A stretch of DNA of 64,000 nt from the NCBI GenBank assembly GCA_031459855.1, contig JAVKHP010000001.1:1951906-2015905 (forward strand), given 5' to 3'. The notes beneath the pieces are model-generated. The model was not told where the DNA came from and ran no database searches. It saw only the letters and a list, made by a program, of their open reading frames with translations. This stretch comes from Armatimonadota bacterium (GTDB taxonomy: Bacteria; Sysuimicrobiota; Sysuimicrobiia; Sysuimicrobiales; Humicultoraceae). The translations under genes were made by a program, and so were the position numbers. Positions 1 to 64,000 of this stretch are shown one piece after another (the first letter of the stretch is position 1; every line of letters begins with the position of its first letter).

Positions 1-18
1 GGGCGACGCGGGAGGCGG

Positions 19-1416
19 TCAGGGTTCGTCCGGCCGCAGCGCCACCAGCACCGACGAGACCGTGCGCTCGCCGCCGCGGGGCAGCGCGCTCACCACGCGC
101 CCGCCCACGACCAGCGTCGCAGAGCCGCCGCCGTCCAGGTTCATGGCGTCGCGCGCTCCCAGGCGCACCAGGAGCGTCGCCAGTCCCGGCAGGTCCATGC
201 CGGCGCTGTCGCGTCCGGGGCGGTCGACCGTCACGAACAGGACCTTGCCGGTGCCCGTGATCGCCACCGCCGAGCGCGCGGTGCGGACGCGGACGAAGGC
301 CGCCGAGAAGCGCTCCCAGGCGTAGGGGATGTGCACGCGGCCGTCGCGCACCAAGCGCGGCCCGCCCTGCAGCCCGTGCACGATCCCTTCGGGACTGAGG
401 CGGAGGTCGAGGGTGAGGGGTTGTCCGATGCGGATGTCCTGGAGCACCGTCTGCTGTGATTCCGCGGCGGCCAGGGCGTAGCCGTCCGGTGGGATGACCG
501 GGCGCCCGCGTGTGAACGTGACGACCCGTCCCTCCCGGACGATGGCCAGCAGGGCCTGCGGGGGGGTCAGCGGCCCGAACTCCGGTGTGTAGAGCGCCGG
601 ACCCCACCAGCGGGGCGGTCGGTTGATGGCGGAGATGGGCACGGCCAGCCCGGTGTCGGTCACCACGCGGCCGCTGAACGCCACCTCGCCGATCCAGGGC
701 CGGCCCGCGCGGTCAACGGCGAAGACCGACCGGCGGTCCAGCGGCGCCGACAGGATGCGACCATCGATGACGATCAGCCCCAGGGGCAGGCCCGCAGACG
801 AGTAGAACGACCCGTTGATCGCGGCCACGGCGGCCAGGCGCGTGGCCGCGAGGCTGGTCGGCTCGGTGGCCTTGATGGCCGCCCCGCCCAGCGCCGGGCG
901 GATCTCCAGGGCCTGCGGGTCCAACGTCACGACATGCACGGTGGCGTGGCGCCGGCCCGCGGGGACGCGGAGGCGCGCGTACGCCGCGCTCTGGGGCACC
1001 GGCACGCTGCTCCAGGCTGGCGGAAAGACCGCGACGGTCAGCCGGTCGGTGCCGGTGTAGACCCTGTAGCGGGCAGGCTGGCGCAGCCCGATCTCGAGTC
1101 GGACGACCTCGGGCGTGAGGCGGCGTACCAGCACCCGGTCCACGGCGCCGTGGCCGACGGTCACGAGGCGTTCGGCGTCGCCCTCCACGGCCCAGAGGTC
1201 GACTGCCACCATGTCGGCGGTGGCCGCCGTGCGGTAGCGTACGGCACCAGAAAGCCGGGTGACGACGTAGACCGCCTGCCCGTTCGACGACCACGCCACG
1301 TCGAGCAGGCGCGCGAGGCTTGCGGCGTGGACGGGGCGCGGGCAGAGGAGGACCGCCAGACCGACCAGCGGCCCCAGGACAGCCAGAGCGCGTCGCGCGG
1401 TGCGACGAATCGCCAC
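19..1416 (-). CDS. Exported phosphodiester glycosidase (NAGPA-like) with N-terminal AMIN-like domain
   Basis: The 465-residue product probably acts outside the membrane on a sugar-phosphodiester or cell-wall glycan. A GTG start at 1416 puts a signal peptide at the N-terminus (Arg-rich start, hydrophobic stretch, cleavage near PVHA). Residues about 35-150 look like an AMIN domain, a beta-rich envelope-binding module. The C-terminal 300 residues match the phosphodiester glycosidase family (NAGPA/DUF2233), with the NGSFY and MNLDGGGSAT signatures of that fold. The frame stays open upstream to 1773, but that extension covers an intrinsic terminator and a small ORF, so it is unlikely to be coding. 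There is no convincing ribosome site before 1416, so the exact start is uncertain. The substrate cannot be read from sequence. Confidence 0.72.
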   Translation of the reverse strand: MAIRRTARRALAVLGPLVGLAVLLCPRPVHAASLARLLDVAWSSNGQAVYVVTRLSGAVRYRTAATADMVAVDLWAVEGDAERLVTVGHGAVDRVLVRRLTPEVVRLEIGLRQPARYRVYTGTDRLTVAVFPPAWSSVPVPQSAAYARLRVPAGRRHATVHVVTLDPQALEIRPALGGAAIKATEPTSLAATRLAAVAAINGSFYSSAGLPLGLIVIDGRILSAPLDRRSVFAVDRAGRPWIGEVAFSGRVVTDTGLAVPISAINRPPRWWGPALYTPEFGPLTPPQALLAIVREGRVVTFTRGRPVIPPDGYALAAAESQQTVLQDIRIGQPLTLDLRLSPEGIVHGLQGGPRLVRDGRVHIPYAWERFSAAFVRVRTARSAVAITGTGKVLFVTVDRPGRDSAGMDLPGLATLLVRLGARDAMNLDGGGSATLVVGGRVVSALPRGGERTVSSVLVALRPDEP

Positions 1417-1591
1417 GGTCAGGTATGCGGCGCTGTCGGGCCCACGGCCATGACGGCCCGTGTGCGCCGTGATACGCGGTGCGGCGTCCAGACTCCTGCC
1501 GGCAGCCTGCACGTCCTCGCGCCGGCGTGGCGTGCGGCGGCCCGCGCCCCGGATCGGGGCTTGCGGCGGCAGCAGGCCAGCGCAGCAGGCC

Positions 1592-1629
1592 AAAAGAAAA
1601 GCGCCCCGGCCCACCGAGCCAGGACGCTT
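1592..1629 (-). terminator. Intrinsic terminator of the small transcript
   Basis: Read on the minus strand, the arms AGCGTCCTGGC and GCCGGGGCGCT can form an 11-bp stem (with G-U pairs) around a short loop, followed directly by TTTTCTTTT. This is a textbook Rho-independent terminator. It lies about 20 bases after the 14-codon ORF and 175 bases before the glycosidase start, so it could end a stand-alone small RNA or act as an attenuator for that gene. Confidence 0.75.
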
Positions 1630-1649
1630 CCCGCGCATCGCGCGGTGTG

Positions 1650-1694
1650 TTACCGGGACATCCTCCACGGGTGGGCCGGGGACATCGGTTGCAT
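1650..1694 (-). CDS. 14-residue peptide ORF between a promoter and a terminator
   Basis: The ATG at 1694 is preceded by a strong ribosome site, AAAGGAGGTGAGG (1713-1701 on the minus strand), about 8 bases upstream. The product reads MQPMSPAHPWRMSR and ends with TAA. Upstream is a good promoter and downstream an intrinsic terminator. It could be a leader peptide controlling the glycosidase gene or an independent small protein. The peptide has no run of one amino acid typical of biosynthetic attenuators, and I recognise no family. Confidence 0.45.
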   Translation of the reverse strand: MQPMSPAHPWRMSR

Positions 1695-1749
1695 CGTCGG
1701 CCTCACCTCCTTTCTGGTCAGCCACCTGGACACGGTGGATGATGGGTGG

Positions 1750-1778
1750 AGCATAGCACGGGCGCTCCAGCATGGCAA
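1750..1778 (-). promoter_or_regulatory. Sigma-70-type promoter for the small transcript
   Basis: On the minus strand, TTGCCA (1778-1773) and TATGCT (1755-1750) are separated by exactly 17 bases. The expected start near 1743 would give a transcript of about 150 bases ending at the terminator at 1592-1629. A short CCACC/GGTGG inverted repeat lies in the leader before the ribosome site. Confidence 0.55.
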
Positions 1779-2006
1779 CACCGGCGGTAGCCCGGCAGCC
1801 GCGAGTGCCGTCGTCTGGCAGGCGGGGTCACAGGGTGCACCCGTGGCACCCGCCCGGGAGCGTTCGAAGGGTGTCGCCCACCGTCGCCCTACCGGTGTGT
1901 AGCGGATCGCGCGGCACGCGTCGCTGAAGACGTAGGGCCCCACCATCGCGCGGGCCGTGTCGGAGGACGTGGTGGGTCTCCCCGAGAGGGCGTGAGCCCC
2001 AGACGC

Positions 2007-2423
2007 TCACGGTCGGTGCTCACCGCGCCCCCGCCGCAACACGATCGCCACGTCGCCCGTCCGCTGGCGCTCCTCCACGACCACGACGTAGAACCGCTGG
2101 CGCCGGCCGTCGACGAGGTAGCGCGTGTAGAGTCGACCGTCGCTCTTGCGCGACTCGCTCTCGAACGCGCTGGTCCACCCCGCGATCTGCAGCGTCTGGT
2201 AGAACGCGCGCACCTGTTCGTAGCGCGCCTGGGAGCGCAGCTCGACCTGCTCCCACAGCGCGCGGGGAAAGCCGTGGGCTTCCCCGACGAACGCCGCCGT
2301 GCCGACGACCGTGGCGCCCGGGAAGAACCGCAGGTCGCCCAGCGCCTGTCCCCGTCCGCGGCCGCACGCCGCCAGGACGACCGCCAGGAGGAGGATGCCA
2401 GCGGTCGACGGCGCACGCGACAC
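2007..2423 (-). CDS. Small predicted lipoprotein, unknown function
   Basis: The product is about 138 residues. A GTG start at 2423 gives a short basic N-terminus, a hydrophobic segment and a lipobox ending LAAC, so the protein should be lipid-anchored outside the cytoplasmic membrane. The rest is a compact alpha/beta region with a basic, strand-rich C-terminus (YVVVVEERQRTGDVAIVL). I recognise no family. The frame is open upstream to 2555, but that part is made of two near-identical 31-bp repeats and looks non-coding. The start is placed by the signal peptide rather than by a clear ribosome site. Confidence 0.6.
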   Translation of the reverse strand: MSRAPSTAGILLLAVVLAACGRGRGQALGDLRFFPGATVVGTAAFVGEAHGFPRALWEQVELRSQARYEQVRAFYQTLQIAGWTSAFESESRKSDGRLYTRYLVDGRRQRFYVVVVEERQRTGDVAIVLRRGRGEHRP

Positions 2424-2531
2424 ACGCAGGACGTGGGCGGGACATCCTGTCCGCTGCGTCACGGCACGGTTGCTGGCGACACCGGCCCCGGGCGGCTGCG
2501 CACGCAGGACGTGGGAGGGACGTCCTGTCCG
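2423..2531. repeat. Two 31-bp direct repeats upstream of the lipoprotein gene
   Basis: Copies at 2423-2453 and 2501-2531 match at 29 of 31 positions and lie 78 bp apart. Each begins CACGCAGGACGTGGG and ends TCCTGTCCG. Parts of each can pair with themselves (GGACA with TGTCC). They may be regulatory sites for the lipoprotein gene or copies of a dispersed extragenic repeat. Confidence 0.6.
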
Positions 2532-2583
2532 CGCCGCCTTTCCCGTGTGCCGCACCGAGGGACGGGCGTCCGACGTGCCTCGG

Positions 2584-3108
2584 TCACGGACCGAACCGGA
2601 ACTCGATCTGGTCGCCGTCTTTGGGCACGTACGCGTGGGCGTCGTCGATGGGGTTTCCGTTGACCAGCACCGCCACGCGGCCCGTCCGGCCGTCAGGGCA
2701 GCGGTCGCCGGTCGTGTAGGTCTTCCCGCGCACGGTGAGGGAGGTGTTGGTCACCTCCATCCCGACGCTGCGCAGGAAGGCGCCTAGGGTGGCGTTGCGG
2801 CCGGCTTCCTCCGGGGTGGCCGGGTGAATGTGGATCACGTCGTCGCCGTGGGTGTGGACGTTGCCCGGTGACGGGGGCAGCGGAGGCGTGCGCTCGCCGC
2901 ACAGCACGATCCGGAACGGCGCGTGCCAGTGGTCGCCGACGCGCGGCAGGCGCGCACCCGGCCGACTGCCCAGCGCGATGAGGACGCCGACGACGGCGAC
3001 CAGCGCCACGGCGGCTGCGGCCCACGGCGCCGGGCTGCGGCGCGGGGCCACCAGGGGCTTCTTCGCCTGCCTGGGCCGGCCCCTGCCCGGCCGCGGATGG
3101 TCAGGCAC
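2584..3108 (-). CDS. Membrane-anchored His-rich protein, unknown function
   Basis: The 174-residue product starts with a basic, Pro-rich cytoplasmic tail. One transmembrane helix follows at about residues 27-48 (PWAAAAVALVAVVGVLIAL), then an external domain of about 120 residues. That domain holds clustered histidines (HWHAPF near residue 60 and HTHGDDVIHIHP near residue 87) and ends in a beta-rich part that resembles a ubiquitin-like/MoaD fold (VLVNGNPI ... GDQIEFRFGP). Similar HWHA proteins occur as uncharacterised membrane proteins in high-GC bacteria. The histidines suggest metal binding, but this is inference. It lies 105 bases downstream of the sufT-like gene on the same strand. Confidence 0.65.
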   Translation of the reverse strand: MPDHPRPGRGRPRQAKKPLVAPRRSPAPWAAAAVALVAVVGVLIALGSRPGARLPRVGDHWHAPFRIVLCGERTPPLPPSPGNVHTHGDDVIHIHPATPEEAGRNATLGAFLRSVGMEVTNTSLTVRGKTYTTGDRCPDGRTGRVAVLVNGNPIDDAHAYVPKDGDQIEFRFGP

Positions 3109-3213
3109 CGCCGTCTCCTGCCGCGCGGGTAGGGGCCGCGGCGACCGTGCGCGTGCAGATGGGGACGTTGGTGGAGACCAAGTGTGCCACGACCACGCTA
3201 CAGCGTCCCTTGG

Positions 3214-3531
3214 CTACACGGGAATGCCCATCATCTGCAGCTGCAGCCGGCCGTCCTCGGTGACCCGATCGGGCGTCCACGGCGGCGTCCACACGAACTC
3301 CACGGACACTGACTCCGCCCCGATCGCCTGTAACTTGTTCTCGATCTCGGCGGCGATCATGGGACCCACCGGGCAGCCCGGTGCGGTCAGGGTCATGGTG
3401 ATGCGGACCTGTTCGCCCTCGACCTGGAGGTCGTAGACGAGCCCCAGGTCCCAGACGTTGACCGGGATCTCAGGATCGAAGACCGTCTTCAAGACGTCGA
3501 TGACGCGTTCGCGGGTGATCGCGTCGTCCAT
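3214..3531 (-). CDS. sufT: SufT/DUF59 metal-sulfur cluster assembly factor
   Basis: This 105-residue MIP18-family (DUF59) protein is predicted to help mature or target Fe-S clusters in the cytoplasm. The conserved motif TAPGCPVG around residue 52 contains the family cysteine, and DPEIPVNVWDLGLVYD near the N-terminus is the family signature. The ATG at 3531 has GGAGGAA a few bases upstream. An upstream frame extension to 3606 lies in the promoter and 5' leader, so it was rejected. The -35 box overlaps the left target duplication of the mobile element. The symbol is by family only; PaaD-like relatives share the domain. Confidence 0.82.
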   Translation of the reverse strand: MDDAITRERVIDVLKTVFDPEIPVNVWDLGLVYDLQVEGEQVRITMTLTAPGCPVGPMIAAEIENKLQAIGAESVSVEFVWTPPWTPDRVTEDGRLQLQMMGIPV

Positions 3532-3576
3532 CGCGCATTCCTCCGCACGGGCCCGGCAGGCCGCGGAACTTGGTTC

Positions 3577-3606
3577 ATTGTACCGGCCTGGCGCGGGCGG
3601 GGTCAA
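3577..3606 (-). promoter_or_regulatory. Promoter of the sufT-like gene
   Basis: On the minus strand, TTGACC (3606-3601) and TACAAT (3582-3577) are 18 bases apart, a strong sigma-70-type match. The predicted start near 3570 gives a leader of about 40 bases that carries the GGAGGAA ribosome site. The -35 box shares bases with the 14-bp target duplication at 3602-3615. Confidence 0.6.
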
Positions 3607-3615
3607 ACGGCGAGG
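3602..3615 (+). repeat. Left target-site duplication of the Cas1 element
   Basis: GTCAAACGGCGAGG is found here and again, perfectly, at 16444-16457, immediately outside the two inverted-repeat tips. A 14-bp duplication matches the 14-15 bp reported for casposase integration. The match extends further on the right side only because a solo element end follows there. Confidence 0.8.
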
Positions 3616-3990
3616 GGGATAAGAGCCTAACCCTGCCGGGAGTTCCCCCTACAGTTCGCTCGTCGGGGGTTTGTGCAAGGGGTGGCTTCATGCCTCCCCT
3701 GGTGGGAGTGTGGGGTGACGTGGGTGTGGTGGGGCGTGTGGTCTGGTGGCGCGGGTGGCCTCTGCCGTGGGGGTGTGACGTGGTGACGTGGCAAGGCGCA
3801 CGTGGGGTGGTCTCTGCCCTCTCCCCCTGGTGGGTCACTGTGCGGTCGCGCCAAGCGTGCCCCGTGGAGGTCGCGGTCTATTGGGCCTCCCCCCTGGGCC
3901 GGCGCGGGGGGGCTTGGCGGGACGCGGCGTCCTCGGGGCGCCACCCCCTCGGGAGGCCGACCGTGGGTCGGGCTGCCCGCGACCCGCACT
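3616..3990 (+). repeat. Left end of the Cas1 element (inverted repeat plus subterminal region)
   Basis: The first 36 bases are the terminal inverted repeat. The rest, to about 3990, is a G/T-rich, gene-free stretch with landmarks shared in order with the right end and with the solo end: a GTGCAAGGG-type motif about 60 bp from the tip, GTGGTGACGTG near 3780, a TGGGTCACTG block near 3831 and a GCGTGCCCCGTGG block near 3855. Open frames across it are low-complexity and not credible genes. These blocks are candidate integrase or HTH binding sites. Confidence 0.65.
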
Positions 3991-4038
3991 AGCCGGCTGG
4001 GCTTGGCCGGAACGAACAAAATTGCGTGTCTCGTCGCT

Positions 4039-5061
4039 TCAAATGTCGACATCGACTGTGTAATTGATCCGTCCTCCGTTGGGAATCACGTAGGAAAACA
4101 CTCGCTCTTGCCGCACGAAGTTCTCCAGGGTTCCAAACATCCGGCGGATATTGGTCAAGGTATACTGAGTAGGATTGCGACGCCCCTCGATGAGTTTGTA
4201 GGGGGGCGTAGGTATCGTCATTCGCGGCCAGCAGAAAGCATCAGCGATCAAGTCGGCAAGCGCTTGAAGATTATCACGGCATTGATTAGGGTCCGGAAAC
4301 TGGCACTGATACCCACCTAGCCCCAAGTGGCGCGAGGTGACTTGCCCCCTTCCACGTGTAAACCCTACCCGTTCGATAGCGGGGAAGACTCGATCGCGCA
4401 TGGTTTCCTCAAAGGATTCTGTATCGATGCGGCTCAGCGTTGCCACAAGTTGCGGATGGGGAATCCAGTTTCTAACCCAATCGTGGACGTTCCTTGGATA
4501 TCTCTGACCGTTGATCCACGAAGAATCAGGGAGCCAGAGAAATGCCTCTTGGAACGGATCGCAGACGGGTCCAAGGTCAACATTGTGTAGCCAAAGCAAG
4601 AAATGAATCGTCCCCAACGGATACTTGTGCGGGAATGTTCTGCCATCGCAAAGACTACAGGCTTCTCCGTGATCTCGGGCACGACCGCCTCCGGCACGTC
4701 CAGTGACACCTCGAAAGAGGTTGGGGTTCACCGATTCGCGATGTTCGAGGATGTTGCCAGTAGCGGACTCTAGCAAAATATGGTGACCTATGCTTCTAAT
4801 TTCGGCGCGACTAACGTCGAGGTCGAGCCAAACTGCGTTGCGCAGGCACCTCGGACTGATCTGGTGCGAATACCAGACTTTGTGATAATCGACGTAGAAA
4901 CCAGCGACATCCCACGCGAACAAATGGTGCATCAGAACGCCGCACATTACCGAGTCCAAGTCGTCGCCGAGAACCATCTGGAGGCCTTGCTTTGTCAGCC
5001 ACGGGTGTCGCTCAAGGATTGACCCGCGCGAGAACTTGTCAAGGACATAGGGTTGGGTCAA
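4039..5061 (-). CDS. Unknown protein with DHH-phosphoesterase-like motifs
   Basis: The 340-residue product comes from a TTG start at 5061 with AGGAGG 8 bases upstream. Near residue 30 it has GDDLDSVMCG, and near residues 77-95 a LDLD...GHHIL pattern. The order and spacing resemble motifs I-III of DHH phosphoesterases, though the classic DHH triplet reads GHH. A CxxC pair (CSLCDG) lies mid-protein. GC is clearly lower than in the flanking core genes, consistent with transfer. It is transcribed divergently from the HTH-methyltransferase pair, as defence cassettes often are. I do not recognise a named family; the phosphoesterase suggestion is tentative. Confidence 0.55.
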   Translation of the reverse strand: MTQPYVLDKFSRGSILERHPWLTKQGLQMVLGDDLDSVMCGVLMHHLFAWDVAGFYVDYHKVWYSHQISPRCLRNAVWLDLDVSRAEIRSIGHHILLESATGNILEHRESVNPNLFRGVTGRAGGGRARDHGEACSLCDGRTFPHKYPLGTIHFLLWLHNVDLGPVCDPFQEAFLWLPDSSWINGQRYPRNVHDWVRNWIPHPQLVATLSRIDTESFEETMRDRVFPAIERVGFTRGRGQVTSRHLGLGGYQCQFPDPNQCRDNLQALADLIADAFCWPRMTIPTPPYKLIEGRRNPTQYTLTNIRRMFGTLENFVRQERVFSYVIPNGGRINYTVDVDI

Positions 5062-5127
5062 CAGCGTGACCTCCTGGCATTTCTAAGAGTGTTACCCTTC
5101 AGACTGAGTTTTCTCCTCGCCTTCGAC

Positions 5128-5156
5128 TTGACTCTGGCGGGAAGAGGCGATAAACT
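5128..5156 (+). promoter_or_regulatory. Promoter of the HTH-methyltransferase operon
   Basis: TTGACT (5128-5133) and TAAACT (5151-5156) are separated by 17 bases. Only 8 bases lie between the -10 box and the ATG at 5165, with no ribosome site, so a leaderless or nearly leaderless mRNA is expected. Confidence 0.6.
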
Positions 5157-5164
5157 ACAAAAAA

Positions 5165-5386
5165 ATGCGAAAAGAAGCAAATCACTCAATTAGCCAGCAG
5201 ACAGAGGGAGGAGACCTCCTGACGTTAGAGGAGGCAGCACGATTTCTCAGGCTGTCGCGGCATACTTTGTACAAGATGGTTTCCGCAGGTCGCATTCCTG
5301 CCCTACGCGCCGGGCGCCAATGGCGTTTCAGCAAACGACATCTTGAGGACTGGCTTAGAGACAACGCGAAAAGGCGGAGGGACTAA
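5165..5386 (+). CDS. Excisionase-family helix-turn-helix protein
   Basis: The 73-residue DNA-binding protein has the typical excisionase/MerR-like pattern: LTLEEAARFLRLSRHTLYKMVSAGRIPALRAGRQWRF in two adjacent parts (residues about 19-57), followed by a helix DLEDWL-like tail. Such proteins act as excisionases or as small transcription or specificity factors next to methyltransferases. It overlaps the methyltransferase start at TAATG, indicating translational coupling. No integrase partner of the tyrosine family is present, so a role in regulation of the operon, or in directing the Cas1 element, is possible. Confidence 0.75.
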   Translation: MRKEANHSISQQTEGGDLLTLEEAARFLRLSRHTLYKMVSAGRIPALRAGRQWRFSKRHLEDWLRDNAKRRRD

Positions 5387-6318
5387 TGAACAAGATTTTT
5401 CTCAAGAGCTGCGAGAGAATGGATGAATTGCCAGATGGGAGCATCGCTCTTACGGTGACCAGCCCACCTTACTGGAACGCTATCGACTACGACGTTCACA
5501 CAAAGAGCAAGGGCGCCAACTATCGCTACCGCCAGAACGTGCCATACGAAGAGTATCTTGGATTTCTGCGACGATGCTTCACGGAGGTCAAGCGGGTCAC
5601 GAAAGACGGAGGCTATTTGGCCATTGTGGTGGGTACCGTCCTCCTAAATGGCAAGCACACGCCTCTACCTTTCCACCTTGTGGGTCTTCTGGAGGAAATC
5701 GGTTGGGAATTCCATCAGGATATCATTTGGCACAAGTGCACTGCAGGTGTGAAGCGTGCGGGCTCTGTTATCCAGAAACCATACCCCGGTTATTATTACC
5801 CCAACATCATGACAGAGTACATCCTGATTTTCCGGAAACCTGGCGAGTCCAAGATCTACAACGCGATCTCTACGGAAAGGAAGGAAGAGAGCAAGATTCA
5901 AATTGATTCAGTCTTCACAATGGACACGGCAAACAACGTGTGGCACATTGCACCTGTGCCGCCAGGTCAATACAACCACCCTTGCCCGTTCCCCGAGGAG
6001 ATTCCTTATCGACTCATTACCTTGTACTCCTACAAAGGCGACACTGTTCTCGACCCCTTCGTTGGGGTGGGCACCACTCTCAAGGTTGCCCATAACCTAG
6101 GCAGGAGATGGATTGGCTACGAGATTATTGAGGAGTATGTAGAGGAGTCCTACCGCCGCATCAACCAGCCTTTGCGCTTACGCAAGCAATTGATTGTGTC
6201 ATTTGATAAGATCTCGCACGGCGTCAAGATACCCGCCAAGAACCCACCTAGGACCCCGTTCACTCGACCATGGCGGAAGAAACGGCAAAAGGGTCTTGAA
6301 CCCATACGGCTCTTCTAA
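5386..6318 (+). CDS. Beta-class DNA methyltransferase (SPPY type)
   Basis: The 310-residue enzyme should transfer a methyl group from S-adenosylmethionine to the amino group of cytosine (N4) or adenine (N6) in DNA. Motif IV TSPPYW is at residues 25-30 and the SAM-binding motif DPFVGVGTT is near residue 223. This permuted order defines the beta class. The length is normal and the frame intact. Its start overlaps the stop of the HTH gene. No restriction endonuclease of a known family is adjacent. The divergent 340-residue protein could be its partner, or the methylase may be solitary and protect or mark the element. The base specificity is unknown. Confidence 0.88.
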   Translation: MNKIFLKSCERMDELPDGSIALTVTSPPYWNAIDYDVHTKSKGANYRYRQNVPYEEYLGFLRRCFTEVKRVTKDGGYLAIVVGTVLLNGKHTPLPFHLVGLLEEIGWEFHQDIIWHKCTAGVKRAGSVIQKPYPGYYYPNIMTEYILIFRKPGESKIYNAISTERKEESKIQIDSVFTMDTANNVWHIAPVPPGQYNHPCPFPEEIPYRLITLYSYKGDTVLDPFVGVGTTLKVAHNLGRRWIGYEIIEEYVEESYRRINQPLRLRKQLIVSFDKISHGVKIPAKNPPRTPFTRPWRKKRQKGLEPIRLF

Positions 6319-6366
6319 CTGGCCCCGGGCTTGACCGAGCCCCCATCACAGCCAACAATAGAGGAT

Positions 6367-6406
6367 GTGAAGTGAAGTGAAGTGAAGTGAAGTGAAGTGA
6401 AGTGAA
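6367..6406 (+). repeat. Pentanucleotide microsatellite (GTGAA)8
   Basis: Eight perfect tandem GTGAA units. A promoter-like pair lies just before them (TTGACC near 6333, AACAAT 17 bases later), and the repeat lies in the leader of the secreted/membrane gene pair starting at 6472. Every frame through it meets TGA within 15 bases, so it is non-coding. Copy-number change could alter leader length or structure. Confidence 0.85.
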
Positions 6407-6471
6407 AGTGGGCGAAACCTGTCACCGGCGCTACATGGCGGTGGGCCTGATCATCGCACGGGGGCGAGGCC

Positions 6472-7287
6472 ATGTTGTCCACCGCAGGATTGCTGCTCTC
6501 GCTGATAACACCGTTTGTCGTTGCGATTCCTTCTCAAGTACTCCTCGCCCAGGAGCTGGAGTGTCGGGTATCAGAATGGCTACCTATTGGTTTGGCGAGG
6601 CAAGGTGGATACGCTTTCAATTACCAGTCGGGCAGAGGTCCAAACTGCAGGGTGTATCGCTTGCGTAATATGCCCGGCGGCCTCCTCACCCCGGTTCGGT
6701 GGAGGGACCGCGGAGAGATTTTCATCGATCAAAACCTCGCTGCTTGTACAAAGGAGACGCGCACGTGCCCCTGGATGGAGGCCATAAAGATATCATCGCG
6801 GGCGGTGACCGGGCGGACGACAATATCCTACGGCGTCAACAAGGACGAATACAGTGACTATCCTGACGCTTATCGACGCGGGGAACTTGCGGCGTTCGCA
6901 CCTCTCGTGACCATTCTGCGGGGGATAACCGCTAGCGCAGCAGGGGAGCCAGTGGAGATCGAGATCCGCGTAGTTTCGACTGTGCAAGCGGGGGCTGTTC
7001 TGAGGCTGCAGTATGAAATCATGCTCATTCGCAGTTCGGTGGGTGCCTTCGAGTATGTAGCGCCAGGGAAAAGGCCGGAAGGGTTCGGTATTGTATGGGA
7101 ATCCCCCACCAGCTCATGGTTTCTTGATTACATAGGATCCGTCAGACGATTGGCTATAGGTTCTCCACGTTCGGTCGCAACTTCCACTACTGCCCCTCTA
7201 CTCGTTGATTCGTCCCGACTCGTGGTCATGCAAAGGGACAGGGAGATTCTCGCCACTACTGCGCCCGCGTACAAACCTCGGGAATGA
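6472..7287 (+). CDS. Predicted secreted protein, unknown
   Basis: The 271-residue product starts with a clear signal peptide (MLSTAGLLLSLITPFVVAIPSQVLLA, in two parts) and has no further membrane segment. The mature part contains several cysteines (CRVSEW, NCRVYRL, CTKETRTC) that could form disulfides. No family is recognised. GC is lower than in the core genome. The stop overlaps the next start at ATGA, so it is co-translated with the downstream membrane protein. A secreted protein coupled to a small membrane protein could be an export or immunity pair, but nothing in the sequence proves this. Confidence 0.55.
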   Translation: MLSTAGLLLSLITPFVVAIPSQVLLAQELECRVSEWLPIGLARQGGYAFNYQSGRGPNCRVYRLRNMPGGLLTPVRWRDRGEIFIDQNLAACTKETRTCPWMEAIKISSRAVTGRTTISYGVNKDEYSDYPDAYRRGELAAFAPLVTILRGITASAAGEPVEIEIRVVSTVQAGAVLRLQYEIMLIRSSVGAFEYVAPGKRPEGFGIVWESPTSSWFLDYIGSVRRLAIGSPRSVATSTTAPLLVDSSRLVVMQRDREILATTAPAYKPRE

Positions 7288-7766
7288 AGCGTACGATCTG
7301 GGATGAGGTAAGGAGAGTCTTCAGTCTCGTCGAGTGGATATACAACTTGGTCAATGTCCTGACCAGTTTGTCGATGATCACGCTCCTCCCTTTCACCCTT
7401 ACGACTTCGCGAACGCTGCGGATTTACATAGTGTCGTTCGGTCTGTTGGGCGGCGCGCTCGGTTACTTGTTCACGGTCACGGCATGGGCAGGGAAAGGGA
7501 AGAAGCGTTGCCTCGAACAGCGTAAGAAATTCATAGTCCTCGCTCTCTTATCGCTTTTTTTCTACGCCTGCATGCTGATTGTGTTGGGTCCGGAACCCGC
7601 GGCTCGATACGCTTTCTTCGCGGCCATAAGGGAATTCCTCATGAAGGTAATGCTTCTTGCCAATCTGCTTACTGGGGTTGGTGCGGCATTGACAGTTTAC
7701 TTTCTGGTCAGCGTGATAACCATCTCTTCTAGCAAACTGGCCACGACTCCGAAGTCTAGAGACTGA
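7284..7766 (+). CDS. Small integral membrane protein, unknown
   Basis: The 160-residue product has about four predicted transmembrane helices, at residues about 20-40, 48-70, 83-103 and 118-145. Basic stretches lie between them (GKGKKRCLEQRKK), so that loop is probably cytoplasmic. The ATG overlaps the TGA of the secreted-protein gene. Its low-complexity hydrophobic composition gives no family hint. The tight coupling implies a shared function with the upstream secreted product. Confidence 0.55.
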   Translation: MKRTIWDEVRRVFSLVEWIYNLVNVLTSLSMITLLPFTLTTSRTLRIYIVSFGLLGGALGYLFTVTAWAGKGKKRCLEQRKKFIVLALLSLFFYACMLIVLGPEPAARYAFFAAIREFLMKVMLLANLLTGVGAALTVYFLVSVITISSSKLATTPKSRD

Positions 7767-7994
7767 GGCACAGGTGTGAGGCGCAGCCGAAGCGGTGCCG
7801 CCCGGTACTCGGTAGACCGCTAGTTTCACGGATTTTGTTGTCGTTTTTCGCCCTCAGGAACAGGAGCGAGACGGCACCTGCTGTAAGTAGCCGCTGAAAC
7901 GCCTCAGCCGAGCGGGAGGCGATGCCCGGTCGGGTTCAAGCCGCGAGCCGCAGTGCTCGCAATACCGCCTTTCGGGTGACGAGAAACTACCGCA

Positions 7995-9572
7995 CTACGT
8001 ACGCTGAACCATGCCGGCTTCCCCCCAACCATCTCGTGTTTCGACAGCTCTTCGCAGCGCCTCCCAGTGCCTGGGATGCGGCACGTACAAGCCACGCCGG
8101 ATCAGGGACGCATACCGCAGGGAGATCCCTGCTGCACGGACGATGCGCTCTAAGGGCACGGAGCGCAGCAGGGGCAGGATCTCCCGCCGGAACACCTCAG
8201 GGTCTGGGCGAGGGTGGGTCTCGTCCCACGCCCGCGCTTCCCGACGGCGCCGGCGCAAGGCTTCAGCCCGGCGGCGCGCGGCCTGCCCGCCATGCGAGGG
8301 ATCGACGCCCGTGCGGCGCCGCCGCGCAAACTCCCGCAGGCCGGCGGCCACGATGCGCTCTGTCTTGTCCTGCTTTCCGCAGTCGTCACAGAACATCCGG
8401 CCCCGCGCCTCCAGCACCACGCCACACCTGACGCAGACCGTGTACTCCAGCCCCGGAAGCGCAGGGGCGTTCGGCGCAGCCTTGCGTATGCCCTCCCGGC
8501 CGGCACTCCGGTTCGCCTGGGTGAGCGGGGTCGGCAGCCGCCGGCGGCTGCCTGCGGTCTCGGCCAGCAGCGCGGCCACCCGCTCGGCCCAGGGCGCCAC
8601 CGCCTGCGCCCACCGCGGCGAGGTCGCAAGCAGCGCCCGGCTTAGGGGCAGCAGCACCCGCACCTGGCCCCGGCTTACCTCCTGGAAGTCCCGGGCGCTG
8701 AACACCCTGGTCCGCAGCAGGTCGAGCACAAAGGCGTCTACTGCCGGCCGCACCGGCTCCATGAGGTCCAGGCTTAGCGACGCCCGGGCGGGCTGGTCGG
8801 CGTGCAGGATCCCTAGCCCTGGGTCCAGCCCCACGGCCTGGCAGGCGATGGTGGCCTCGGCTTCCAGCAGCGCGTAAAGGAGGTTCAACAGGGCATGGGC
8901 GGGGGTGGCCGCAAGCCTGGGGGAGCCAGTGATGGGGGAGATGCGGGGCCCCACAGTCTTCCAGTGCTCCGGCACTCGCCGGGCATCTGCCGTGGCCCAG
9001 CGCACCGGCAGCGGCCTCCAGGCCTCCCAGTAGAGAGTGCCGGCCCTGGCCTCGACCAGCCGCAGCCGCTCCAGGGTGTCCGCCCGGTGCAACACGTCCA
9101 GCTGCTCCCGGACGGCCCGTTGGGCGTCGGGGTTAGGAAGCTGCGCCAGCACGTCGGCCTGGGCCGCCAGCTTGGCGCTCAAGAGCTCGCGGGTGATCCG
9201 CACCCCGGCCTCGGTGCTGGGTGCCAGGGCCTGGGCCCGGCGCAGCCGGGCATCGTCCAGGCCCCGGGGGCCGCTGGAGAGCAGCACCGTGCCGTCCAGG
9301 TGCACGCAGATAAGCCCGGCGCCCACATCATGCAGCCACCGGAGGGCTTCCAGGGTCATGGTCCCACCGCGCCCGAACAGGACCAGCCGCTGCAGGCCGG
9401 CGGTCGCCCGGTGAAATCGTGCGGTGCGCCGCTCGTCACACCACCCGTCCTCGCAGACGAGGTGCCGGCGCCTCGTAAAGACCCGGAGGCCGTAGCCTGA
9501 GAGGACCAGGACCCCATTGCGGGGCGTGGGGGGTGCGGTGGGCTGCGCCCTGTGGTATGCTCCTGCTGGCAT
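7995..9572 (-). CDS. Solo Cas1 integrase with C-terminal zinc ribbon and HTH (casposase-like)
   Basis: The 525-residue product starts at ATG 9572 with a strong AGGAGGTGG site 6 bases upstream. Residues about 18-340 are a complete Cas1: a beta-rich N-terminal domain (NGVLVLSGYGLRV), then the catalytic helical domain with E174 (VEARAGTLYW), H257 (GLGILHAD) and D269 (LSLDLMEP), all three catalytic residues present. A zinc ribbon follows (C380/C383 and C395/C398), then an Arg-rich linker and an HTH near residues 470-510. No Cas2, other cas gene or repeat array is nearby. Casposases also carry C-terminal HTH domains, and this gene lies inside inverted repeats with a 14-bp target duplication. It is therefore the best candidate for the element's integrase. 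It is the second gene of a minus-strand pair with the 217-residue HTH protein. Confidence 0.88.
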   Translation of the reverse strand: MPAGAYHRAQPTAPPTPRNGVLVLSGYGLRVFTRRRHLVCEDGWCDERRTARFHRATAGLQRLVLFGRGGTMTLEALRWLHDVGAGLICVHLDGTVLLSSGPRGLDDARLRRAQALAPSTEAGVRITRELLSAKLAAQADVLAQLPNPDAQRAVREQLDVLHRADTLERLRLVEARAGTLYWEAWRPLPVRWATADARRVPEHWKTVGPRISPITGSPRLAATPAHALLNLLYALLEAEATIACQAVGLDPGLGILHADQPARASLSLDLMEPVRPAVDAFVLDLLRTRVFSARDFQEVSRGQVRVLLPLSRALLATSPRWAQAVAPWAERVAALLAETAGSRRRLPTPLTQANRSAGREGIRKAAPNAPALPGLEYTVCVRCGVVLEARGRMFCDDCGKQDKTERIVAAGLREFARRRRTGVDPSHGGQAARRRAEALRRRRREARAWDETHPRPDPEVFRREILPLLRSVPLERIVRAAGISLRYASLIRRGLYVPHPRHWEALRRAVETRDGWGEAGMVQRT

Positions 9573-9643
9573 GCAGGACCACCTCCTGTGTGCCGGGGTG
9601 CCCGCGCCTTCCTGGGCTGCCACGCTGTGGAGGCGCGGGCTTC

Positions 9644-10297
9644 CTACTTGGTACTGCTTTCGTGTCTCCTCCCGGTCTTTCTCGCGCTGTCTTTGCGTTT
9701 CCGTGCAAGCCATAGCACGAACAGGATAAGCAGGCGCTCCTCGGAAGGAATCCCCTGAAGCTTCTGCTCCCATTGCGGGAGGCCCATGATTTGGGACAGC
9801 GACAGGCGCAGCAAACCGAACTCCTCATTACCCACATCATGTGGCTCAGCATCTTTGAGCAGGCCGCGCCACCTCCGCACATTCAGCGGCCACGCGATGT
9901 CCGACCAACGGCGGCCGGTCTGTTGTATCGCTCGCGTACCTGCCTGCTCCTGGGCGTACCGCGCGGCCTCATCCAACGCTTGCGCGATCATCCTAAGCTT
10001 CCGTCTCGGCTGCTTGCGGTTCATCTCTCCGGACAGGCGGCGTAGAGCCCTCAGCGCCTGGCCCGAGGTAATTCCCAAGTTGGCAATGTACAGTCGCAGC
10101 ACCCTCCTGGCGAGCGATCGAATCCCTTGCTTTGCGAGGTCGTGCGCGTACTTCACCAGCGTTATGGAGTCATCGGGATACTGTCCTTCCACCGGCTCCG
10201 GGACGATCCCAGCCTTCCGAAACAGCTGAAGCTGGTACCAGGAAGTTGGGTACCCTTCCTCGGCTAGGCGTCTGAGAAGCGCGGATTGGCTAAGCAT
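9644..10297 (-). CDS. HTH protein co-transcribed with Cas1
   Basis: The product is about 217 residues from ATG 10297; a TTG at 10360 would give 238. The N-terminus (LSQSALLRRLAEEGYPTSW, then FRKAGIVPEPVEG) reads like a MerR-type winged HTH. The remainder is helical and basic, with many Arg and Leu, and ends in a Lys/Arg-rich tail. It ends 71 bases before the cas1 start on the same strand, so the two probably form one operon. A role as regulator or as accessory DNA-binding subunit of the integrase is inferred from position only. I know no exact family. Confidence 0.6.
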   Translation of the reverse strand: MLSQSALLRRLAEEGYPTSWYQLQLFRKAGIVPEPVEGQYPDDSITLVKYAHDLAKQGIRSLARRVLRLYIANLGITSGQALRALRRLSGEMNRKQPRRKLRMIAQALDEAARYAQEQAGTRAIQQTGRRWSDIAWPLNVRRWRGLLKDAEPHDVGNEEFGLLRLSLSQIMGLPQWEQKLQGIPSEERLLILFVLWLARKRKDSARKTGRRHESSTK

Positions 10298-10444
10298 CCC
10301 GAGCCAGCGGTAGGTAACAAACCTACAAACAATTCTGCCAGCATGTGTGGAATTCGTCAAGGTCTGAGACTAGTGTGGGGCCGTAGCGTGGCTATACGAT
10401 ATCCACAGACCGTCGGGTCCGTGCGCCGCCAGACGGTCAGCCGC

Positions 10445-10524
10445 GCGAGGCCAAGCCTGGCTAGGCCCGGCGCGGCGAAGCGAGGCGAGGCGAGGCATGG
10501 CACGGTCTGGCACGGCACGGCGTG
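10445..10524 (+). repeat. Degenerate pentamer repeat (GCNNG)16
   Basis: About sixteen consecutive 5-bp units fit GCNNG (for example GCCTG, GCTAG, GCGAG three times, GCATG, GCACG), with one GTCTG and a few GCNNA units. It lies in the 308-bp region between the divergent cas1/HTH operon and the replication-like operon. The strict 5-bp phase suggests an iteron-like binding array or an expanded microsatellite. Nothing else was recognised in that gap. Confidence 0.6.
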
Positions 10525-10606
10525 CTGGGTGGGGCCACGGGGCCGAGCGCCTCGTGGCCCGCATTCTTCTTTGGGGTGCGTACGACTACAAGGGGAGGTG
10601 AGACGA

Positions 10607-10930
10607 GTGACACTCACCGCAGAACGGGTACACCGCAGAGCGCAGTTCGCGGAGAGCCAGGGTGGATCGTTGACCTTCCGTAGGCGCCGAGTCGACGCGG
10701 CATTCCTTCGGGCGTTGTTGGAGCGAGCAGGTGATGCCACGTGGCTGTGTAGTGGAGGGGTCTACCTGCACGAGGACGCCAGCCGCGTGGCGTGGGCGTT
10801 GCGTCGATGGTTCAAGGTGAACCGGCCCGACATGCGCTTGTCGGTCCGGTTGGAACCCGTAGACGGTGGCTGGCGTCTATGGGCGTGCGTGCAGCCTCGC
10901 ACACCTGGGCACCCCGAGGATCAGCCATGA
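10607..10930 (+). CDS. Small basic protein at head of the replication-like operon
   Basis: The 107-residue product starts from GTG 10607, with AGGGGAGGTGAG a few bases upstream fixing the start. It is Arg-rich with an alpha/beta pattern (FLRALLERAGDATWLCSGGVYLH, in two parts) and a C-terminal strand pair. The family is not recognised. Its stop overlaps the ParB-like start (ATGA), so it is translationally coupled to it. A DNA-binding or partition-accessory role would fit but is not shown. Confidence 0.5.
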   Translation: MTLTAERVHRRAQFAESQGGSLTFRRRRVDAAFLRALLERAGDATWLCSGGVYLHEDASRVAWALRRWFKVNRPDMRLSVRLEPVDGGWRLWACVQPRTPGHPEDQP

Positions 10931-11643
10931 GCGACGGGAACGTCGTTGAGGTTCGGGTAGATCACCTCGTGGTGGACCCGACCGTGCAACCCCGTATGCG
11001 CGGCGTCACGCAGCAGCACGTGGCGCTCCTGCACGAAGGGCTGGCTGCAGGAACGCTGCCGCCTATCACGGTTACGCCACGACGGGATGGGCAGTTCGTC
11101 GTGATTGACGGCGCACACCGGCTTGAGGCCTACCGCAAAGCCGGCGTGAAGACCGTGCCTGCGCGCGTCGTAGAAGCTGCGGGCTACTGGGAGGCGTTCT
11201 GTGCCAACCGCGACCACGGCCTGCCGCTGACCATCGAAGACCGCAAGCGCGCGGCAGTCTGGCTCAAGCAGCATCGTCCCGAGCTCAGCGTCCGGGCGAT
11301 TGCGAAGGAGGTCGGCCTCGCCGTGAGCACCGTCCAGGGCGCGCTCTGCCAGCGCCGGCGGATCCAGCGCGGCGGTGGTCTGGCCGTACAGCGACCAGAC
11401 CCGTGGCGGCGTTTCCTGCGGGCACTGGCGCAGCTCTACGAGCGCCGCGGCGACGACCCGCGCTTCGTGGACAGCCTCGCGCAGGACCTCGTGGATCTGG
11501 TGGAGGGCACCTCCGACCCCGGCTTGGTGTGGGATGCGCTCCTCGACTTCGTTGCAGCCGTGGAGCGGGCCTGGGAGTTGACCGAGCATCTCTATCCGGA
11601 GGAGGGCACGAACAACACGCCCCGGGCGTCGTCCCGGGGCTGA
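10927..11643 (+). CDS. ParB/Srx-fold protein
   Basis: The 238-residue protein has a ParB N-terminal (ParB/sulfiredoxin-like) domain at residues about 7-90. It includes DPTVQPR and VIDGAHRLEAYRKAG, the family's phosphate-binding GxHR-type signature. An HTH follows at about 110-140 (SVRAIAKEVGLAVSTVQGAL). Chromosomal ParB is a CTP-dependent partition clamp, while element-borne relatives act in partition or regulation. There is no ParA next to it. It heads a cluster with two deoxyribosyltransferase-fold proteins and a helicase, a plasmid- or phage-like replication module. Its stop lies just after a strong hairpin at 11619-11640. Confidence 0.82.
   Translation: MSDGNVVEVRVDHLVVDPTVQPRMRGVTQQHVALLHEGLAAGTLPPITVTPRRDGQFVVIDGAHRLEAYRKAGVKTVPARVVEAAGYWEAFCANRDHGLPLTIEDRKRAAVWLKQHRPELSVRAIAKEVGLAVSTVQGALCQRRRIQRGGGLAVQRPDPWRRFLRALAQLYERRGDDPRFVDSLAQDLVDLVEGTSDPGLVWDALLDFVAAVERAWELTEHLYPEEGTNNTPRASSRG
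11619..11640 (+). promoter_or_regulatory. Intercistronic hairpin at the ParB-like stop codon
   Basis: GCCCCGGG and CCCGGGGC form a perfect 8-bp stem around a 6-base loop, ending one base before the TGA. No T-run follows, so it is not a terminator. It may stabilise upstream mRNA or limit coupling to the next gene. Confidence 0.5.
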
Positions 11644-11658
11644 TGAGAGGACCGTGCC

Positions 11659-12108
11659 GTGGTATCTCAATTACATTCTCCACGTACACCCCATCGCACG
11701 TCAAGAGCCCTCCGGGGGCTTCGCGGCCAGGTCGTCTACCTAGCCTCCGCGGTCGCGTTGTACCGCACGCGCCACTACGACCGGGCCGAGCAGCTGCTGC
11801 GCGAACTTGGCGCTGGCCTCGTGATTTCCGCGCGCGAGCGTTTCCCGAACCACGGCGCCTGGCTGCGGGATTTTCCCCAGGTCCTCTCCCAGGTGAACGC
11901 CGTCGTGGTCGCGTTGGGACCCGACCGCATCGTCGGCGCGGGCGTCGTGCGGGAGGTCGTGGAAGCGACAGCGCACGGGCTCCCGGTGCACTTCCTGACG
12001 CCGGACGGGACGTTTCGGACGCTGCGCGGTGCGCACCTGGTGGTCTTACACGGCGTCAGCCTCCGCCGGTTCGCCCGCGTGGAGTTCCCGGCCGGGAGAG
12101 AGGCGTAA
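11659..12108 (+). CDS. Deoxyribosyltransferase-fold protein (DUF4406-like), copy 1
   Basis: The 149-residue product starts from GTG 11659. The core VVYLASAVALYRTRHYDRAE, then VNAVVVALGPDRIVGAGVVREVVEA, shows the Rossmann-like pattern of nucleoside 2-deoxyribosyltransferase/DUF4406 proteins: an N-terminal strand, a distant carboxylate, and a hydrophobic strand followed by a small-residue turn and helix. Such proteins are common in phages and may act on modified nucleotides or NAD-like ligands. It is paralogous to the next gene, which overlaps it by a TAATG stop-start. The catalytic Glu position (REVVEA) is kept. Substrate unknown. Confidence 0.6.
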   Translation: MVSQLHSPRTPHRTSRALRGLRGQVVYLASAVALYRTRHYDRAEQLLRELGAGLVISARERFPNHGAWLRDFPQVLSQVNAVVVALGPDRIVGAGVVREVVEATAHGLPVHFLTPDGTFRTLRGAHLVVLHGVSLRRFARVEFPAGREA

Positions 12109-12527
12109 TGCGCCGCGTGTATCTCGCCGCACCCTGCGCAGAGTACGCGCCGGACGTCTACCGACGCGTCACCGACATCTTCCGGCGGCGTGGCGCCGAG
12201 GTCGTCTCCAGCCGCGACCTCTTCCCAACGCCCGCCGCATGGCAGCGCGGGTGGCGGCAGGCGTTGGACGGGTGCACGGACCTGCTGGTGCTGCTTGGGC
12301 CCCAGCGTGTGCTCGGGGCCGGCTCGCTGTTGGAGGTCGTCGAGGCGCGCGCCGCTGGCAAGGGCATCTGGTTCGCCCAGCCCACCGGTGCGATTCGCCC
12401 GCTGCCCGGCGTTTGGCTGCAGTTTCTCCCGGGTCGGTCCCGAGTGCGGGTTGCCCAAGTCAACTTTGAGCCACGTCGCAACAGGCAGCCGCCCCGGAAA
12501 CCCGGGGCGGCCGAAGGAGGAAGCTGA
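12108..12527 (+). CDS. Deoxyribosyltransferase-fold protein (DUF4406-like), copy 2
   Basis: The 139-residue product starts at ATG 12108, overlapping the previous stop. MRRVYLAAPCAEYAPDVYRR at the N-terminus and DLLVLLGPQRVLGAGSLLEV in the middle match the fold of the preceding gene, with which it aligns throughout. The C-terminus is basic and overlaps a GC-rich hairpin. Having two adjacent diverged copies suggests a heterodimer or a recent duplication. The family's usual role is N-glycosidic bond chemistry on nucleotides; here the substrate is unknown. Confidence 0.6.
   Translation: MRRVYLAAPCAEYAPDVYRRVTDIFRRRGAEVVSSRDLFPTPAAWQRGWRQALDGCTDLLVLLGPQRVLGAGSLLEVVEARAAGKGIWFAQPTGAIRPLPGVWLQFLPGRSRVRVAQVNFEPRRNRQPPRKPGAAEGGS
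12488..12511 (+). promoter_or_regulatory. Intercistronic hairpin before the helicase gene
   Basis: A 10-bp GC stem (GCCGCCCCGG paired with CCGGGGCGGC) closes a four-base loop. It lies at the end of the DUF4406-like copy 2 and 5 bases before the GGAGG site of the helicase gene. There is no T-run. It may affect helicase translation. Confidence 0.5.
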
Positions 12528-12529
12528 CC

Positions 12530-13906
12530 GTGAGCCAGGTACTCACGCTTCGATCTCGTTCTACCACACGCAAGCCTACTGTGTATCTTTCCGCCACTCA
12601 GGACCCGGCGCTGCGTGAACACGAGGTCCTCCAGGCGCTCAGCCGCCTGCGTCCCCCGCAGGTGTTCGTGCGCGGCGGCCGCCTCGTGCGGGTTGTGGCG
12701 ACGACGCACGGTGCGCAGCTCGACGAGCTCGACGAGGCCGCGTTGAGTGGGATATTGCAGCGCAGCGTGACGTTCGTCCGCGTTGATCGCCACCGGGTCA
12801 CGTATGCGTACCCACCCCGCGAGCTCGTGCGCATGATCCTGCGCCGGGGCTCCTGGCCGCTGCCGGACTTGGTGGGCATCGTGCGCTGCCCGGTGGTGCG
12901 GCCTGATGGCATCATCGTGCTGCGCGAGGGGTACGATCCGGCTACTTGCTTGTACTACGCGGCTGGCGACCTTGACGTGCCGTGCCCCCCGGATGACCCC
13001 ACGCCCCACGACGTTGACCGCGCACGGCAGCTGTTGCTGGAAGAGCTGCTTGGCGACTTCCCCTTCGCCGACGACGCCAGCCGTGCCAACGCCCTGGCGC
13101 TGCTGCTGTCCCCGCTGCTGCGCTTCGCCGTCGCAGGATCCACGCCGCTCTTCCTCGTCAGCAAGCCCACGCCGGGAACAGGGGCGACGCTGCTTGCCCG
13201 CGCCGCCGCGCTCATCGCAACGGGGCACGACGCAGTCACCAACCCGCCCGAGAGCGAGGAGGAAGCCCGCAAGCTCATCACGAGCGTCCTGCTGGAGGGC
13301 CGCCAGGTGGTCGTGCTGGACGACGTCGGCAGCCTGAAGCTGCGCGCGCTGAGCCACCTGGTCACGACGAAACGGTGGAGTGCGCGGCTGTTGGGTACGA
13401 ACCGGGTCTGCGAACTGTTACAATCTGCGACCTGGATCGCCACGGGGAACAACGTGCAGCTTGGCGCCGACCTGGCGCGCCGTGTGGTCTGGATTCGGCT
13501 GGACGCGAAGCACTACCGCCCCTGGGAGCGCAGTGGGTTTCGGCATCCCGACCTATTGCGCTGGGTTCGCGAGCATCGCGGGGAGCTGATCTGGGCTCTG
13601 CTGGTCCTCTGCCGCGCCTGGTGGGCAGCAGGCTGCCCGGAAGCAGAGGTACCCACGATGGGCGGGTTCGAGGCCTGGGCCCGCCTTGTAGGGTCGATCC
13701 TGCACCACGCCGGCATTGAGGGGTTCCTCGCCAACCGCCAACAGCTTTACGACCTTGATCAGGAACACGCCGGCTGGTTCGAGTTTTTTGTAGTCTTGCA
13801 GGAACGAGCGCCTGCGCGAGGGTGGCGGAGGCCGTGCGCACGGAGCTGCTGGAGCTCGAAGACCTGCGCTCGCTACTTCGGGATCATCCGAACAAAGTGG
13901 CCCTGA
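12530..13906 (+). CDS. AAA+/SF3-like replicative helicase of a mobile element
   Basis: The frame of 458 codons starts at GTG 12530 after a clear AAGGAGGAAG site. The C-terminal half is an AAA+-type ATPase: a Walker A-like KPTPGTGATLL near residue 221, Walker B VVVLDDVG near 263, and a sensor-1 type ATGNN near 306. An Arg-rich region follows (DLARRVVWIRLD). The Walker lysine position reads Ala, which is unusual and may weaken ATP use. The last 40 residues (after FEFFVVLQ) look out of frame. A T6 run at 13784-13789 allows a -1 shift into the next HTH frame. It probably drives replication of the element, taking the place of the casposon polymerase. Confidence 0.65.
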   Translation: MSQVLTLRSRSTTRKPTVYLSATQDPALREHEVLQALSRLRPPQVFVRGGRLVRVVATTHGAQLDELDEAALSGILQRSVTFVRVDRHRVTYAYPPRELVRMILRRGSWPLPDLVGIVRCPVVRPDGIIVLREGYDPATCLYYAAGDLDVPCPPDDPTPHDVDRARQLLLEELLGDFPFADDASRANALALLLSPLLRFAVAGSTPLFLVSKPTPGTGATLLARAAALIATGHDAVTNPPESEEEARKLITSVLLEGRQVVVLDDVGSLKLRALSHLVTTKRWSARLLGTNRVCELLQSATWIATGNNVQLGADLARRVVWIRLDAKHYRPWERSGFRHPDLLRWVREHRGELIWALLVLCRAWWAAGCPEAEVPTMGGFEAWARLVGSILHHAGIEGFLANRQQLYDLDQEHAGWFEFFVVLQERAPARGWRRPCARSCWSSKTCARYFGIIRTKWP

Positions 13907-14124
13907 GCCGCCAATGCCGCGTGAGCCGGCAAAACATCTACCGCATCATCTCCGGGGACCGCACCCCGTCCGAGGCCCTCCGCGCCCGCCTCCGGGCCAC
14001 CCTCGCATCGAACACCACCGAACAGTCAAGCCCACCCCGAGGTGGCACATGGGGTGCGGAGTCCAATGGACGGGTTGCCGCCAGAGGCGGGCGCGAAGGA
14101 TCCGTGAGTGAGATGGGACGTTAG
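13822..14124 (+). CDS. XRE-like HTH protein or C-terminal extension of the helicase
   Basis: The 100-residue frame starts from GTG 13822 and overlaps the helicase frame by 85 bases. HPNKVALSRQCRVSRQNIYR, then IISGDRTPSEALRARL, is a lambda-Cro/XRE-type helix-turn-helix. The tail is low-complexity. It may be translated on its own, or it may be the natural C-terminus of the helicase reached by a -1 shift at the T6 run 13784-13789. The latter would also explain the poor-quality helicase tail. Confidence 0.5.
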   Translation: MAEAVRTELLELEDLRSLLRDHPNKVALSRQCRVSRQNIYRIISGDRTPSEALRARLRATLASNTTEQSSPPRGGTWGAESNGRVAARGGREGSVSEMGR

Positions 14125-14297
14125 GCTGATCAGCAGTGTAGTATACTGTCAAAAAATAAGGGGTGAGCAGTCTGGCGGAGACCAAAACCGGTTGGGCGGT
14201 TCCGGTCGATGAGTCACCGGGCCCCGGGGATGTTAGGCCGACGCAGGTGGGGTGTTAGGTCGGTACAAAATGAGTTCGGCAGCAGGGTGATGCGGCC

Positions 14298-15242
14298 ATG
14301 AGGACACAGTTTCTCGCAAATGGCCTTTGGCGCCGGTTGTCCTCGATGGCCAAGCGCACCAAGGGCCAAGTCGCTGTGCCATACTTCGGGACCGGCGGGG
14401 CGGATCTGCTTCCGCTTCGGCGCGGAAGCCTGCTTGTTGTGCGATTTGACACCGAGGCGATAAAGACCGGGCAGACGAACCCTTCCGAAATCATTCGACT
14501 ACTCAACCGCGGGGTCGAGGTTCACGCCTGTCGCAACCTCCATGCGAAGGTGTTCGTTTTTGGAGACACGGCGGTGATCGCCTCCTCAAACGTGTCTCGC
14601 TCCGCTGCGAATCACCTGATCGAAGCCGGGCTTGCGACCTCCTCGCCGGCTCTCGTCAGCGCGTCACGCCGATTCGTTGAATCCTTGCGAGGTGACCCGA
14701 TCGGATTGGAGTTCGCTCGGAGGATGAAGAAGCTATACCGTCCGCCTCGTGGCGGGCGGATCCAGCGTGGTGCTGGTCCAACTGCAGGTGCACCGCTTCA
14801 CTCCCGGATGTGGGCCGTTCCCCTCGTGCGCGGCTCCTTCGAAGAGGAGGATCGCCTCCAGCGAGATGAGGCGCGTGAAGCAGCTAAGCGTAGGCGCGAA
14901 AACCCGCGAGCCACCAGGATCGAGGACTTCCTATGGACAGGCGACAGTTTCCTGGACAGGCTCCACCTCGGCCACCGCGTCGTCATGGTCACTGATGAGG
15001 CCAACGGCAAGCGCATGGTGTCGCCGCCCGGCCGCGTTCTCGCCATCAGGAAGTACCGTGTTCGGAACCAGTCTCGTGCCATCATCGCCCTTGAAGTACC
15101 GAAAGACGCACGCAACCGCAGCATCCAGCGTGTCGTCCGATCCATTGGTCCAACGGCCAGGATACTGAGGAAGCTCGCTTCACCGCGCGAGATCCGAGAT
15201 GGAATGCTGGCCATGTCGCTGGCAAGGATGTGGTCATCGTGA
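14298..15242 (+). CDS. PLD-superfamily nuclease-like protein
   Basis: The 314-residue product has one HxK(x4)D-type catalytic motif, NLHAKVFVFGD, near residue 80, followed by IASSNVSRSA, the Asn/Ser part of the phospholipase D signature. One motif per chain implies an active dimer, as in the Nuc/BfiI restriction-enzyme branch of the family. The C-terminal half is basic and probably binds nucleic acid. As cargo of a mobile element it could be a restriction or defence nuclease or a DNA-processing factor. It is followed at about 90 bases by two small genes. There is no strong ribosome site, so the start is tentative. Confidence 0.7.
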   Translation: MRTQFLANGLWRRLSSMAKRTKGQVAVPYFGTGGADLLPLRRGSLLVVRFDTEAIKTGQTNPSEIIRLLNRGVEVHACRNLHAKVFVFGDTAVIASSNVSRSAANHLIEAGLATSSPALVSASRRFVESLRGDPIGLEFARRMKKLYRPPRGGRIQRGAGPTAGAPLHSRMWAVPLVRGSFEEEDRLQRDEAREAAKRRRENPRATRIEDFLWTGDSFLDRLHLGHRVVMVTDEANGKRMVSPPGRVLAIRKYRVRNQSRAIIALEVPKDARNRSIQRVVRSIGPTARILRKLASPREIRDGMLAMSLARMWSS

Positions 15243-15333
15243 AAAGTCGTACCGAACATGCCGCTTCAGCGGACGGGGCGCTCGCGTTGCTCGCGCTCCC
15301 GCCGCTGAGCAACTGGAGCAGGGGGGAGAGAAA

Positions 15334-15528
15334 GTGGAGCGATCTGTTCAGATACTTCGGCTTGAGCTAGAGGGTAAGTGGTCCGCGGACGAGCTGGGCG
15401 AGGCCTTGGTCAGTATCTCGAATCTCTACGATCTGCGGTTTTTCCTTGAGCTGCTACATGAGGATCAAGAGGACTGGGTGCGCTTCTACGAAGAGCTGAT
15501 GCGCTTTCCGCCGTTCAGACGCCGTTGA
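15334..15528 (+). CDS. Small acidic protein, unknown
   Basis: The 64-residue product starts from GTG 15334, with GGGGGGAGAG a few bases upstream. A helical pattern (LEGKWSADELGEALVSISNL, then FFLELLHEDQEDWVRFYEEL) suggests an acidic all-helical adaptor. Twelve bases separate it from the next gene, so the pair is probably one unit. Similar small partner proteins occur in predicted bacterial conflict systems, but I cannot name the family with confidence. Confidence 0.5.
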   Translation: MERSVQILRLELEGKWSADELGEALVSISNLYDLRFFLELLHEDQEDWVRFYEELMRFPPFRRR

Positions 15529-15540
15529 CGGAAGCGCTTT

Positions 15541-15990
15541 GTGTACTGGGGACCTAGCCCATGGGCACCCTGGTTCCCCAGCTCCTTCCCTCCGGTACTT
15601 GACGACGTTCAACTTTCGCAACTCTGGCAGCTGCTTGAGCCTGAGGAGCGTCTTGCGGTTCGGCGTATCAACTACGCATCTCCTGGCGCAACCGACTTAG
15701 CGGGCATCGGCACTGTGGTCGGCCACATCAAGGACTTCATCCTGAAGCTTATCGAACGCCGGGATTCCAGGCGGAGGCGGGAACTGGACGAGGAACGAGC
15801 AGCACTGGAGAACGAGCGCATTCGGCTCGAGAACGTCAAGAGCTTTGTCGCTCTTGCACGCGACCTCGGCTACTCGGAGACCGATCTTCGTCATCTTATA
15901 CGATACGTTGACGGAAAGCAGGATATTCTCGTTCGCCTCATCGAACAGCGCAAGCTGGTAGGGGTGTCGATGCCGGAGACGACAGACTAA
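15541..15990 (+). CDS. Coiled-coil protein, possible conflict-system component
   Basis: The 149-residue product starts from GTG 15541. The middle has INYASPGATDLAGIGTVVGH (a glycine-rich short motif after a strand), then a charged coiled coil at residues about 75-105 (RRRRELDEERAALENERIRL) and a C-terminal helical part. The SPG...D..G.G pattern recurs in uncharacterised small proteins paired with other small proteins in high-GC bacteria. It follows the 64-residue protein closely and is the last gene before the right end. No catalytic motif is visible. Confidence 0.5.
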   Translation: MYWGPSPWAPWFPSSFPPVLDDVQLSQLWQLLEPEERLAVRRINYASPGATDLAGIGTVVGHIKDFILKLIERRDSRRRRELDEERAALENERIRLENVKSFVALARDLGYSETDLRHLIRYVDGKQDILVRLIEQRKLVGVSMPETTD

Positions 15991-16029
15991 CGATGACGGT
16001 CAGACACGCCGATGCAGCGGCCGGCGGAG

Positions 16030-16443
16030 CCGGTCCGCTACATTGCTACATTGTTAGACCACAACGCAACCTTGGCCCGAATAGTGGCTCCGCGGGCAGC
16101 GGGACGAGGCAGCCCGCCCCCGGGGGTAGCGCCCCGCCCCGCAGCGCCCCAGGGCCAGGGCCCCGCGCACGCGACCCGAGACGGGGGGCCAAGCGGCGAC
16201 CCCCCACGGGGCACGCCCCGCGGGACCGGATAGTGACCCACAGAGGGCAGAGAGCAGACGCCGCCTGAGGGCCCGCCCATCACGTCACCACGCCACGCCC
16301 CACGACCCACGGCACACCAACGTCCCACGACCCGCAGCACCCGCAACCCACGGCTCACGCCCACCCAAGGGCCCAAGACCCTTGCGCAACCCCTTGACTG
16401 TCGCCTCTAGGGGGAACTCCCAGCAGGGTTAGGCTCTTATCCC
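16030..16443 (-). repeat. Right end of the Cas1 element (inverted repeat plus subterminal region)
   Basis: Read on the minus strand from 16443, it starts with the 36-bp inverted repeat. It then shows GCGCAAGGG about 60 bp in, GTGGTGACGTG near 16291, a GTGGGTCACTATCCGG block near 16230 and GGGGCGTGCCCCGTGGGG near 16213. The order matches the left end. No credible gene lies here. Confidence 0.7.
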
Positions 16444-16457
16444 GTCAAACGGCGAGG
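16444..16457 (+). repeat. Right target-site duplication of the Cas1 element
   Basis: A perfect copy of GTCAAACGGCGAGG (3602-3615) directly outside the right tip. It is followed immediately by the tip of the solo element end at 16458. Confidence 0.8.
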
Positions 16458-16660
16458 GGGATAAGAGCCTAACCTTTCCCCGAGTGGCCTCTGGAGGTCG
16501 CTTGTCACGGGTCGCGCAAGGGTTTCTGGTGGTGTGCCTCTGGGGGCGGGGTGTGTGGGGTGTGTGGCGTGGTGACGTGATGGGCGGGCCCTCGGGCGGC
16601 ATCTGCCTTCTGTAGGTCACCGTCTAGTCCCGCGGGGCGTGCCCCGTGGGGGTCAAGGCC
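16458..16660 (+). repeat. Solo element end in direct orientation beyond the right boundary
   Basis: GGGATAAGAGCCTAACC at 16458-16474 repeats the element tip. Further shared blocks are GCGCAAGGGTTT near 16518, CGTGGTGACGTGATGGGC near 16568, a TCTGCC...GTAGGTCACCGT block near 16601 and GCGGGGCGTGCCCCGTGGGG near 16631. The spacing is about 50 bp shorter than in the true ends. No second end is seen before the UPF0182 gene, so this is a remnant of an older insertion or an ancestral target. Confidence 0.65.
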
Positions 16661-16729
16661 CGCGGGGCGCGCCCGGATGCCGTGCGTGGTCGCCCGCATA
16701 AACAGATGGCAGGGAAGGACAGGTGGGCC

Positions 16730-19498
16730 ATGGGACGACTGCGGTGGGTGCTGTGGGTGCTGGTCATCCTCTTCTTCCTGTTGGGCCCGGCACTGGCCCG
16801 GTGGTACACCGACTGGCTGTGGTTCCACGAGGTGGGCTACGTCCGGGTGTTCTGGGTGCCCTTCCTCTCGCGGCTGGCCGTGACCGTCGCGGTGGGCGGC
16901 GCGCTGTGGGTGCTGGGGTACGCAAACCTCCGGCCGGTGCTGCGCGCGGGCCGGGCCGAGGTGCTGGAGCTGATCGACCGTGGTGGCGGCCGCTACCGCG
17001 GGGTGCGGCCGCGCCGGGGCCCTGCAGGCTGGTGGGGGTGGGCGCTGGGCGTCGCCGCGGCCCTGGGCGGGCTCGCCGCCTCGCGCCAGTGGGTGGCGCT
17101 CCAGCAGTTCGTCCACGCCACGCCCTTCGGGCAGGTCGACCCGCTCTTCGGCCGCGACGTAGGCTTCTACGTCTTCCGGCTGCCGGTCTACCGGCTCGTC
17201 GCCGACGGGCTGTTCACGTGGCTGGTGCTCCTTGTCGTCGGAGTCGCCGTGGGGTACGCCTCGGCCTACGGGCGCCTGGTGCTGCGCGGCGTCTGGCTCG
17301 CCCCGCCGGGGGTCCGCACGCACCTGTCGGTCTTGCTCGGGGCGGTGGTGCTGGTGCGGGGCGCGGGGTTCTGGCTCGATGCGTTCGACCTGCTCTACTC
17401 GACGCGCGGGCCGGCGTTTGGCGCCTCGTACGCCGACGTGCACGCGGTGCTGCCGGCGCTGCGGGTGCTGGCGGCGCTGTTCGGGGCCTGCGGGCTGCTG
17501 CTGGTGGCCAACGCCTGGCTGCGCACCGTGCGGCTGGCCCTGGCCACGGTAGCGCTCATCGTGGTGGCGTGGGCGGTGGGCCTGGTGGTCTACCCGGGCG
17601 TCGTGCAGGCGGTGCGGGTGCGGCCCAACGAGCTCACGGCCGAGACGCCCTACATCCGGCATGCCATCACGGCCACGCTGCGCGCCTTCGGGCTGGACGG
17701 CGTGCGCGAGCGCGAGTTCCCCACCGCGCCGCTGGATGCCGCGGCCATCGCCCGCCACCGCGCCACCGTGGAGAACGTCCGGCTGTGGGACTACCGGCCA
17801 CTGCTGCGCGCCTACAGTCAGCTCCAGAGCTTCCGGCGGTACTACGTCTTTGGCGATGTGGACATCGACCGCTACGTCATCGACGGGCGGCCCCGCCAGG
17901 TGATGCTGGCCGCCCGCGAGCTGGCCACAGCCCAGCTGCCGCCGCAGGCCCGCAACTGGGTCAACCGCCACCTGGTCTACACCCACGGGTACGGGCTGGT
18001 CATGAGCCCCGTGAACGCCATCTCCGAGGAAGGGATGCCCGCGTTCTTCGTCCGCGACATCCCCCTGCAGACGATCCCGGGGCTGGTGATCACGCGGCCT
18101 GAGATCTACTACGGCGAGCTGACCACCGACTACGTGGTGGTAAACACCCGGGTGCGCGAGTTCGACTACCCCCAGGGCGACGACAACGCCTACACCCGCT
18201 ACGCGGGCCGCGGCGGCATCCGCCTGGGCTACCTGCCCCGGCTGGCGCTGGCCTACCGGTTCGGCGACCTGAAGCTGGCGCTCTCGACCGACATCGACAC
18301 CGGCAGCCGGCTGCTGTTCGCGCGCCAGATCACGCAGCGCGTGACCCGCATCGCGCCGTTCCTGCGCTACGACCGCGACCCCTACCTGGTGGTGGTCGAC
18401 GGGCGGCTGGTGTGGGTGATCGACGCCTACACCGTCACCGACCGCTACCCGTACGCCGCACCCTTCGGCGACGTCAACTACATGCGCAACAGCGTCAAGG
18501 TCGTCGTGGACGCCTACGACGGCACGGTGACGTTCTACGCGGTGCAGCCCGACGAGCCGATCCTGCGCACCCTGGCCGCCATCTTCCCCGAGCTGTTCCG
18601 GCCGGCGGCGCAGATGCCCCCGGCCCTGGCTGCCCACCTGCGGTACCCGGTGGACCTGTTCGAGGTGCAGGCCCAGGTCTACGCCACCTACCACATGCGG
18701 GACCCGCAGGTCTTCTACAACCGGGAGGACGTGTGGGCGATCCCGCGGGAGATCTTCGGCAACGAGACGATCCGCATGGAACCCTACTACGTCACCATGC
18801 GCCTGGCCGAGGGCGCGGCACCCGAGTTCGTGCTGATCCTGCCCATGGTGTCGGCGGGCCGCGAGAACATGATCGCCTGGATGGCGGCCCGGAACGACCC
18901 CCCGCACTACGGGGAGCTGATCGTCTACCGGTTCCCCAAGGCGCGCACGGTGTTCGGCCCGTTGCAGGTCGAGTCGCGGATCGATCAGGACCCGTTCATC
19001 TCGCAGCAGCTCTCGCTGTGGAACCAGCAGGGCTCGCAGGTCATCCGCGGCAACCTGCTGGTGATCCCCATCGAGGACGGGCTGCTCTACGTGGAGCCGC
19101 TGTACCTGCAGGCCGAGCGCAGCCAGCTGCCGGAGCTGAAGCGCGTGATCGCGGTCAGCGGCGCGCGCATCGTCATGGCGCCCACGCTGGACGAGGCGCT
19201 GGCCGAACTGTTCGGGACGCGGCCGCCGCGGCCGGCACCACCGGCGCTCGGGACGCCCGGCGCGCCCGCAGGACCGGGCTCCGGCGGGACGGTGGGGCCG
19301 CCCCCGAGCGCCTCCCCCGGCGGGCCGCTGGCGAGCGGCGCGGAGGCCGCACGCGTCCGGGCCCTGGCTGCGGAGGCGCTGGCCACCTACCGGCGCGCAC
19401 AGGAGCGCCTGCGGGCCGGCGACCTGGCCGGCTACGGCCGGGAGATGGAGCGGCTGGGGGCGCTATTGGAGCAGCTGCGGCAGGCGGCGGGGCCGTGA
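16730..19498 (+). CDS. UPF0182 family large membrane protein
   Basis: The 922-residue product of ATG 16730, preceded by GGACAGGTGG. The N-terminal 300 residues hold about seven transmembrane helices. A large external region of about 500 residues follows, with the UPF0182/COG1615 signatures (RPNELTAETPYIRHAI near residue 300, PYLVVVDGRLVWVIDAYT near 560). Near the C-terminus is a Pro/Gly/Ala-rich linker (about 830-870) and a helical tail. Function is unknown; the family is common in Actinobacteria, Cyanobacteria and related phyla. An in-frame ATG at 16706 lacks a ribosome site. Its upstream region is occupied by the solo element end, so its promoter may derive from or be disturbed by it. Confidence 0.88.
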   Translation: MGRLRWVLWVLVILFFLLGPALARWYTDWLWFHEVGYVRVFWVPFLSRLAVTVAVGGALWVLGYANLRPVLRAGRAEVLELIDRGGGRYRGVRPRRGPAGWWGWALGVAAALGGLAASRQWVALQQFVHATPFGQVDPLFGRDVGFYVFRLPVYRLVADGLFTWLVLLVVGVAVGYASAYGRLVLRGVWLAPPGVRTHLSVLLGAVVLVRGAGFWLDAFDLLYSTRGPAFGASYADVHAVLPALRVLAALFGACGLLLVANAWLRTVRLALATVALIVVAWAVGLVVYPGVVQAVRVRPNELTAETPYIRHAITATLRAFGLDGVREREFPTAPLDAAAIARHRATVENVRLWDYRPLLRAYSQLQSFRRYYVFGDVDIDRYVIDGRPRQVMLAARELATAQLPPQARNWVNRHLVYTHGYGLVMSPVNAISEEGMPAFFVRDIPLQTIPGLVITRPEIYYGELTTDYVVVNTRVREFDYPQGDDNAYTRYAGRGGIRLGYLPRLALAYRFGDLKLALSTDIDTGSRLLFARQITQRVTRIAPFLRYDRDPYLVVVDGRLVWVIDAYTVTDRYPYAAPFGDVNYMRNSVKVVVDAYDGTVTFYAVQPDEPILRTLAAIFPELFRPAAQMPPALAAHLRYPVDLFEVQAQVYATYHMRDPQVFYNREDVWAIPREIFGNETIRMEPYYVTMRLAEGAAPEFVLILPMVSAGRENMIAWMAARNDPPHYGELIVYRFPKARTVFGPLQVESRIDQDPFISQQLSLWNQQGSQVIRGNLLVIPIEDGLLYVEPLYLQAERSQLPELKRVIAVSGARIVMAPTLDEALAELFGTRPPRPAPPALGTPGAPAGPGSGGTVGPPPSASPGGPLASGAEAARVRALAAEALATYRRAQERLRAGDLAGYGREMERLGALLEQLRQAAGP

Positions 19499-19503
19499 GC
19501 GCG

Positions 19504-20625
19504 CTAGGTCCGTACGCCCGCGCCCAGGCGCGCGCGGCGCACAGCGTACCGTTCCACGCGCTCGTGCACTACGTGCACGCCAAGGCCCACACCGGTCGGC
19601 ATGGTTATCGTGCCGTCGTCGTTCAGCACCACCGGCGGGTCGATGAGGTCTTCCTCGAAGTAGCGGTCGCTGGCCGAGATGTCGCCGGGCAGCGTGAAGT
19701 TCGGTAGCGACGCCAGCGCCAGGTTGGCGGCGCGGCCGGGGCCGGTCTCGAGCATGCCGCCGCACCAGACCGGCACCCCGCGGGCCTGGCAGAGGTCGTG
19801 GATCGCTACCGCCTCGGTCAGGCCCCCCACGCGCGCCTGCTTGATGTTGATCACCCGGCACGCGCCGAGGTCGAGGGCGGCGCGCGCGGCCCGGGCGTGG
19901 ATAATCGACTCGTCCAGGCAGATCGGGGTGCGCAGCTGGGCCTGGAGCGTGGCGTGGTCGACGATGTCGTCTTCTTCCAGCGGCTGCTCGATCAGCAGCA
20001 GGCCGTGGTCGTCCAGCGCCCGCAGCAGCGGCGCGTCGTCCAGCGAGAACGCCGAGTTGGCGTCGACCTGGAGCATGATGTCGCCGAAGCGCCGGCGGAT
20101 CTGCTCCACCGGCTCCAGCACCCACCCCGGCTTGATCTTGATCTTGATGCGCCGGTAGCCCAGCCCCAGGAAACGCTCGACGCGCTCCAGCAGGGCGTCG
20201 ATGGTGGGCTCGATGCCCAGGCTCACGCCGACGGCGACGCGGTCGCGGGTACCGCCCAGCAGGGCGGCGAGGGAGACGCCCTGGGCGCGGGCGTGGAGGT
20301 CCCACAGGGCCGCCTCCACGGCGGCCTTGGCCATGTGGTGCCGGCGGATGTAGGCCACCTGCCGGGCGAACTCGCGCGGCGCGGGGGCCGGCTGCCCCAG
20401 CAGCGGCGGCACCAGGAACCGTTCCAGGATGGCCCACGCCGTGTCCACCGTCTCCTCGTTGTACAGCGGCGCGTGGTCGACGGGTGCCTCGCCCCACCCC
20501 TCCAGGCCGTCGGCCCGGAGGCGCACCAGCAGGCACACCTTGGTCGTCGAGCGGCCGAACGACGTCTCGAACGGCCACCGCAGCGGCATCTCGATCTGGT
20601 AGAGCTCCACGGCGTCAATCCGCAT
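19504..20625 (-). CDS. menC: N-succinylamino-acid racemase / o-succinylbenzoate synthase
   Basis: This 373-residue enolase-superfamily enzyme of the OSBS/NSAR branch has Lys pair KIKIK near residue 160, metal ligands in VDANSAF (about 189), EQPL (about 214) and LDES (about 239), and the second catalytic Lys in NIKQARVGG (about 263). In menaquinone synthesis the family makes o-succinylbenzoate; the promiscuous NSAR members racemise N-succinylamino acids. It overlaps the preceding GNAT gene by 11 bases. That arrangement is known for the NSAR pathway that converts D- to L-amino acids through succinylation, so the racemase role is favoured over menaquinone synthesis. No other men gene is nearby. 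Confidence 0.85.
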   Translation of the reverse strand: MRIDAVELYQIEMPLRWPFETSFGRSTTKVCLLVRLRADGLEGWGEAPVDHAPLYNEETVDTAWAILERFLVPPLLGQPAPAPREFARQVAYIRRHHMAKAAVEAALWDLHARAQGVSLAALLGGTRDRVAVGVSLGIEPTIDALLERVERFLGLGYRRIKIKIKPGWVLEPVEQIRRRFGDIMLQVDANSAFSLDDAPLLRALDDHGLLLIEQPLEEDDIVDHATLQAQLRTPICLDESIIHARAARAALDLGACRVINIKQARVGGLTEAVAIHDLCQARGVPVWCGGMLETGPGRAANLALASLPNFTLPGDISASDRYFEEDLIDPPVVLNDDGTITMPTGVGLGVHVVHERVERYAVRRARLGAGVRT

Positions 20626-21448
20626 GGGCCCCTCGCGTCAACACGTAGTCCCCGCGCAGCCGGTCGTCCGGGCGCAGGAGGAAGTCGACGGCCCGGTAGC
20701 CGCGTGCGAAGTAGTGCTGGAACACCTGGCGCGTGGCCAGCCGCCACGCGTGGGCCAGCCCGCGGTCCCGGGCACGCAGCGCAGCGAAGTCGGTGGGGAT
20801 CTCGACGAACAGCACAGGCGCCTCGAGGTCGAGCGCCGCAGGGCGCGGTGCGACGCCCGCCGGGTGGGGCGCGGCCTCCAGCGCGCGGGACGCCTCGCCC
20901 CAGTCGCGTTCGACCGGGCGGCCCGCTGCCGCGGCCTCGACCCGGGGCGACCGCAAGGCCCAGTCGACCTCGAAGCGGTCGCTGTCGAGCCCCCGGTTCA
21001 GCTGGTCGGGCATCTCGCCGTAGTAGTTGACGAAGTACCGCTGCGCGGTGACGCCCAGCTTGTGCAGGTTGAACCGGGCGTTGACGCTCTGCAGCGGATC
21101 GTACGTCCAGACCATGTGGTCGAAGCCCGCGTCCAGGGCCGCCTGCCGCTGCGCCAGCTTGAGCCGGAAGCCGATGTCCTGGAGCTGGCGGCCGCCCAGC
21201 ACGCCCGCCATGTGCGAGTAGAACAGCGGGCGGCCACTCCGCCAGGCCGGGAACCCGTAGCAGAACCCGACCAGCGTGCCGTCGGGCTCGAACGCGCCCA
21301 GCACGACGCCGCCGGCGCCGATGGCCGCCACCAGCTGGTGGACCGGCACGACCTCGCGCTCGGGCATCCCCCAGATCTGCATCTGGAGCTCCTCGACCTG
21401 CCGGAGCGCAGCAATCTCCTTGAGCGGCCTGATGGTGATCTCCGACAC
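20615..21448 (-). CDS. GNAT-fold N-acyl(succinyl)transferase, COG3375-type
   Basis: The 277-residue product starts from GTG 21448. The first 180 residues show the GNAT acyltransferase fold with the segment GFCYGFP and the conserved stretch FYSHMAGVLGGRQLQDIGFR, in two parts, typical of the COG3375 proteins next to NSAR genes. The C-terminus carries a second alpha/beta part. It is proposed to succinylate D-amino acids using succinyl-CoA, giving the racemase its substrate. The third enzyme of the pathway, a desuccinylase of the M20 peptidase family, is not in the window. Confidence 0.75.
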   Translation of the reverse strand: MSEITIRPLKEIAALRQVEELQMQIWGMPEREVVPVHQLVAAIGAGGVVLGAFEPDGTLVGFCYGFPAWRSGRPLFYSHMAGVLGGRQLQDIGFRLKLAQRQAALDAGFDHMVWTYDPLQSVNARFNLHKLGVTAQRYFVNYYGEMPDQLNRGLDSDRFEVDWALRSPRVEAAAAGRPVERDWGEASRALEAAPHPAGVAPRPAALDLEAPVLFVEIPTDFAALRARDRGLAHAWRLATRQVFQHYFARGYRAVDFLLRPDDRLRGDYVLTRGAHAD

Positions 21449-21506
21449 GGCTCGTTCCTATGGTACGGGTTCGCCACGCAGGGTTCCTGCGCGGCCTCCG
21501 CGGCCC

Positions 21507-22904
21507 CTACGCCTGCCGCCACATGCGGTCGCGCAGGTCCAGCAGCGCGGCGCTGAGCGCCACCGGGTAGCGCGGCGCCTCCTCCAGCCCGCGCAGCTCC
21601 TCGGGCAGCGCGGCCAGGCGCGCGGTACACCGTTGCCGGATCGCCGGCAGCGGTTCCGCCCACAGCCGCCGGCCGCCCTGCATGACCGGCACCAGGAGGG
21701 GCACGTGGTCTGGCGGCGGGGGCTCGTCGTGGAGCGCGATGAGGTCGGCGGCGGGTTGCCCGTCGGCGTCCAGCTTCCGCCAGACCTGCTTGCGGCCCGG
21801 GAGCGTGGCCTTGCCGGTGCTGAGCTTGATCCGGAAGCCCTTCTCGTCCTCCACGAGCTTGTAGACGCCGCCCAGGCTCGGCGCGTCCGCCGAGGTCCCG
21901 AGTTCGGTCCCCACACCGAACGCGTCGGCGGCCGCGCCCTGGTCCAGCAGCTCGGCGATCCGGTACTCGTTGAGGTCGCCCGAGAGCAGCACCTGCACCT
22001 CCCGCAGGCCCGCGGCGTCCAGCGCGGCGCGCACGGCGCGACTCTGGGCCACCAGGTCGCCGCTGTCGATGCGCACCGCGCGCAGCCGTCCGCCGCGCGC
22101 GGCCAGCTCCCGGGCGACGACGATGGCGTTGGCGACGCCCTGGAGGGTGTCGTAGGTGTCGATCAGGAGCACGGTGTTGTGCGGGAAGTCCTGGGCGAAG
22201 GCCCGGAACGCCGCAAGCTCGTCCGAGAACGACATCACGTAGGAGTGGGCCATGGTGCCGGTGACGGGGATGCCGTAGAGCATCCCGGCCAGGACGTTGG
22301 ACGTGCTGGTGCACCCGGCCAGGTAAGCGGCCCGCGCGGCCTTCACGGCGGCGTCGGTGCCGTGGTCCCGGCGGGGCGAGAAGTCGGCCACGGCGCGCCC
22401 GCGGGCGGCCAGCACCACCCGCGCCGCCTTGCTGGCCACCATCACCTGGAAGTTGATGGCATTCAGCAGGAACGTCTCGATGACCTGGGCCTCGATGCGC
22501 GGCGCCGTCACCTCCAGCACCGGCTCGGGCGGGAAGAAGATCTCGCCCTCGGGGATCGCCCGCACGTCGCCGGTGAACCGGAACGCCCGCAGGTAGTCGA
22601 GGAAGGCGTCGCTGAACAGGCGCAGGCTGCGCAGGTACGCGATGGCCTCGTCGGAGAAGCGCAGGTCTTCCAGGTAGGCCAGCACCCCGTCCAGCCCGGC
22701 GCTGACCAGGAAGGCGCGGTTGGGTGGCAGCGCGCGGATGAAGAGGTCGAACGTCGCCCGGTCGTTCATGCCGTGGCGCAGGTAACTGTCGGCCATGGTG
22801 AGCTCGTACAGGTCGACGAGCAGCGCCACGTTCTCGGGCGTGACGTACCCGACCCCCGCGGGCCGGGCCGTCGGGCGGGCGTGCGGGCCGTCGGTCAGAG
22901 CCAT
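21507..22904 (-). CDS. pncB: Nicotinate phosphoribosyltransferase
   Basis: The 465-residue enzyme of NAD salvage joins nicotinate and PRPP to make nicotinate mononucleotide. The family signatures are visible: LLVDLYELTMADSYLRHGM at the N-terminus, SPRRDHGTDAA near residue 180 with the active-site His, RIDSGDLVAQSR (about 280) and FGVGTELGTSADAPSLGGVYK, in two parts (about 340). Length and motifs are complete. The ATG at 22904 overlaps the end of corA by 10 bases, so it is translated by coupling. A very long open frame upstream is only the antisense-like extension through corA. Confidence 0.9.
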   Translation of the reverse strand: MALTDGPHARPTARPAGVGYVTPENVALLVDLYELTMADSYLRHGMNDRATFDLFIRALPPNRAFLVSAGLDGVLAYLEDLRFSDEAIAYLRSLRLFSDAFLDYLRAFRFTGDVRAIPEGEIFFPPEPVLEVTAPRIEAQVIETFLLNAINFQVMVASKAARVVLAARGRAVADFSPRRDHGTDAAVKAARAAYLAGCTSTSNVLAGMLYGIPVTGTMAHSYVMSFSDELAAFRAFAQDFPHNTVLLIDTYDTLQGVANAIVVARELAARGGRLRAVRIDSGDLVAQSRAVRAALDAAGLREVQVLLSGDLNEYRIAELLDQGAAADAFGVGTELGTSADAPSLGGVYKLVEDEKGFRIKLSTGKATLPGRKQVWRKLDADGQPAADLIALHDEPPPPDHVPLLVPVMQGGRRLWAEPLPAIRQRCTARLAALPEELRGLEEAPRYPVALSAALLDLRDRMWRQA

Positions 22905-23875
22905 CGGAGGCGTCGGAACACTGCCAGCATGATGATAACACTGGCCGCCATGGCCCCCAGGGCGGCGGGGAACCCCCAGGGCCAGTCGAAGGGCGGGTAG
23001 GCGCGTTCGAAGTTCATGCCGTAGATACCCGAGATCACCGCCAGCGAGGCGAACACCGCGGTGATCACCGTCAGGACCTTCATCACCTCGTTGAGGCGGT
23101 TGCTGGTGAGGCTCAGGTAGACGTCCAGCGCGCCCGCCAGCAGGTCGCGGTGCGTGTCGATCTGCTCGGTGATGCGGAGCAGGTGGTCGTGGACGTCGCG
23201 GAAGTACGCGCGCAGCGCCGGGGCCACCAGCGGCAGGTCGTGGCGCAGCAGGACGTTCATCGCGTCGCGCTGGGGCGCTGCCACGCGGCGCAGGTGGAGC
23301 AGGGCGCGCTTGGCCTGGAAGAGGCGATCCATGGTCCGCGGGCCCGGCCGGGTGAACAGCGCGTCCTCCAGGCGCTCGGTGTAGGCGTCCAGCGCATCGA
23401 GCACCGGGAAGAACGTGTCCACGGCGGTGTCCAGCAGCACGTAGAGCAGGTAGCCGTCGGCGGTGCGCACGTCCGGGGGGGCCTGGGCCAGCCGGTGGCG
23501 CACCTCCTCCAGCACCGGCGCCGCGCCGTCGTGCACCGTGATGACGAAGCCACGGCCGTAGAACGCGTCGATCTCGTCCAGCACCACGCCGTGACCCGGG
23601 GCGCGGAGGCGGGCGGCGTGCATCGTGACGAACAGGTAGCGCTCGTAGTCCTCGACCTTGGGGCGCTGGCGGCGCTTGAGGGCGTCCTCCACCGCCAGCG
23701 GGTGCAGGTCGAACAGGGCCGCCAGCCGCGCCAGGGCCTCGGGGGGCGGGCTGGTGCCATCGACCCACAACACCTGACCGTCCCGGCGCGCCAGGGCCTC
23801 CAGGGGCTCGGGCGGGTCGACGACGAGCTCGGCGCCGCGCAGCACCACCACGCGAAACGGGTCATCCGCAGGCAT
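22895..23875 (-). CDS. corA: CorA family Mg2+/divalent cation channel
   Basis: The 326-residue protein has a large cytoplasmic N-terminal domain, a long stalk helix and two C-terminal transmembrane helices. The pore signature YGMNFE follows the first helix near residue 285. The basic C-terminus (FRRLRWL) is the usual cytosolic anchor. It should form a pentameric channel for Mg2+ or Co2+. The start at 23875 gives the usual length. It is the upstream partner of pncB in the same operon. Confidence 0.92.
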   Translation of the reverse strand: MPADDPFRVVVLRGAELVVDPPEPLEALARRDGQVLWVDGTSPPPEALARLAALFDLHPLAVEDALKRRQRPKVEDYERYLFVTMHAARLRAPGHGVVLDEIDAFYGRGFVITVHDGAAPVLEEVRHRLAQAPPDVRTADGYLLYVLLDTAVDTFFPVLDALDAYTERLEDALFTRPGPRTMDRLFQAKRALLHLRRVAAPQRDAMNVLLRHDLPLVAPALRAYFRDVHDHLLRITEQIDTHRDLLAGALDVYLSLTSNRLNEVMKVLTVITAVFASLAVISGIYGMNFERAYPPFDWPWGFPAALGAMAASVIIMLAVFRRLRWL

Positions 23876-24085
23876 CGCAGGGGGAGTTCGGCCGCCGCTG
23901 CTGCGTTCCTGTGGCTGCCCCCGACGTCCGGGGGCCGCGCGGCCCGTGTCGCGCGGCGGGTCGGGGCCCTCCGGGTGCGAGTCGCCGCGGGCCGGTCCGC
24001 CGGCGCGGCGGTCAGGTCGCTTCCGGGCAAGCGTCCTCATGGTGTCGCGATGGTGTCGCGTGGTGTTGCGCCTCGCGGGGCGGCG

Positions 24086-25222
24086 CTAGCCCGCGGCGGG
24101 CTCGGGGGGCATGCCGGCCACGATCATGCGGATCTGGATCGCGCGGATGAGGTCGGTCTTGCTGAGGATGCCGACCATCTCCCGGTCGCGGCCGACCACG
24201 ACCAGCCGCCCGAAGTTCCGCTGGCTCATGCGCAGGAAGGCGTCGAGCGCGGTGGCGGTCAGGGCGATCGTGCCGACCTCACGGGACATGACCGCCTCCA
24301 CGAGCTCCTCCGGCGCCTTGCCCTGGAGGTCTGCCAGGTCCACCATGCCCACCAGGCGCCCGGCCCGATCCACCACCGGGTAGCCCAGGTGCCGCTCCCG
24401 CAGCATCACCTGCAGCAGGTCGGCGATGCGCATGTCCGCGGGCACGGTCCGGACCTCGCGGGTCATGACGTCGGCCACCGGCACGTCGTGCAGGATCTCC
24501 GCGATCAGGGCGTGCTGCGTCTCGCCCGCCACGGCGATGTAAATGAAGAAGGCGACCAGGAGCAAGAACAGGTTGCCGCCCAAGAACCCGACCAGGCCCA
24601 GGGCCACCGCCAGCCCGCGGCTGACGTCGGCGGCGATCTGCGTGGCCTGCAGGTGGGGCATGCGCAGACCCAGCAGCGACCGCAGGATGCGTCCCCCGTC
24701 CAGCGGCAGGGCGGGCAGGAGGTTGAAGAGGGCCAGGGCGACGTTGGTGTAGGCGAGGTAGCCGACCACGAACTGGCCCGCAGCCGCATCGGCCGGCACG
24801 AGCCCCAGCACCAGGCGACACGCCGCCGCCACCAGCAGGCTGGTGGCGGGGCCGGCGGCGGCGATGATCGCCTCGGCGGCGCCGCGGCGCGGGATCTCGT
24901 CGAACTGCGCCATGCCGCCCAGCAGCCACAGGGTGATGTTGCGCACCCGCACGTGGTAGGCACGGCCGACCACGGCGTGGCCCAGCTCGTGGACCAGCAC
25001 GCTGCCGAACAACCCAACCGCGGCCGCCAGCCCCAGCGCGTAGGGGGTGGCGCCCTGTTCGAGGGGGCCCGGGTCGATGGGGAGCCGGAGCAGCCGCACG
25101 TAGACGCCCACGCGGCTGCCGATGAGCCAGGCCAGCAGCGGCAACACCAGCAGGAACGTCGGGTCCAGGCGCAGCGGGATCCCCAGCAGCCGGAACGGCA
25201 GGCGGTAACTGCGACGGAACAT
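24086..25222 (-). CDS. Site-2 protease family (M50) membrane metalloprotease with two CBS domains
   Basis: The 378-residue product starts at ATG 25222 after AAGGAGG. Residues 1-220 contain about six membrane segments with the zinc motif HELGH (about residue 70) and NLLPALPLDGG, the second zinc-ligand site of the family. Residues about 235-370 form a CBS pair (VADVMTREVRTVPADMRI and VMSREVGTIALTATALDAF) that could sense adenosyl nucleotides. Such Rip-like proteases cut membrane-embedded regulators; the substrate is unknown. A perfect TATAAT -10 box lies at 25329-25334 on the minus strand. Confidence 0.88.
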   Translation of the reverse strand: MFRRSYRLPFRLLGIPLRLDPTFLLVLPLLAWLIGSRVGVYVRLLRLPIDPGPLEQGATPYALGLAAAVGLFGSVLVHELGHAVVGRAYHVRVRNITLWLLGGMAQFDEIPRRGAAEAIIAAAGPATSLLVAAACRLVLGLVPADAAAGQFVVGYLAYTNVALALFNLLPALPLDGGRILRSLLGLRMPHLQATQIAADVSRGLAVALGLVGFLGGNLFLLLVAFFIYIAVAGETQHALIAEILHDVPVADVMTREVRTVPADMRIADLLQVMLRERHLGYPVVDRAGRLVGMVDLADLQGKAPEELVEAVMSREVGTIALTATALDAFLRMSQRNFGRLVVVGRDREMVGILSKTDLIRAIQIRMIVAGMPPEPAAG

Positions 25223-25328
25223 AGGGGGCCTCCTTGGTCAGGTGCGCAACACGTCGTCAGGCGCGCACCACGCGGGTCAGAACGGCCAGCCCCGTGGGGT
25301 TGGCGCAAGCGCTACCGCAGCGTCGAAA

Positions 25329-25334
25329 ATTATA
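25329..25334 (-). promoter_or_regulatory. Minus-strand -10 box for the site-2 protease gene
   Basis: TATAAT reads perfectly on the minus strand. Only a weak -35 (CTGGCG, 17 bases upstream) is seen. It would give a leader of about 100 bases before 25222. The rest of the 310-bp divergent gap holds the peroxiredoxin promoter and a palindrome. Confidence 0.45.
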
Positions 25335-25435
25335 GCGACTTCGCCCGCCGACGCCAGCCACGTTCGTGGCGGTAGGGGTCGTTGGGCATTGTCGTCTTCG
25401 ATGGAAGCCTGCTGCGGGTGGCGTGATTCACGCCC

Positions 25436-25494
25436 TTGACGGCGGCGGCGTCGGCTTCGCATAGTGGAACACTGCGAGCCACGGTCGACCGTGG
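25436..25494 (+). promoter_or_regulatory. Peroxiredoxin promoter with a 16-bp palindrome
   Basis: TTGACG (25436-25441) and CATAGT (25460-25465) lie 18 bases apart. Just downstream of the likely start, at 25479-25494, CCACGGTCGACCGTGG is a perfect palindrome. Its position in the leader fits an operator for a dimeric repressor, possibly redox- or metal-responsive. Confidence 0.45.
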
Positions 25495-25531
25495 CGCGTG
25501 CGCTCACGTCATCGCCAGGAGGTGGTGCTTG

Positions 25532-26005
25532 GTGGCAGTCGAGGTGGGGCAGGCAATACCGGACGTCACGCTGGTCAGCGCCGATCGGAAGGCCGTGAAG
25601 CTCCGGGAGCTGCTGGGCAGACCCATGGTCCTGCTGTTCTTCCCCGGGGCCTACACCACCACGTGCACCAAGGAGATGTGCGCCTTTCGCGACCACCTGG
25701 CCACGTTCAACGCGCTGGACGCCCAGGTGGTGGCCATCAGCGTCGACTCGCCCTTTGCGCAGAAGGCGTTTGCCGATCAGCACGGGCTGACCTTCACGCT
25801 GCTCTCCGACTTCACCCGCGAGGCGGTCAAGGCGTTCGGCGTGGAGGATCCGAACTTCGCAGGCGGCCTGCTGCCGGGCGTGGCCTGGCGGTCGGTGTTC
25901 GTCGTCGACCGGACCGGCGTGGTGCGCTGGAAGTGGGTGGCACCCACCCAGGGGACGGAACCCGACTACGCAGCGGTCGAAGCCGCCGTGCGGAGCCTGC
26001 ACTGA
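25532..26005 (+). CDS. Peroxiredoxin (AhpC/TSA, AhpE/Bcp-like)
   Basis: The 157-residue thiol peroxidase reduces hydroperoxides. The peroxidatic Cys is in AYTTTCTKEMC near residue 49, with the family pattern PGAYTTTCT, and a second Cys lies five residues later. The thioredoxin-fold core is complete and ends with the WKWVAPTQGTEPDY strand-turn. GTG 25532 follows AGGAGGTGG by 6 bases; TTG 25529 is an alternative. The long open frame upstream overlaps the promoter and is not coding. Confidence 0.88.
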   Translation: MAVEVGQAIPDVTLVSADRKAVKLRELLGRPMVLLFFPGAYTTTCTKEMCAFRDHLATFNALDAQVVAISVDSPFAQKAFADQHGLTFTLLSDFTREAVKAFGVEDPNFAGGLLPGVAWRSVFVVDRTGVVRWKWVAPTQGTEPDYAAVEAAVRSLH

Positions 26006-26154
26006 GCGCAGCGACCCGGCGGAGGTGCCCCGCGTGGGCGCCCCGTTCGTGGGCGGGCCGTGCGGTGCACTGAGCGCAGCGACCTGGCGGATGGGCGCTG
26101 TCGCCGAATCGGGCGGTCACCCCGGACGCGTGGCCCGGGCGCGTGCGGGCGCCG

Positions 26155-27264
26155 TCAGGCGCCCGCCCCGGCCGGCAGCAGCGGCAGCTGCGGCGTGGTT
26201 TCCTGGTCGGCCGGCGCGTCGCGGGGCCGGGAGAGCCTTGCGGCCCGCACGCCCAGCAGACGCACGGGCCGGTCGAGGGGCACCCGGCGCAGCAGGTCGA
26301 CGGCAGTCGCCGCCAGCACGGCGGCGTCGTCGGTGGGCGCGGGCAGGGTGCGCGAGCGCGTCAGCGTGCGGAAGGTGTCGAAGCGCACCTTGAGGGTGAC
26401 CGTCGCCGCGCGGTAGCCCTCGGCACGCAGGTCCTCGGCCACCTGGCGCGCGAGCGCTGTGACGGCGCGGCGGATCGTCGCGGGCCGGCGCAGGTCGACC
26501 TGGAACGTGCGCTCGCGGCTGAGCGAGCGCGGCTCCCAGGCCGTCACCACGGGGCTGTCGTCGTGGCCGCGGGCCACCTCGTACAGGTAGCGGCCGTGGT
26601 GCGGCCCGAAGGCCTCCTGCAGGACCTCAAGCGGCAGGGCGGCCAGGTCGGCCACGGTGCGCACCTGGAAGCGCGCGGCCAGGGCCGCCGCGGTCTTGGG
26701 GCCCACGCCCCACAGCACCTCCACCGGCAACGGGCCCAGCCGCGTCGGCACCTCGTCCTCGGTGATGACGGTAAGGCCGTCGGGCTTCTGGAGCCCCGAG
26801 GCGATCTTGGCGAGCAACTTGTTCGGCCCGACGCCCACCGAGGCGGTGAGGTGAAGGTCGTGCCTGATGCGGTCTTTGATACGCCGTGCGATGACCTCGC
26901 CGGGCTCGGGGAGGTCGCTACAGTCGAGGAAGGCCTCGTCCAGGCCCAGCGGCTCGACGCGCGCGCCGGTCTCGCGCAGGATGGCGTGCAGGCGCTCGGA
27001 GACCGCGCGGTAGGCGGCGACGTCGACGGGCAGGAAGACGGCGTGGGGACACAGCCGGTAGGCGGTGCGCAGCGGCATGCCGGACCGGATGCCGTAGGGC
27101 CGGGCTTCGTAGGACGCGGTGGAGACGACCCCGCGCTGACGCGGGTCGCCGCGCCCGCCGACCACCACGGGCTTGCCCCGCAGCTCGGGCCGCCGCAGCT
27201 GCTCGACGGCCGCGAAGAACGCGTCCATGTCCACGTGGAGGATGGTCCGAGCGAGCCTTGGCAT
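26155..27264 (-). CDS. dinB: DNA polymerase IV (Y-family)
   Basis: The 369-residue translesion DNA polymerase has catalytic carboxylates in ILHVDMDAFFAAVE (residue about 11) and LDEAFLDCSD (about 105), the YEARPYGIRSGMP finger signature, and the helix-hairpin-helix VEVLWGVGPKTAAAL (about 180). The little-finger domain is complete. A C-terminal clamp-binding peptide (ETTPQLPLLP) resembles the beta-clamp motif QLPLL. It is a single gene; no LexA-type operator was recognised upstream. Confidence 0.92.
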   Translation of the reverse strand: MPRLARTILHVDMDAFFAAVEQLRRPELRGKPVVVGGRGDPRQRGVVSTASYEARPYGIRSGMPLRTAYRLCPHAVFLPVDVAAYRAVSERLHAILRETGARVEPLGLDEAFLDCSDLPEPGEVIARRIKDRIRHDLHLTASVGVGPNKLLAKIASGLQKPDGLTVITEDEVPTRLGPLPVEVLWGVGPKTAAALAARFQVRTVADLAALPLEVLQEAFGPHHGRYLYEVARGHDDSPVVTAWEPRSLSRERTFQVDLRRPATIRRAVTALARQVAEDLRAEGYRAATVTLKVRFDTFRTLTRSRTLPAPTDDAAVLAATAVDLLRRVPLDRPVRLLGVRAARLSRPRDAPADQETTPQLPLLPAGAGA

Positions 27265-27393
27265 CTCCAGGACAGTGTTCGCGGTCCGTGCAGCGCGCCT
27301 CCTACGTGCTGGCGCCGCGGACCGCGTGCAACGCGGGGACGGTACCCGCGGCGCGGGATGTGAGACGGCATCCGCCGCGAGGGGAGTGAAGCG

Positions 27394-28143
27394 ATGATCC
27401 GGTTCGACGGCAAGGCGATGCTGGTGACGGGCGGCACAGCGGGCCTGGGGCTGGCGACGGCCCGCCTGGCGCGCGCGCTCGGCGCGCAGGTGGCGATCGC
27501 CGGGCGCGATGCCGCGCGTGGGGCGGCCGCCGCTGCGGCCCTGGGGCCTGACGTCCTGTTCGTGGCCGCCGACGTGGCCCGCGAGGACGACGTCAGGCGG
27601 CTGGTGGAGGAGGTCGGTGCGCGCTTCGGCCGCCTGGACGTGCTGGTGAACAGCGCGGGGATCCTGCGCCGGCGGGCCGTCGACGAGGAGGACGTGGCGG
27701 GATGGGACGAAGTGATGGCCGTCAACCTGCGCGGGACGTTCCTGTGCTGCAAATACGCCCTGCCGCTGCTGCGGGCGCGGGGCGGCGCCATCGTGAACAT
27801 CGCCTCGGTGCTGGCCTTGCGGGCACAGCAGGGGCGCAGCCCCGGCTACGACGCCAGCAAGGCAGGAGTCGTGGCCCTGACCCGGGCTCTGGCAGTGCGC
27901 TACGGACCAGACGGCGTGCGCGCCAACGCCGTCTGTCCGGGGTTCGTGGAAACCGAGCTCAACCGCGACGTCTGGGGGACGTGGACGCCGGCGCAGCGTC
28001 AGGCCTTCGTGGAGCTCTACCCGCTGCGCCGGCTGGGGACGCCAGACGACGTCGCCGCCGCCGTGCTGTTCCTGGCGTCGGACGCCGCGGCCTGGATCAC
28101 GGGCGCGACACTGGTGGTCGACGGCGGCCGGTCAGCGTCGTGA
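27394..28143 (+). CDS. Short-chain dehydrogenase/reductase
   Basis: The 249-residue classical SDR has the NAD(P)-binding TGGTAGLGLATARLA at the N-terminus, the NSAG motif near residue 87, catalytic Ser in NIASVL (about 135), and YDASK with catalytic Tyr and Lys (about 150). The C-terminal signature ITGATLVVDGG is typical of FabG-like oxidoreductases. A GGGGAG site precedes ATG 27394. The substrate cannot be read from sequence. Confidence 0.88.
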   Translation: MIRFDGKAMLVTGGTAGLGLATARLARALGAQVAIAGRDAARGAAAAAALGPDVLFVAADVAREDDVRRLVEEVGARFGRLDVLVNSAGILRRRAVDEEDVAGWDEVMAVNLRGTFLCCKYALPLLRARGGAIVNIASVLALRAQQGRSPGYDASKAGVVALTRALAVRYGPDGVRANAVCPGFVETELNRDVWGTWTPAQRQAFVELYPLRRLGTPDDVAAAVLFLASDAAAWITGATLVVDGGRSAS

Positions 28144-28258
28144 GCGACGCCCAGTGCCGCCGGCGCCCGGGCAGGGGTGCTCCGGCGGCGAACCGAAGTG
28201 TTTCGGGTCGCGCGCGGCCGGCGCCCGCGGCCGCGGCGTGGTGTGGAGCGTGAACCCG

Positions 28259-29557
28259 ATGCGCGATGTCGTCGTGAGCACCCTCCCCAACGGCCTGCGC
28301 GTGCTCGTGCAGGAGGTCCGGACCGCACCGGTGGCCACGTGCTGGGTGTGGTACCGCGTCGGCAGCCGCAACGAGACGCCCGGATGGACTGGCATCTCCC
28401 ACTGGGTGGAGCACATGCTGTTCAAGGGCACGCCGGCGCATCCCGCCGGCACGCTGACCCGGCTGATCGACCGGCTCGGCGGCCGGTGGAACGCGTTCAC
28501 CTGGAAGGACTACACCGCCTACTTCGAGGTGCTGCCCGCCGCGCACCTCGAGACCGCGGTGCGCCTGGAGGCCGACCGCATGACCAACACCGTCTTCGAC
28601 CCCGACGTGGTCGCCGCCGAGCGCACCGTGATCATCGCAGAGCGCGAGGGGCAGGAGAACCTTCCCGTCTACACGCTGCGCGAGGAGGTGGAAGCGCTGG
28701 CGTTCAAGGTGCACCCCTACCGCCAGCCGGTCATCGGCTGGAAGACCGACCTGCTGGCGATCACTCGGGACGACCTCTACGCCCACTACCGCGCCTACTA
28801 CCATCCCGGGAACGCGCTGGTGGTGCTGGTGGGCGACGTGGACGCGGCGCGCGCGCAGGCCATGGTGGCCGAGGCGTTCGGCGGGCTACCCCCGGGTCCG
28901 CCGCCGCCCCCCGTGCGCGCGGCCGAACCCGTCCAGGAAGGCGAGCGGCGGGTGGTGCTGCGCCGGCCCGGCGGCGCCACCGCCTACGTGCAGATGGTGT
29001 ACCACGTGCCCGCAGCTGGTCATCCGGACCTGCCGGCCCTGCTGGTGCTCGACGGCGTGCTCTCGGGGTTTGGGAGCGCCATCCCGTTCGACGGCAACGC
29101 CGGCGGGCGCAGCAGCCGCCTGTACCGGGCGCTGGTGGACCGCGGGCTCGCCACCGAGGTGAGCTCGGGCCTGACCCCCAGCATCGACCCCACCCTGCTG
29201 CGGATCAGCGCCACCGTGCGGGCCGGCGTGGACCCTGCGGCTGTGGAGGCGGCCATTGACACCGAACTGCGCCGGCTGCAGGACATCCCGCCCGGCGCCG
29301 ACGAGCTGGCCCGCGTGCGCCGCCAGGCCCAGGCCCAGTTCGTGTACCTGCGCGACGGGGTGTTCCGCCGCGCGCTGGCCCTGGGCGTCTATGCCACGGT
29401 CGACCGCGCCGAGCGGCTGTGGGAAGTGGCCGACGGCGTGGCGGCGGTCACGGCCGACGATGTGGCGCGGGTGGCGCGGACCTACCTGACGCCGCTGCGG
29501 CGCACCGTGGGATGGTACCTTCCCGACGTTGCCGTTGCGCGCGAGGTGGCGGCCTGA
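28259..29557 (+). CDS. M16 zinc peptidase, active subunit
   Basis: The 432-residue pitrilysin-family metalloprotease has the inverted zinc motif HWVEH (HxxEH) near residue 42, with the distal Glu expected in the helix around EREGQEN about 75 residues later. Two M16 halves are present. It is followed directly, with a TGATG overlap, by a paralogue that lacks the motif. The pair is the usual two-subunit bacterial arrangement related to mitochondrial processing peptidase. It probably degrades peptides in the cytoplasm or envelope. GTG 28250 is an alternative start. Confidence 0.85.
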   Translation: MRDVVVSTLPNGLRVLVQEVRTAPVATCWVWYRVGSRNETPGWTGISHWVEHMLFKGTPAHPAGTLTRLIDRLGGRWNAFTWKDYTAYFEVLPAAHLETAVRLEADRMTNTVFDPDVVAAERTVIIAEREGQENLPVYTLREEVEALAFKVHPYRQPVIGWKTDLLAITRDDLYAHYRAYYHPGNALVVLVGDVDAARAQAMVAEAFGGLPPGPPPPPVRAAEPVQEGERRVVLRRPGGATAYVQMVYHVPAAGHPDLPALLVLDGVLSGFGSAIPFDGNAGGRSSRLYRALVDRGLATEVSSGLTPSIDPTLLRISATVRAGVDPAAVEAAIDTELRRLQDIPPGADELARVRRQAQAQFVYLRDGVFRRALALGVYATVDRAERLWEVADGVAAVTADDVARVARTYLTPLRRTVGWYLPDVAVAREVAA

Positions 29558-30816
29558 TGGCTGTGGCGGCCGCGGCGGTGGTGCGACAGGTGCTGCCCAA
29601 CGGGCTCACGGCGCTCGTGCGCGCAACGCCGGGAAGCGGGTCGGTCGCCGTGGTGGGCCTCGTGCGCGCCGGTGCGCTCTTCGACCGAGACCGGCCCGGG
29701 CTGGCGCGGCTGACCGGGACGGCGCTCGTGCACGGGACGCTGCGCCGCAGCGCCCAGCAGCTCGCCGACGAGCTCGACGGTCTGGGCGCGACCTTGGTGG
29801 TCACGCCGGGGCTTGAGGTGACGACGATCAGCGGCCGGGCCCTCCCCGACGATCTTGGGACCTGGCTGGCCCTGGCTGCGGAGGTCCTCATGGAGCCCGC
29901 GTTCCCCGCCGACGAGGTGGCGAAGGTGCGCGGCCAGCTCGTGACCACGGCCCGGGTGAACGCCATGGACACGCGCCACGCGGCCGAGCGCCTGTTCCGG
30001 CGGCTGGCCTTTCCCCCGGATCACCCGCACAGCCAGCCGCCCGACGGCGACGAGGCGGTGCTGGCGGCGCTGGGGCCCGACGACCTGCGCGCGTTCCACC
30101 GCCGGCACGTGACCCCCAACGCCACGACGCTGGTCATCGTCGGTGACGTGGACCCCGACCGCGCGGCCGACCTGGTGGCCGCGCGCTTTACGGCGTGGCC
30201 GGCCGGCGACCCCTGGACGCTGCCGCCGGTCCCAACGTCCGCGCCGCCTGCAGCGCCCCGGCGCCAGGAGGTGACGCTCCCCGGCAAGACCCAGGCCGAC
30301 CTGGTGCTGGGCACGGTCGGCACGAGCCGCACCGCCCCCGACTACTACCCGACGATGATGGCCAACCTGCTGCTGGGACAGCTCGGCATGATGGGGCGCA
30401 TCGGCCAGGAGGTGCGCGAGCGCCAGGGGATGGCGTACTACGCCTTCAGCGACCTGCGCGCGGGCTTGCTGGCGGGCCCGTGGTGGGTCCGGGCGGGCGT
30501 CAATCCCGCACACCTGGAGCGCGCCGTGGAGGCGATCCTGCACGAGATCTCCGGGCTCGCCCGCGACGGCCCGACGGCGGACGAGCTGGCCGACGCCCGC
30601 GCCTACCTGGTGGGCTCGCTGGCGGTACGCCTGGAGACCAACCAGGGGCTCGCGCAGGCCTTGGCCGAGATCGAGTTGTACGGCCTCGGCCTGGACTACC
30701 TGGAACGCTACCCGGCCATCGTGGCGGGCATCACCCGTGACGCGGTCGTCGAGGCCGCGCGCCGCTTCCCCACCGACGCCTACACGCTGGCGATCGCCGC
30801 GCCGGAGCGCTCGTGA
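29557..30816 (+). CDS. M16 peptidase-like protein, inactive subunit
   Basis: The 419-residue homologue of the preceding peptidase lacks HxxEH; the corresponding site reads LARLTGTALVHG. It keeps the M16 C-terminal features, including the GMAYYAFSDLRAG stretch and the R-Y-like substrate loop. In two-subunit members the inactive chain binds substrate and completes the active chamber. The start overlaps the upstream stop, so both chains are made together. The reading frame is intact. Confidence 0.82.
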   Translation: MAVAAAAVVRQVLPNGLTALVRATPGSGSVAVVGLVRAGALFDRDRPGLARLTGTALVHGTLRRSAQQLADELDGLGATLVVTPGLEVTTISGRALPDDLGTWLALAAEVLMEPAFPADEVAKVRGQLVTTARVNAMDTRHAAERLFRRLAFPPDHPHSQPPDGDEAVLAALGPDDLRAFHRRHVTPNATTLVIVGDVDPDRAADLVAARFTAWPAGDPWTLPPVPTSAPPAAPRRQEVTLPGKTQADLVLGTVGTSRTAPDYYPTMMANLLLGQLGMMGRIGQEVRERQGMAYYAFSDLRAGLLAGPWWVRAGVNPAHLERAVEAILHEISGLARDGPTADELADARAYLVGSLAVRLETNQGLAQALAEIELYGLGLDYLERYPAIVAGITRDAVVEAARRFPTDAYTLAIAAPERS

Positions 30817-31487
30817 TGCGCATCGGCATCCTGGGGGGTACGGGAGACCTGGGCTGCGGGCTTGCCCTGCGCCTGGGGGCCGCCGGACATGAGGTGGTGC
30901 TCGGCTCGCGCTCTGCGGCGCGAGGCCAGGAGGTGGCCGCACGTCTGGGCCAGCCCCTGGTGCATGGCGCCGCCAACGCCGAGGCCGCACGCGACGGCGA
31001 CGTGGTGATCGTAGCGTGTCCCCACGAGGGCCACGCGGCCCTGGTCGCCGACCTGGCGCCGCTGCTGGCCGGCAAGGTCGTGGTGGACGCGGTCGTGCCC
31101 CTGGGCGCCGGCCTGACCTATGCGCCTCCACCCGACGGCTCGTGCGCCCAGGAGGCGCAGCGGCTGGCACCCGACGCGAAGGTCGTCGCCGCGTTCCACT
31201 CCGTCTCTGCGCGCTTGCTCGCCGAGGTCGGCCGCCCGCTCGACCAGGACGTGCTGCTCTGCGGGAACGACGATGCGGCCCGGGCCGTCGTGCTGGACCT
31301 CGTCGCGTCCATCGGGGCGCGCGGCGTGGACGCCGGGGACCTGCGGTGGGCGCCGACGCTCGAGGCGCTGGCCGTGCTGGTCATCAACCTGAACGTCCGC
31401 TACGGCCGACGGCACCTGGGGATTCGCATCGCGCACCTGCCGGCGGACGCCCGGCCCCGGGTGCGGCCGGCGCGGCCCGCGCCATGA
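30816..31487 (+). CDS. npdG: NADPH-dependent F420 reductase
   Basis: The 223-residue Rossmann protein has GILGGTGDLGCGLALRL at the N-terminus, the NADPH-binding SRSAARG segment, and the family motif AAFHSVSA near residue 126. It should move hydride between NADPH and coenzyme F420. The start overlaps the M16 stop and its own stop overlaps cofE, so all four genes may be one operon. The pairing with cofE supports the F420 role over other NADP-binding oxidoreductases. Confidence 0.85.
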   Translation: MRIGILGGTGDLGCGLALRLGAAGHEVVLGSRSAARGQEVAARLGQPLVHGAANAEAARDGDVVIVACPHEGHAALVADLAPLLAGKVVVDAVVPLGAGLTYAPPPDGSCAQEAQRLAPDAKVVAAFHSVSARLLAEVGRPLDQDVLLCGNDDAARAVVLDLVASIGARGVDAGDLRWAPTLEALAVLVINLNVRYGRRHLGIRIAHLPADARPRVRPARPAP

Positions 31488-32239
31488 AGACCGTGCTGGC
31501 GTGGGCGCCCGAGCCGTTCCCCGACATCCGGCCGGGCGACGACCTGCTGGCCGCCGTCGTGGCGGCGCTGCGCGGCGCGGGCCTGGTACCCACAGACGGC
31601 GACGTCGTCGTGGTGGCCCACAAGGTCGTCTCGAAGGCCGAAGGGCGCGTGGTCGACCTGCGCCGCGTGACCCCGTCGGCGCAGGCGCTGGCCCTGGCCG
31701 AGGCGGCGAAGAAGGACCCGCGGCTGGTGGAGGTCATCCTCGCGGAGTCCAAAGCGGTCCGCCGCGTGCGGCCGGGGCTGATCATCGCGGAGCACCGGCT
31801 GGGCTTCGTGTGCGCCAACGCCGGCGTCGACCATTCCAACGTCGGCCTGGGGGACGACGTGGTGGCCCTGCTCCCGGCCGACCCGGACGCCTCGGCCGCA
31901 CGCCTGCGGGCCGGGCTCCAGGAGGCGTTCGGCGCCGACGTGGCCGTCATCGTCAACGACAGCCACGGTCGGCCGTTCCGGCAGGGGACGACGGGGACCG
32001 CCCTCGGGGCCGCGGGCCTGCGCGTGCTGCGCTCGTACGTGGGGGAAGAGGATCGGTATGGCTACGTCCTGCGGGTCTCCATGGAGGCGGTGGCGGACGA
32101 GTACGCGGCACTGGCGAACCTCCTGCAGGGACAGGCCGCCGAGGGCACACCGCTGGTGCTGATCCGCGGGCTCGACCACCGCGGCGCGGGTCGGGCGGCC
32201 GAGCTGATGCGGCCCGAGGAGGAGGACCTGTTCCGGTAG
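31484..32239 (+). CDS. cofE: Coenzyme F420-0:L-glutamate ligase
   Basis: The 251-residue GTP-dependent ligase adds glutamate to F420-0. Signatures seen include DVVVVAHKVVSKAEGR near residue 43, FVCANAGVDHSNVG near 108, and VIVNDSHGRPFRQGTTG, in two parts, near 155 with metal and nucleotide ligands. It is the short, CofE-only form; the FbiB-type C-terminal domain is absent. It overlaps npdG by ATGA. It shows that this organism makes F420 with a poly-glutamate tail. Confidence 0.92.
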   Translation: MKTVLAWAPEPFPDIRPGDDLLAAVVAALRGAGLVPTDGDVVVVAHKVVSKAEGRVVDLRRVTPSAQALALAEAAKKDPRLVEVILAESKAVRRVRPGLIIAEHRLGFVCANAGVDHSNVGLGDDVVALLPADPDASAARLRAGLQEAFGADVAVIVNDSHGRPFRQGTTGTALGAAGLRVLRSYVGEEDRYGYVLRVSMEAVADEYAALANLLQGQAAEGTPLVLIRGLDHRGAGRAAELMRPEEEDLFR

Positions 32240-32297
32240 GGGCGCCCGGGCCCGCGCGACGGCCCCGCGCGACAGCTCCAAGAGGGGGAGCACACCT

Positions 32298-33446
32298 GTG
32301 AAGATCGCGTCCATCAAGACCTACACCCTGTCGGCCTCGCTGGAGCGGCCGCTGCTCTTTGGCATCGGCGCGTTCGGCACGTTCACGGCCACCCTGGTGG
32401 AGGTCCGCACCGACGAGGGCCACGTGGGGTGGGGCGAGGCGATCGCCCGCAAGGCGCCCGAGGTGGTGACCACGGTCATCCACCGGCTGCTGGCCCCGCT
32501 GCTGCTGGGCCGCGATCCGCGCGATCTCGAGGGGCTGTGGGACCTGCAGTTCGAGCAGCTGCGGCGCTGGGGGCACTCCCGGGGGTTCGTCCTCGAGGCG
32601 CTGAGCGGCATCGACATCGCGCTCCACGACCTGCTGGCGCGCGCAGCCGGCCTGCCCCTGTACAAGTTCCTGGGCGGGGCCGGGCGGACCACGGTGGCCT
32701 GCTACGCGTCGTCGGTCTACTTCGCGCCGATCGACCAGATGGCCGCCGAGGCCGCCGCCCAGGTCGCGGGCGGGCATGTGGCGATCAAGGTCAAGATCGG
32801 CCGGCCGCCGGAGCTCGGCGGCCTGCGCGCCGACATCGCCTCGGTACGCGCCGTGCGCGAGGCGGTTGGGCCCGCGGTGGAGATCATGCTGGATGCCAAC
32901 GGCGCCTACGACGCGGCCACCGCGGTCCGGGTCGCCCGGCAGCTCGAACCGCTGGACATCGCCTGGCTGGAGGAGCCCGTGCCCCCGGACGACGTCTCGG
33001 GCTACGCGCTGCTGCGCCAGCACACGGCGATCCCGCTGGCCTGCGGGGAGTCGGAGTTCGGCGTCTTCGGCTTCCGCGACCTGATCGAGCGGCGGGCGAT
33101 CGACATCCTGCAGCCCGAGATCGCGCGCATCGGCGGGTTCGTCGGCGCCCGGCGGGCCGCGGCGCTGGCCCACGCCTACAACCTGCGGATCGCGCCGCAT
33201 ACCGGCTTCTCCGGCGGCGTCGCGCACCTGGCGGCGCTGCACCTGGCCGCCGCGCTGCCCAACGTCGCCACCTACGAGTACTTCTACGCGCCCAACGCCC
33301 TGCGGGACCTGTTCGTGCACCCCTTCCCGGCGCCGCAGCACGGCACGGTGGCCCTGCCGACCGCCCCGGGTCTGGGGTTGGACCTGGACTGGGACCGCGT
33401 CCGCCGCTACGAGGTGCCCCTGACAGCGCACACGTCGAGCCGATGA
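32298..33446 (+). CDS. Mandelate racemase/muconate lactonizing enzyme family protein
   Basis: The 382-residue enolase-superfamily enzyme starts from GTG 32298 after AGGGGGAG. The KxK base is in IKVKIG near residue 158. Metal ligands follow in LDANGAY (about 197), EEPV (about 222) and GESEFG (about 246). A His-bearing GFRIAPHTGFSGG-type loop lies near 298, placing it in the MR/MLE group that uses Lys and His bases. This suggests an acid-sugar dehydratase or a racemase. The substrate is unknown. Its stop overlaps the next start. Confidence 0.82.
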   Translation: MKIASIKTYTLSASLERPLLFGIGAFGTFTATLVEVRTDEGHVGWGEAIARKAPEVVTTVIHRLLAPLLLGRDPRDLEGLWDLQFEQLRRWGHSRGFVLEALSGIDIALHDLLARAAGLPLYKFLGGAGRTTVACYASSVYFAPIDQMAAEAAAQVAGGHVAIKVKIGRPPELGGLRADIASVRAVREAVGPAVEIMLDANGAYDAATAVRVARQLEPLDIAWLEEPVPPDDVSGYALLRQHTAIPLACGESEFGVFGFRDLIERRAIDILQPEIARIGGFVGARRAAALAHAYNLRIAPHTGFSGGVAHLAALHLAAALPNVATYEYFYAPNALRDLFVHPFPAPQHGTVALPTAPGLGLDLDWDRVRRYEVPLTAHTSSR

Positions 33447-34777
33447 TCGTCATCGTCACCGGCATCTCGGGCACCGGCAAGCTCCGTGACGCCGGCGGGG
33501 CGCCGGGCTACATAGCGCGGGTGGTCGACGAGGGCAACCAGCGCATCCAGCAGGAGCTGCGGGCCGGGCGCTGGATCTGGCCGATCCGCCGCCTGCGCTA
33601 CGTCGACCTGGGCGGGCGCATGCTCGAGCGCGCCCGTGACCTGGGGCTGGACGTGCGCACCGAGACGATCCTCGACATGGCGCCCGAGGCCCTCCAGGAG
33701 CTGCGGGCCGTGGTCTTCACCGAGGTCGTCAACGACCCCGCGCTGTGGGAGCCCGACCTGTGCACCATCCTCGTGACCCACGCCTGTTTCTGGTGGAAGG
33801 GACACCTGATCCCCGGCCTCGACACCTACTACCTGAAGGTGCTGTTCGACGAGACCCGGCGGCGCCAGCCCGCCGAGGAAGGCGCGGTGCAGGAGGTGCT
33901 CCCGGGGCTGCGCCTGGCCCCACCCGTGCGGCCCGAGGGGATCTTCTACGTCACGGTGATCGACAGCATCTACCAGATCCACCGCCGCCTGGAAGAGACC
34001 GAGCAGTGGCGCGGCAAGCTGGAGGCGAGCGACCTGATCGCCTGGCAGGAGCAGGAGGTCTTCGTCTCCAAGATGTTCGCCGCCTACGAGCGCGTGCCGC
34101 ACTACCTGGTGGCGCACGACGAGCCGATCTGGACCCTCTTCGACCTCATCTGCAAAAAAAGGCGCCGCGTCTACCTAGGCTACCCCATCACCAACCTGCG
34201 CCGCGAGGGCCAGACCGCCCTGATCGCCCTGGCCCGCCAGTTCGGGGAACGCCTGCGCCGCCACTTCGTCGTGTTCGACCCGCTCTCGGTGAAGGACGAG
34301 GAGGCGGCGGCGTTCGGCCAGCTCGACGACGCGGAGTTCGCCCGGCAGTTCTCGGCCGAGCAGCGCGCCGAGCTCGAAGCCTGGGCCGGGTCCCTGGCGC
34401 AGTTGCGGCGCTGGGCGCAGCGCCTCGACGACCGCACCCGCCTGGCCCTGGGCCGGGCCACCGTCGTGCGGGACCTGCGCCTGATCGACCAGTCCGAGCT
34501 CAACGTCGTCTTCTACCCGACCACCCAGATGTCGTTCGGCGTGCTCTCGGAGATGATCCACGCCCACACCACGGGGAAGAAGGTGTACGTCCTCTACCCG
34601 TTCAAGAGCATCTCGCCGTTTCTGGAGTTCTACGCCACGGCGGTGCTGAACCCGGGACCCGACGAGCCCGACCCCCAGACCCCCGACGAGGTGGCGGCGT
34701 TCATGGGCCGTGCGGCCGACCGGCTGCTGGACCTGCTGCTGGCCGAGGAGGGGCAGGGGGCGGTACGGGGTACGTAG
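33443..34777 (+). CDS. P-loop-like protein fused to a deoxyribosyltransferase-like domain
   Basis: The 444-residue product of ATG 33443 overlaps the upstream stop. It begins MIVIVTGISGTGKLRDAGG: a kinase-type P-loop that lacks the Ser/Thr after the lysine and has little of the usual following helix, as if a short segment had been deleted. The middle is an adenylate-kinase-like or AAA-like region with no clear motif. Residues about 245-430 (RRVYLGYPITNLRREGQ ... LNVVFYPTTQMSFGVLSEMI) resemble a nucleoside deoxyribosyltransferase-type Rossmann domain. A nucleotide-metabolism role is likely, but no named family is certain. Confidence 0.5.
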   Translation: MIVIVTGISGTGKLRDAGGAPGYIARVVDEGNQRIQQELRAGRWIWPIRRLRYVDLGGRMLERARDLGLDVRTETILDMAPEALQELRAVVFTEVVNDPALWEPDLCTILVTHACFWWKGHLIPGLDTYYLKVLFDETRRRQPAEEGAVQEVLPGLRLAPPVRPEGIFYVTVIDSIYQIHRRLEETEQWRGKLEASDLIAWQEQEVFVSKMFAAYERVPHYLVAHDEPIWTLFDLICKKRRRVYLGYPITNLRREGQTALIALARQFGERLRRHFVVFDPLSVKDEEAAAFGQLDDAEFARQFSAEQRAELEAWAGSLAQLRRWAQRLDDRTRLALGRATVVRDLRLIDQSELNVVFYPTTQMSFGVLSEMIHAHTTGKKVYVLYPFKSISPFLEFYATAVLNPGPDEPDPQTPDEVAAFMGRAADRLLDLLLAEEGQGAVRGT

Positions 34778-34833
34778 GGCCCGGACCAGGAGCGGGCACA
34801 CCTGCGCACGCGCTGCCGGACGGCACGTCCGTC

Positions 34834-35008
34834 GCCATACCCGAGCCATCACGAAGAACAGGAGGGTGGCCAGGGCGAACCGCAAGCTCGCGCCGAAGAA
34901 CGGCGCAAGTTCCCTGTTGCTCCAACTGACGGCGATGAAGTTCGCGCCCCCGATCACCATGGCAACGACGAACGCCGCGTAGGTTCTGCTCTTGAGCGTC
35001 CGGTGCAT
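34834..35008 (-). pseudogene. EamA/DMT transporter N-terminal remnant
   Basis: From ATG 35008 on the minus strand the frame reads MHRTLKSRTYAAFVVAMVIG, then ANFIAVSWSNRELAPFFGAS and LRFALATLLFFVMARVWR. This is the first two membrane helices of an EamA-type drug/metabolite transporter. After about 58 residues the similarity stops and the frame enters the antisense of the upstream gene. Only a decayed 5' end remains. The rest of the 565-bp gap (34778-35343) shows nothing I can name. Confidence 0.6.
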
Positions 35009-35343
35009 GGGCTCCCCGCCTTCTCCCAGCGATGCGGATGTGTGGCACCGACGCAAGGCCCTGACCGTCCTCGTCTACCGCCGGCGCCGCAAGAGCGCGG
35101 ACTTGGCCCGAGCTACCGGCGAACACGCTGGCAAAGGCTCGCTCCTCCGTTCGGCAGGAGGGCGAGGTTGCGCCCTGCAGCAGTTCCACGTTGGAGCGCC
35201 GAATGATGGCCACAGGTGTTTCGGTGGGCGCTGGCGTTCCTCCTGGTGGTACGTGTCGACGTTCCTCCTGTGGGTGGGTTGGGCAGTCCTGATGGAGATC
35301 GCGTGGCACGTCCTGCGCTCCAGGTCCACCGTGCGCGGGGCGC

Positions 35344-37281
35344 CTAGTCCTCCTGGCCTGCGTTGAGACGGCGAAACCGTTCGATCTGTGCCGGCAATCC
35401 GACCACCGTCACGCGGTCCCCGGGTATCAATACCGCGTCCGGCGGAGGGTTCCAGTGCTCGGGCTCTCCCGCACGCTCGATGCAGACCACGGTGACGCCG
35501 GTGCGCTCGCGGATCCGCGCCCGCCGCAAGGTCTGGTGGGCGAGCGGCCCGTCGACGATGGCGACCTGCGCGGCGCCCGGGAGCGTCACGCCAGCGGGGA
35601 CCTCGGCCGGTGGGGTTCCGGGCCGGTCCACCTCGCGCATGCGCCGCAGGTACGCCCGCACGTCCGGGGACGGGATGGCCAGCCGGTGCAGCGCGTGGTC
35701 CACCAGGGTCAGGCCGGCCTCCACCTCCGGCAGGATGACCTCGGTGGCCCCGGCGGACAGCAGCAGCGCCCGCTCGTCGTAGGAGTGGCCGCGGGCGAGC
35801 ACGGCGGCCTCGGCGCGGAGCGCCCGTAGCCGGGCCAGTGCCAGCGCGCCCTTGACGGCGTCTGGGATCGCCAGCACCACCAGTTTGGCCTGCGCGGCGC
35901 CGGCCTGACGCAGCGCCATCTCGTTGGCCGCGTCCCCGAGCACCGCCGGGATGCCTCGATCCCGCAGCGCGCGGACGACCGTGGGGTTGAGGTCCACCAC
36001 GGCGAACGACAGGCCGAAGCTCTCGAGCGCCTCGCCGACGGCGCTGCCCACCCGGCCGTAGCCCACGATCACGGCCGCCGGCGCCGGGGCCGTCGGAGCC
36101 GTCTCGACCGCCGGCGCCCAGCGGTCGGTCCAGCGCTCCAGCGGCCTGCTGCGCCGAAAGACCAGCGCGTTGACCAGCAGCGTGATCAGCGAGGCCGCCA
36201 GGATCGCGCTGTAGGTCCGGGCCGAGAGCAGCCCCACCTGCCGGCCGAGCTGCGCGATCACGAACGAGAACTCGCCGATCTGGGTCTGGCCCAGGCCCAC
36301 GGCCAGGGCCACCGGGGGCGGCGAGCCAAACCCCAGCGCTACGGTGGTCCAGACGACGGCCTTGACCACCATGACCACCACCACCATCAGGAGCAGCAGG
36401 CCCGGGTCGTCCACCAGCGCCCGGACGTCGACCAGCATCCCCACGGACACGAAGAAGACGGCCACGAAGAGGTCGCGCAGCGGCAGCAGCCGGGCCAGGG
36501 TCTCGGTGGCATAGTCGGATTCGCTGATCACCAGCCCGGCCAGAAACGCGCCCAGGGCGAGGGTGAGCCCCAGGCCCGCGGAGAGCGCGGCGGTGCCCGC
36601 CGCGATGGCCACCGCCACCAGGACGAGCAGCTCCGGGTTCTGGCTGTGGGCGATCCACCCCAGCATCGTCGGCACGATCCGGTTCGCCAGGAGGAAGAAC
36701 GGCACGAGCACGGCGGCGCCCCGTACCAGGGCCCAGCCGAGGTCCTGCGCGGGGACCGGGCCGCCTGCCGCCATGGCCGGGAGCAGGAAGATCACCGCCA
36801 CCACGGCCAGGTCCTGGGCCAGCGAGATGCCGATCGAGGCGTGTCCCACCGGGCCCTGGAGGTCGCCGCGATCGGCCAGCAGCCGCGCCAGGGCCATGGT
36901 GCTGCAGACCGCCAGCGCCAGCCCGGTGACGACGGCCTCGCCCGCGGGATAGCCGCGGCCCGTCAGCGCCCAGGCGGTCAGGCCCACCACCGCGGCCATC
37001 CCCAGCGGCGCGCCCGCGACGGCCAGGGCCCGCACGCGCCACAGCTCGCGCAGCGAGAACTCGATCCCCAGCGCGAACATGAGTAGGACCACCCCGAACT
37101 CCGCGAAGAGACGGAACGTGTCCGGGGCGCCGACCGTTGGGCCCAGGAGCACCGTCACCGCCAGCCCGCCGGCGATGTACCCCAGGAACGTGGGCTGACG
37201 CACCATCTGCGCGAACCCGCCCCCGGCCACGGCCGCGGTCAGCAGGAGGGCGAGATCCCGGAAGAGGGTGCTCTCACCCAT
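35344..37281 (-). CDS. Kef-type cation:proton antiporter (CPA2) with TrkA domains
   Basis: The product is about 645 residues from ATG 37281. The first 390 residues form about twelve membrane helices of a Na+/H+ exchanger fold. They include the FAEFGVVLLMFALGIEFSL region and the ion-binding SISLAQDLA-like segment (GISLAQDLAVV near residue 160). A TrkA-N domain follows (VIVGYGRVGSAVGEAL, residue about 415), then a TrkA-C domain ending near residue 640. KefB/KefC-like proteins export K+ in exchange for H+ and are gated by nucleotides or glutathione adducts; here the gating ligand is unknown. An 11-residue upstream extension is possible. Confidence 0.88.
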   Translation of the reverse strand: MGESTLFRDLALLLTAAVAGGGFAQMVRQPTFLGYIAGGLAVTVLLGPTVGAPDTFRLFAEFGVVLLMFALGIEFSLRELWRVRALAVAGAPLGMAAVVGLTAWALTGRGYPAGEAVVTGLALAVCSTMALARLLADRGDLQGPVGHASIGISLAQDLAVVAVIFLLPAMAAGGPVPAQDLGWALVRGAAVLVPFFLLANRIVPTMLGWIAHSQNPELLVLVAVAIAAGTAALSAGLGLTLALGAFLAGLVISESDYATETLARLLPLRDLFVAVFFVSVGMLVDVRALVDDPGLLLLMVVVVMVVKAVVWTTVALGFGSPPPVALAVGLGQTQIGEFSFVIAQLGRQVGLLSARTYSAILAASLITLLVNALVFRRSRPLERWTDRWAPAVETAPTAPAPAAVIVGYGRVGSAVGEALESFGLSFAVVDLNPTVVRALRDRGIPAVLGDAANEMALRQAGAAQAKLVVLAIPDAVKGALALARLRALRAEAAVLARGHSYDERALLLSAGATEVILPEVEAGLTLVDHALHRLAIPSPDVRAYLRRMREVDRPGTPPAEVPAGVTLPGAAQVAIVDGPLAHQTLRRARIRERTGVTVVCIERAGEPEHWNPPPDAVLIPGDRVTVVGLPAQIERFRRLNAGQED

Positions 37282-37365
37282 GCGCGATGGGGGAGGGCGC
37301 GTGCGGTCCTGCACGAGGACAGGGTGCGGTCCCGCGATGGTGCCGTGGTGATCCTGCCTGGGGCA

Positions 37366-38730
37366 CTAGCAGATCCCCCCAGCAGCCCGGATCGCGGCGC
37401 GCAGCTCGGCTACGTCCACCGCGCGGGGCGGGACGCCGCGGCGTACCGCCAGGGCCGCCGCGGTTCCGGCGGCCTGCCCGGTGGCGTAGCAGGTGGGGAT
37501 CACGCGCGTGGAGCCAAAGGCGATGTGGTCCACGGAGATGCACCGCCCGGCCACCAGCAGCTGCTCCGTGGCCTTGGGCACCAGCGCCCGGTAGGGGATG
37601 TCGTAGAACGGCGCCTGCACCTGCTCGAGCCGTGTACGGGTGCCTGTGGGGTCGTGGATGTCGATCAGGTACGAGCCCCGGGCCACGGCGTCGGGGAAGC
37701 GGCGGCCCTCGCGCACGTCGTCTCCGGTGAGGACGTACTCGCCGACGATCCGGCGCGTCTCGCGCACGCCCAGCTGCGTCCCCATCTCGAGCAAGCGCGC
37801 CTGCGCGAAGCCCTGGCAGTGCCGGCGGATGAACTGCACCAGCCACCACGCCTGCCGGCGGCCCTCGAGTTCGCCCTGGGTGAGGCTGCGGGGGTCGGTG
37901 CCGTCGACGCCCAGCACCCGTGAGACGTTGACGCGCCAGACGCCCGGTTCGGGCTCGCGGTAGAAGTTCAGGTACTCGCGGGGCAGCGTCCACTCGCCGC
38001 GGGCCTTGGCGTCCTGCACGACGCACTCGTACATGCGCTCGCCGGGGTGCACCCGCGCGTGCTCGGCGACCCAGGCCGCCACCGCCTCGTCGTCCACGCC
38101 GCCCAACCGGAAGAACATCGTGGCGGGCTGCATGCGCCCGTCCTCGGGGCGGCCCTTCATGTACTCCGCGCCGGCGGCCGCGGCCACGTCGCCGTCGGCC
38201 GAGCAGTCGACGACGGCCTGCGCGCGGACGATCCCCAGGCCCGCCTTGTTCACCACTACCACGCCGCGCACGCGGTCGCCGTCGCGCAGCGTGTCCACGA
38301 ACGTCGTATGGAAGAGCAGCTCCACGCCGGCCTCGACCAGCAGCTCCTGCGCGGCCAGCTTGAGGGCCTCGGGGTGGAACGGCGTCACGTGGGCGTGGCC
38401 GATGGCGATGTAGGCGCCCCACCAGCCGGCCTCGCGCACCTCGCCCGGGTCGACGGCGCCGCCCAGGGCGAGCATCCGGTCGACGACCTCGCGGAAGATG
38501 CCGCCCACCACCGGCTGGTGGCCCTCGGTCGTGTACGAGGTCATGAAGGGGCCCACCAGGCCCGCGGTGGAGGTCCCGCCCAGGAACCCGTAGCGCTCCA
38601 CCAACAGCGTGCGGGCGCCGGTGCGGGCGGCGGCGGCGGCCGCCGCGATGCCCGCCGATCCGCCGCCCACGACCAGGACCTCGGGGGTAGCGATCACCGG
38701 GACGGTCCAACTGAGGCGTTCGGTCTCCAT
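37366..38730 (-). CDS. FAD-dependent oxidoreductase
   Basis: The 454-residue flavoprotein has VLVVGGGSAGIAAAAAAARTG (dinucleotide-binding GxGxxG, shown in part) near residue 18, the ERYGFLGGTSTAGLVG stretch of the FAD_oxidored family (about 48), DCSADGD near 180, and a C-terminal FAD contact VPKATEQLLVAGRCIS, then TYATGQAAGTAAA-like CYATGQAAG near 420. It probably oxidises a small organic substrate in the cytoplasm. The start at 38730 has GAGGAG about 10 bases upstream. The next 407 bp (38731-39137) contain no feature I recognise. Confidence 0.85.
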   Translation of the reverse strand: METERLSWTVPVIATPEVLVVGGGSAGIAAAAAAARTGARTLLVERYGFLGGTSTAGLVGPFMTSYTTEGHQPVVGGIFREVVDRMLALGGAVDPGEVREAGWWGAYIAIGHAHVTPFHPEALKLAAQELLVEAGVELLFHTTFVDTLRDGDRVRGVVVVNKAGLGIVRAQAVVDCSADGDVAAAAGAEYMKGRPEDGRMQPATMFFRLGGVDDEAVAAWVAEHARVHPGERMYECVVQDAKARGEWTLPREYLNFYREPEPGVWRVNVSRVLGVDGTDPRSLTQGELEGRRQAWWLVQFIRRHCQGFAQARLLEMGTQLGVRETRRIVGEYVLTGDDVREGRRFPDAVARGSYLIDIHDPTGTRTRLEQVQAPFYDIPYRALVPKATEQLLVAGRCISVDHIAFGSTRVIPTCYATGQAAGTAAALAVRRGVPPRAVDVAELRAAIRAAGGIC

Positions 38731-39137
38731 TGCGCGTGCGCTCCTCGCCGGGGACAGGATGCGTACCGCACCTATTTCACCACAGGCGGGGGGTGCGTGC
38801 ACGGGAGCGCGGGCCGGCAGGGGGTGGCTTGACGCCCCGTGCCCAGTTCCCCACAGGCGGAGATCGTGCGCACGTGGGACCGCTGCTGGCGCACGGTGGA
38901 GGGCTCGCGTCGTTGCCTGCGCCAGGGGCCCAGACCGCGTCTCCGGATCCCGTGGCGGCCGTCGCGGTCGGGCCGCGGCGGCGTGGGGCGATCACGAGGA
39001 CATCTGCGCGGGTGCCGTCGAACCTGCCTGCAGTCAGGCGCAGTACCGAGCCACGAGACGGCGAGGGGGCTGCGCAGCCACGCTCCGTGGGTCACACGGG
39101 CAGGGCGGGGCGAGCCAGTCAGCAGCGAGGAGGCGAG

Positions 39138-40304
39138 ATGCTGCGCATCGATCCCTGTGCGAACGTGACCGAGGCCGACTGCCGGGCACGGCGCGGGCAC
39201 AAGTGGACCAAGTACGGCGACGACGTGCTGCCCGCCTGGGTGGCGGACATGGACTTCCCGGCGCCCGAGCCGGTGCGCGAGGTGTTGCGGTGGAGCGCTG
39301 AGCGGTCCGCGCTGGGCTACGAACGCCCCGAAGACACCCAGGAGGTGTACGATGCGGCGGCCGCGTGGCTGGCCGCCCGGCACGGCTGGGCGCCGGCGCC
39401 CGACGCCATGACCATGCTCACCGACGTCATCCAGGGCCTCGCGCTGGCCCTGTTCGCCTTCACCGAGCCCGGCGACGGCGTCATCGTCCAGACCCCCATC
39501 TACCCGCCGTTCCTGACCACGGTGGCAGCCATGGGCCGTCGGCTGCTGGACAACCCGCTGCGTGACCCCTGTGGCGAGGCCGCCGTCGACGTGGAGGGGT
39601 TGCGCCGTGTGGCCGCCGACCCCGGGGCGAAGCTCCTGCTGCTGTGCAACCCGCACAACCCCACGGGCCGCGTCTTCCGCCGCGACGAACTCGAGGCTAT
39701 CGCCGCGGTGGCCCTGGAGCGCGACCTGGTGGTGGTGGCCGACGAGATCTGGATGGACGTGGTCTATCCCGGCGCGCGGCACCTCCCGTTCGCCTCGCTG
39801 GGCGCCGACGTGGCCGCGCGCACGCTGACGCTGCTCTCGGCCACCAAGGCGTTCAACATCGCGGGGGTGCGCTGCGCGCTGGCGATCTTCGGCAGCCCGG
39901 CGCTGCGCGTCCGATTCGAGGTCCTGCCCCCGCGCCTGCGCGGGGTCCCCAGCGTGCTGGGGCTGCGGGCCACGGCCGCGGCCTGGCGGGAGGGCGGCCC
40001 GTGGCTGGCGGCCGTGCTCGAGCAACTCGACGCGAACCGGCAGACGGTGGCGCGGTTCGTGCGCGAGCGACTCCCCGCCGTGCGGCACCGCACGCCCGAG
40101 GGCACCTACCTGGCCTGGCTGGACTGCACGGCGCTGGGGCTACCGGCTCCTGCGGCGGCGTTCTTCCTCGAGCGTGCGCGCGTCGCACTGAGCGACGGCG
40201 CGGAGTTCGGGGGGCCGCCCTCGTGCGTCCGGTTGAACTTCGCCACGACGCCGGCGTTGCTGGGCGAGCTCCTGGAGCGGATGGCGCGGGCGGTGGACCG
40301 GTAG
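39138..40304 (+). CDS. PatB/MalY-type PLP-dependent C-S lyase or aminotransferase
   Basis: The 388-residue fold-type I PLP enzyme has PAWVADMDFPAPEPV at the N-terminus (a MalY/PatB signature), NPHNPTGRVF near residue 172 and DEIWMDVVY near 205. The cofactor-binding Lys is in SATKAFNIAG near 235. The FATTPALL tail holds the substrate-binding Arg region (VRLNF). It should cleave cystathionine-like beta C-S bonds or transaminate. A GAGGAGGCG site precedes ATG 39138, excluding the long upstream extension. Confidence 0.88.
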   Translation: MLRIDPCANVTEADCRARRGHKWTKYGDDVLPAWVADMDFPAPEPVREVLRWSAERSALGYERPEDTQEVYDAAAAWLAARHGWAPAPDAMTMLTDVIQGLALALFAFTEPGDGVIVQTPIYPPFLTTVAAMGRRLLDNPLRDPCGEAAVDVEGLRRVAADPGAKLLLLCNPHNPTGRVFRRDELEAIAAVALERDLVVVADEIWMDVVYPGARHLPFASLGADVAARTLTLLSATKAFNIAGVRCALAIFGSPALRVRFEVLPPRLRGVPSVLGLRATAAAWREGGPWLAAVLEQLDANRQTVARFVRERLPAVRHRTPEGTYLAWLDCTALGLPAPAAAFFLERARVALSDGAEFGGPPSCVRLNFATTPALLGELLERMARAVDR

Positions 40305-40419
40305 GGCCAGCAAGTGTGCAGCTGTTAAGCGGGCGTACTGGCTCGGTAGCTCCGAAACACAGGGGGCTTGGGAAGACTTCCTGGCGAACCTCGCCTGCCG
40401 CGGGGATGAGTTGCAGCGC

Positions 40420-40581
40420 CTATGGCCACCAGGGCTCCCCGGTCTCGGCCGCGCCGACGGACATGAAGAGAACGAGAACGCCGTCGGCGAGCGCCCACAC
40501 GGTCACCAGGAGCAGGAGCGTCGCGAGCGTCGCAGCGGGCTGGGCAAAGGCGAGCGCACCGTGTAGGAACACGAAGCTCAT
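40420..40581 (-). pseudogene. HdeD/DUF308-like membrane protein fragment
   Basis: The 53-codon minus-strand frame reads MSFVFLHGALAFAQPAATLA, then TLLLLVTVWALADGVLVLFM, and ends GEPWWP and TAG. This matches one helix pair of DUF308 (HdeD-like) proteins, which normally have six helices, so it is a remnant or a very small protein. The remaining bases of the 40305-40729 gap show nothing else. Confidence 0.45.
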
Positions 40582-40729
40582 GCGACCGCAAGACGCCGTG
40601 ATCGCATCCGTCGTCCGCTCTTGGATGGTACGCCGCTAGGCCACTTCTCCCAGTAGCACCTTGACGACCTGCATCGCGCGAGGGTGTTTCTCCATAGAGG
40701 TTCTAACGTCTCTGACTGTAGCCCACCAC

Positions 40730-43096
40730 CTAAGTCGAGTCCTGCATCATGCGCAGGAAGGCCTCCACCACCCGCGGATCCAGTTCCGTGCCAGCCTGCT
40801 CGGCGATGTGCGCCAGGGCGCGGGGCCGGCTCCAGGCCGGGCGGTAGGGGCGCTCGGACGTCAGGGCGTCGAACGTATCGACCACGGCGAAGATGCGCGC
40901 CGCCAGCGGAATGTCCTCGCCCTTCAGCCCGCGCGGATAGCCGGTTCCATCCCACTTCTCGTGATGGCAGTACGGGATGTCCAACGCCGGCCTCAGGAAC
41001 TCGATGGGCGAGAGTAGGTCGTAGGCCATCTGGGGGTGCTGTCGCATCACAGCCCACTCGTCGTCGTTCAGGGGGCCCGGCTTCATCAGGATGGCGTCAG
41101 GGACGCCCATCTTACCGATGTCGTGCAACAGCGCCCCACGGCGCATGTGGGGCAGGTCCTCCTCGCGAACCCCAAGGGCCCTCGCCAGTTGCAGGGCCAT
41201 GTCGGTGACCCGTCGGGTGTGGTCGTGGGTCTCCCGGTGGCGCAGATCCAACGCGCGGGCCCACCCCTCGATGGTGGCGTCGTAGGCCACGGTCAGCTCC
41301 AGGCTGGACCGTTGGGCGCGCTCGAAGAGTTGGGCGTTGTCGATGGCGATGGCGCCCTGGCCGGCCAGCGCGTCCAACAGGTCCAGCCACTCGGCGTCGG
41401 GGGTGAAGGGCGCCCGGTGAAACCCCTCCAAGACCCCTTTGATCTCCGCCTTGGCGACGAGCGGCACCGCGAAGTGCGTCTGGAATCCTTCCACGTCCAG
41501 CAGCGCCGTCTTGGTGTAGGCCGGCGCCTGCGTCGGGTGCGTGACGATCACCCTCTGTTTCTCAAGGGCCGCGCGGCCGGCCACGCCCTCTCCGAACCGC
41601 AGCCGGCCTCCCGCATACGCGCGCGTCCGGAACCCCCGGCTTGCCGCCGGTTCCAGCAGGTTGAGGCGGGGCTGCGCCAGCAACACCCCGGCGGCGTCCA
41701 GGCGAAGCTGGATCACGGCCTGATCCAGCAGGATGTCCAACGTCAGGCGGAGGTCGAGACTGCCGCTGATGGCCCGGTCCACGGTGCGCAGCGCCTGCAG
41801 GTGGGCTAGCCGGCGGAGGGTCTCCTCGTGCAGGCGCATCCGGCGCAACGCGGCGCCGGCCATCTCGGCCAGAGCCAGCAGAAGCGCCATCTCCTCGGTC
41901 GTCACCTCCCTGGGGCGCGGAACCGCCACGAACAGGACACCGACCACCTCGGCCTCGACGCGGATCGGGACGCACGCACCACCCCACCCCGGCGGCACCC
42001 CGGTCACGGTGGCGCTCAAAGGGTCGCGGGCGAACTCCGGGCTCCGGTGAGGTGCACCGGTGGCAAAGACCGTGCCGGCGATGCCTTCGCCGGGCCGCAG
42101 CGGCGCATCGTGCAGCCCCGCAAACCATCCGCGGGTCACCGCGCTGCGCAGGTGTCCGGCGGCACGGTCGTAGAGCGAGACGGCCCCGCTGTCCGTCTCC
42201 AGGATGGCCAGGGTCTCGTCCAGGAGGATGGGCAGGGCGGCGTCCGTGGTGTCCGCCGTGCGGAGGGCAAACGACACCCGGAGGAGAGCCTCCAACTCGG
42301 CCAATCGCCGTTCCTGCCGCTCTTGAGCTCGCCTGCGGTCTGTGATGTCGAAGCCGGTGGCGAGTCCCGCCGGCTGGCCCTCCCAATCGATCAGGCCAGC
42401 GGTGAAGTCCACCCAGCGCTCTTCGCCATCCTTGCACACGATCTTGAACTCGTACCGCTCCGGGACGTTCTCCCCGCGCTGTCGGGCCAGGCCGCGGTCG
42501 CGCACCAGGTCCTGGAACTCCGGGTGCACCACATCCCAGAATCGCTGGCCCAGCAGTTCGTCAAACGAGTATCCGGTGAGCACCTGGGCGGCGCGGTTGG
42601 CGTAGACCACACGCTCGCCCTGGTAGATGACGATGGCGGTTGACGTGATGTCCGCCAGACGGCGGAACCACTCCTCGCGCTCGCGCAGCTGCTGCTCGAT
42701 GCGCCGACGGTCGGTGACGTCCTCGATGGCCAGCAGGATCATGGGGGCCTTCTGACCGCGGCGGAACATGCGTCTGGCGTTGAGCAGCATGGTCCGGCGG
42801 CCGATGTGAGGGAAGTCGTGCACGACCTCGAAGTCGTCGAACGACGTGTTGAGGGGAAGGATCTCCTCCAGTAGCCGCCGCAGGGCGGGAATGTCCCACT
42901 GTCGGTTCCCCAGCTCGTAGAGCCGCCGCCCCTCTGTTTCGGCGGGCGTCGTCTGGAAGACCCGGTAGAACGCCCGGTTGGCGGTCAGGACGCAGAGCTC
43001 GGGGTCCAGGACGAGCAGCGGCTCGCGGATCGTAGCCACGATCGCCCCGGCCAGCCCGCGACCGCCACCTGGGATCCGTCTTCCCGATTCGGTCAC
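40730..43096 (-). CDS. PAS-PAS-GAF-GAF-HD-GYP c-di-GMP phosphodiesterase
   Basis: The 788-residue product starts at GTG 43096 after AGGAGGCGCG. Two PAS domains (about 20-130 and 145-255) and two GAF domains (about 290-430 and 450-590) precede an HD-GYP output domain (about 600-785). That domain carries HDIGK and HHEKWDGTGYPRGLKGEDIP, both metal- and GYP-motif sets intact. It should hydrolyse cyclic di-GMP in response to a small ligand or redox cue sensed by the cytoplasmic domains. There is no membrane segment and no DNA-binding domain. The upstream 43097-43342 gap has an AT-rich patch near 43200-43220 that may be its promoter. Confidence 0.92.
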   Translation of the reverse strand: MTESGRRIPGGGRGLAGAIVATIREPLLVLDPELCVLTANRAFYRVFQTTPAETEGRRLYELGNRQWDIPALRRLLEEILPLNTSFDDFEVVHDFPHIGRRTMLLNARRMFRRGQKAPMILLAIEDVTDRRRIEQQLREREEWFRRLADITSTAIVIYQGERVVYANRAAQVLTGYSFDELLGQRFWDVVHPEFQDLVRDRGLARQRGENVPERYEFKIVCKDGEERWVDFTAGLIDWEGQPAGLATGFDITDRRRAQERQERRLAELEALLRVSFALRTADTTDAALPILLDETLAILETDSGAVSLYDRAAGHLRSAVTRGWFAGLHDAPLRPGEGIAGTVFATGAPHRSPEFARDPLSATVTGVPPGWGGACVPIRVEAEVVGVLFVAVPRPREVTTEEMALLLALAEMAGAALRRMRLHEETLRRLAHLQALRTVDRAISGSLDLRLTLDILLDQAVIQLRLDAAGVLLAQPRLNLLEPAASRGFRTRAYAGGRLRFGEGVAGRAALEKQRVIVTHPTQAPAYTKTALLDVEGFQTHFAVPLVAKAEIKGVLEGFHRAPFTPDAEWLDLLDALAGQGAIAIDNAQLFERAQRSSLELTVAYDATIEGWARALDLRHRETHDHTRRVTDMALQLARALGVREEDLPHMRRGALLHDIGKMGVPDAILMKPGPLNDDEWAVMRQHPQMAYDLLSPIEFLRPALDIPYCHHEKWDGTGYPRGLKGEDIPLAARIFAVVDTFDALTSERPYRPAWSRPRALAHIAEQAGTELDPRVVEAFLRMMQDST

Positions 43097-43342
43097 TGGC
43101 GCGCCTCCTGGTGGGAGGTGGGAGAGGGGAATGTTCAGAGCGTCGTGGGCGGAGATTCCTGACCCCGCCGGCGGACCAGCCCCCGGTCCCTGAGGCACAC
43201 CAATAATCATTAATTAGTTACCATGAATAGCACACCTGCGGCAAGGTGAGGGCAATGCCGGGGAAAGCACCCCAGCAGTCATTGGGCCACCATCACCTGG
43301 GAGAGATGAGTTCGCCCGACTGGAGGGTCACGGATGCGGCCG

Positions 43343-43621
43343 TTAGGCTGATGCGCCCGGCTCCCACGGGTGGTCGGGGTGGTGCGTGAACCGGGGCTGA
43401 AGTTGCCGACCCCGCACACCCAGGCGCTCTGCGTACTGCTGGGCGATGATCAGCTCCAGCAGCAGGCCCCACTTCGCGGCCTCGGTCTGCGGGGGCGGTT
43501 TGCTGGGCCCTAACTTGTCCAGCCAGGCGTCGTGGGAGTCTTCCAGGGGGAAAGCCCGCAACGCGCCGTGTGTCCAGGACACCCCCGCGCGGTGCCAGCC
43601 GGCATTGCGCAATAGACGCAC
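43343..43621 (-). CDS. Small hypothetical protein at the end of the transporter operon
   Basis: The 92-residue product starts at GTG 43621, just after the TGA of the permease gene. It has a hydrophilic N-terminus, a Pro-rich middle and an amphipathic C-terminal helix (WGLLLELIIAQQYAERLGV). No family is recognised. The tight spacing suggests co-transcription with the ABC permeases, but the frame could be fortuitous. Confidence 0.35.
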   Translation of the reverse strand: MRLLRNAGWHRAGVSWTHGALRAFPLEDSHDAWLDKLGPSKPPPQTEAAKWGLLLELIIAQQYAERLGVRGRQLQPRFTHHPDHPWEPGASA

Positions 43622-43622
43622 C

Positions 43623-44678
43623 TCAGTATCCGAAGCGTGGGTCCAGGTAGTCACGCAGCGCGTCGCCGAACGCCCCCGCGGCCAGCACCGCCAGGGTCAT
43701 CACGCCGCCGGGGATGGTGGCGATCCACCAGGCGTTCTGGAGGTAGTCACGCCCCTGGCTGATCGTCACGCCCCACGACGGCAGCGGGTGGGGGATGCCC
43801 AGGCCCAGGAACGAGAGGGCGGCTTCGGCCAGCATCTGCAGCGCGATCTGCAGGGTGGCCAGGATCACCAGCGGGGTCAGGATGTTCCGGAGGAGGTGGC
43901 GGCCCATGATGCGGGCGTGGCTGGCGCCCAGCGCCCGTGCCGCCTCCACGAACTCCTTCTCGCGCAGCGCGAGGGTCGAGCCGCGGGCCAGCCGGGCGAA
44001 GACCGCCCACCGGATGACCGACAGGGTGAGGATGACGTTGGGCACCGAGGGGCCCAGCATGGCCGCCATGAGGATGGCCAGCAGCAGCGGCGGGATGGCC
44101 AGCTGCACGTCGACCAGCGCCATCAGCACCGTGTCGGTCGTCCCCCCGGTGTAGCCCGCCACCAGGCCCAGGGCCGTGCCCACCACACCGGCGATGCCCA
44201 CGGTGCTGGCGGCGACGAGCATCGAGACCCGCGCGCCGTGCACCACCTGCCCGAGCAGGTCGCGACCCAGCTGGTCGGTGCCAAACCACGCGATACTACC
44301 GTCGGGCAGCCGGGCGAGCGGCGGGTGCAGCCGCGCGTCCAGGCGCACGCTCAGCGGATTGTAGGGCACGGCCGCCGGGCCGACGAGCCCCGCCACCGCC
44401 GCAAGCAGCAGCAGCGCACCGGTGAGCACCACGCGCCGCCCCTTGCGGGTCGTCCACAGCCGGCGGCGGGGACGCGCGGCGTCGCGCGCCTCGGCGTCGG
44501 CAGCCGCGCGTCGGCGACCCGCGCGGGCGGACGCGCCACCCGGTGCAGGTCCTGGTGCGGCTGCGGTGGGAGCGGTCGGCGCGGCGGGGCCTGCCGCAGC
44601 GTCCGACGCAGGACGCTCCGCCGGACGTCCGGCAGCTGCCGTGGGGTCGGGGGGCGTGGTGCGGTGGAGCGAGGTCAC
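43623..44678 (-). CDS. ABC transporter permease, DppC-like (locus 1)
   Basis: The 351-residue product has an unusual N-terminal extension of about 75 residues rich in Ala/Pro/Arg, then six membrane helices of the oligopeptide-permease type. The EAA loop (FVEAARALGASHARIMGRHLLRN, in part) near residue 215 contacts an ATPase. The DRDLLGQVV-like GTDQLGRDLLGQVV near residue 130 is the DppC/OppC signature. The GTG start overlaps the TGA of the DppB-like gene (GTGA). Its ATPase is not in the window. Confidence 0.85.
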   Translation of the reverse strand: MTSLHRTTPPDPTAAAGRPAERPASDAAAGPAAPTAPTAAAPGPAPGGASARAGRRRAAADAEARDAARPRRRLWTTRKGRRVVLTGALLLLAAVAGLVGPAAVPYNPLSVRLDARLHPPLARLPDGSIAWFGTDQLGRDLLGQVVHGARVSMLVAASTVGIAGVVGTALGLVAGYTGGTTDTVLMALVDVQLAIPPLLLAILMAAMLGPSVPNVILTLSVIRWAVFARLARGSTLALREKEFVEAARALGASHARIMGRHLLRNILTPLVILATLQIALQMLAEAALSFLGLGIPHPLPSWGVTISQGRDYLQNAWWIATIPGGVMTLAVLAAGAFGDALRDYLDPRFGY

Positions 44679-45595
44679 GTGTAGCGGATGCGCGGGTCGA
44701 GGTAGGCGTAGACCAGGTCGACCAGGAGGTTGAGCGCCACCACCGCCAGCGCGGCGAACGTCACCGCGGCCTGCACCACCGGGTAGTCGCGGTTGTTGAT
44801 GGCGGTCACGATCAGCCGGCCCAGGCCCGGCCAGGCGAAGACCGTCTCCAGCACGACCACGCCGCCCAGCAGCGCCCCCAGCTGCAGGCCCAGCATCGTG
44901 ACCACCGGGATGAGCATGTTGCGGTAGACGTGCCGCACGAGCACCGCCGGCTCCGCCAGCCCTTTGGCCCGGGCGGTGCGCACGAACTCCTGGCCCAGCG
45001 TCTCCAGCAGCCCGGCCCGGACGAGCCGGGTCATGACGCCGATCAGCTGCACCGAGAGCGTGATGGTGGGCAGCACCAGGTGCCAGACGGTGCCGCGCCC
45101 AAACGACGGCAGCCAGTGCAGCATGCGGGCGAAGACGATGATGAGCACCAGCCCCAGCCAGAAGTTCGGCACGGCCTGGCCGACCAGCGAGAACACGCCG
45201 ATGGCACGGTCCACGGGCGTCTGCACCCGGCGCGCGGCCGCAGACCCCAGCACGAAGCTGACCACGGTGGTGAGCGCGATCGCCGCGGCGGCCAGCTCGA
45301 GCGTGGCGGGCAGTCGCTCTACCACCATGGCAAAGGCCTGACGGCCCTCATGGTAGGACCGGCCCCAGTCGCCCGCGACCGCCTGGCGCAGGAAGAGGAG
45401 GTACTGGACCGCCAGCGGCCGATCCAGGCCCATCTTCGCCCGCTGCTCGGCCACCAGGTCGGGGGTCGCGAACGTCCCCAGCAGCACCGCTGCCGGATCG
45501 CCGGGAATCACGCGGACGACCAGGAAGATGGCGGTGAGCACGCCCCAGACGACCAGCGTGGCGGCGAGGAGCCGGCGCAGCAGGTAGGTGCCCAT
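44675..45595 (-). CDS. ABC transporter permease, DppB-like (locus 1)
   Basis: The 306-residue inner-membrane permease has the DppB N-terminal signature MGTYLLRRLLAATLVVWGVL and six helices. Its EAA loop is EFVRTARAKGLAEPAVLVRH near residue 205. The C-terminal LVYAYLDPRIRY is typical. It forms a heterodimer channel with the DppC-like protein for peptides or other substrates. It starts 59 bases after the binding-protein stop. Confidence 0.88.
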   Translation of the reverse strand: MGTYLLRRLLAATLVVWGVLTAIFLVVRVIPGDPAAVLLGTFATPDLVAEQRAKMGLDRPLAVQYLLFLRQAVAGDWGRSYHEGRQAFAMVVERLPATLELAAAAIALTTVVSFVLGSAAARRVQTPVDRAIGVFSLVGQAVPNFWLGLVLIIVFARMLHWLPSFGRGTVWHLVLPTITLSVQLIGVMTRLVRAGLLETLGQEFVRTARAKGLAEPAVLVRHVYRNMLIPVVTMLGLQLGALLGGVVVLETVFAWPGLGRLIVTAINNRDYPVVQAAVTFAALAVVALNLLVDLVYAYLDPRIRYT

Positions 45596-45654
45596 GGAGG
45601 CCGGGGACGGGGGCGGGCGCGGCGATGCCGCGCCCGCCCCCCAGGCGCGTGGCC

Positions 45655-47172
45655 CTACGGCGTCACCGAGACCTCCGAGAGCGTGAAGATCTCACTGGGC
45701 GGCAGCTTGAAGCCCTGGACGCGCGTGCGGTAGGCGTAGCTCTCCAGCGCCTCGAAGAGGAACACCGCCGGCCCGTCGGTCCAGAGGATCTCCTGCACCC
45801 GCCTGTACAGCTCGCACCGGCGGTCGAGGTCCACCGTGGCCGCGGCCTGTTCCAGCAGCCGGTCGACCTCCGGGTTGGCGTAGCCGGTGCGCCGCGCCCG
45901 CGAGTGGTACAGGCGCCCCAGCGTGTAGTCGGCGTCGCCGGTGACGGCACCGGTGCCCAGCAGGTTCAGGTCCCAGTTGAGCTTGAGCAGGTCGTCCAGC
46001 CAGATGGCCCGCGGCTGCAGCGTGTTCTTCACCCGGATCCCTACCAGGGCCAGCTGGCCCGTGATGGCATCGGCGACCTCGCGCTCCTTGGGCAGCGCGT
46101 CGTTCCACTTCAGTTCGGTCTCGAACCCCCCGGGGTAGCCCGCCTCGGCCAGCAGCTTGCGGGCCAGCGGCGTGTTGAAGCCATGGAGGGGGAACTCCAC
46201 GGCGCACAGGACGTTGGCCGCGATCGGGCCCCGCGCCGGCTTGGCGATGCCCGCCAGCAACGAGCTGGTGATGGCGGGGATGTTCAGGGCGTGTCGGAGG
46301 GCCTGCCGGACCTTGGGGTGGTCGAAGGGCTTGCGGGTCGGATTGATCCACAGGAAGCGTGTGTAGTAGGTGGGGCCGATCTCGATCTTGATCTGCGCGT
46401 TGCCGCGCAGGCGCTTGATCTCCTCCGGGGTGAGCTGGACGGTCATGTCGATCTCGCCGGTCTCCAGCGCCGTGACCCGCGCCGACAGCTCGGGGATGTC
46501 CACGAAGACCAGCCGCTGCAGTTTCGGGATCCCGCGCTGCCAGTAGGCGGGGTTGGCCTCCAGCACCACGCGCGTGTCGCGCACGAACTCCACGAACCGG
46601 AACGGCCCGGTGCCCACCGGCCGTTCGGCGAACGCCGGCGTGGGCGGCGTGCCAGCCGGCACGATGTAGAGCATCGTCAGGTTGGACAGCAGCGTCCCCA
46701 TGGGTCCTTGCGTCCGGATCACCACCCGGTAGGAGTCGGGGGTCTCCACCGCCGTCACCGGGGTGAACAGCGGGGTGAGGGGGCCGCGCAGGGCGACCAC
46801 CCGCTCCAGCGACGTCTTCACCGCGGCGGCGGTGAACTCGCTGCCGTCGTGGAAGCGTACGCCGCGGCGCAGCTGGAACTCCCACGTGGTGGGATCGACG
46901 ATCCGCCAGCGCTCGGCCAGCGCGGGCTGGAACTTCTTGGCCGCCGGGTCCCAGGTCACCAGGGTGTCGTAGAGGTGACGGCCGAGAATGATTGAGATGC
47001 GCTCAGCGGCGGCAGGGCCGTGGGCGTCGAGGGAGACCACCCGCTGGGGGTAGGCGATGCGCAGCGTCCCCGGCGGGGCCGCGGGACCAGCGGGCGCGCC
47101 GCCCGCAGCCGCCAGGATCACCACCACCACCAGGGCGACGGCACTGCGACCAGCGGTTACCAGGTTCACCAT
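45655..47172 (-). CDS. ABC transporter substrate-binding protein, family 5 (locus 1)
   Basis: The 505-residue periplasmic or lipid-proximal binding protein has a signal peptide (residues 1-35, Ala-rich, no lipobox Cys) and the SBP family-5 motif WRIVDPTTWEFQLRRGVRFHDG, shown in part, near residue 90. It delivers peptides, glycosides or metals-ligand complexes to the adjacent permeases. ATG 47172 follows GGAGGTGC. It is the first gene of the operon on the minus strand. Confidence 0.88.
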   Translation of the reverse strand: MVNLVTAGRSAVALVVVVILAAAGGAPAGPAAPPGTLRIAYPQRVVSLDAHGPAAAERISIILGRHLYDTLVTWDPAAKKFQPALAERWRIVDPTTWEFQLRRGVRFHDGSEFTAAAVKTSLERVVALRGPLTPLFTPVTAVETPDSYRVVIRTQGPMGTLLSNLTMLYIVPAGTPPTPAFAERPVGTGPFRFVEFVRDTRVVLEANPAYWQRGIPKLQRLVFVDIPELSARVTALETGEIDMTVQLTPEEIKRLRGNAQIKIEIGPTYYTRFLWINPTRKPFDHPKVRQALRHALNIPAITSSLLAGIAKPARGPIAANVLCAVEFPLHGFNTPLARKLLAEAGYPGGFETELKWNDALPKEREVADAITGQLALVGIRVKNTLQPRAIWLDDLLKLNWDLNLLGTGAVTGDADYTLGRLYHSRARRTGYANPEVDRLLEQAAATVDLDRRCELYRRVQEILWTDGPAVFLFEALESYAYRTRVQGFKLPPSEIFTLSEVSVTP

Positions 47173-47314
47173 GCACCTCCGTGATCTGCGCTCGATGTCC
47201 GTAGTCCGCGCTCGATCGAGTCACCGCGTGACTCCACGTTCATCGTACCCGCCGGCACCCGCGAGCGTCTACCGGCAGGACGCGCGCAGCCGTCTTGGGA
47301 ATCGCTGCCCCGCG

Positions 47315-47557
47315 ATGCAGTTGGGGCTGACGGCGGCGTTGTGCGCCGCCCGTCCCGGTCCGGACCTGCGCACGCGGATCCTCCATGACACCTCAGCGGT
47401 CCTGTTCGGCGCGTGGTGCCCGGGGGACGTGCCGGTCGACGCGGTCCGGGCGCACGTCGCGGAGCTCACGCGGCTCGCCCGGCGCGAGTGGTCCGAGGCC
47501 GCCATCGAGGCGCCGGTGGTGCTGGAGGCGGCGCGGGCGGGGTCCCAGGATTGCTAG
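47315..47557 (+). CDS. Possible small protein in the gap before the TGS GTPase
   Basis: The 80-residue frame from ATG 47315 (MQLGLTAALCAARPGPDLRT...) is Ala/Arg-rich, with an amphipathic C-terminal half that looks translatable. It has no ribosome site and no recognised family. Its TAG at 47555-47557 is part of the TAGAAT -10 box of the next gene. It is the only candidate gene in the 400-bp gap 47173-47573. Confidence 0.3.
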   Translation: MQLGLTAALCAARPGPDLRTRILHDTSAVLFGAWCPGDVPVDAVRAHVAELTRLARREWSEAAIEAPVVLEAARAGSQDC

Positions 47558-47573
47558 AATAGAGGCCGGTACC

Positions 47574-48551
47574 ATGCCTGCGAACCTGACGCCAGAGTAC
47601 CTGGCCGCCGACCGGAAGTTCAAAGAGGCCACCACGCTCCAGGCCAAGCTCGCGGCGCTGGAAGAGATGCTGGCGGTGATCCCCAAGCACAAGGGGACCG
47701 AGAAGATGCAGGCCGACCTCAAGCGCCGCATCGCCAAGCTGCGCCAGGAAGCCCAGCGCCGGCGCGGTGCCGCCCGGGCCCGACCCTTCTACCACGTCGA
47801 CCGTGAGGGGGCCGGCCAGCTCGTCCTCGTGGGCGGGCCGAACGTCGGCAAGTCGTCGCTCCTGGCGGCGCTCACCAACGCCCAGCCCGAGATCGCCGAC
47901 TACCCCTTCACGACACGGGTGCCGCTGGCCGGGATGACGGCGTTCGAGGACGTGCCGATCCAGCTGGTCGATCTGCCGCCCGTGAGTCCCGAGATGACCG
48001 AGGGCTGGCTGTACGCGCTGATCCGCGGCGCCGACGGCGCGCTGGTGGTGGTCGACCTGGCCGACCCCGACCTGCTGTCGTCCACCGAGCAGGTGCTGGC
48101 GCTGCTGGCGGCTGGCGGCGTCGAGATTACACCGCCGGGGACACCGCGCGGCCCGCGGCAGACGCCAGGGCTGTTCGTCGCGGCCAAGCTCGACGCGCCC
48201 GGTGCCCGGGACGCTCTGGAGATCTTCAAGGAGTTCTACGCTGCCCGCCTGCCGGTGCTCCCTGTCTCCGCCCAGCAGGACGTGAACCTCGGCGAGCTGC
48301 GCCGCGAGATGTTCCGGCTGCTGGGCAAGATCCGGGTCTACAGCAAGAAGCCCGGCAAGAAGCCAGACCTCGACGTGCCCTTCATCCTCCCGCAGGGGAC
48401 CACCGTCCAGGAAGCGGCGGGCGCCGTCCACAAGGACTTCGCAGAACGCCTGCGCTACGCGCGCCTGTGGCGGGCCGGCGAGTACGACGGCCAGATGGTC
48501 GGCCGCGACCACGTGCTGCGCGACCGCGACATCCTCGAACTCCACATGTGA
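47574..48551 (+). CDS. OBG/DRG-type GTPase with TGS domain
   Basis: The 325-residue GTPase has a helical basic N-terminus (about 1-75), then a G domain with GGPNVGKSS (Walker A, residue about 90), the switch region YPFTTRVPLAGM, and VDLPP (G3 variant). The fourth box is AAKLD, a variant of N/TKxD. A C-terminal TGS domain (about 260-325) includes FILPQGTTVQEAAGAVHKDF. DRG-like TGS GTPases bind ribosomes or tRNA. TAGAAT at 47555-47560 lies 13 bases before the ATG, so transcription may start almost at the gene. Confidence 0.85.
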   Translation: MPANLTPEYLAADRKFKEATTLQAKLAALEEMLAVIPKHKGTEKMQADLKRRIAKLRQEAQRRRGAARARPFYHVDREGAGQLVLVGGPNVGKSSLLAALTNAQPEIADYPFTTRVPLAGMTAFEDVPIQLVDLPPVSPEMTEGWLYALIRGADGALVVVDLADPDLLSSTEQVLALLAAGGVEITPPGTPRGPRQTPGLFVAAKLDAPGARDALEIFKEFYAARLPVLPVSAQQDVNLGELRREMFRLLGKIRVYSKKPGKKPDLDVPFILPQGTTVQEAAGAVHKDFAERLRYARLWRAGEYDGQMVGRDHVLRDRDILELHM

Positions 48552-48719
48552 GCGGCAGGATGCGCCGGCTCCCGGGCCAGCCGGCGATCCGCGGGCAGCC
48601 ACCGGGGCGTTCCGTGCAGGGATGGCCACGGCCCCATGGCGCAGCCGGTTCGGAGGTTCCGCCGGGACACACGGCCGGAGGCTGTCGCCGGTCACCGGCC
48701 GTTGAGCGTCGGGCCTGCT

Positions 48720-49358
48720 CTACCAGCGGAGCAGACCCCGCAGGAATGCCAGCAAGCTGACCAGCAGGCCGACCGTCACCAGCAAGATGGCCAGCGAGGC
48801 GGCGGCCACCGCGAGCCCGGCCAGCAGGAAGAGCACGTCCCGGTTCAGCAGCGCCAGGCCCAGCAGCATCACCGCCACGGCCGGGGGCGTGTTCAGGAAG
48901 GGGAACGGTCCCAGCAGGATCAGGCCCATGAGCAGCATCGCCGCCGCCACGATGCGCACGCCGACCCGCTCGCCCGGCCAGAACCCGCGCGGCCGTGACC
49001 AGCGCTCGAGCGCCCGGATCATCGGCAGGCCGCGGTCCCGGAGGAGCTGGACCGTCCGCGGCGAGAGCACACGGTCCCGCAGGGCTGCGGGCAGCCAGGG
49101 CCGCCCGCTCCCCCGCAGCATCTGGATCGCGAACACCGCGTAGATGGGGCCGACCACCGTTGATGACCCCGGGGGCAGCACCGGGATCAGCATGGGCAGG
49201 CCCAGCACGAGCATCAACAGCCCAAAGCCCCGGTCGGCGGCTTGGTCGAGCAGGTCGCCCAGCCGCAGGGGGCGGTCACCGGCGTCGCGCAGCGCCGTCT
49301 CGAGGATCGCGGAGAGGGAGGGGATCTCGGGGTCCGTGGTCACGCGTGCGGCGGCCAC
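48720..49358 (-). CDS. exoD: ExoD family membrane protein
   Basis: The 212-residue product carries the ExoD signatures LGDLLDQAADRGFGLLMLVL near residue 37, and GPFPFLNTPPAVAVMLLGLA, then LLNRDVLFLLAG, at the C-terminus, with about four membrane helices. ExoD affects exopolysaccharide production in rhizobia; here the role is inferred only by family. It lies alone between the GTPase (convergent) and the second transporter locus; the 48552-48719 gap holds nothing recognised. Confidence 0.85.
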   Translation of the reverse strand: MAAARVTTDPEIPSLSAILETALRDAGDRPLRLGDLLDQAADRGFGLLMLVLGLPMLIPVLPPGSSTVVGPIYAVFAIQMLRGSGRPWLPAALRDRVLSPRTVQLLRDRGLPMIRALERWSRPRGFWPGERVGVRIVAAAMLLMGLILLGPFPFLNTPPAVAVMLLGLALLNRDVLFLLAGLAVAAASLAILLVTVGLLVSLLAFLRGLLRW

Positions 49359-49367
49359 CGTGCAGGA

Positions 49368-50261
49368 TCAGGGAAGCCGCATGCGGGGATCCAGGGCATC
49401 GCGCAGGCCGTCGCCCAGCAGGTTGAACGCCAGCACCGTCAGGAAGATGGCCAGGCCCGGGAACGTGGCCATGTACCAGGACGAGAACAAGTAGGTCTGG
49501 CCCTCGCCCAGCATCGTTCCCCACTCGGGCGTGGGCGGCTTCACGCCCAGGCCGAGGAACCCCAGCCCCGCGGCCGTCAGGATGGCCGTCCCCAGCTGGA
49601 GGGTGGACTGCACGATCACCGGGGCCAGGCAGTTGGGCAGCACGTGTCGTCGCAGCACGCGCGGTGCCGAGGCCCCCAGGGCCCGCGCGGCCTCCACGTA
49701 CACCTGGGTGCGGATCGACAGCGCCACCCCGCGCACCAGCCGGACGTACACCGGCGCGGTGGCCAGCCCCACGGCCACCACCACGTTGGTGACGCCGACG
49801 CCCAGCACCGCGATCAGCGTCAGCGCCAGCAGGAAGCCCGGGAAGGCCAGCATCAGGTCCACCAGCCGCTGGATTACGATGTCCACGCTGCCACCATAGT
49901 ACCCGGAGACCAGGCCCACCGGCACGCCCAGGGCGGCGCTCAGGCTGACCGCCAGCACCCCGATCAGGAACGAGACCCGGGCGCCGTAGACGATGCGCAC
50001 CAGCAGGTCGCGGCCCAGGTTGTCGGTGCCCAGCAGGTGCACCCGCGAGGGCGGCTGCAACACGCGCTCGAAGTTGGCCTCCGTCGGGTCCTCGGTGAAG
50101 AGCACGGGGGCCAGCAGCGAGCCGGCCAGGAAGGCCGCGAGAATCGTCAGGCCCACCACGGCGGTGCGGTGCCGGCGCAATCGGCGCCAGACGCCGGGCC
50201 GCGCCCGCACCTCCGCGGGGGCGGGCAGCCACCTAACCGTAGTGGATGCGCGGGTCGACAT
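49368..50261 (-). CDS. ABC transporter permease, DppC-like (locus 2)
   Basis: The 297-residue permease of the oligopeptide type has about six helices and the motif GTDNLGRDLLVRIVYGARVS near residue 100. Its EAA loop is VEAARALGASAPRVLRRHVL near residue 193. It overlaps the DppB-like gene by 29 bases, an unusually long overlap that implies strict coupling. Unlike locus 1, it has only a short N-terminal tail. Confidence 0.87.
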   Translation of the reverse strand: MSTRASTTVRWLPAPAEVRARPGVWRRLRRHRTAVVGLTILAAFLAGSLLAPVLFTEDPTEANFERVLQPPSRVHLLGTDNLGRDLLVRIVYGARVSFLIGVLAVSLSAALGVPVGLVSGYYGGSVDIVIQRLVDLMLAFPGFLLALTLIAVLGVGVTNVVVAVGLATAPVYVRLVRGVALSIRTQVYVEAARALGASAPRVLRRHVLPNCLAPVIVQSTLQLGTAILTAAGLGFLGLGVKPPTPEWGTMLGEGQTYLFSSWYMATFPGLAIFLTVLAFNLLGDGLRDALDPRMRLP

Positions 50262-51153
50262 AGGCGTAGAGGACGTCCACGACGAGGTTCACCAGCGTGA
50301 AGAGCCCGGCGAACACGAGCACCACGCCCTGGACCACCGCGTAGTCGCGGGCCGTGATGGCGCTGACCAGCAGCCGCCCCATGCCGGGCCAGGCGAACAC
50401 GGTCTCGGTGAGGATCGCGCCGCCCAGCAGCGCGCCGAACTGCAGGCCGATGACGGTGATCACCGGGATCAGGGCGTTCTTGAGGGCGTGGCGGAGGATC
50501 ACCACGCGGCCGTGCAGTCCCTTGGCGCGCGCCGTGCGGATGTAGTCCTGGGTGAACACCTCCAGCAGGCTGCTGCGGGTCATGCGGGCGATGATGGCGA
50601 TGGAGAACGCCGCCAGCGCCACCGTAGGCAGGACCAGGTGCGCGGGCGTCCCGTAGCCGCCGGCCGGCAGCCAGTTGAGGTAGACGGAGAAGAGTAGCAT
50701 CAGCATCAGGCCCAGCCAGAAGACCGGGAGCGAGACGCCAAACAGCGCCACGGTCATCACCACGTAGTCGACCGCGGAGTACTGACGGGTGGCCGAGAGC
50801 ACGCCGGCGGCCATGCCCACCAGCGTCGCCACCACGATGCTGGAGACCGCCAGCTGCACCGTGGCGGGCAGCCGGCTGCCGATCTCGCCGATGACCGGCT
50901 CGCGGGTGACGGCCGAGTACCCGAGGTCGCCCCGCAGCAGCCGGGCGAAGAACCGCGCGTACTGGACGTACAGCGGGCGGTCCAGCCCCAACTCCACCCG
51001 CAGCCGCTGCACCTCCTCCTCGGAGGCCTGCAGCCCCAAAATCAACCGCGCCGGGTCGCCGGGGATCAGCCGGATGAGGGCAAAGACGACCACCGTGACG
51101 CCAAGCAGCGTCGGGACGGCGAGCCCAAGACGACGCAGCAGGTAGAGGCCCAT
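50233..51153 (-). CDS. ABC transporter permease, DppB-like (locus 2)
   Basis: The 306-residue permease has MGLYLLRRLGLAVPTLLGVT at the N-terminus and the EAA loop DYIRTARAKGLHGRVVILRH near residue 205. It ends VLYAYVDPRIHYG, as usual for DppB. It is clearly paralogous to locus 1 but too diverged for a recent duplication. It lies 95 bases downstream of its binding-protein gene. Confidence 0.88.
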   Translation of the reverse strand: MGLYLLRRLGLAVPTLLGVTVVVFALIRLIPGDPARLILGLQASEEEVQRLRVELGLDRPLYVQYARFFARLLRGDLGYSAVTREPVIGEIGSRLPATVQLAVSSIVVATLVGMAAGVLSATRQYSAVDYVVMTVALFGVSLPVFWLGLMLMLLFSVYLNWLPAGGYGTPAHLVLPTVALAAFSIAIIARMTRSSLLEVFTQDYIRTARAKGLHGRVVILRHALKNALIPVITVIGLQFGALLGGAILTETVFAWPGMGRLLVSAITARDYAVVQGVVLVFAGLFTLVNLVVDVLYAYVDPRIHYG

Positions 51154-51248
51154 GGGAGATGTCCGGGCAACGCACCGGCCCGGGGCGACGCCTGCGGCGC
51201 GCCCCGGGCCAGCGTCACGTCGTGGGGACGTCGATCGTCACGTCCACG

Positions 51249-52844
51249 TCACTTCCACGTCACGCAGTGGTGGCTGACCGCGGGCGCCTCCGGCTCGCAC
51301 AGCGCCGTCCACTTCTCGATGGGGTGGATCAGGACCCCTTCGAGGTTCTTCACGGTCACGACGTACCACTTCTGGCTCCACAGCCAGATCCACGGGGCGT
51401 CCTGCCAGATGATCTCCTGGGCTTCCTTCATGAGGGCCTTGCGCCGCTCGACGTTGGCCTCCTGGCGCTCGCGCTCCAGCAGCTGGTCGACCTTCGGGTT
51501 GTTGTAGAAGGCCGGCCCCAGGCCCCGGGGCGGGTGGCTGGAGGAGTGGAACTGGCCGTAGAGCACGCCGTCGCAGTCCAGCACCGGCCACGCCCAGCCC
51601 AGCACGATCATCTGGACCCGGGTGCGCTCCGGCGGCGTCTGGATCATGGCGACGTAGGAGGGCCAGTCCATGGTGCTGACGTTGGCCCGCACGTTGACGT
51701 TGCGCAGCTGGGCGGCGATCGCCTGGGCGAACTGGAAGTCCTGGATGTAGCGGCCCGTGGGCGAGAAGAAGTTGACCTCGAACCCGTCCTTGTACCCCGC
51801 CTCGGCCAGCAGCTGCTTGGCCTTGATGGGGTTGAAGGGCCAGCCGCCGTCCTGCACCTTGGAGTAGCCGAACATCATGGACGGGCAGGGCGAGTCCACC
51901 ACGGTGCCCAGGTCGAACAGCACGCTGGCCAGGATCGCCTTCTTGTTGACGGCGTAGTTCATGGCCTGGCGGACCCGGACGTCCTTGAACGGCCCCCACT
52001 GCGTGTTCATGAGCACGGAGATCACGCGGTCGCTGGGCGCCTCGACCACCGTCACCCGGGGGTTGCGGCGCAGCCCCTTGACGTCGGGGGCCGGCGGCAG
52101 CATCGCCTGGTGGACGTCGCCCGCCAGGACCTGTGTCAGGCGGGTGCCGGCGTCGGGCACGACGCGGAAGAGGATCTCGTCGAAGATCGGCTTCTTGCCC
52201 CAGTAGTTGGGGTTGCGCTCCAGCAAGATCGAGTCACCCCGCCGCCACTCCTTGAAGACGTAGGGGCCGGTGCCCCCGCCCACCGGCGCCGCCCGCCAGC
52301 GGTCGCCGGCGCGCTGGACGGCCGCGGGCGAGAGGATGGCGAACTGGGTCGTGCTCAGGTCGGACAGGAACGTCGGGGTAACCTTGCTGAGCGTGATCCG
52401 CACCGTGTCGTCGCCGACGGCCTCGATGCTCTTGATGGGCTGCACCAGGAAGCGCAGCGCCACCGCGACCCGGGGATCCTGGAGCCGCTCGAAGGTGAAC
52501 TTCACTGCCTCGGCGTTGAACGGCGTGCCGTCGTGGAAGCGCACGCCGCGCCGCAGCGTGAAGGTGTAGGTCAGGCCGTCGCGCGAGATCTGCCAGCGGG
52601 TCGCCAGCCGCGGCACGATCTCGTTCTTGACGGGGTGGAGGTCCACCAACGTCTCAAACATGTAGTCGACGACGTTGGCGATGGTGGTGGTCGTCTGCTC
52701 GGCCGGATCGAGCCGGTCGGCGTCGATTCCGATCGCCACACGCAACTGCCGGGGCACCGCCTGGGCGGTGGCCTGCACCTGCTGCAGACCCAGCAGGCCT
52801 GCCACCAGCACCAGCGCCAGCGCGACGCGCATCCCTGTCCTCAC
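51249..52844 (-). CDS. ABC transporter substrate-binding protein, family 5 (locus 2)
   Basis: The 531-residue product starts from GTG 52844 after GGAAGGAGGGAG. The signal peptide is MRTGMRVALALVLVAGLLGL and adjacent residues, without a lipobox. The SBP-5 signature YTFTLRRGVRFHDGTPFNAE is near residue 75. The C-terminal Trp-rich part (IIWQDAPWIWLWSQKWY) resembles glutathione- or peptide-binding DppA relatives. It is the first gene of the second transporter operon. In the upstream gap (52845-53161), AGACTACCAC occurs twice 18 bp apart near 52904-52932, a possible operator. Confidence 0.88.
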   Translation of the reverse strand: MRTGMRVALALVLVAGLLGLQQVQATAQAVPRQLRVAIGIDADRLDPAEQTTTTIANVVDYMFETLVDLHPVKNEIVPRLATRWQISRDGLTYTFTLRRGVRFHDGTPFNAEAVKFTFERLQDPRVAVALRFLVQPIKSIEAVGDDTVRITLSKVTPTFLSDLSTTQFAILSPAAVQRAGDRWRAAPVGGGTGPYVFKEWRRGDSILLERNPNYWGKKPIFDEILFRVVPDAGTRLTQVLAGDVHQAMLPPAPDVKGLRRNPRVTVVEAPSDRVISVLMNTQWGPFKDVRVRQAMNYAVNKKAILASVLFDLGTVVDSPCPSMMFGYSKVQDGGWPFNPIKAKQLLAEAGYKDGFEVNFFSPTGRYIQDFQFAQAIAAQLRNVNVRANVSTMDWPSYVAMIQTPPERTRVQMIVLGWAWPVLDCDGVLYGQFHSSSHPPRGLGPAFYNNPKVDQLLERERQEANVERRKALMKEAQEIIWQDAPWIWLWSQKWYVVTVKNLEGVLIHPIEKWTALCEPEAPAVSHHCVTWK

Positions 52845-53161
52845 CGCGCTCCCTCCTTCCGTCGTGCCGACACGTGAAGTCTGCTCGTGCAGGATTCAGC
52901 CTGAAGACTACCACAGACGCCCACAGACTACCACGCCGGGCCCGCATTCCCTCTGAGTCCCACGAGGCGCCCGCGGTGCTCGGCGCAGGCGCTTCCCGGG
53001 CGCGGCCTGGTCTTGGACCGTCGCCCCCGGCCCGGAGATCCCGGCGATCGCAGGGCCATCACGTACCCCACCGCGAACACCGGGGGCATACGGGCGTTCG
53101 CTCCGGCCCCCGCGGCCCCGACGCCAGCAGGACCCCCGGGTGGGATGCCGAACGCCTGGTC

Positions 53162-53578
53162 ATGGCTCCCCTGTGGTTGCGTCCGGCGGTCTGGGCGGCT
53201 GCGGTGCTGGTCGCGGTGGCGGCCGCCGTCTCCCCCTCAGGCACCGCCCGGGCGGAGGACCGGGCGACCATCGCCCGCAACCTCGCCGAGAACATCCTGG
53301 GCAAGGGGATGGTGCGCAGCAGCCGCCTGATCGAGGACGGCCGCGCCGTGGCCCTGGTGTGGGAGTCGGCGACGTTCAAGGCGACCAACAGCGTGGCCGT
53401 AACCCGAGAGCTGCTGCAGGCCGAGGTGCAGCTGGCTGTCGGCGCCATCTTCCACGTGCTGCGCGACGTCGAGGGCGTGCAGTTCGTGATCGTCCACGGG
53501 CACCGTCGCCTGTGTGCCGGCCGGGCCAGCCGCGTGCGGCCGTTGCTGATCCGCTACGCCAGGGACCTGGACGGGTAG
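53162..53578 (+). CDS. Exported hypothetical protein
   Basis: The 138-residue product of ATG 53162 has a signal peptide (MAPLWLRPAVWAAAVLVAVA, cleavage near ARAE). A small alpha/beta domain follows, with ENILGKGMV near residue 48 and LLQAEVQLAVGAIFHVLRDV, then GVQFVIVHGHR, near 95-110. I recognise no family. A GTC codon precedes the ATG and there is no strong ribosome site. The long upstream frame has different composition and was rejected. Confidence 0.5.
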   Translation: MAPLWLRPAVWAAAVLVAVAAAVSPSGTARAEDRATIARNLAENILGKGMVRSSRLIEDGRAVALVWESATFKATNSVAVTRELLQAEVQLAVGAIFHVLRDVEGVQFVIVHGHRRLCAGRASRVRPLLIRYARDLDG

Positions 53579-53598
53579 CCCGGTCGTCCCCGGCGGGG

Positions 53599-54030
53599 TC
53601 AGGGTGCCGGCGCCCCGACGATCAGCATCCCCGTCTGCCCCCGCGCGGCGTGGTCGAAGAGCGTGCACAGGAACGCGTACGACCCCCGTCCGCGGACGGT
53701 GAACTCCACCTCAGCGGTCTTGCCGGCTTCCACCGACACGAACTTGCGCCCCTCGGCGATCCCTTCCAGACCGTCGCCCCGCACGACCAGCGGGATGTTG
53801 AGCAGGAAGGCCGAGGCGAAGTTGTGCGTCCGCCCGAACTGGTCGGCGTTGCGCAGCCGCAGGATCACCGTGTCGCCCTCGGTGACCCGGATCTGGTTCG
53901 GTTCGAACTTGAACGACGTCATCGTGATCTCGTAGACCTTGGGCGCGCGCGTCTGCGCCGGGGTGCGCGCCGGCGTCGCCAGCGTCACCAGCCCGGCCAG
54001 GAGCACGACGCCTGCAAGTCGGATCCCCAT
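53599..54030 (-). CDS. Exported cupredoxin-domain protein
   Basis: The 143-residue secreted copper protein has a signal peptide at residues 1-27 (MGIRLAGVVLLAGLVTLATP...). A cupredoxin fold follows, with type-1 copper ligands His in GRTHNFAS near residue 70, and Cys, His and Met in FLCTLFDHAARGQTGM near 120-135. It likely carries electrons outside the membrane or binds copper. The start at 54030 is set by the signal peptide; the open frame upstream is not coding. The 54031-54376 gap is GC-rich and shows no feature. Confidence 0.82.
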   Translation of the reverse strand: MGIRLAGVVLLAGLVTLATPARTPAQTRAPKVYEITMTSFKFEPNQIRVTEGDTVILRLRNADQFGRTHNFASAFLLNIPLVVRGDGLEGIAEGRKFVSVEAGKTAEVEFTVRGRGSYAFLCTLFDHAARGQTGMLIVGAPAP

Positions 54031-54376
54031 GGCGTCCTCCACTCCGTCAGGTAGTCTGCCCGCGCCGCGCGGCGCAGGCCAGCCGGCCCCTTTCGTAGCG
54101 TCGGCATGTATCGAACGTGTCACGCCGCCCCAACCGGTGCGGTCCGGGACCCAACACGCCCCCGCGGCCCCGGGCCGCCCGCGTTGTTGGGGTGGAGGCC
54201 GTCGCCCTGCGGCGCGGCGGGCCGCCGATGCCGGCGCCGCGCCGGGCTGCCTGGGCACGGGGGATCACCCCCTCTGCATCGGATGTGCGGGGCCGCCGCC
54301 GACCGGGTCCGGCACCTCGTCCCACCGGCACGGCGGTCTGACGGTGCGATCCCCGCGTGGTAGCCGCGTGTGCGCG

Positions 54377-55297
54377 CTACGGCGCCACGATGCGGTTGCG
54401 CAGCACCCCGATGCCCTCGATCTCGGCTTCCACCACGTCGCCCGGCTGCAACCACGGCGGCGGCGTGCGGCCCATGGCGACGCCCTCGGGCGTGCCGGTG
54501 GCCAGCAGGTCGCCGGGCTCGAGCGTCATGCCCGCAGAGAGCACCGAGATCAGCTGCGCCACCGAGAAGACCATGCTGCCCGTGGAGGCGTTCTGGCGTT
54601 CCTCGCCGTTGACCCGCAGCCGCAGGCGCAGGTTCTGGGGGTCGGGGATCAGCGACCGGTGGACGACGGCCGGCCCCAGCGGCGCGAACGTGTCCAGGGA
54701 CTTCCCCTTGAACCACTGCAGGTGGCGGCGCTGGAGGTCGCGCGCCGTGATGTCGTTCATGATGGTGTACCCGAAGACGTAGTCCAGCGCGCGCTCGACG
54801 GGGATGTCGCGGCCCCGCCGGCCGATGACCACGGTGAGCTCGACCTCGTAGTCGAGCTGCTCGGTCACCCGGTGGTGGACGACCGGCGCGTCGGGACCCA
54901 CCACGGCGGTGGGCGGCTTGGTGAAGAACACCGGCACCGTGGGCACCTCGTGCCCGCCCTCGCGGGCGTGCTCGGCGTAGTTGCGCCCCATGCAGAAGAT
55001 GTTCTTGCGCGGCCGCGGGATCGGCGCGAGCAGCCGCGTGCGGGCCAGAGGCACCACGAGGCCGCGTGCGCGGCCCTCCCGCAGGAGCCGGCGGCCCAGC
55101 GCGAGGGCAGCCCGGGCCTGCGCCAGGGAGCCTCGCTCGATGAAGCTCACCAGATCGTCGGGGATCTGGTCCCCGGGGCCGCGTCCGCGTCCGGCGCGGG
55201 CGGCCTGGCGGGCCAGGGGGGCGAAGGCGAAGACGTGCTCACCGTCCAGCACCCCCAGGTGCGCCTGGCCCCGGAACTCGTACGTGACGAACCGCAT
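54377..55297 (-). CDS. Fumarylacetoacetate hydrolase family protein
   Basis: The 306-residue metal-dependent enzyme of the FAH superfamily has NIFCMGRNYAEHAREGG near residue 100, the metal ligands DYEVELTVVIG near 147 (Glu, Glu and later Asp), NDITARDLQ near 180 with the active-site Asp/Arg, and LLATGTPEGVAMG near 275. Members act as fumarylpyruvate or acylpyruvate hydrolases, or as 2-hydroxyhepta-2,4-diene-dioate isomerases. The exact substrate is unknown. Confidence 0.88.
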   Translation of the reverse strand: MRFVTYEFRGQAHLGVLDGEHVFAFAPLARQAARAGRGRGPGDQIPDDLVSFIERGSLAQARAALALGRRLLREGRARGLVVPLARTRLLAPIPRPRKNIFCMGRNYAEHAREGGHEVPTVPVFFTKPPTAVVGPDAPVVHHRVTEQLDYEVELTVVIGRRGRDIPVERALDYVFGYTIMNDITARDLQRRHLQWFKGKSLDTFAPLGPAVVHRSLIPDPQNLRLRLRVNGEERQNASTGSMVFSVAQLISVLSAGMTLEPGDLLATGTPEGVAMGRTPPPWLQPGDVVEAEIEGIGVLRNRIVAP

Positions 55298-55572
55298 GGA
55301 TCACCTCGCTGACTTCCGTGGAATGACGCCTACGGGAGTTTTCGAACGGGCGGGGAAATTCCCTGGTGCGCGATGTGGGACGCGGGGCACCGCCGGTGCT
55401 CTGCCGTGTACGCGGGTGCGCCAGGTGGGATCGCGGCCGCCGCGCACCGCAGGTCCACGGTAGTCAGGTCGCGGAGGGTCGTGGACCACCGATGGAGCGC
55501 CGGCGGATGACCGACAGAGGACCTGACGAAGGGTCGGTGGAGAACACACGGAGGACCGACGGAGGACCAACG

Positions 55573-55896
55573 ATGGACGCACAGGTGTGGGACGCCTTTC
55601 GGGTCGCCGACGCCATGGACGGCCCCGCCCAGCAGTTTCAGCGGCTGCTGGGCCGGCCCGACCTCACGGTGGGCGTGCTCCGCGTGCTACCCGGCGGCCT
55701 CGACCTGCAGGGGACGCACCAGCAGGACGAGGTGTACGCCTGCGTGGGCGGCCGCGGCCTCGTACGGCTTGGCGACCGCGACGTCCCGGTCGGACCCGGG
55801 GCGGTGATCTTCGTGCCCGCGGGCGTCCCGCATCGCTTCCACGGCAACAAGGAGCCGCTGGTGCTGGCGTACGTGCTGGTGCCGCCGGCCGGGTGA
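55573..55896 (+). CDS. Small cupin-domain protein
   Basis: The 107-residue single-domain cupin (about 1 x 11 strands) has motif 1 around THQQDEVYACVGGRG (His, Gln, Glu) and motif 2 PAGVPHRFHGNKE (Pro, His, Asn), shown near residues 50-90. It may bind a metal and a small ligand such as a sugar or amino acid. ATG 55573 gives the normal cupin length. The leader frame upstream (55366-55572) is repetitive and probably not coding. Confidence 0.78.
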   Translation: MDAQVWDAFRVADAMDGPAQQFQRLLGRPDLTVGVLRVLPGGLDLQGTHQQDEVYACVGGRGLVRLGDRDVPVGPGAVIFVPAGVPHRFHGNKEPLVLAYVLVPPAG

Positions 55897-55916
55897 GGCG
55901 GCCCGACCGGACCGGA

Positions 55917-57431
55917 TCAGCCCGAGGCCGATGCCGGGACCGCATGCGGCCGTGCAGCGACCTCGGCGAAGTGACGGGCCTCGAGGGCGGCCGCCGCGGG
56001 TGGAGGGTCGCCAAAGCGCAGGTGAGCGACCAGCCCCGGGTGCACCGCCCGGACGGCCTCGTAGAGCTGGAGGGCGATGCGCCGGTAGGAGAAGTGCCCG
56101 CTCTCCCGTGCCCGCAGCGGCACCACGCTGTAGAGCTCGCGCAGGTTCATGGTGGCCAGGAACCGGCGGTTGTGGGCGTTGGTGACCAGGTAGGCGGCCT
56201 CGTGCGGCAGGTCGGCGGCGAGGCGGTGGTAGGCCTCCGTGGCCTGCTCGACCGCGGCGCGGAATGCGCCCTCCAGGCCGGCCTCGACGATGGCGCGGGG
56301 CACCGCGTAGCCCAGGTCCACCGTGGGGGCCTGGGGGCTCTGGGTCATCATGCGGTGACGCTTGAGGTCGAAGTAGGCGCCCTGGTCGCAGACGATGTCG
56401 AAGGTGTAGGTGACGTGCTCGAGCTCGCGTAGCGGCGCATCGTGGCGCCGGAGCCGCCCCAGCGCCTCACAGACGATGGCTGCGCGCCCATGCGGGTCAA
56501 GCGCGGCCGCCCGCGCCCAGGCCCGGCGGTACGACGTCCGGCCGTAGCGATACAAGCATGCGGCCACGATGCGCAGTTCCGCATCCCGGTCGTAGTGCAC
56601 CAGGCGAACCCCGGGCGACGCCTCGCCGTCCAGGAGGTCGGCCTCCGCCGGCTCGTCCTCGCCCCTGGCCAGGGCGGTCAGGGCCGCGGCCGTCTCGATC
56701 AGGTAGGGGCTGGGCTCGGCGTACTTGACGAGGGTGGGCACCTCGGTGCGGGCCACGGCCTTGACCTCGGCGCCGATGGCCCGGACCTCTTCGAGGGGGT
56801 GCGACAGCATCTTGGTGATGGCATGCTCGAGGGCGCGGGCGTTGGCCGTCATGCCCACGTTGGCGAGCGTGGCGCAGGGCAGGAGGAAGCGGCAGACGTC
56901 GATGTACCTGGAGCGGATCCGCGCGGCATACGCCCGGTCGGCCTCCCCCTCGTGGCGCGGGTACCACGTCTCGATGACGCGCCGCACGGGCTCGAGGCTG
57001 GCCCGGTACGTCTCGAACAGGCGCCGGCAGGTCTGCACGTAGAGCTCGGCGTGCGGGGAGGCGGCGACCGTCGGCGGGACGTAGAAGGCGTCGAAGATCT
57101 GGTAGCGGGTGGACTTCTCGGTGTACGAGCAGAGACGGTTGCTCTCCAGGCACTCGATGGCCAGGCGCGACACGTTCTCCAGCGCCAGGTGGAGGACGGC
57201 GTGCTCGGCCACCGAGCCGTGCCCGTACCCCAGCACCCACTTCTCGTGGAACTCGCTGGACGACTCCTCCGTCAGTTCCGCCGCGATCTCCCGAAAGGGC
57301 TTGGGGCTACGGGAGGTCTTGGCGAAGGCGACGGCGATGACCTCGGGGGGAAGGAGCCTGGGGCTAAGGAGGTAGATGTCGCGGCGGCGCAGCGATGGAG
57401 TACCGTCGATCGAGGCGAACTGTGGTAGCAT
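55917..57431 (-). CDS. thyX: Two-domain FAD-dependent thymidylate synthase
   Basis: The 504-residue product starts at ATG 57431 after GGGGGGAAGGCC. ThyX makes dTMP from dUMP using FAD and methylenetetrahydrofolate; usual single-domain proteins are about 220-250 residues. Here two ThyX-like halves are joined. The second half keeps the signature RHRMMTQSPQAP near residue 365. The first half has the related but diverged SNRLCSYTEKSTRYQ near residue 97. The first half may be structural while the second is catalytic. No ThyA was found in the window. It is divergent from the Nudix gene. Confidence 0.85.
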   Translation of the reverse strand: MLPQFASIDGTPSLRRRDIYLLSPRLLPPEVIAVAFAKTSRSPKPFREIAAELTEESSSEFHEKWVLGYGHGSVAEHAVLHLALENVSRLAIECLESNRLCSYTEKSTRYQIFDAFYVPPTVAASPHAELYVQTCRRLFETYRASLEPVRRVIETWYPRHEGEADRAYAARIRSRYIDVCRFLLPCATLANVGMTANARALEHAITKMLSHPLEEVRAIGAEVKAVARTEVPTLVKYAEPSPYLIETAAALTALARGEDEPAEADLLDGEASPGVRLVHYDRDAELRIVAACLYRYGRTSYRRAWARAAALDPHGRAAIVCEALGRLRRHDAPLRELEHVTYTFDIVCDQGAYFDLKRHRMMTQSPQAPTVDLGYAVPRAIVEAGLEGAFRAAVEQATEAYHRLAADLPHEAAYLVTNAHNRRFLATMNLRELYSVVPLRARESGHFSYRRIALQLYEAVRAVHPGLVAHLRFGDPPPAAAALEARHFAEVAARPHAVPASASG

Positions 57432-57595
57432 GGCCTTCCCCCCGGGGTCGCCGCCTCATATTCCACGTCCGATCGGGTTTTCCTTCTAGATCTAGTGCGA
57501 AGAGCCAAAATTCCCTCAAGATTTTGTAGGCGGCCCCTGGCCGGGAGTCTTCTGCCCTGGCAGGAGTCCCGAGGCCAGACGGCCAACACGCAGAC

Positions 57596-58201
57596 GTGAG
57601 CCTGCTGGCCCGACTGCGGGAGCAGCTGCGGGAGTACCGTCCGCGTGACCTGCCGCCCCATTCGTGGCGCCGGGCGGCGGTGCTCGTCCCGGTGTTCGAG
57701 CAGGACGGGGTGGCACACCTGCTCCTCACCAAGCGGACGGAGACCGTCGAGCACCACAAGGGGCAGATCTCCTTCCCCGGGGGCGGCGAGGAGCCGGGAG
57801 ACGCCTCGCTCCAGGAGACCGCGCTCCGGGAGACGTACGAGGAGCTCGGGTTGGAGCCGTCGGCCGTGGAGGTGCTCGGGCGCCTGGACGAGGTCGAGAC
57901 GATCGTGTCGGGGTTCGCGGTCACCCCCTTCGTGGGTGCCGTGCCGCCGCCGGATCGCCTGCGGCCCAATCCGAACGAGATCGACGAGGTCGTGACCCTG
58001 CCCCTGGCGATCTTCCAGGACCCGGGGCGGGTGCGCGCAGAGCGCGTGGTGCGTGGGGGCCGGGTGGTGGAGCTGCTCTACTACGACTGCGGCCGCTGGA
58101 CCGTGTGGGGGCTCACGGCGCGGATCATCCGGAACCTGCTGGACGTGGTGGAGGGAAAGGTCCCGGAGGCGCCCGAGCCGCCCGCGGCCAACGAGCCGTG
58201 A
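57596..58201 (+). CDS. Nudix hydrolase, CoA pyrophosphatase type
   Basis: The 201-residue product starts from GTG 57596. The Nudix box GGGEEPGDASLQETALRETYEELGL, shown in part here, lies at about residues 60-85 and is complete. GQISFPGG just before it is the CoA-pyrophosphatase signature. It should hydrolyse coenzyme A, or related acyl-CoA, to phosphopantetheine and 3',5'-ADP as housekeeping. A divergent gap of 164 bases with a CTAGATCTAG palindrome (57486-57495) separates it from thyX. Confidence 0.85.
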   Translation: MSLLARLREQLREYRPRDLPPHSWRRAAVLVPVFEQDGVAHLLLTKRTETVEHHKGQISFPGGGEEPGDASLQETALRETYEELGLEPSAVEVLGRLDEVETIVSGFAVTPFVGAVPPPDRLRPNPNEIDEVVTLPLAIFQDPGRVRAERVVRGGRVVELLYYDCGRWTVWGLTARIIRNLLDVVEGKVPEAPEPPAANEP

Positions 58202-58251
58202 GGGCCGCGGCCCAGCCGGGCCAGGATGACACGGGAAGGGACGGGTTCGAC

Positions 58252-58767
58252 GTGGCAGTACGGTTGGTGATCCTCGACTGCGACCTGACGCTATGGAACC
58301 ATGCCAACGTCACGGCGCTGCGGCGGCCGTTCGAGCGGGACGGCGAGGACGCGGTGCGCGATCAGGATGGCGTCCGCGTCGCGCTGTACCCGGGCGTCCG
58401 GCGGCTGCTGGACGGCCTGCGGGCGCGGCGGGTGCTGGTGGCAGCCGCGTCCTGGAACCGGCCCGAGCCGGTCGACGAGATCTTCGCGCTGCTGGGGCTG
58501 GAGTCGTACTTCGACCTCAAGAAGGTCGAGCCGCACCCCCACAAGGAGCGGCTCGTCGCCGCCCTCGTCGCCGACCTGGCCGCCCGCGGGTGCGTCCTGC
58601 GGCCGGACGAGATCCTCTACGTCGACGACCGGCGCATCCACCTCGACGCGATCCACGCCACGGTGGGGCCGGTGCGGTTCCTCCAGATGGGCCACGACAT
58701 CCAGCGCCCCGACGAGGTGCTCGCGCACCTCGACGCCCTGGGCGTGGGGGCCGCACCGCAGGCCTGA
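58252..58767 (+). CDS. HAD-superfamily magnesium-dependent phosphatase
   Basis: The 171-residue product starts from GTG 58252. HAD motif I is VILDCDLTLWN near residue 6, with nucleophile and acid Asp. Motif II Ser is in AAASWNRPEP near 66. Motif III Lys is in DLKKVEPHPHKE near 90, and motif IV is YVDDRR near 125. The short form resembles the magnesium-dependent phosphatase-1 (MDP-1) family, which may act on fructosamine or tyrosine phosphates. It lies 50 bases downstream of the Nudix gene on the same strand, probably co-transcribed. Confidence 0.82.
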   Translation: MAVRLVILDCDLTLWNHANVTALRRPFERDGEDAVRDQDGVRVALYPGVRRLLDGLRARRVLVAAASWNRPEPVDEIFALLGLESYFDLKKVEPHPHKERLVAALVADLAARGCVLRPDEILYVDDRRIHLDAIHATVGPVRFLQMGHDIQRPDEVLAHLDALGVGAAPQA

Positions 58768-58864
58768 AGGCGCCGCGGCCGTTCGCGCCTCTACCACGAT
58801 CGCCGCACGGGGCACAGAGCACCGCCGACGCGGCGCGCCATGCGCACCTCCGTGCCCCCCGCGG

Positions 58865-58870
58865 TATACT
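58865..58870 (+). promoter_or_regulatory. -10 box of the cysteine desulfurase gene, leaderless configuration
   Basis: TATACT lies 9 bases before the ATG at 58880, with no ribosome site between. Transcription would begin at or next to the start codon, giving a leaderless mRNA. No clear -35 box is visible. Confidence 0.5.
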
Positions 58871-58879
58871 GGGACCGGT

Positions 58880-60067
58880 ATGAGGGTGACATCGTCGATC
58901 CCCCCGCGGCCCTACGTGGGGCGCTACCTCGACTACGCGGCTACGACGCCAGTCGACCCGCGCGTGGTGGACGCCATGCAGCCCTACTTCAGCCAGCACT
59001 TTGGCAACGCCGGCAGCGTCCACCAGTTCGGTCAGGCCGCGCGCGCGGCGGTCGACGAGGCCCGGGCGGCGGTCGCCCGGCTGATCGGTGCCGAGCCAGC
59101 GGAGATCGTCTTCACCTCGGGCGCGACCGAGGCGAACACCACCGCCCTCCTGGGCGCGGTCTGGGCCAGCCCGCACGCGACGCCGCACGTCATTACCGCC
59201 GCCACCGAGCACCACGCGGTGCTGGAACCGTGCCGCTGGCTGGCCGAGCGGGGTATCGCAGTTACGATCCTGCCCGTGGACGGGCAGGGCCTGGTGGACC
59301 CGGACGACGTGCGGCGAGCCCTGCGGCCCCACACGGTGCTGATCAGCATCATGCACGGCAACAACGAGATCGGCACCCTGGGGCCGGTGGCCGAGGTGGC
59401 GGCCATCGCCCGCGACGCCGGGGTGCTGTTCCACACCGACGCCACCCAGAGCGCGGGCATCGTACCGATCGACGTCCGGGCCCTCGGGGTCGACCTGCTC
59501 TCGCTATCGGCCCACAAGCGCTACGGCCCCAAGGGCATCGGCGCCCTGTACGTCCGCCGCGGCGTGACCCTGGCGCCGCTGCTCCGCGGGGGCAGCCAGG
59601 AGCGCGGCCGCCGGGCTGGCACCGAGAACACGCCCGCCATCGTGGGGTTCGGCGTGGCGGCCGCCCTCGCGCAGGCCGCCATGGCGGAGGAGGCGGCGCG
59701 CATCGCGGCGTTGCGCGACCGGCTGGCCGCGGGGCTCGCCGCCCTGCCGGGCGCGCGGCTCAATGGCCATCCCACCCGACGGCTGCCGGGCATCGTCAAC
59801 GTCTCGTTCGCCGATGCCGACAGCGAGTCGCTGTTGCTGGCGCTCGATCTGGAGGGGATCGCCGCCTCGTCGGGCTCGGCGTGCACCTCGGGCAGGCTGG
59901 AGCCCTCCCACGTGATCGCGGCCCTGGGCGTGCCCCCAGCCCATGCGGCCGGCACGGTGCGGTTCTCGCTGGGCCGCTGGAGCACCGAGGACGACGTCGA
60001 CGCCGTGCTGGACGTGCTCCCGCGGATTCTGGCATCGGTGCGGGCCGTGACCGCGCGCCCCCGGTGA
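58880..60067 (+). CDS. iscS: Cysteine desulfurase
   Basis: The 395-residue PLP enzyme (class V fold) removes sulfur from cysteine for Fe-S clusters and tRNA thiolation. It has YLDYAATTPVDPRV at the N-terminus, TEHHAVLEPC near residue 117 (PLP-stacking His), the Schiff-base Lys in LSAHKRYGPKGIG near 212, and the active-site Cys in SSGSACTSG near residue 333. Motifs fit the group I NifS/IscS type. Just downstream is the Nuo operon, whose many Fe-S clusters would use its product. Confidence 0.9.
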   Translation: MRVTSSIPPRPYVGRYLDYAATTPVDPRVVDAMQPYFSQHFGNAGSVHQFGQAARAAVDEARAAVARLIGAEPAEIVFTSGATEANTTALLGAVWASPHATPHVITAATEHHAVLEPCRWLAERGIAVTILPVDGQGLVDPDDVRRALRPHTVLISIMHGNNEIGTLGPVAEVAAIARDAGVLFHTDATQSAGIVPIDVRALGVDLLSLSAHKRYGPKGIGALYVRRGVTLAPLLRGGSQERGRRAGTENTPAIVGFGVAAALAQAAMAEEAARIAALRDRLAAGLAALPGARLNGHPTRRLPGIVNVSFADADSESLLLALDLEGIAASSGSACTSGRLEPSHVIAALGVPPAHAAGTVRFSLGRWSTEDDVDAVLDVLPRILASVRAVTARPR

Positions 60068-60141
60068 GCCGCCGCGCCCCGCGGTGCGGCGTGCGACGCC
60101 CGTGGGCAGCGGGTGCGCGGGCCTGCTGCGGCGTCCGCGTG

Positions 60142-60170
60142 TTGACGCTCTTCTGCAACTCTGCGATGAT
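60142..60170 (+). promoter_or_regulatory. Candidate promoter of the nuo operon
   Basis: TTGACG (60142-60147) and GATGAT (60165-60170) are spaced by 17 bases in the only real gap (145 bp) before nuoA. The predicted transcript would start near 60177, about 35 bases before the ATG at 60213. Confidence 0.45.
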
Positions 60171-60212
60171 GGGGACTGGCCTGCCGCGCGGGCGGGACGG
60201 GGCGTTCTGCCG

Positions 60213-60575
60213 ATGACGGTGCTGGTCGACTACCTCCCCATTCTCGTGCACCTCGTGCTGGCCGTCGGGCTGACGGCGGCCCTGCTTGGGGCCCACGCGC
60301 TGCTGGGCGGCCGCCGCCCGACGCCGGCGAAGGTCGAGCCCTACGAGTCGGGGATGTGGGCGATCGGGACCGCGCGGGAGCGCGTGCCCATCCGGTACTA
60401 CCTGATCGCGATGCTGTTCATCCTGTTCGACCTGGAGATCGTCTTCCTGTTCCCCTGGGCCGTGGTTTTCCGCCGGCTGGGCGTCTTCGGCTTGGTGGAG
60501 ATGCTGGTGTTCGTCGGCGTGCTGGGCCTGGGGCTCCTCTACGCCTGGAAGCGGCAGGCGCTGGAATGGCAGTGA
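60213..60575 (+). CDS. nuoA: NADH-quinone oxidoreductase subunit A
   Basis: The 120-residue membrane subunit of respiratory complex I has three transmembrane helices. The conserved loop [13 protein letters not shown] near residue 40 and the acidic stretch [14 protein letters not shown] near 70 are present. It helps connect the quinone site to the proton-pumping arm. It is the first gene of a nuoABCDEF order; nuoB overlaps it by 10 bases. Confidence 0.92.
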
Positions 60576-61060
60576 CCACCGTCGAGCCCGCCGAGGTCCG
60601 CGAGGTCGAGCGGCGCGTGTTGACCACCACCGTGGAGAAGATGGTGGCGTGGGCGCGCTCGGGCAGCATCTGGCCAGCGCAGTTCGGCCTGGCGTGCTGC
60701 GCCATCGAGATGATGGCCAGCGCCGGGGCGCGCTTCGACATCGCGCGCTTCGGCAGCGAGCTGTTCCGCGCCTCGCCCCGCCAGGCCGACCTGCTGATCG
60801 TCTCGGGCCGCGTCTCCCAGAAGATGGCGCCTGTGCTGCGTCACATCTACGACCAGATGCTGGAACCCAAGTGGGTCATCGCCATGGGCGACTGCGCCTC
60901 GTGCGGCGGGGTGTTCAACAACTACGCGCTGGTCCAGGGGGTCGACAAGATCGTGCCGGTCGACGTCTACGTGGCCGGGTGCCCGCCGCGACCCGAGGCG
61001 CTGCTCTACGGCGTGTTGAAGCTCCGGGAGAAGATCGCCGCCGGCGGAGGCCGTCGCTGA
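60566..61060 (+). CDS. nuoB: NADH-quinone oxidoreductase subunit B
   Basis: The 164-residue subunit carries the N2 [4Fe-4S] cluster, the last electron donor to quinone. The cluster ligands are Cys-Cys in [10 protein letters not shown] near residue 44, Cys in [10 protein letters not shown] near 108 and Cys in VAGCPPRPE near 138, all present. ATG 60566 overlaps nuoA; nuoC follows by TGATG overlap. Confidence 0.93.
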
Positions 61061-61581
61061 TGGACGCCGGGGCGCTGGCGGCCCGGGTGCAGGCGCACCT
61101 GGGAGGCGAGCTGGAGCGCGTCGAGTTCCGCGGGGAGGTCACGGTGGTCGTGCCGGCCGACCGCGTGCTGGACGCGCTCGAGGCGGTGCGAACCGCACCC
61201 GGCGGTCCGTGGATGCTCACGGATCTCACGGCGGTGGACCGCCATCCGGCCGAGCCGCGGTTCGAGGTGGTCTACCTGCTGGCCGGGCTGCAGCCGCCGG
61301 TGCGGTTGCGCCTCAAGGCGCGGCTGCCGGGCGCCCGGCCGGTGATCGCCAGCGCCACCGGGCTGTGGCCCGGCGCCAACTGGCTGGAACGCGAGGTCTA
61401 CGACCTGTTCGGGATCCGCTTCGAGGGCCACCCGCACCTGACGCGGATCCTGTTGCCGGACGACTGGGAGGGACACCCGCTGCGCAAGGACTACCCGCTG
61501 ACCGAGGAGCCGGTGCAGTTCATCGGGCACGTCCCCAAGGTCCCCAGCGCGATCATTCCCACGTCGCCGCCGCGGCCCTAG
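61060..61581 (+). CDS. nuoC: NADH-quinone oxidoreductase subunit C
   Basis: The 173-residue 30-kDa-type peripheral subunit. The signature [20 protein letters not shown], then [18 protein letters not shown], near residues 105-145 is diagnostic. It is not fused to NuoD. It supports the quinone-binding module and has no cofactor of its own. Its start overlaps the nuoB stop. Confidence 0.92.
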
Positions 61582-61640
61582 CCGCGGACGCGTCCCGGCA
61601 CCCGCAGGACGGGCGCGGGCGCGCGGGCGGGTGAGCGAGC

Positions 61641-62819
61641 ATGACAACGCGCCAGACCGAGACGCTGACCATCAACGTGGGACCGCAGCACCCCGCCACC
61701 CACGGGGTGTTGCGGGTGGTGCTGGACCTCGAGGGCGAGGTGATCGTCGGCTGCCGGCCGGTGATCGGCTACCTCCACACCGGCTTCGAGAAGACCATGG
61801 AGCACCGCACCTACCATCAGAACATCGTCTTCCCGGCGCGCATCGAGTACCTCGCCACCTTCATCGAGGAGTGCGCCTACGTGCTGGCCGTGGAGAAGCT
61901 GATGGGGATCACGCCGCCGGAGCGGGCGCAGGTGGCCCGGGTGATCCTCATGGAGCTCTCGCGCATCGCCAGCCACCTGGTCTGGCTGGGCACCAGCGTG
62001 CTGGAACTCAACGTCACCAGCGGGTTCTTCTACTGCTTCCAGGCCCGTGAGCCGATCCTCGACCTGTTCGAGATGGTCTCCGGCCAGCGCATGATGCACG
62101 GCTACATCCGCATCGGCGGGCTGGCCTGGGACCTGCCCGAGGGCTTCGTCCCGCGGGTCCGGCAGGTGATGGAGCACCTGCCCCGCCAGCTGGACGACCT
62201 GGAGGCCATGCTCACCGACAACCTGATCTGGCGGCGGCGCACCGAGGGCGTGGGGGTGCTGTCGGCGGCCGACGCGCTCCGCTTGGGGTGCACGGGCCCG
62301 CTGCTGCGCGGCTCGGGCGTCGCCTACGACGTGCGCAAAGCGTTTCCGTACAGCGGCTACGAGCAGTACGCGTTCGACGTCCCGGTGGGCACCGCCGGCG
62401 ACTCGTTCGAGCGGTACCGGCTGCGCATGGAGGAGATGCGTCAGGCGCGCCGCATCGTCCTCCAGGCCCTCGAGCGGCTGCCCGGGGGCCCGTGGATCGT
62501 CGACGACCGCAAGGTGGCCCTGCCCCCGCGGTCGGAGCTCGTCCGCAGCATGGAGGCGGTGATCCACCAGTTCAAACTGGTGAGCGAGGGCCTGCACCCG
62601 CCGGCGGGCGAGGTGTACCACGCGGTGGAGTCCCCGCGCGGCGAGAAAGGGTACTATCTGGTGAGCGACGGTAGCAACCGGCCGGTGCGGGTCCGGGTGC
62701 GCTCGGCGTCGTTCAACAACCTCCAGGCGCTGCCCGTCATGCTCCAGGGACACACCATGGCCGACGTCGTGGTGGTGATCGCCACCATCGATCCCGTCCT
62801 GGGGGACGTGGACCGATGA
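61641..62819 (+). CDS. nuoD: NADH-quinone oxidoreductase subunit D
   Basis: The 392-residue 49-kDa-type subunit builds the quinone pocket with NuoB. It has NVGPQHPATHGVLRVVLDLE near residue 12, GYLHTGFEKTMEHRTY near 46 (His and Tyr that contact quinone) and RIGGLAWDLP near 155. A 59-base gap separates it from nuoC. Length and motifs are normal. Confidence 0.93.
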   Translation: MTTRQTETLTINVGPQHPATHGVLRVVLDLEGEVIVGCRPVIGYLHTGFEKTMEHRTYHQNIVFPARIEYLATFIEECAYVLAVEKLMGITPPERAQVARVILMELSRIASHLVWLGTSVLELNVTSGFFYCFQAREPILDLFEMVSGQRMMHGYIRIGGLAWDLPEGFVPRVRQVMEHLPRQLDDLEAMLTDNLIWRRRTEGVGVLSAADALRLGCTGPLLRGSGVAYDVRKAFPYSGYEQYAFDVPVGTAGDSFERYRLRMEEMRQARRIVLQALERLPGGPWIVDDRKVALPPRSELVRSMEAVIHQFKLVSEGLHPPAGEVYHAVESPRGEKGYYLVSDGSNRPVRVRVRSASFNNLQALPVMLQGHTMADVVVVIATIDPVLGDVDR

Positions 62820-62880
62820 GCGGCGCCCCGCAGGCCCAGGCGGCATGCGGCCGCGCGGCAGGGACGTCGGCGAGGATGCG

Positions 62881-63393
62881 ATGCCGGTGAGCGTCCCACC
62901 TGCGGCTGCCGCCCGCGCCGACCGGCGACCGCTCAGCGAAGCCGCCCGCCAGGAGATCCGGCAGCTGGCGGCCCGGTACGAGCACCGGCAGTCGGCGCTG
63001 CTGCCGGCGCTCTTCGTGGCCCAGGCGGAGTACGGGTGGCTGCCGCCCGAGGCACTGGAGGGCGTGGCGCAGACGCTGGACCTGCCGCTGGCCGAGGTCG
63101 TGTCGGTGGCGTCGTTCTACCACCTCTTCTACCTCGCGCCCGTCGGCCGGCACGTCGTCCAGGTGTGCACCAACGTCTCGTGCATGCTGGCAGGGTGCGG
63201 GGCGGTGGTGGCGCGCCTGCGCGAGCGGCTGGGCGTGGGCCCCGGGAGCACCACGCCCGACGGGCGGTTCACGTGGCGGACGGCGGAGTGCCTCGCCGCC
63301 TGCGACGAGGCGCCGGTGGTGCTCGTGGACGAGGACCGCTGGCCGCGTGTGCAGCCCGAGGCCGTGGACGACCTGCTGGCGCGCTACCCGTGA
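62881..63393 (+). CDS. nuoE: NADH-quinone oxidoreductase subunit E
   Basis: The 170-residue thioredoxin-like subunit carries the N1a [2Fe-2S] cluster. Ligand cysteines are in VCTNVSCML near residue 97 and ECLAACDEAP near 138, the usual spacing. It forms the NADH-input module with NuoF. ATG 62881 is preferred over an upstream in-frame start at 62845. It ends 9 bases before nuoF. Confidence 0.9.
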   Translation: MPVSVPPAAAARADRRPLSEAARQEIRQLAARYEHRQSALLPALFVAQAEYGWLPPEALEGVAQTLDLPLAEVVSVASFYHLFYLAPVGRHVVQVCTNVSCMLAGCGAVVARLRERLGVGPGSTTPDGRFTWRTAECLAACDEAPVVLVDEDRWPRVQPEAVDDLLARYP

Positions 63394-63402
63394 GGCGTCC
63401 CG

Positions 63403-64000
63403 ATGCCTGAGTCCATCCTGTTGAAGTGGACGCGCGACGGCGGGGTGCACGACCTGACGGCCTACTGCCGGGCCGGCGGGTACGCGGCGGCCCGGCGCGT
63501 GGCCACGGGCGAGCTGCCGCCGGAGTCGGTGATCGACCTGCTGGTGCAGTCGGGGCTGCGGGGCAAGGGCGGGGCAGGCTTCCCCACGGGCCAGAAGTGG
63601 AAGTTCATCCCCCGCAGCGCCCCGATCAAGTACGTGGTGGTGAACGCCGACGAGGGCGAGCCCGGCACCTTCAAGGACCGGACGCTCCTGGAAGGCTGCC
63701 CGCACCTGCTGATCGAGGGCATCATCATCGCTGCGGTGACCGTGGGGGCCCGCAAGGCGTACGTCTACCTGCGCCGGGAGTTCCACCGGGCGCGCCGGCT
63801 GCTGGAGCAGGCGGTGGCCCAGGCCCGGGCCGCGGGCTTCGTCGGCGAGCGCATCTTCGGGGGCGAGCACACCGTGGAGATCGTGGTGCACACCGGCGCC
63901 GGTGCCTACATCGCCGGGGAGGAGTCGGCGCTGCTCGAGTCGCTGGAGGGCCGCCGCGCGCTGCCGCGGCTGCGCCCGCCGTTCCCGGCGCAGGCCGGGC
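63403..64000 (+). CDS. nuoF: NADH-quinone oxidoreductase subunit F (partial, runs off the window)
   Basis: About 199 residues are visible. The FMN/NADH-binding subunit is shown by GLRGKGGAGFPTGQKW near residue 52, NADEGEPGTFKDR near 85 and GAGAYIAGEESALLESLEG near 168. The C-terminal SLBB and [4Fe-4S] N3 cluster part lies beyond position 64000. It receives the hydride from NADH in complex I. Confidence 0.93.
   Translation, partial: MPESILLKWTRDGGVHDLTAYCRAGGYAAARRVATGELPPESVIDLLVQSGLRGKGGAGFPTGQKWKFIPRSAPIKYVVVNADEGEPGTFKDRTLLEGCPHLLIEGIIIAAVTVGARKAYVYLRREFHRARRLLEQAVAQARAAGFVGERIFGGEHTVEIVVHTGAGAYIAGEESALLESLEGRRALPRLRPPFPAQAG

Follow-up and report, generated by a model that had tools for sequence, protein, structure and literature searches.

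A gene for a Cas1-like integrase lay between long inverted repeats in the window (the whole stretch of 64,000 nucleotides that was analysed). This locus raised the question of whether the Cas1 had moved the DNA between the repeats and which site it had chosen for insertion. We considered it very probable that the best explanation was a casposon-type transposon whose Cas1 inserted at a promoter -35 box with a 14-bp stagger. The features of the locus were collected in Table 1.

Element ends and empty sites

The element extended from position 3616 to 16443 and carried 36-bp terminal inverted repeats (TIRs) at both ends that were mismatched at 1 of 36 positions. Its outer borders were formed by a perfect 14-bp target site duplication (TSD), GTCAAACGGCGAGG. 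An earlier note on this DNA had claimed both features, and both were recovered by a repeat search and by a scan for TIRs and TSDs together in the first 25 kb. Namely, the top-ranked pair in the scan coincided with the element ends (20/20 tip matches plus the 14-bp repeat), and the runner-up had 14/20 tip matches plus 12. The tip, GGGATAAGAGCC, was present in three copies genome-wide, all of them at the element locus. Two other candidates were rejected: a tip-like match in G028:C26 had no partner and was taken as chance, and an apparent 20-bp TIR pair at locus L030 consisted of inverted CRISPR-like repeats at both contig ends.

The divergent neighbours of the element, an FeS-assembly gene (PF01883) and a UPF0182 gene, were kept together in 26 or more genomes of the same order. 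The earlier note had proposed empty sites as a check on the boundaries, and such sites were present in the nearest relatives (G002, G006, G008, G009 and G010), where one GTCAAAC-type site lay between the flanking genes, no element was present and the boundaries agreed. Thus, the window element was a real bacterial transposon, apparently moved by a Cas1 relative. The suggestion that it was active or recently active stood in part: the near-identical TIRs and the perfect TSD made it plausible, and the single copy in the genome spoke against it.

Table 1. Coordinates of the element, its genes and its flanks in the window
Feature	Position	Strand	Basis
Predicted promoter of FeS-assembly gene, -35 overlapping the duplicated target	3577..3606	-	pattern match
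Flanking host gene, FeS-assembly (PF01883)	3214..3531	-	family match, conserved neighbour in relatives
Left (gene-proximal) 14-bp TSD, GTCAAACGGCGAGG	3602..3615	.	repeat search, TIR+TSD scan
Left TIR, tip GGGATAAGAGCC	3616..3651	+	inverted-repeat match
Cargo: unknown 340-aa ORF	4039..5061	-	ORF list, family search
Cargo: N6/N4 DNA methyltransferase, type II-like	5386..6318	+	family matches
Cargo: two unknown ORFs (6472-7287 and 7284-7766)	6472..7766	+	ORF list, family search
Casposase-like Cas1, the predicted integrase, with a zinc-binding and HTH-like region at its C-terminus	7995..9536	-	Pfam, alignment, tree, model
238-aa ORF upstream of cas1, no family match above cut-off	9644..10360	-	family search
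ParB-N/HTH-like protein, weak match	10792..11643	+	PF02195 2.9e-5, below cut-off
Small ORF, by eye similar to the next	11659..12108	+	ORF list
Small ORF, by eye similar to the preceding one	12108..12527	+	ORF list
C-terminal domain of a phage-type primase-helicase, truncated at its C-terminus compared with L025	12530..13906	+	phrog_10537 2e-82
Short HTH ORF resembling the C-terminal HTH of the relatives' PolB	13822..14124	+	14.6 bits, PolB C-terminal profile, weak
Cargo: PLD-like protein, distant DrmC similarity	14298..15242	+	family matches
Cargo: two unknown ORFs (15199-15528 and 15541-15990)	15199..15990	+	ORF list, family search
Right TIR (one mismatch)	16408..16443	-	inverted-repeat match
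Right (gene-distal) 14-bp TSD	16444..16457	.	repeat search, TIR+TSD scan
Orphan end (remnant) of a related second element, directly at the distal TSD	16458..16654	+	tip and identity to right end
Flanking host gene UPF0182, start approximate	16724..19498	+	family match, conserved neighbour in relatives

The Cas1 protein and the host CRISPR-Cas locus

The Cas1 was recognised by Pfam (PF01867, E 1.6e-36), and PADLOC and NCBIfam agreed. The active-site residues E162, H245 and D257 (E174, H257 and D269 in the numbering of the earlier note) were invariant in an alignment of 22 rows, confirming the claim of a stand-alone Cas1 with an intact active site. The same alignment contained conserved Cys pairs and an HTH-like region at the C-terminus. 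A structure predicted from 22 relatives had a mean pLDDT of 82.9 with low confidence at residues 341-364 and 410-416. The best fold match of this model was casposase 6OPM of Methanosarcina (Z 29.1, 304 residues superposed at 2.6 A) and the next was the Archaeoglobus CRISPR Cas1 (Z 26.4), the search bearing chiefly on residues up to 330. The element-borne Cas1s grouped together with 100/98 support in a 35-sequence tree, apart from 13 CRISPR Cas1s; the single experimentally studied casposase (6OPM) was included, its node not being fixed by the tree.

If the Cas1 belonged to a CRISPR adaptation module, the repeats around it would be unrelated to it. The genome did have a type I-E CRISPR-Cas locus, about 0.93 Mb from the element (L144, 4362-7500 and 7809-13247), with an array of some 50 repeats. 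However, this locus encoded its own Cas1 (Cas1e), so the Cas1 of the element was a second, separate one. Moreover, the window Cas1 grouped with element-borne Cas1s in the tree, there was no cas2 or CRISPR array near its gene, and Cas1 and TIRs occurred together in nine elements. An origin from an adaptation module was therefore extremely improbable, and the earlier note's own refuting case, a Cas1 in the CRISPR adaptation clade without linkage to the TIRs, was contradicted by the tree and by the nine elements. The Pfam model PF09827 for Cas2 had no match in the genome despite the long array; a further ORF was present at L144 7499-8212. A comparison of the type I-E spacers with the window gave short, chance-level matches only.

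Relatives of the element

Scanning around cas1 for both ends yielded nine bounded elements from two host lineages (the window element, G100, G212a, G112a, G171, G248, G188, G313 and G107). The TSD was exactly 14 bp and the tips began with GGG in all nine, and most genomes had one such element. The idea of a bacterial Cas1-linked transposon with casposon-like ends was thus supported by this linkage. Loci with the same Cas1 family were found in Acidobacteriaceae by a scan of genome contigs, and 27 of the 300 genomes related to one of these hosts carried the family. In 386 genomes selected around that of the window, the majority from other orders, there was one further match, whose contig coordinates were equal to those of the acidobacterial G151.

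The Cas1 could also have been a passenger in an element moved by a transposase in trans, as the existence of a 1.78-kb relative lacking cas1 might suggest. On the other hand, family searches of the element's proteins found no other recombinase, transposase or integrase family, in agreement with the earlier note. Furthermore, Cas1 lay inside the ends of 9/9 bounded elements (in a search that was centred on cas1), and casposases produce TSDs of 14-15 bp (PMC6614799). We therefore regarded a passenger role as very unlikely and the Cas1 as the predicted catalyst of integration.

The 1.78-kb relative was located upstream of valS (L171, contig C33 of G125) and had near-perfect casposon tips, a perfect 14-bp TSD and one cargo ORF. 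It was a non-autonomous mini-element, and its genome had no match to the element-borne Cas1 family. In another Acidobacteriaceae contig of 11 kb (L038, PMMJ01000426.1), two different cas1 genes in opposite orientation (2196-3956 and 8960-10609) had a broken PolB between them, so this locus was possibly a fusion of two elements. A scan of viral contigs with Cas1 gave three matches and no TIR-bounded element. One of the three, a 9.5-kb contig labelled viral (L192, IMGVR_UViG_3300048818_000271), encoded a Cas1 that was 45% identical to the element-borne family and had no PolB or recognisable tip. Searches of plasmid and phage collections found either ordinary CRISPR Cas1 or a single short match.

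Probable loss of the polymerase module

In the relatives, genes for Cas1, a conserved HTH protein, HNH and PolB followed one another in a fixed order, and the same set is the core of casposon families 2 and 3 (PMC4046053). Within the order of the window's host, one relative (L025) had a Cas1 that was 56% identical to that of the window, a PolB-like protein and the same primase-helicase. A second one (L028) had a Cas1 at 32-35% and a PolB recognised by phrog_1907 (1.6e-7), and two others (L026 and L027) were broken remnants. The element ends of L025 and L028 were not found, their contigs ending early. The L025 contig also carried two low-complexity or membrane-type ORFs and a resolvase (10198-12141 and 14845-15357), together with Cas1, helicase and PolB.

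In the window element, a PolB profile of 13 relatives gave nothing significant against all six frames, and neither the HTH core protein nor HNH, both present in most relatives, was found there. The window primase-helicase was 40% identical to that of L025 over residues 9-421, and the similarity stopped at residue 448 of 641 of the L025 protein. It was possible that the short HTH ORF marked the right edge of a deletion. As the weak similarity of this ORF to the relatives' PolB suggests, the element probably lost HTH-HNH-PolB in one deletion. Accommodating the element in a type without PolB, as the earlier note did, accordingly found no support in that form: close relatives carried PolB with HNH and HTH, and the window copy was most likely a derivative and not a type of its own. 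The helicase/ParB module of that note was retained in part, since the helicase, which one relative also had, was a phage-type primase-helicase in truncated form, and the ParB component was a weak match.

Hot-spring casposons of the proposed family 5 are mostly without PolB (PMC9755687), and the window element might likewise come from a lineage that never had the polymerase. We found this origin doubtful because the nearest Cas1 (L025) and a deeper branch (L028) both sat with HTH-HNH-PolB, and the truncated helicase abutted the PolB-tail-like HTH. Since PolB-poor casposons had already been reported, the absence of PolB was not new by itself. Lacking PolB, HNH and the conserved HTH protein, the element may be immobile now, and it would need the host or related elements in order to replicate or be excised.

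A predicted promoter -35 box as the target

When written in one direction, the TSDs of all nine bounded elements started with GTCAA[A/C]C at the same edge. On the other strand, the flank at this edge read TTGAC[C/A], then 17-18 nt, then TAnnnT and then a gene. In the window, the corresponding predicted promoter of the FeS-assembly gene had a -35 box TTGACC (3601-3606), an 18-nt spacer and a -10 box TACAAT (3577-3582) on the minus strand. Two one-ended elements (G265 and G112b) fitted the same pattern, and TAnnnT was found 17-18 nt after TTGACM in 11/11 gene-side flanks. It appeared at these spacings in 0.3-4% of shuffled flanks per locus, with a product over seven loci of 2.5e-13, a somewhat optimistic value since G112b, one of the seven, resembled the valS promoter and may not be independent. 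The -10 matches of the predicted promoters were mostly 4/6.

Most target sites were shortly upstream of a gene and in promoter orientation. The targeted promoters belonged to housekeeping genes, namely FeS-assembly and, as we presumed from their translations, valS (five times), thrS, a rodZ-like gene and a Ser/Thr kinase. Because five of the nine sites belonged to the same gene, the number of independent targets was about six. This promoter form was present in 23 of the 26 valS genes examined in further or overlapping genomes, with or without a neighbouring element end, and in one more the sequence was cut off just inside it. At several valS promoters, another element end was located exactly 14 bp away. 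A search with the strict promoter pattern had no match in G025 and G028. In G110 (L152/L183), two TTTGAC boxes lay 16 nt apart upstream of valS with GGGG between them; these were perhaps two duplication copies with almost nothing left between, a scar of excision or deletion.

Judging from these patterns, the target is the -35 box of a predicted promoter, which is left intact on the gene side. The heptamer GTCAAAC itself could be what is chosen, the promoter being incidental and the motif merely common in -35 boxes. The casposase of A. boonei requires a short border motif and a 7-nt leader motif in vitro (PMC6614799), and the TSD motif was nearly invariant in the bounded elements. We nevertheless considered a bare heptamer target rather unlikely, given the regular spacing of TAnnnT in all flanks, far above shuffles, and the position and orientation of most sites relative to a gene.

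Order of insertion

The distal side of the right duplication carried a remnant of about 200 bp whose first 17 bases were the element tip. Compared with the right end of the element, the remnant had 76% identity over its bases 1-66 and 84% over its bases 107-195, and the empty sites contained no counterpart. Distal flanks of other elements also scored as element tips: among about 80,000 positions, they took ranks 1-3 for G112a, G171 and G212a and ranks 8-14 for G107 and G313. None of the proximal flanks scored in the same analysis. Moreover, G123, a close relative of G100, lacked the G100 element at this site and had the older tip of G100 right next to the valS promoter. The G123 arrangement and the distal tips thus placed the newer element between the promoter and the older element, suggesting repeated promoter-proximal insertion at a handful of loci.

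We propose that the element-encoded Cas1 takes the GGG-tipped TIRs and would join both ends across a 14-bp stagger, with the target starting exactly at the -35 box (GTCAAAC, reverse complement GTTTGAC). Fill-in would then produce the 14-bp duplication. Since the insertion would occur on the upstream side of the -35 box, the gene-side TSD copy would keep the -35/-10 pair and the host gene its promoter, so that even a large element would avoid harm. Only this copy has a -10 box beside it, which would explain the polarity: a later element would again insert by the promoter and push the older one away. Promoter DNA, or RNA polymerase on it, may be what is recognised. It was somewhat more probable than otherwise that this bacterial casposase clade treats promoters (a -35 with its -10) as a leader-repeat junction, with 14-bp duplications from the -35 and successive promoter-proximal inserts, possibly guided by RNA polymerase or sigma factor.

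The CRISPR integrase is proposed to descend from casposases, and one question in this descent is how recognition of the leader-repeat border came about. With its defined promoter target, the constant 14-bp length of its duplication and the signs that insertion is polar and repeated, this clade allows the target choice of Cas1 to be tested directly in bacteria. Additionally, casposons had been described from very few bacteria, and Acidobacteria and the window's phylum now contribute many more.

Comparison with known systems

The window element had a stand-alone Cas1 with a full active site, TIRs, a 14-bp TSD and no other transposase, and it did not encode its own family B DNA polymerase. The definition of 2014 (PMC4046053) requires that a casposon be capable of self-synthesis. 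Thus, the window copy apparently works like a casposon and descends from one but lacks one defining feature; it is a casposon-derived element of a known kind.

Casposon family 3 (Krupovic et al. 2014, PMC4046053), compared here by its description, was similar in its bacterial host, TIRs, TSD of near 14-15 bp and tandem remnants, and its HTH, HNH and PolB core was found in the relatives of the window element. Its member AceAut-C1 shares the intact active site and the C-terminal zinc-binding and HTH regions of the window Cas1, fusions that are absent from some published family 3 members. In contrast to family 3, the window copy was without PolB, HNH and the core HTH, and the family 3 targets are described only as intergenic (PMC6614799), whereas here the target was a predicted promoter -35 box. 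The casposon targets on record (PMC6614799, PMC4046053) comprise tRNA genes, the 3' ends of genes for proteins such as EF-2, and sites called intergenic. The literature examined, including the titles from a full-text search and with most subscription papers outside it, contained no mention of a promoter as a casposon target, so the target rule was apparently new relative to published casposons.

The proposed family 5 casposases from hot springs (PMC9755687), also compared by description, share a Cas1 outside CRISPR loci, TIRs and a mostly missing PolB but were placed near the subtype I-A Cas1. TnGBS, ISLre2 and ISKra4, with Mutator-like DDE transposases (PMC3942029), also insert upstream of sigma-A promoters. 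However, their DDE enzyme is unrelated, and their insertion point is 15-17 bp upstream of the -35 region; in the present elements, the TSD itself included the predicted -35 box. Finally, spacer integration by the CRISPR Cas1-Cas2 shares the Cas1 fold, a duplication of fixed length and the placement of each new insert beside a leader-like region. Unlike that process, there was no Cas2 and no array here, and a whole transposon with specific ends was inserted. If our proposal is true, these elements would represent a whole-transposon version of leader-proximal CRISPR adaptation.
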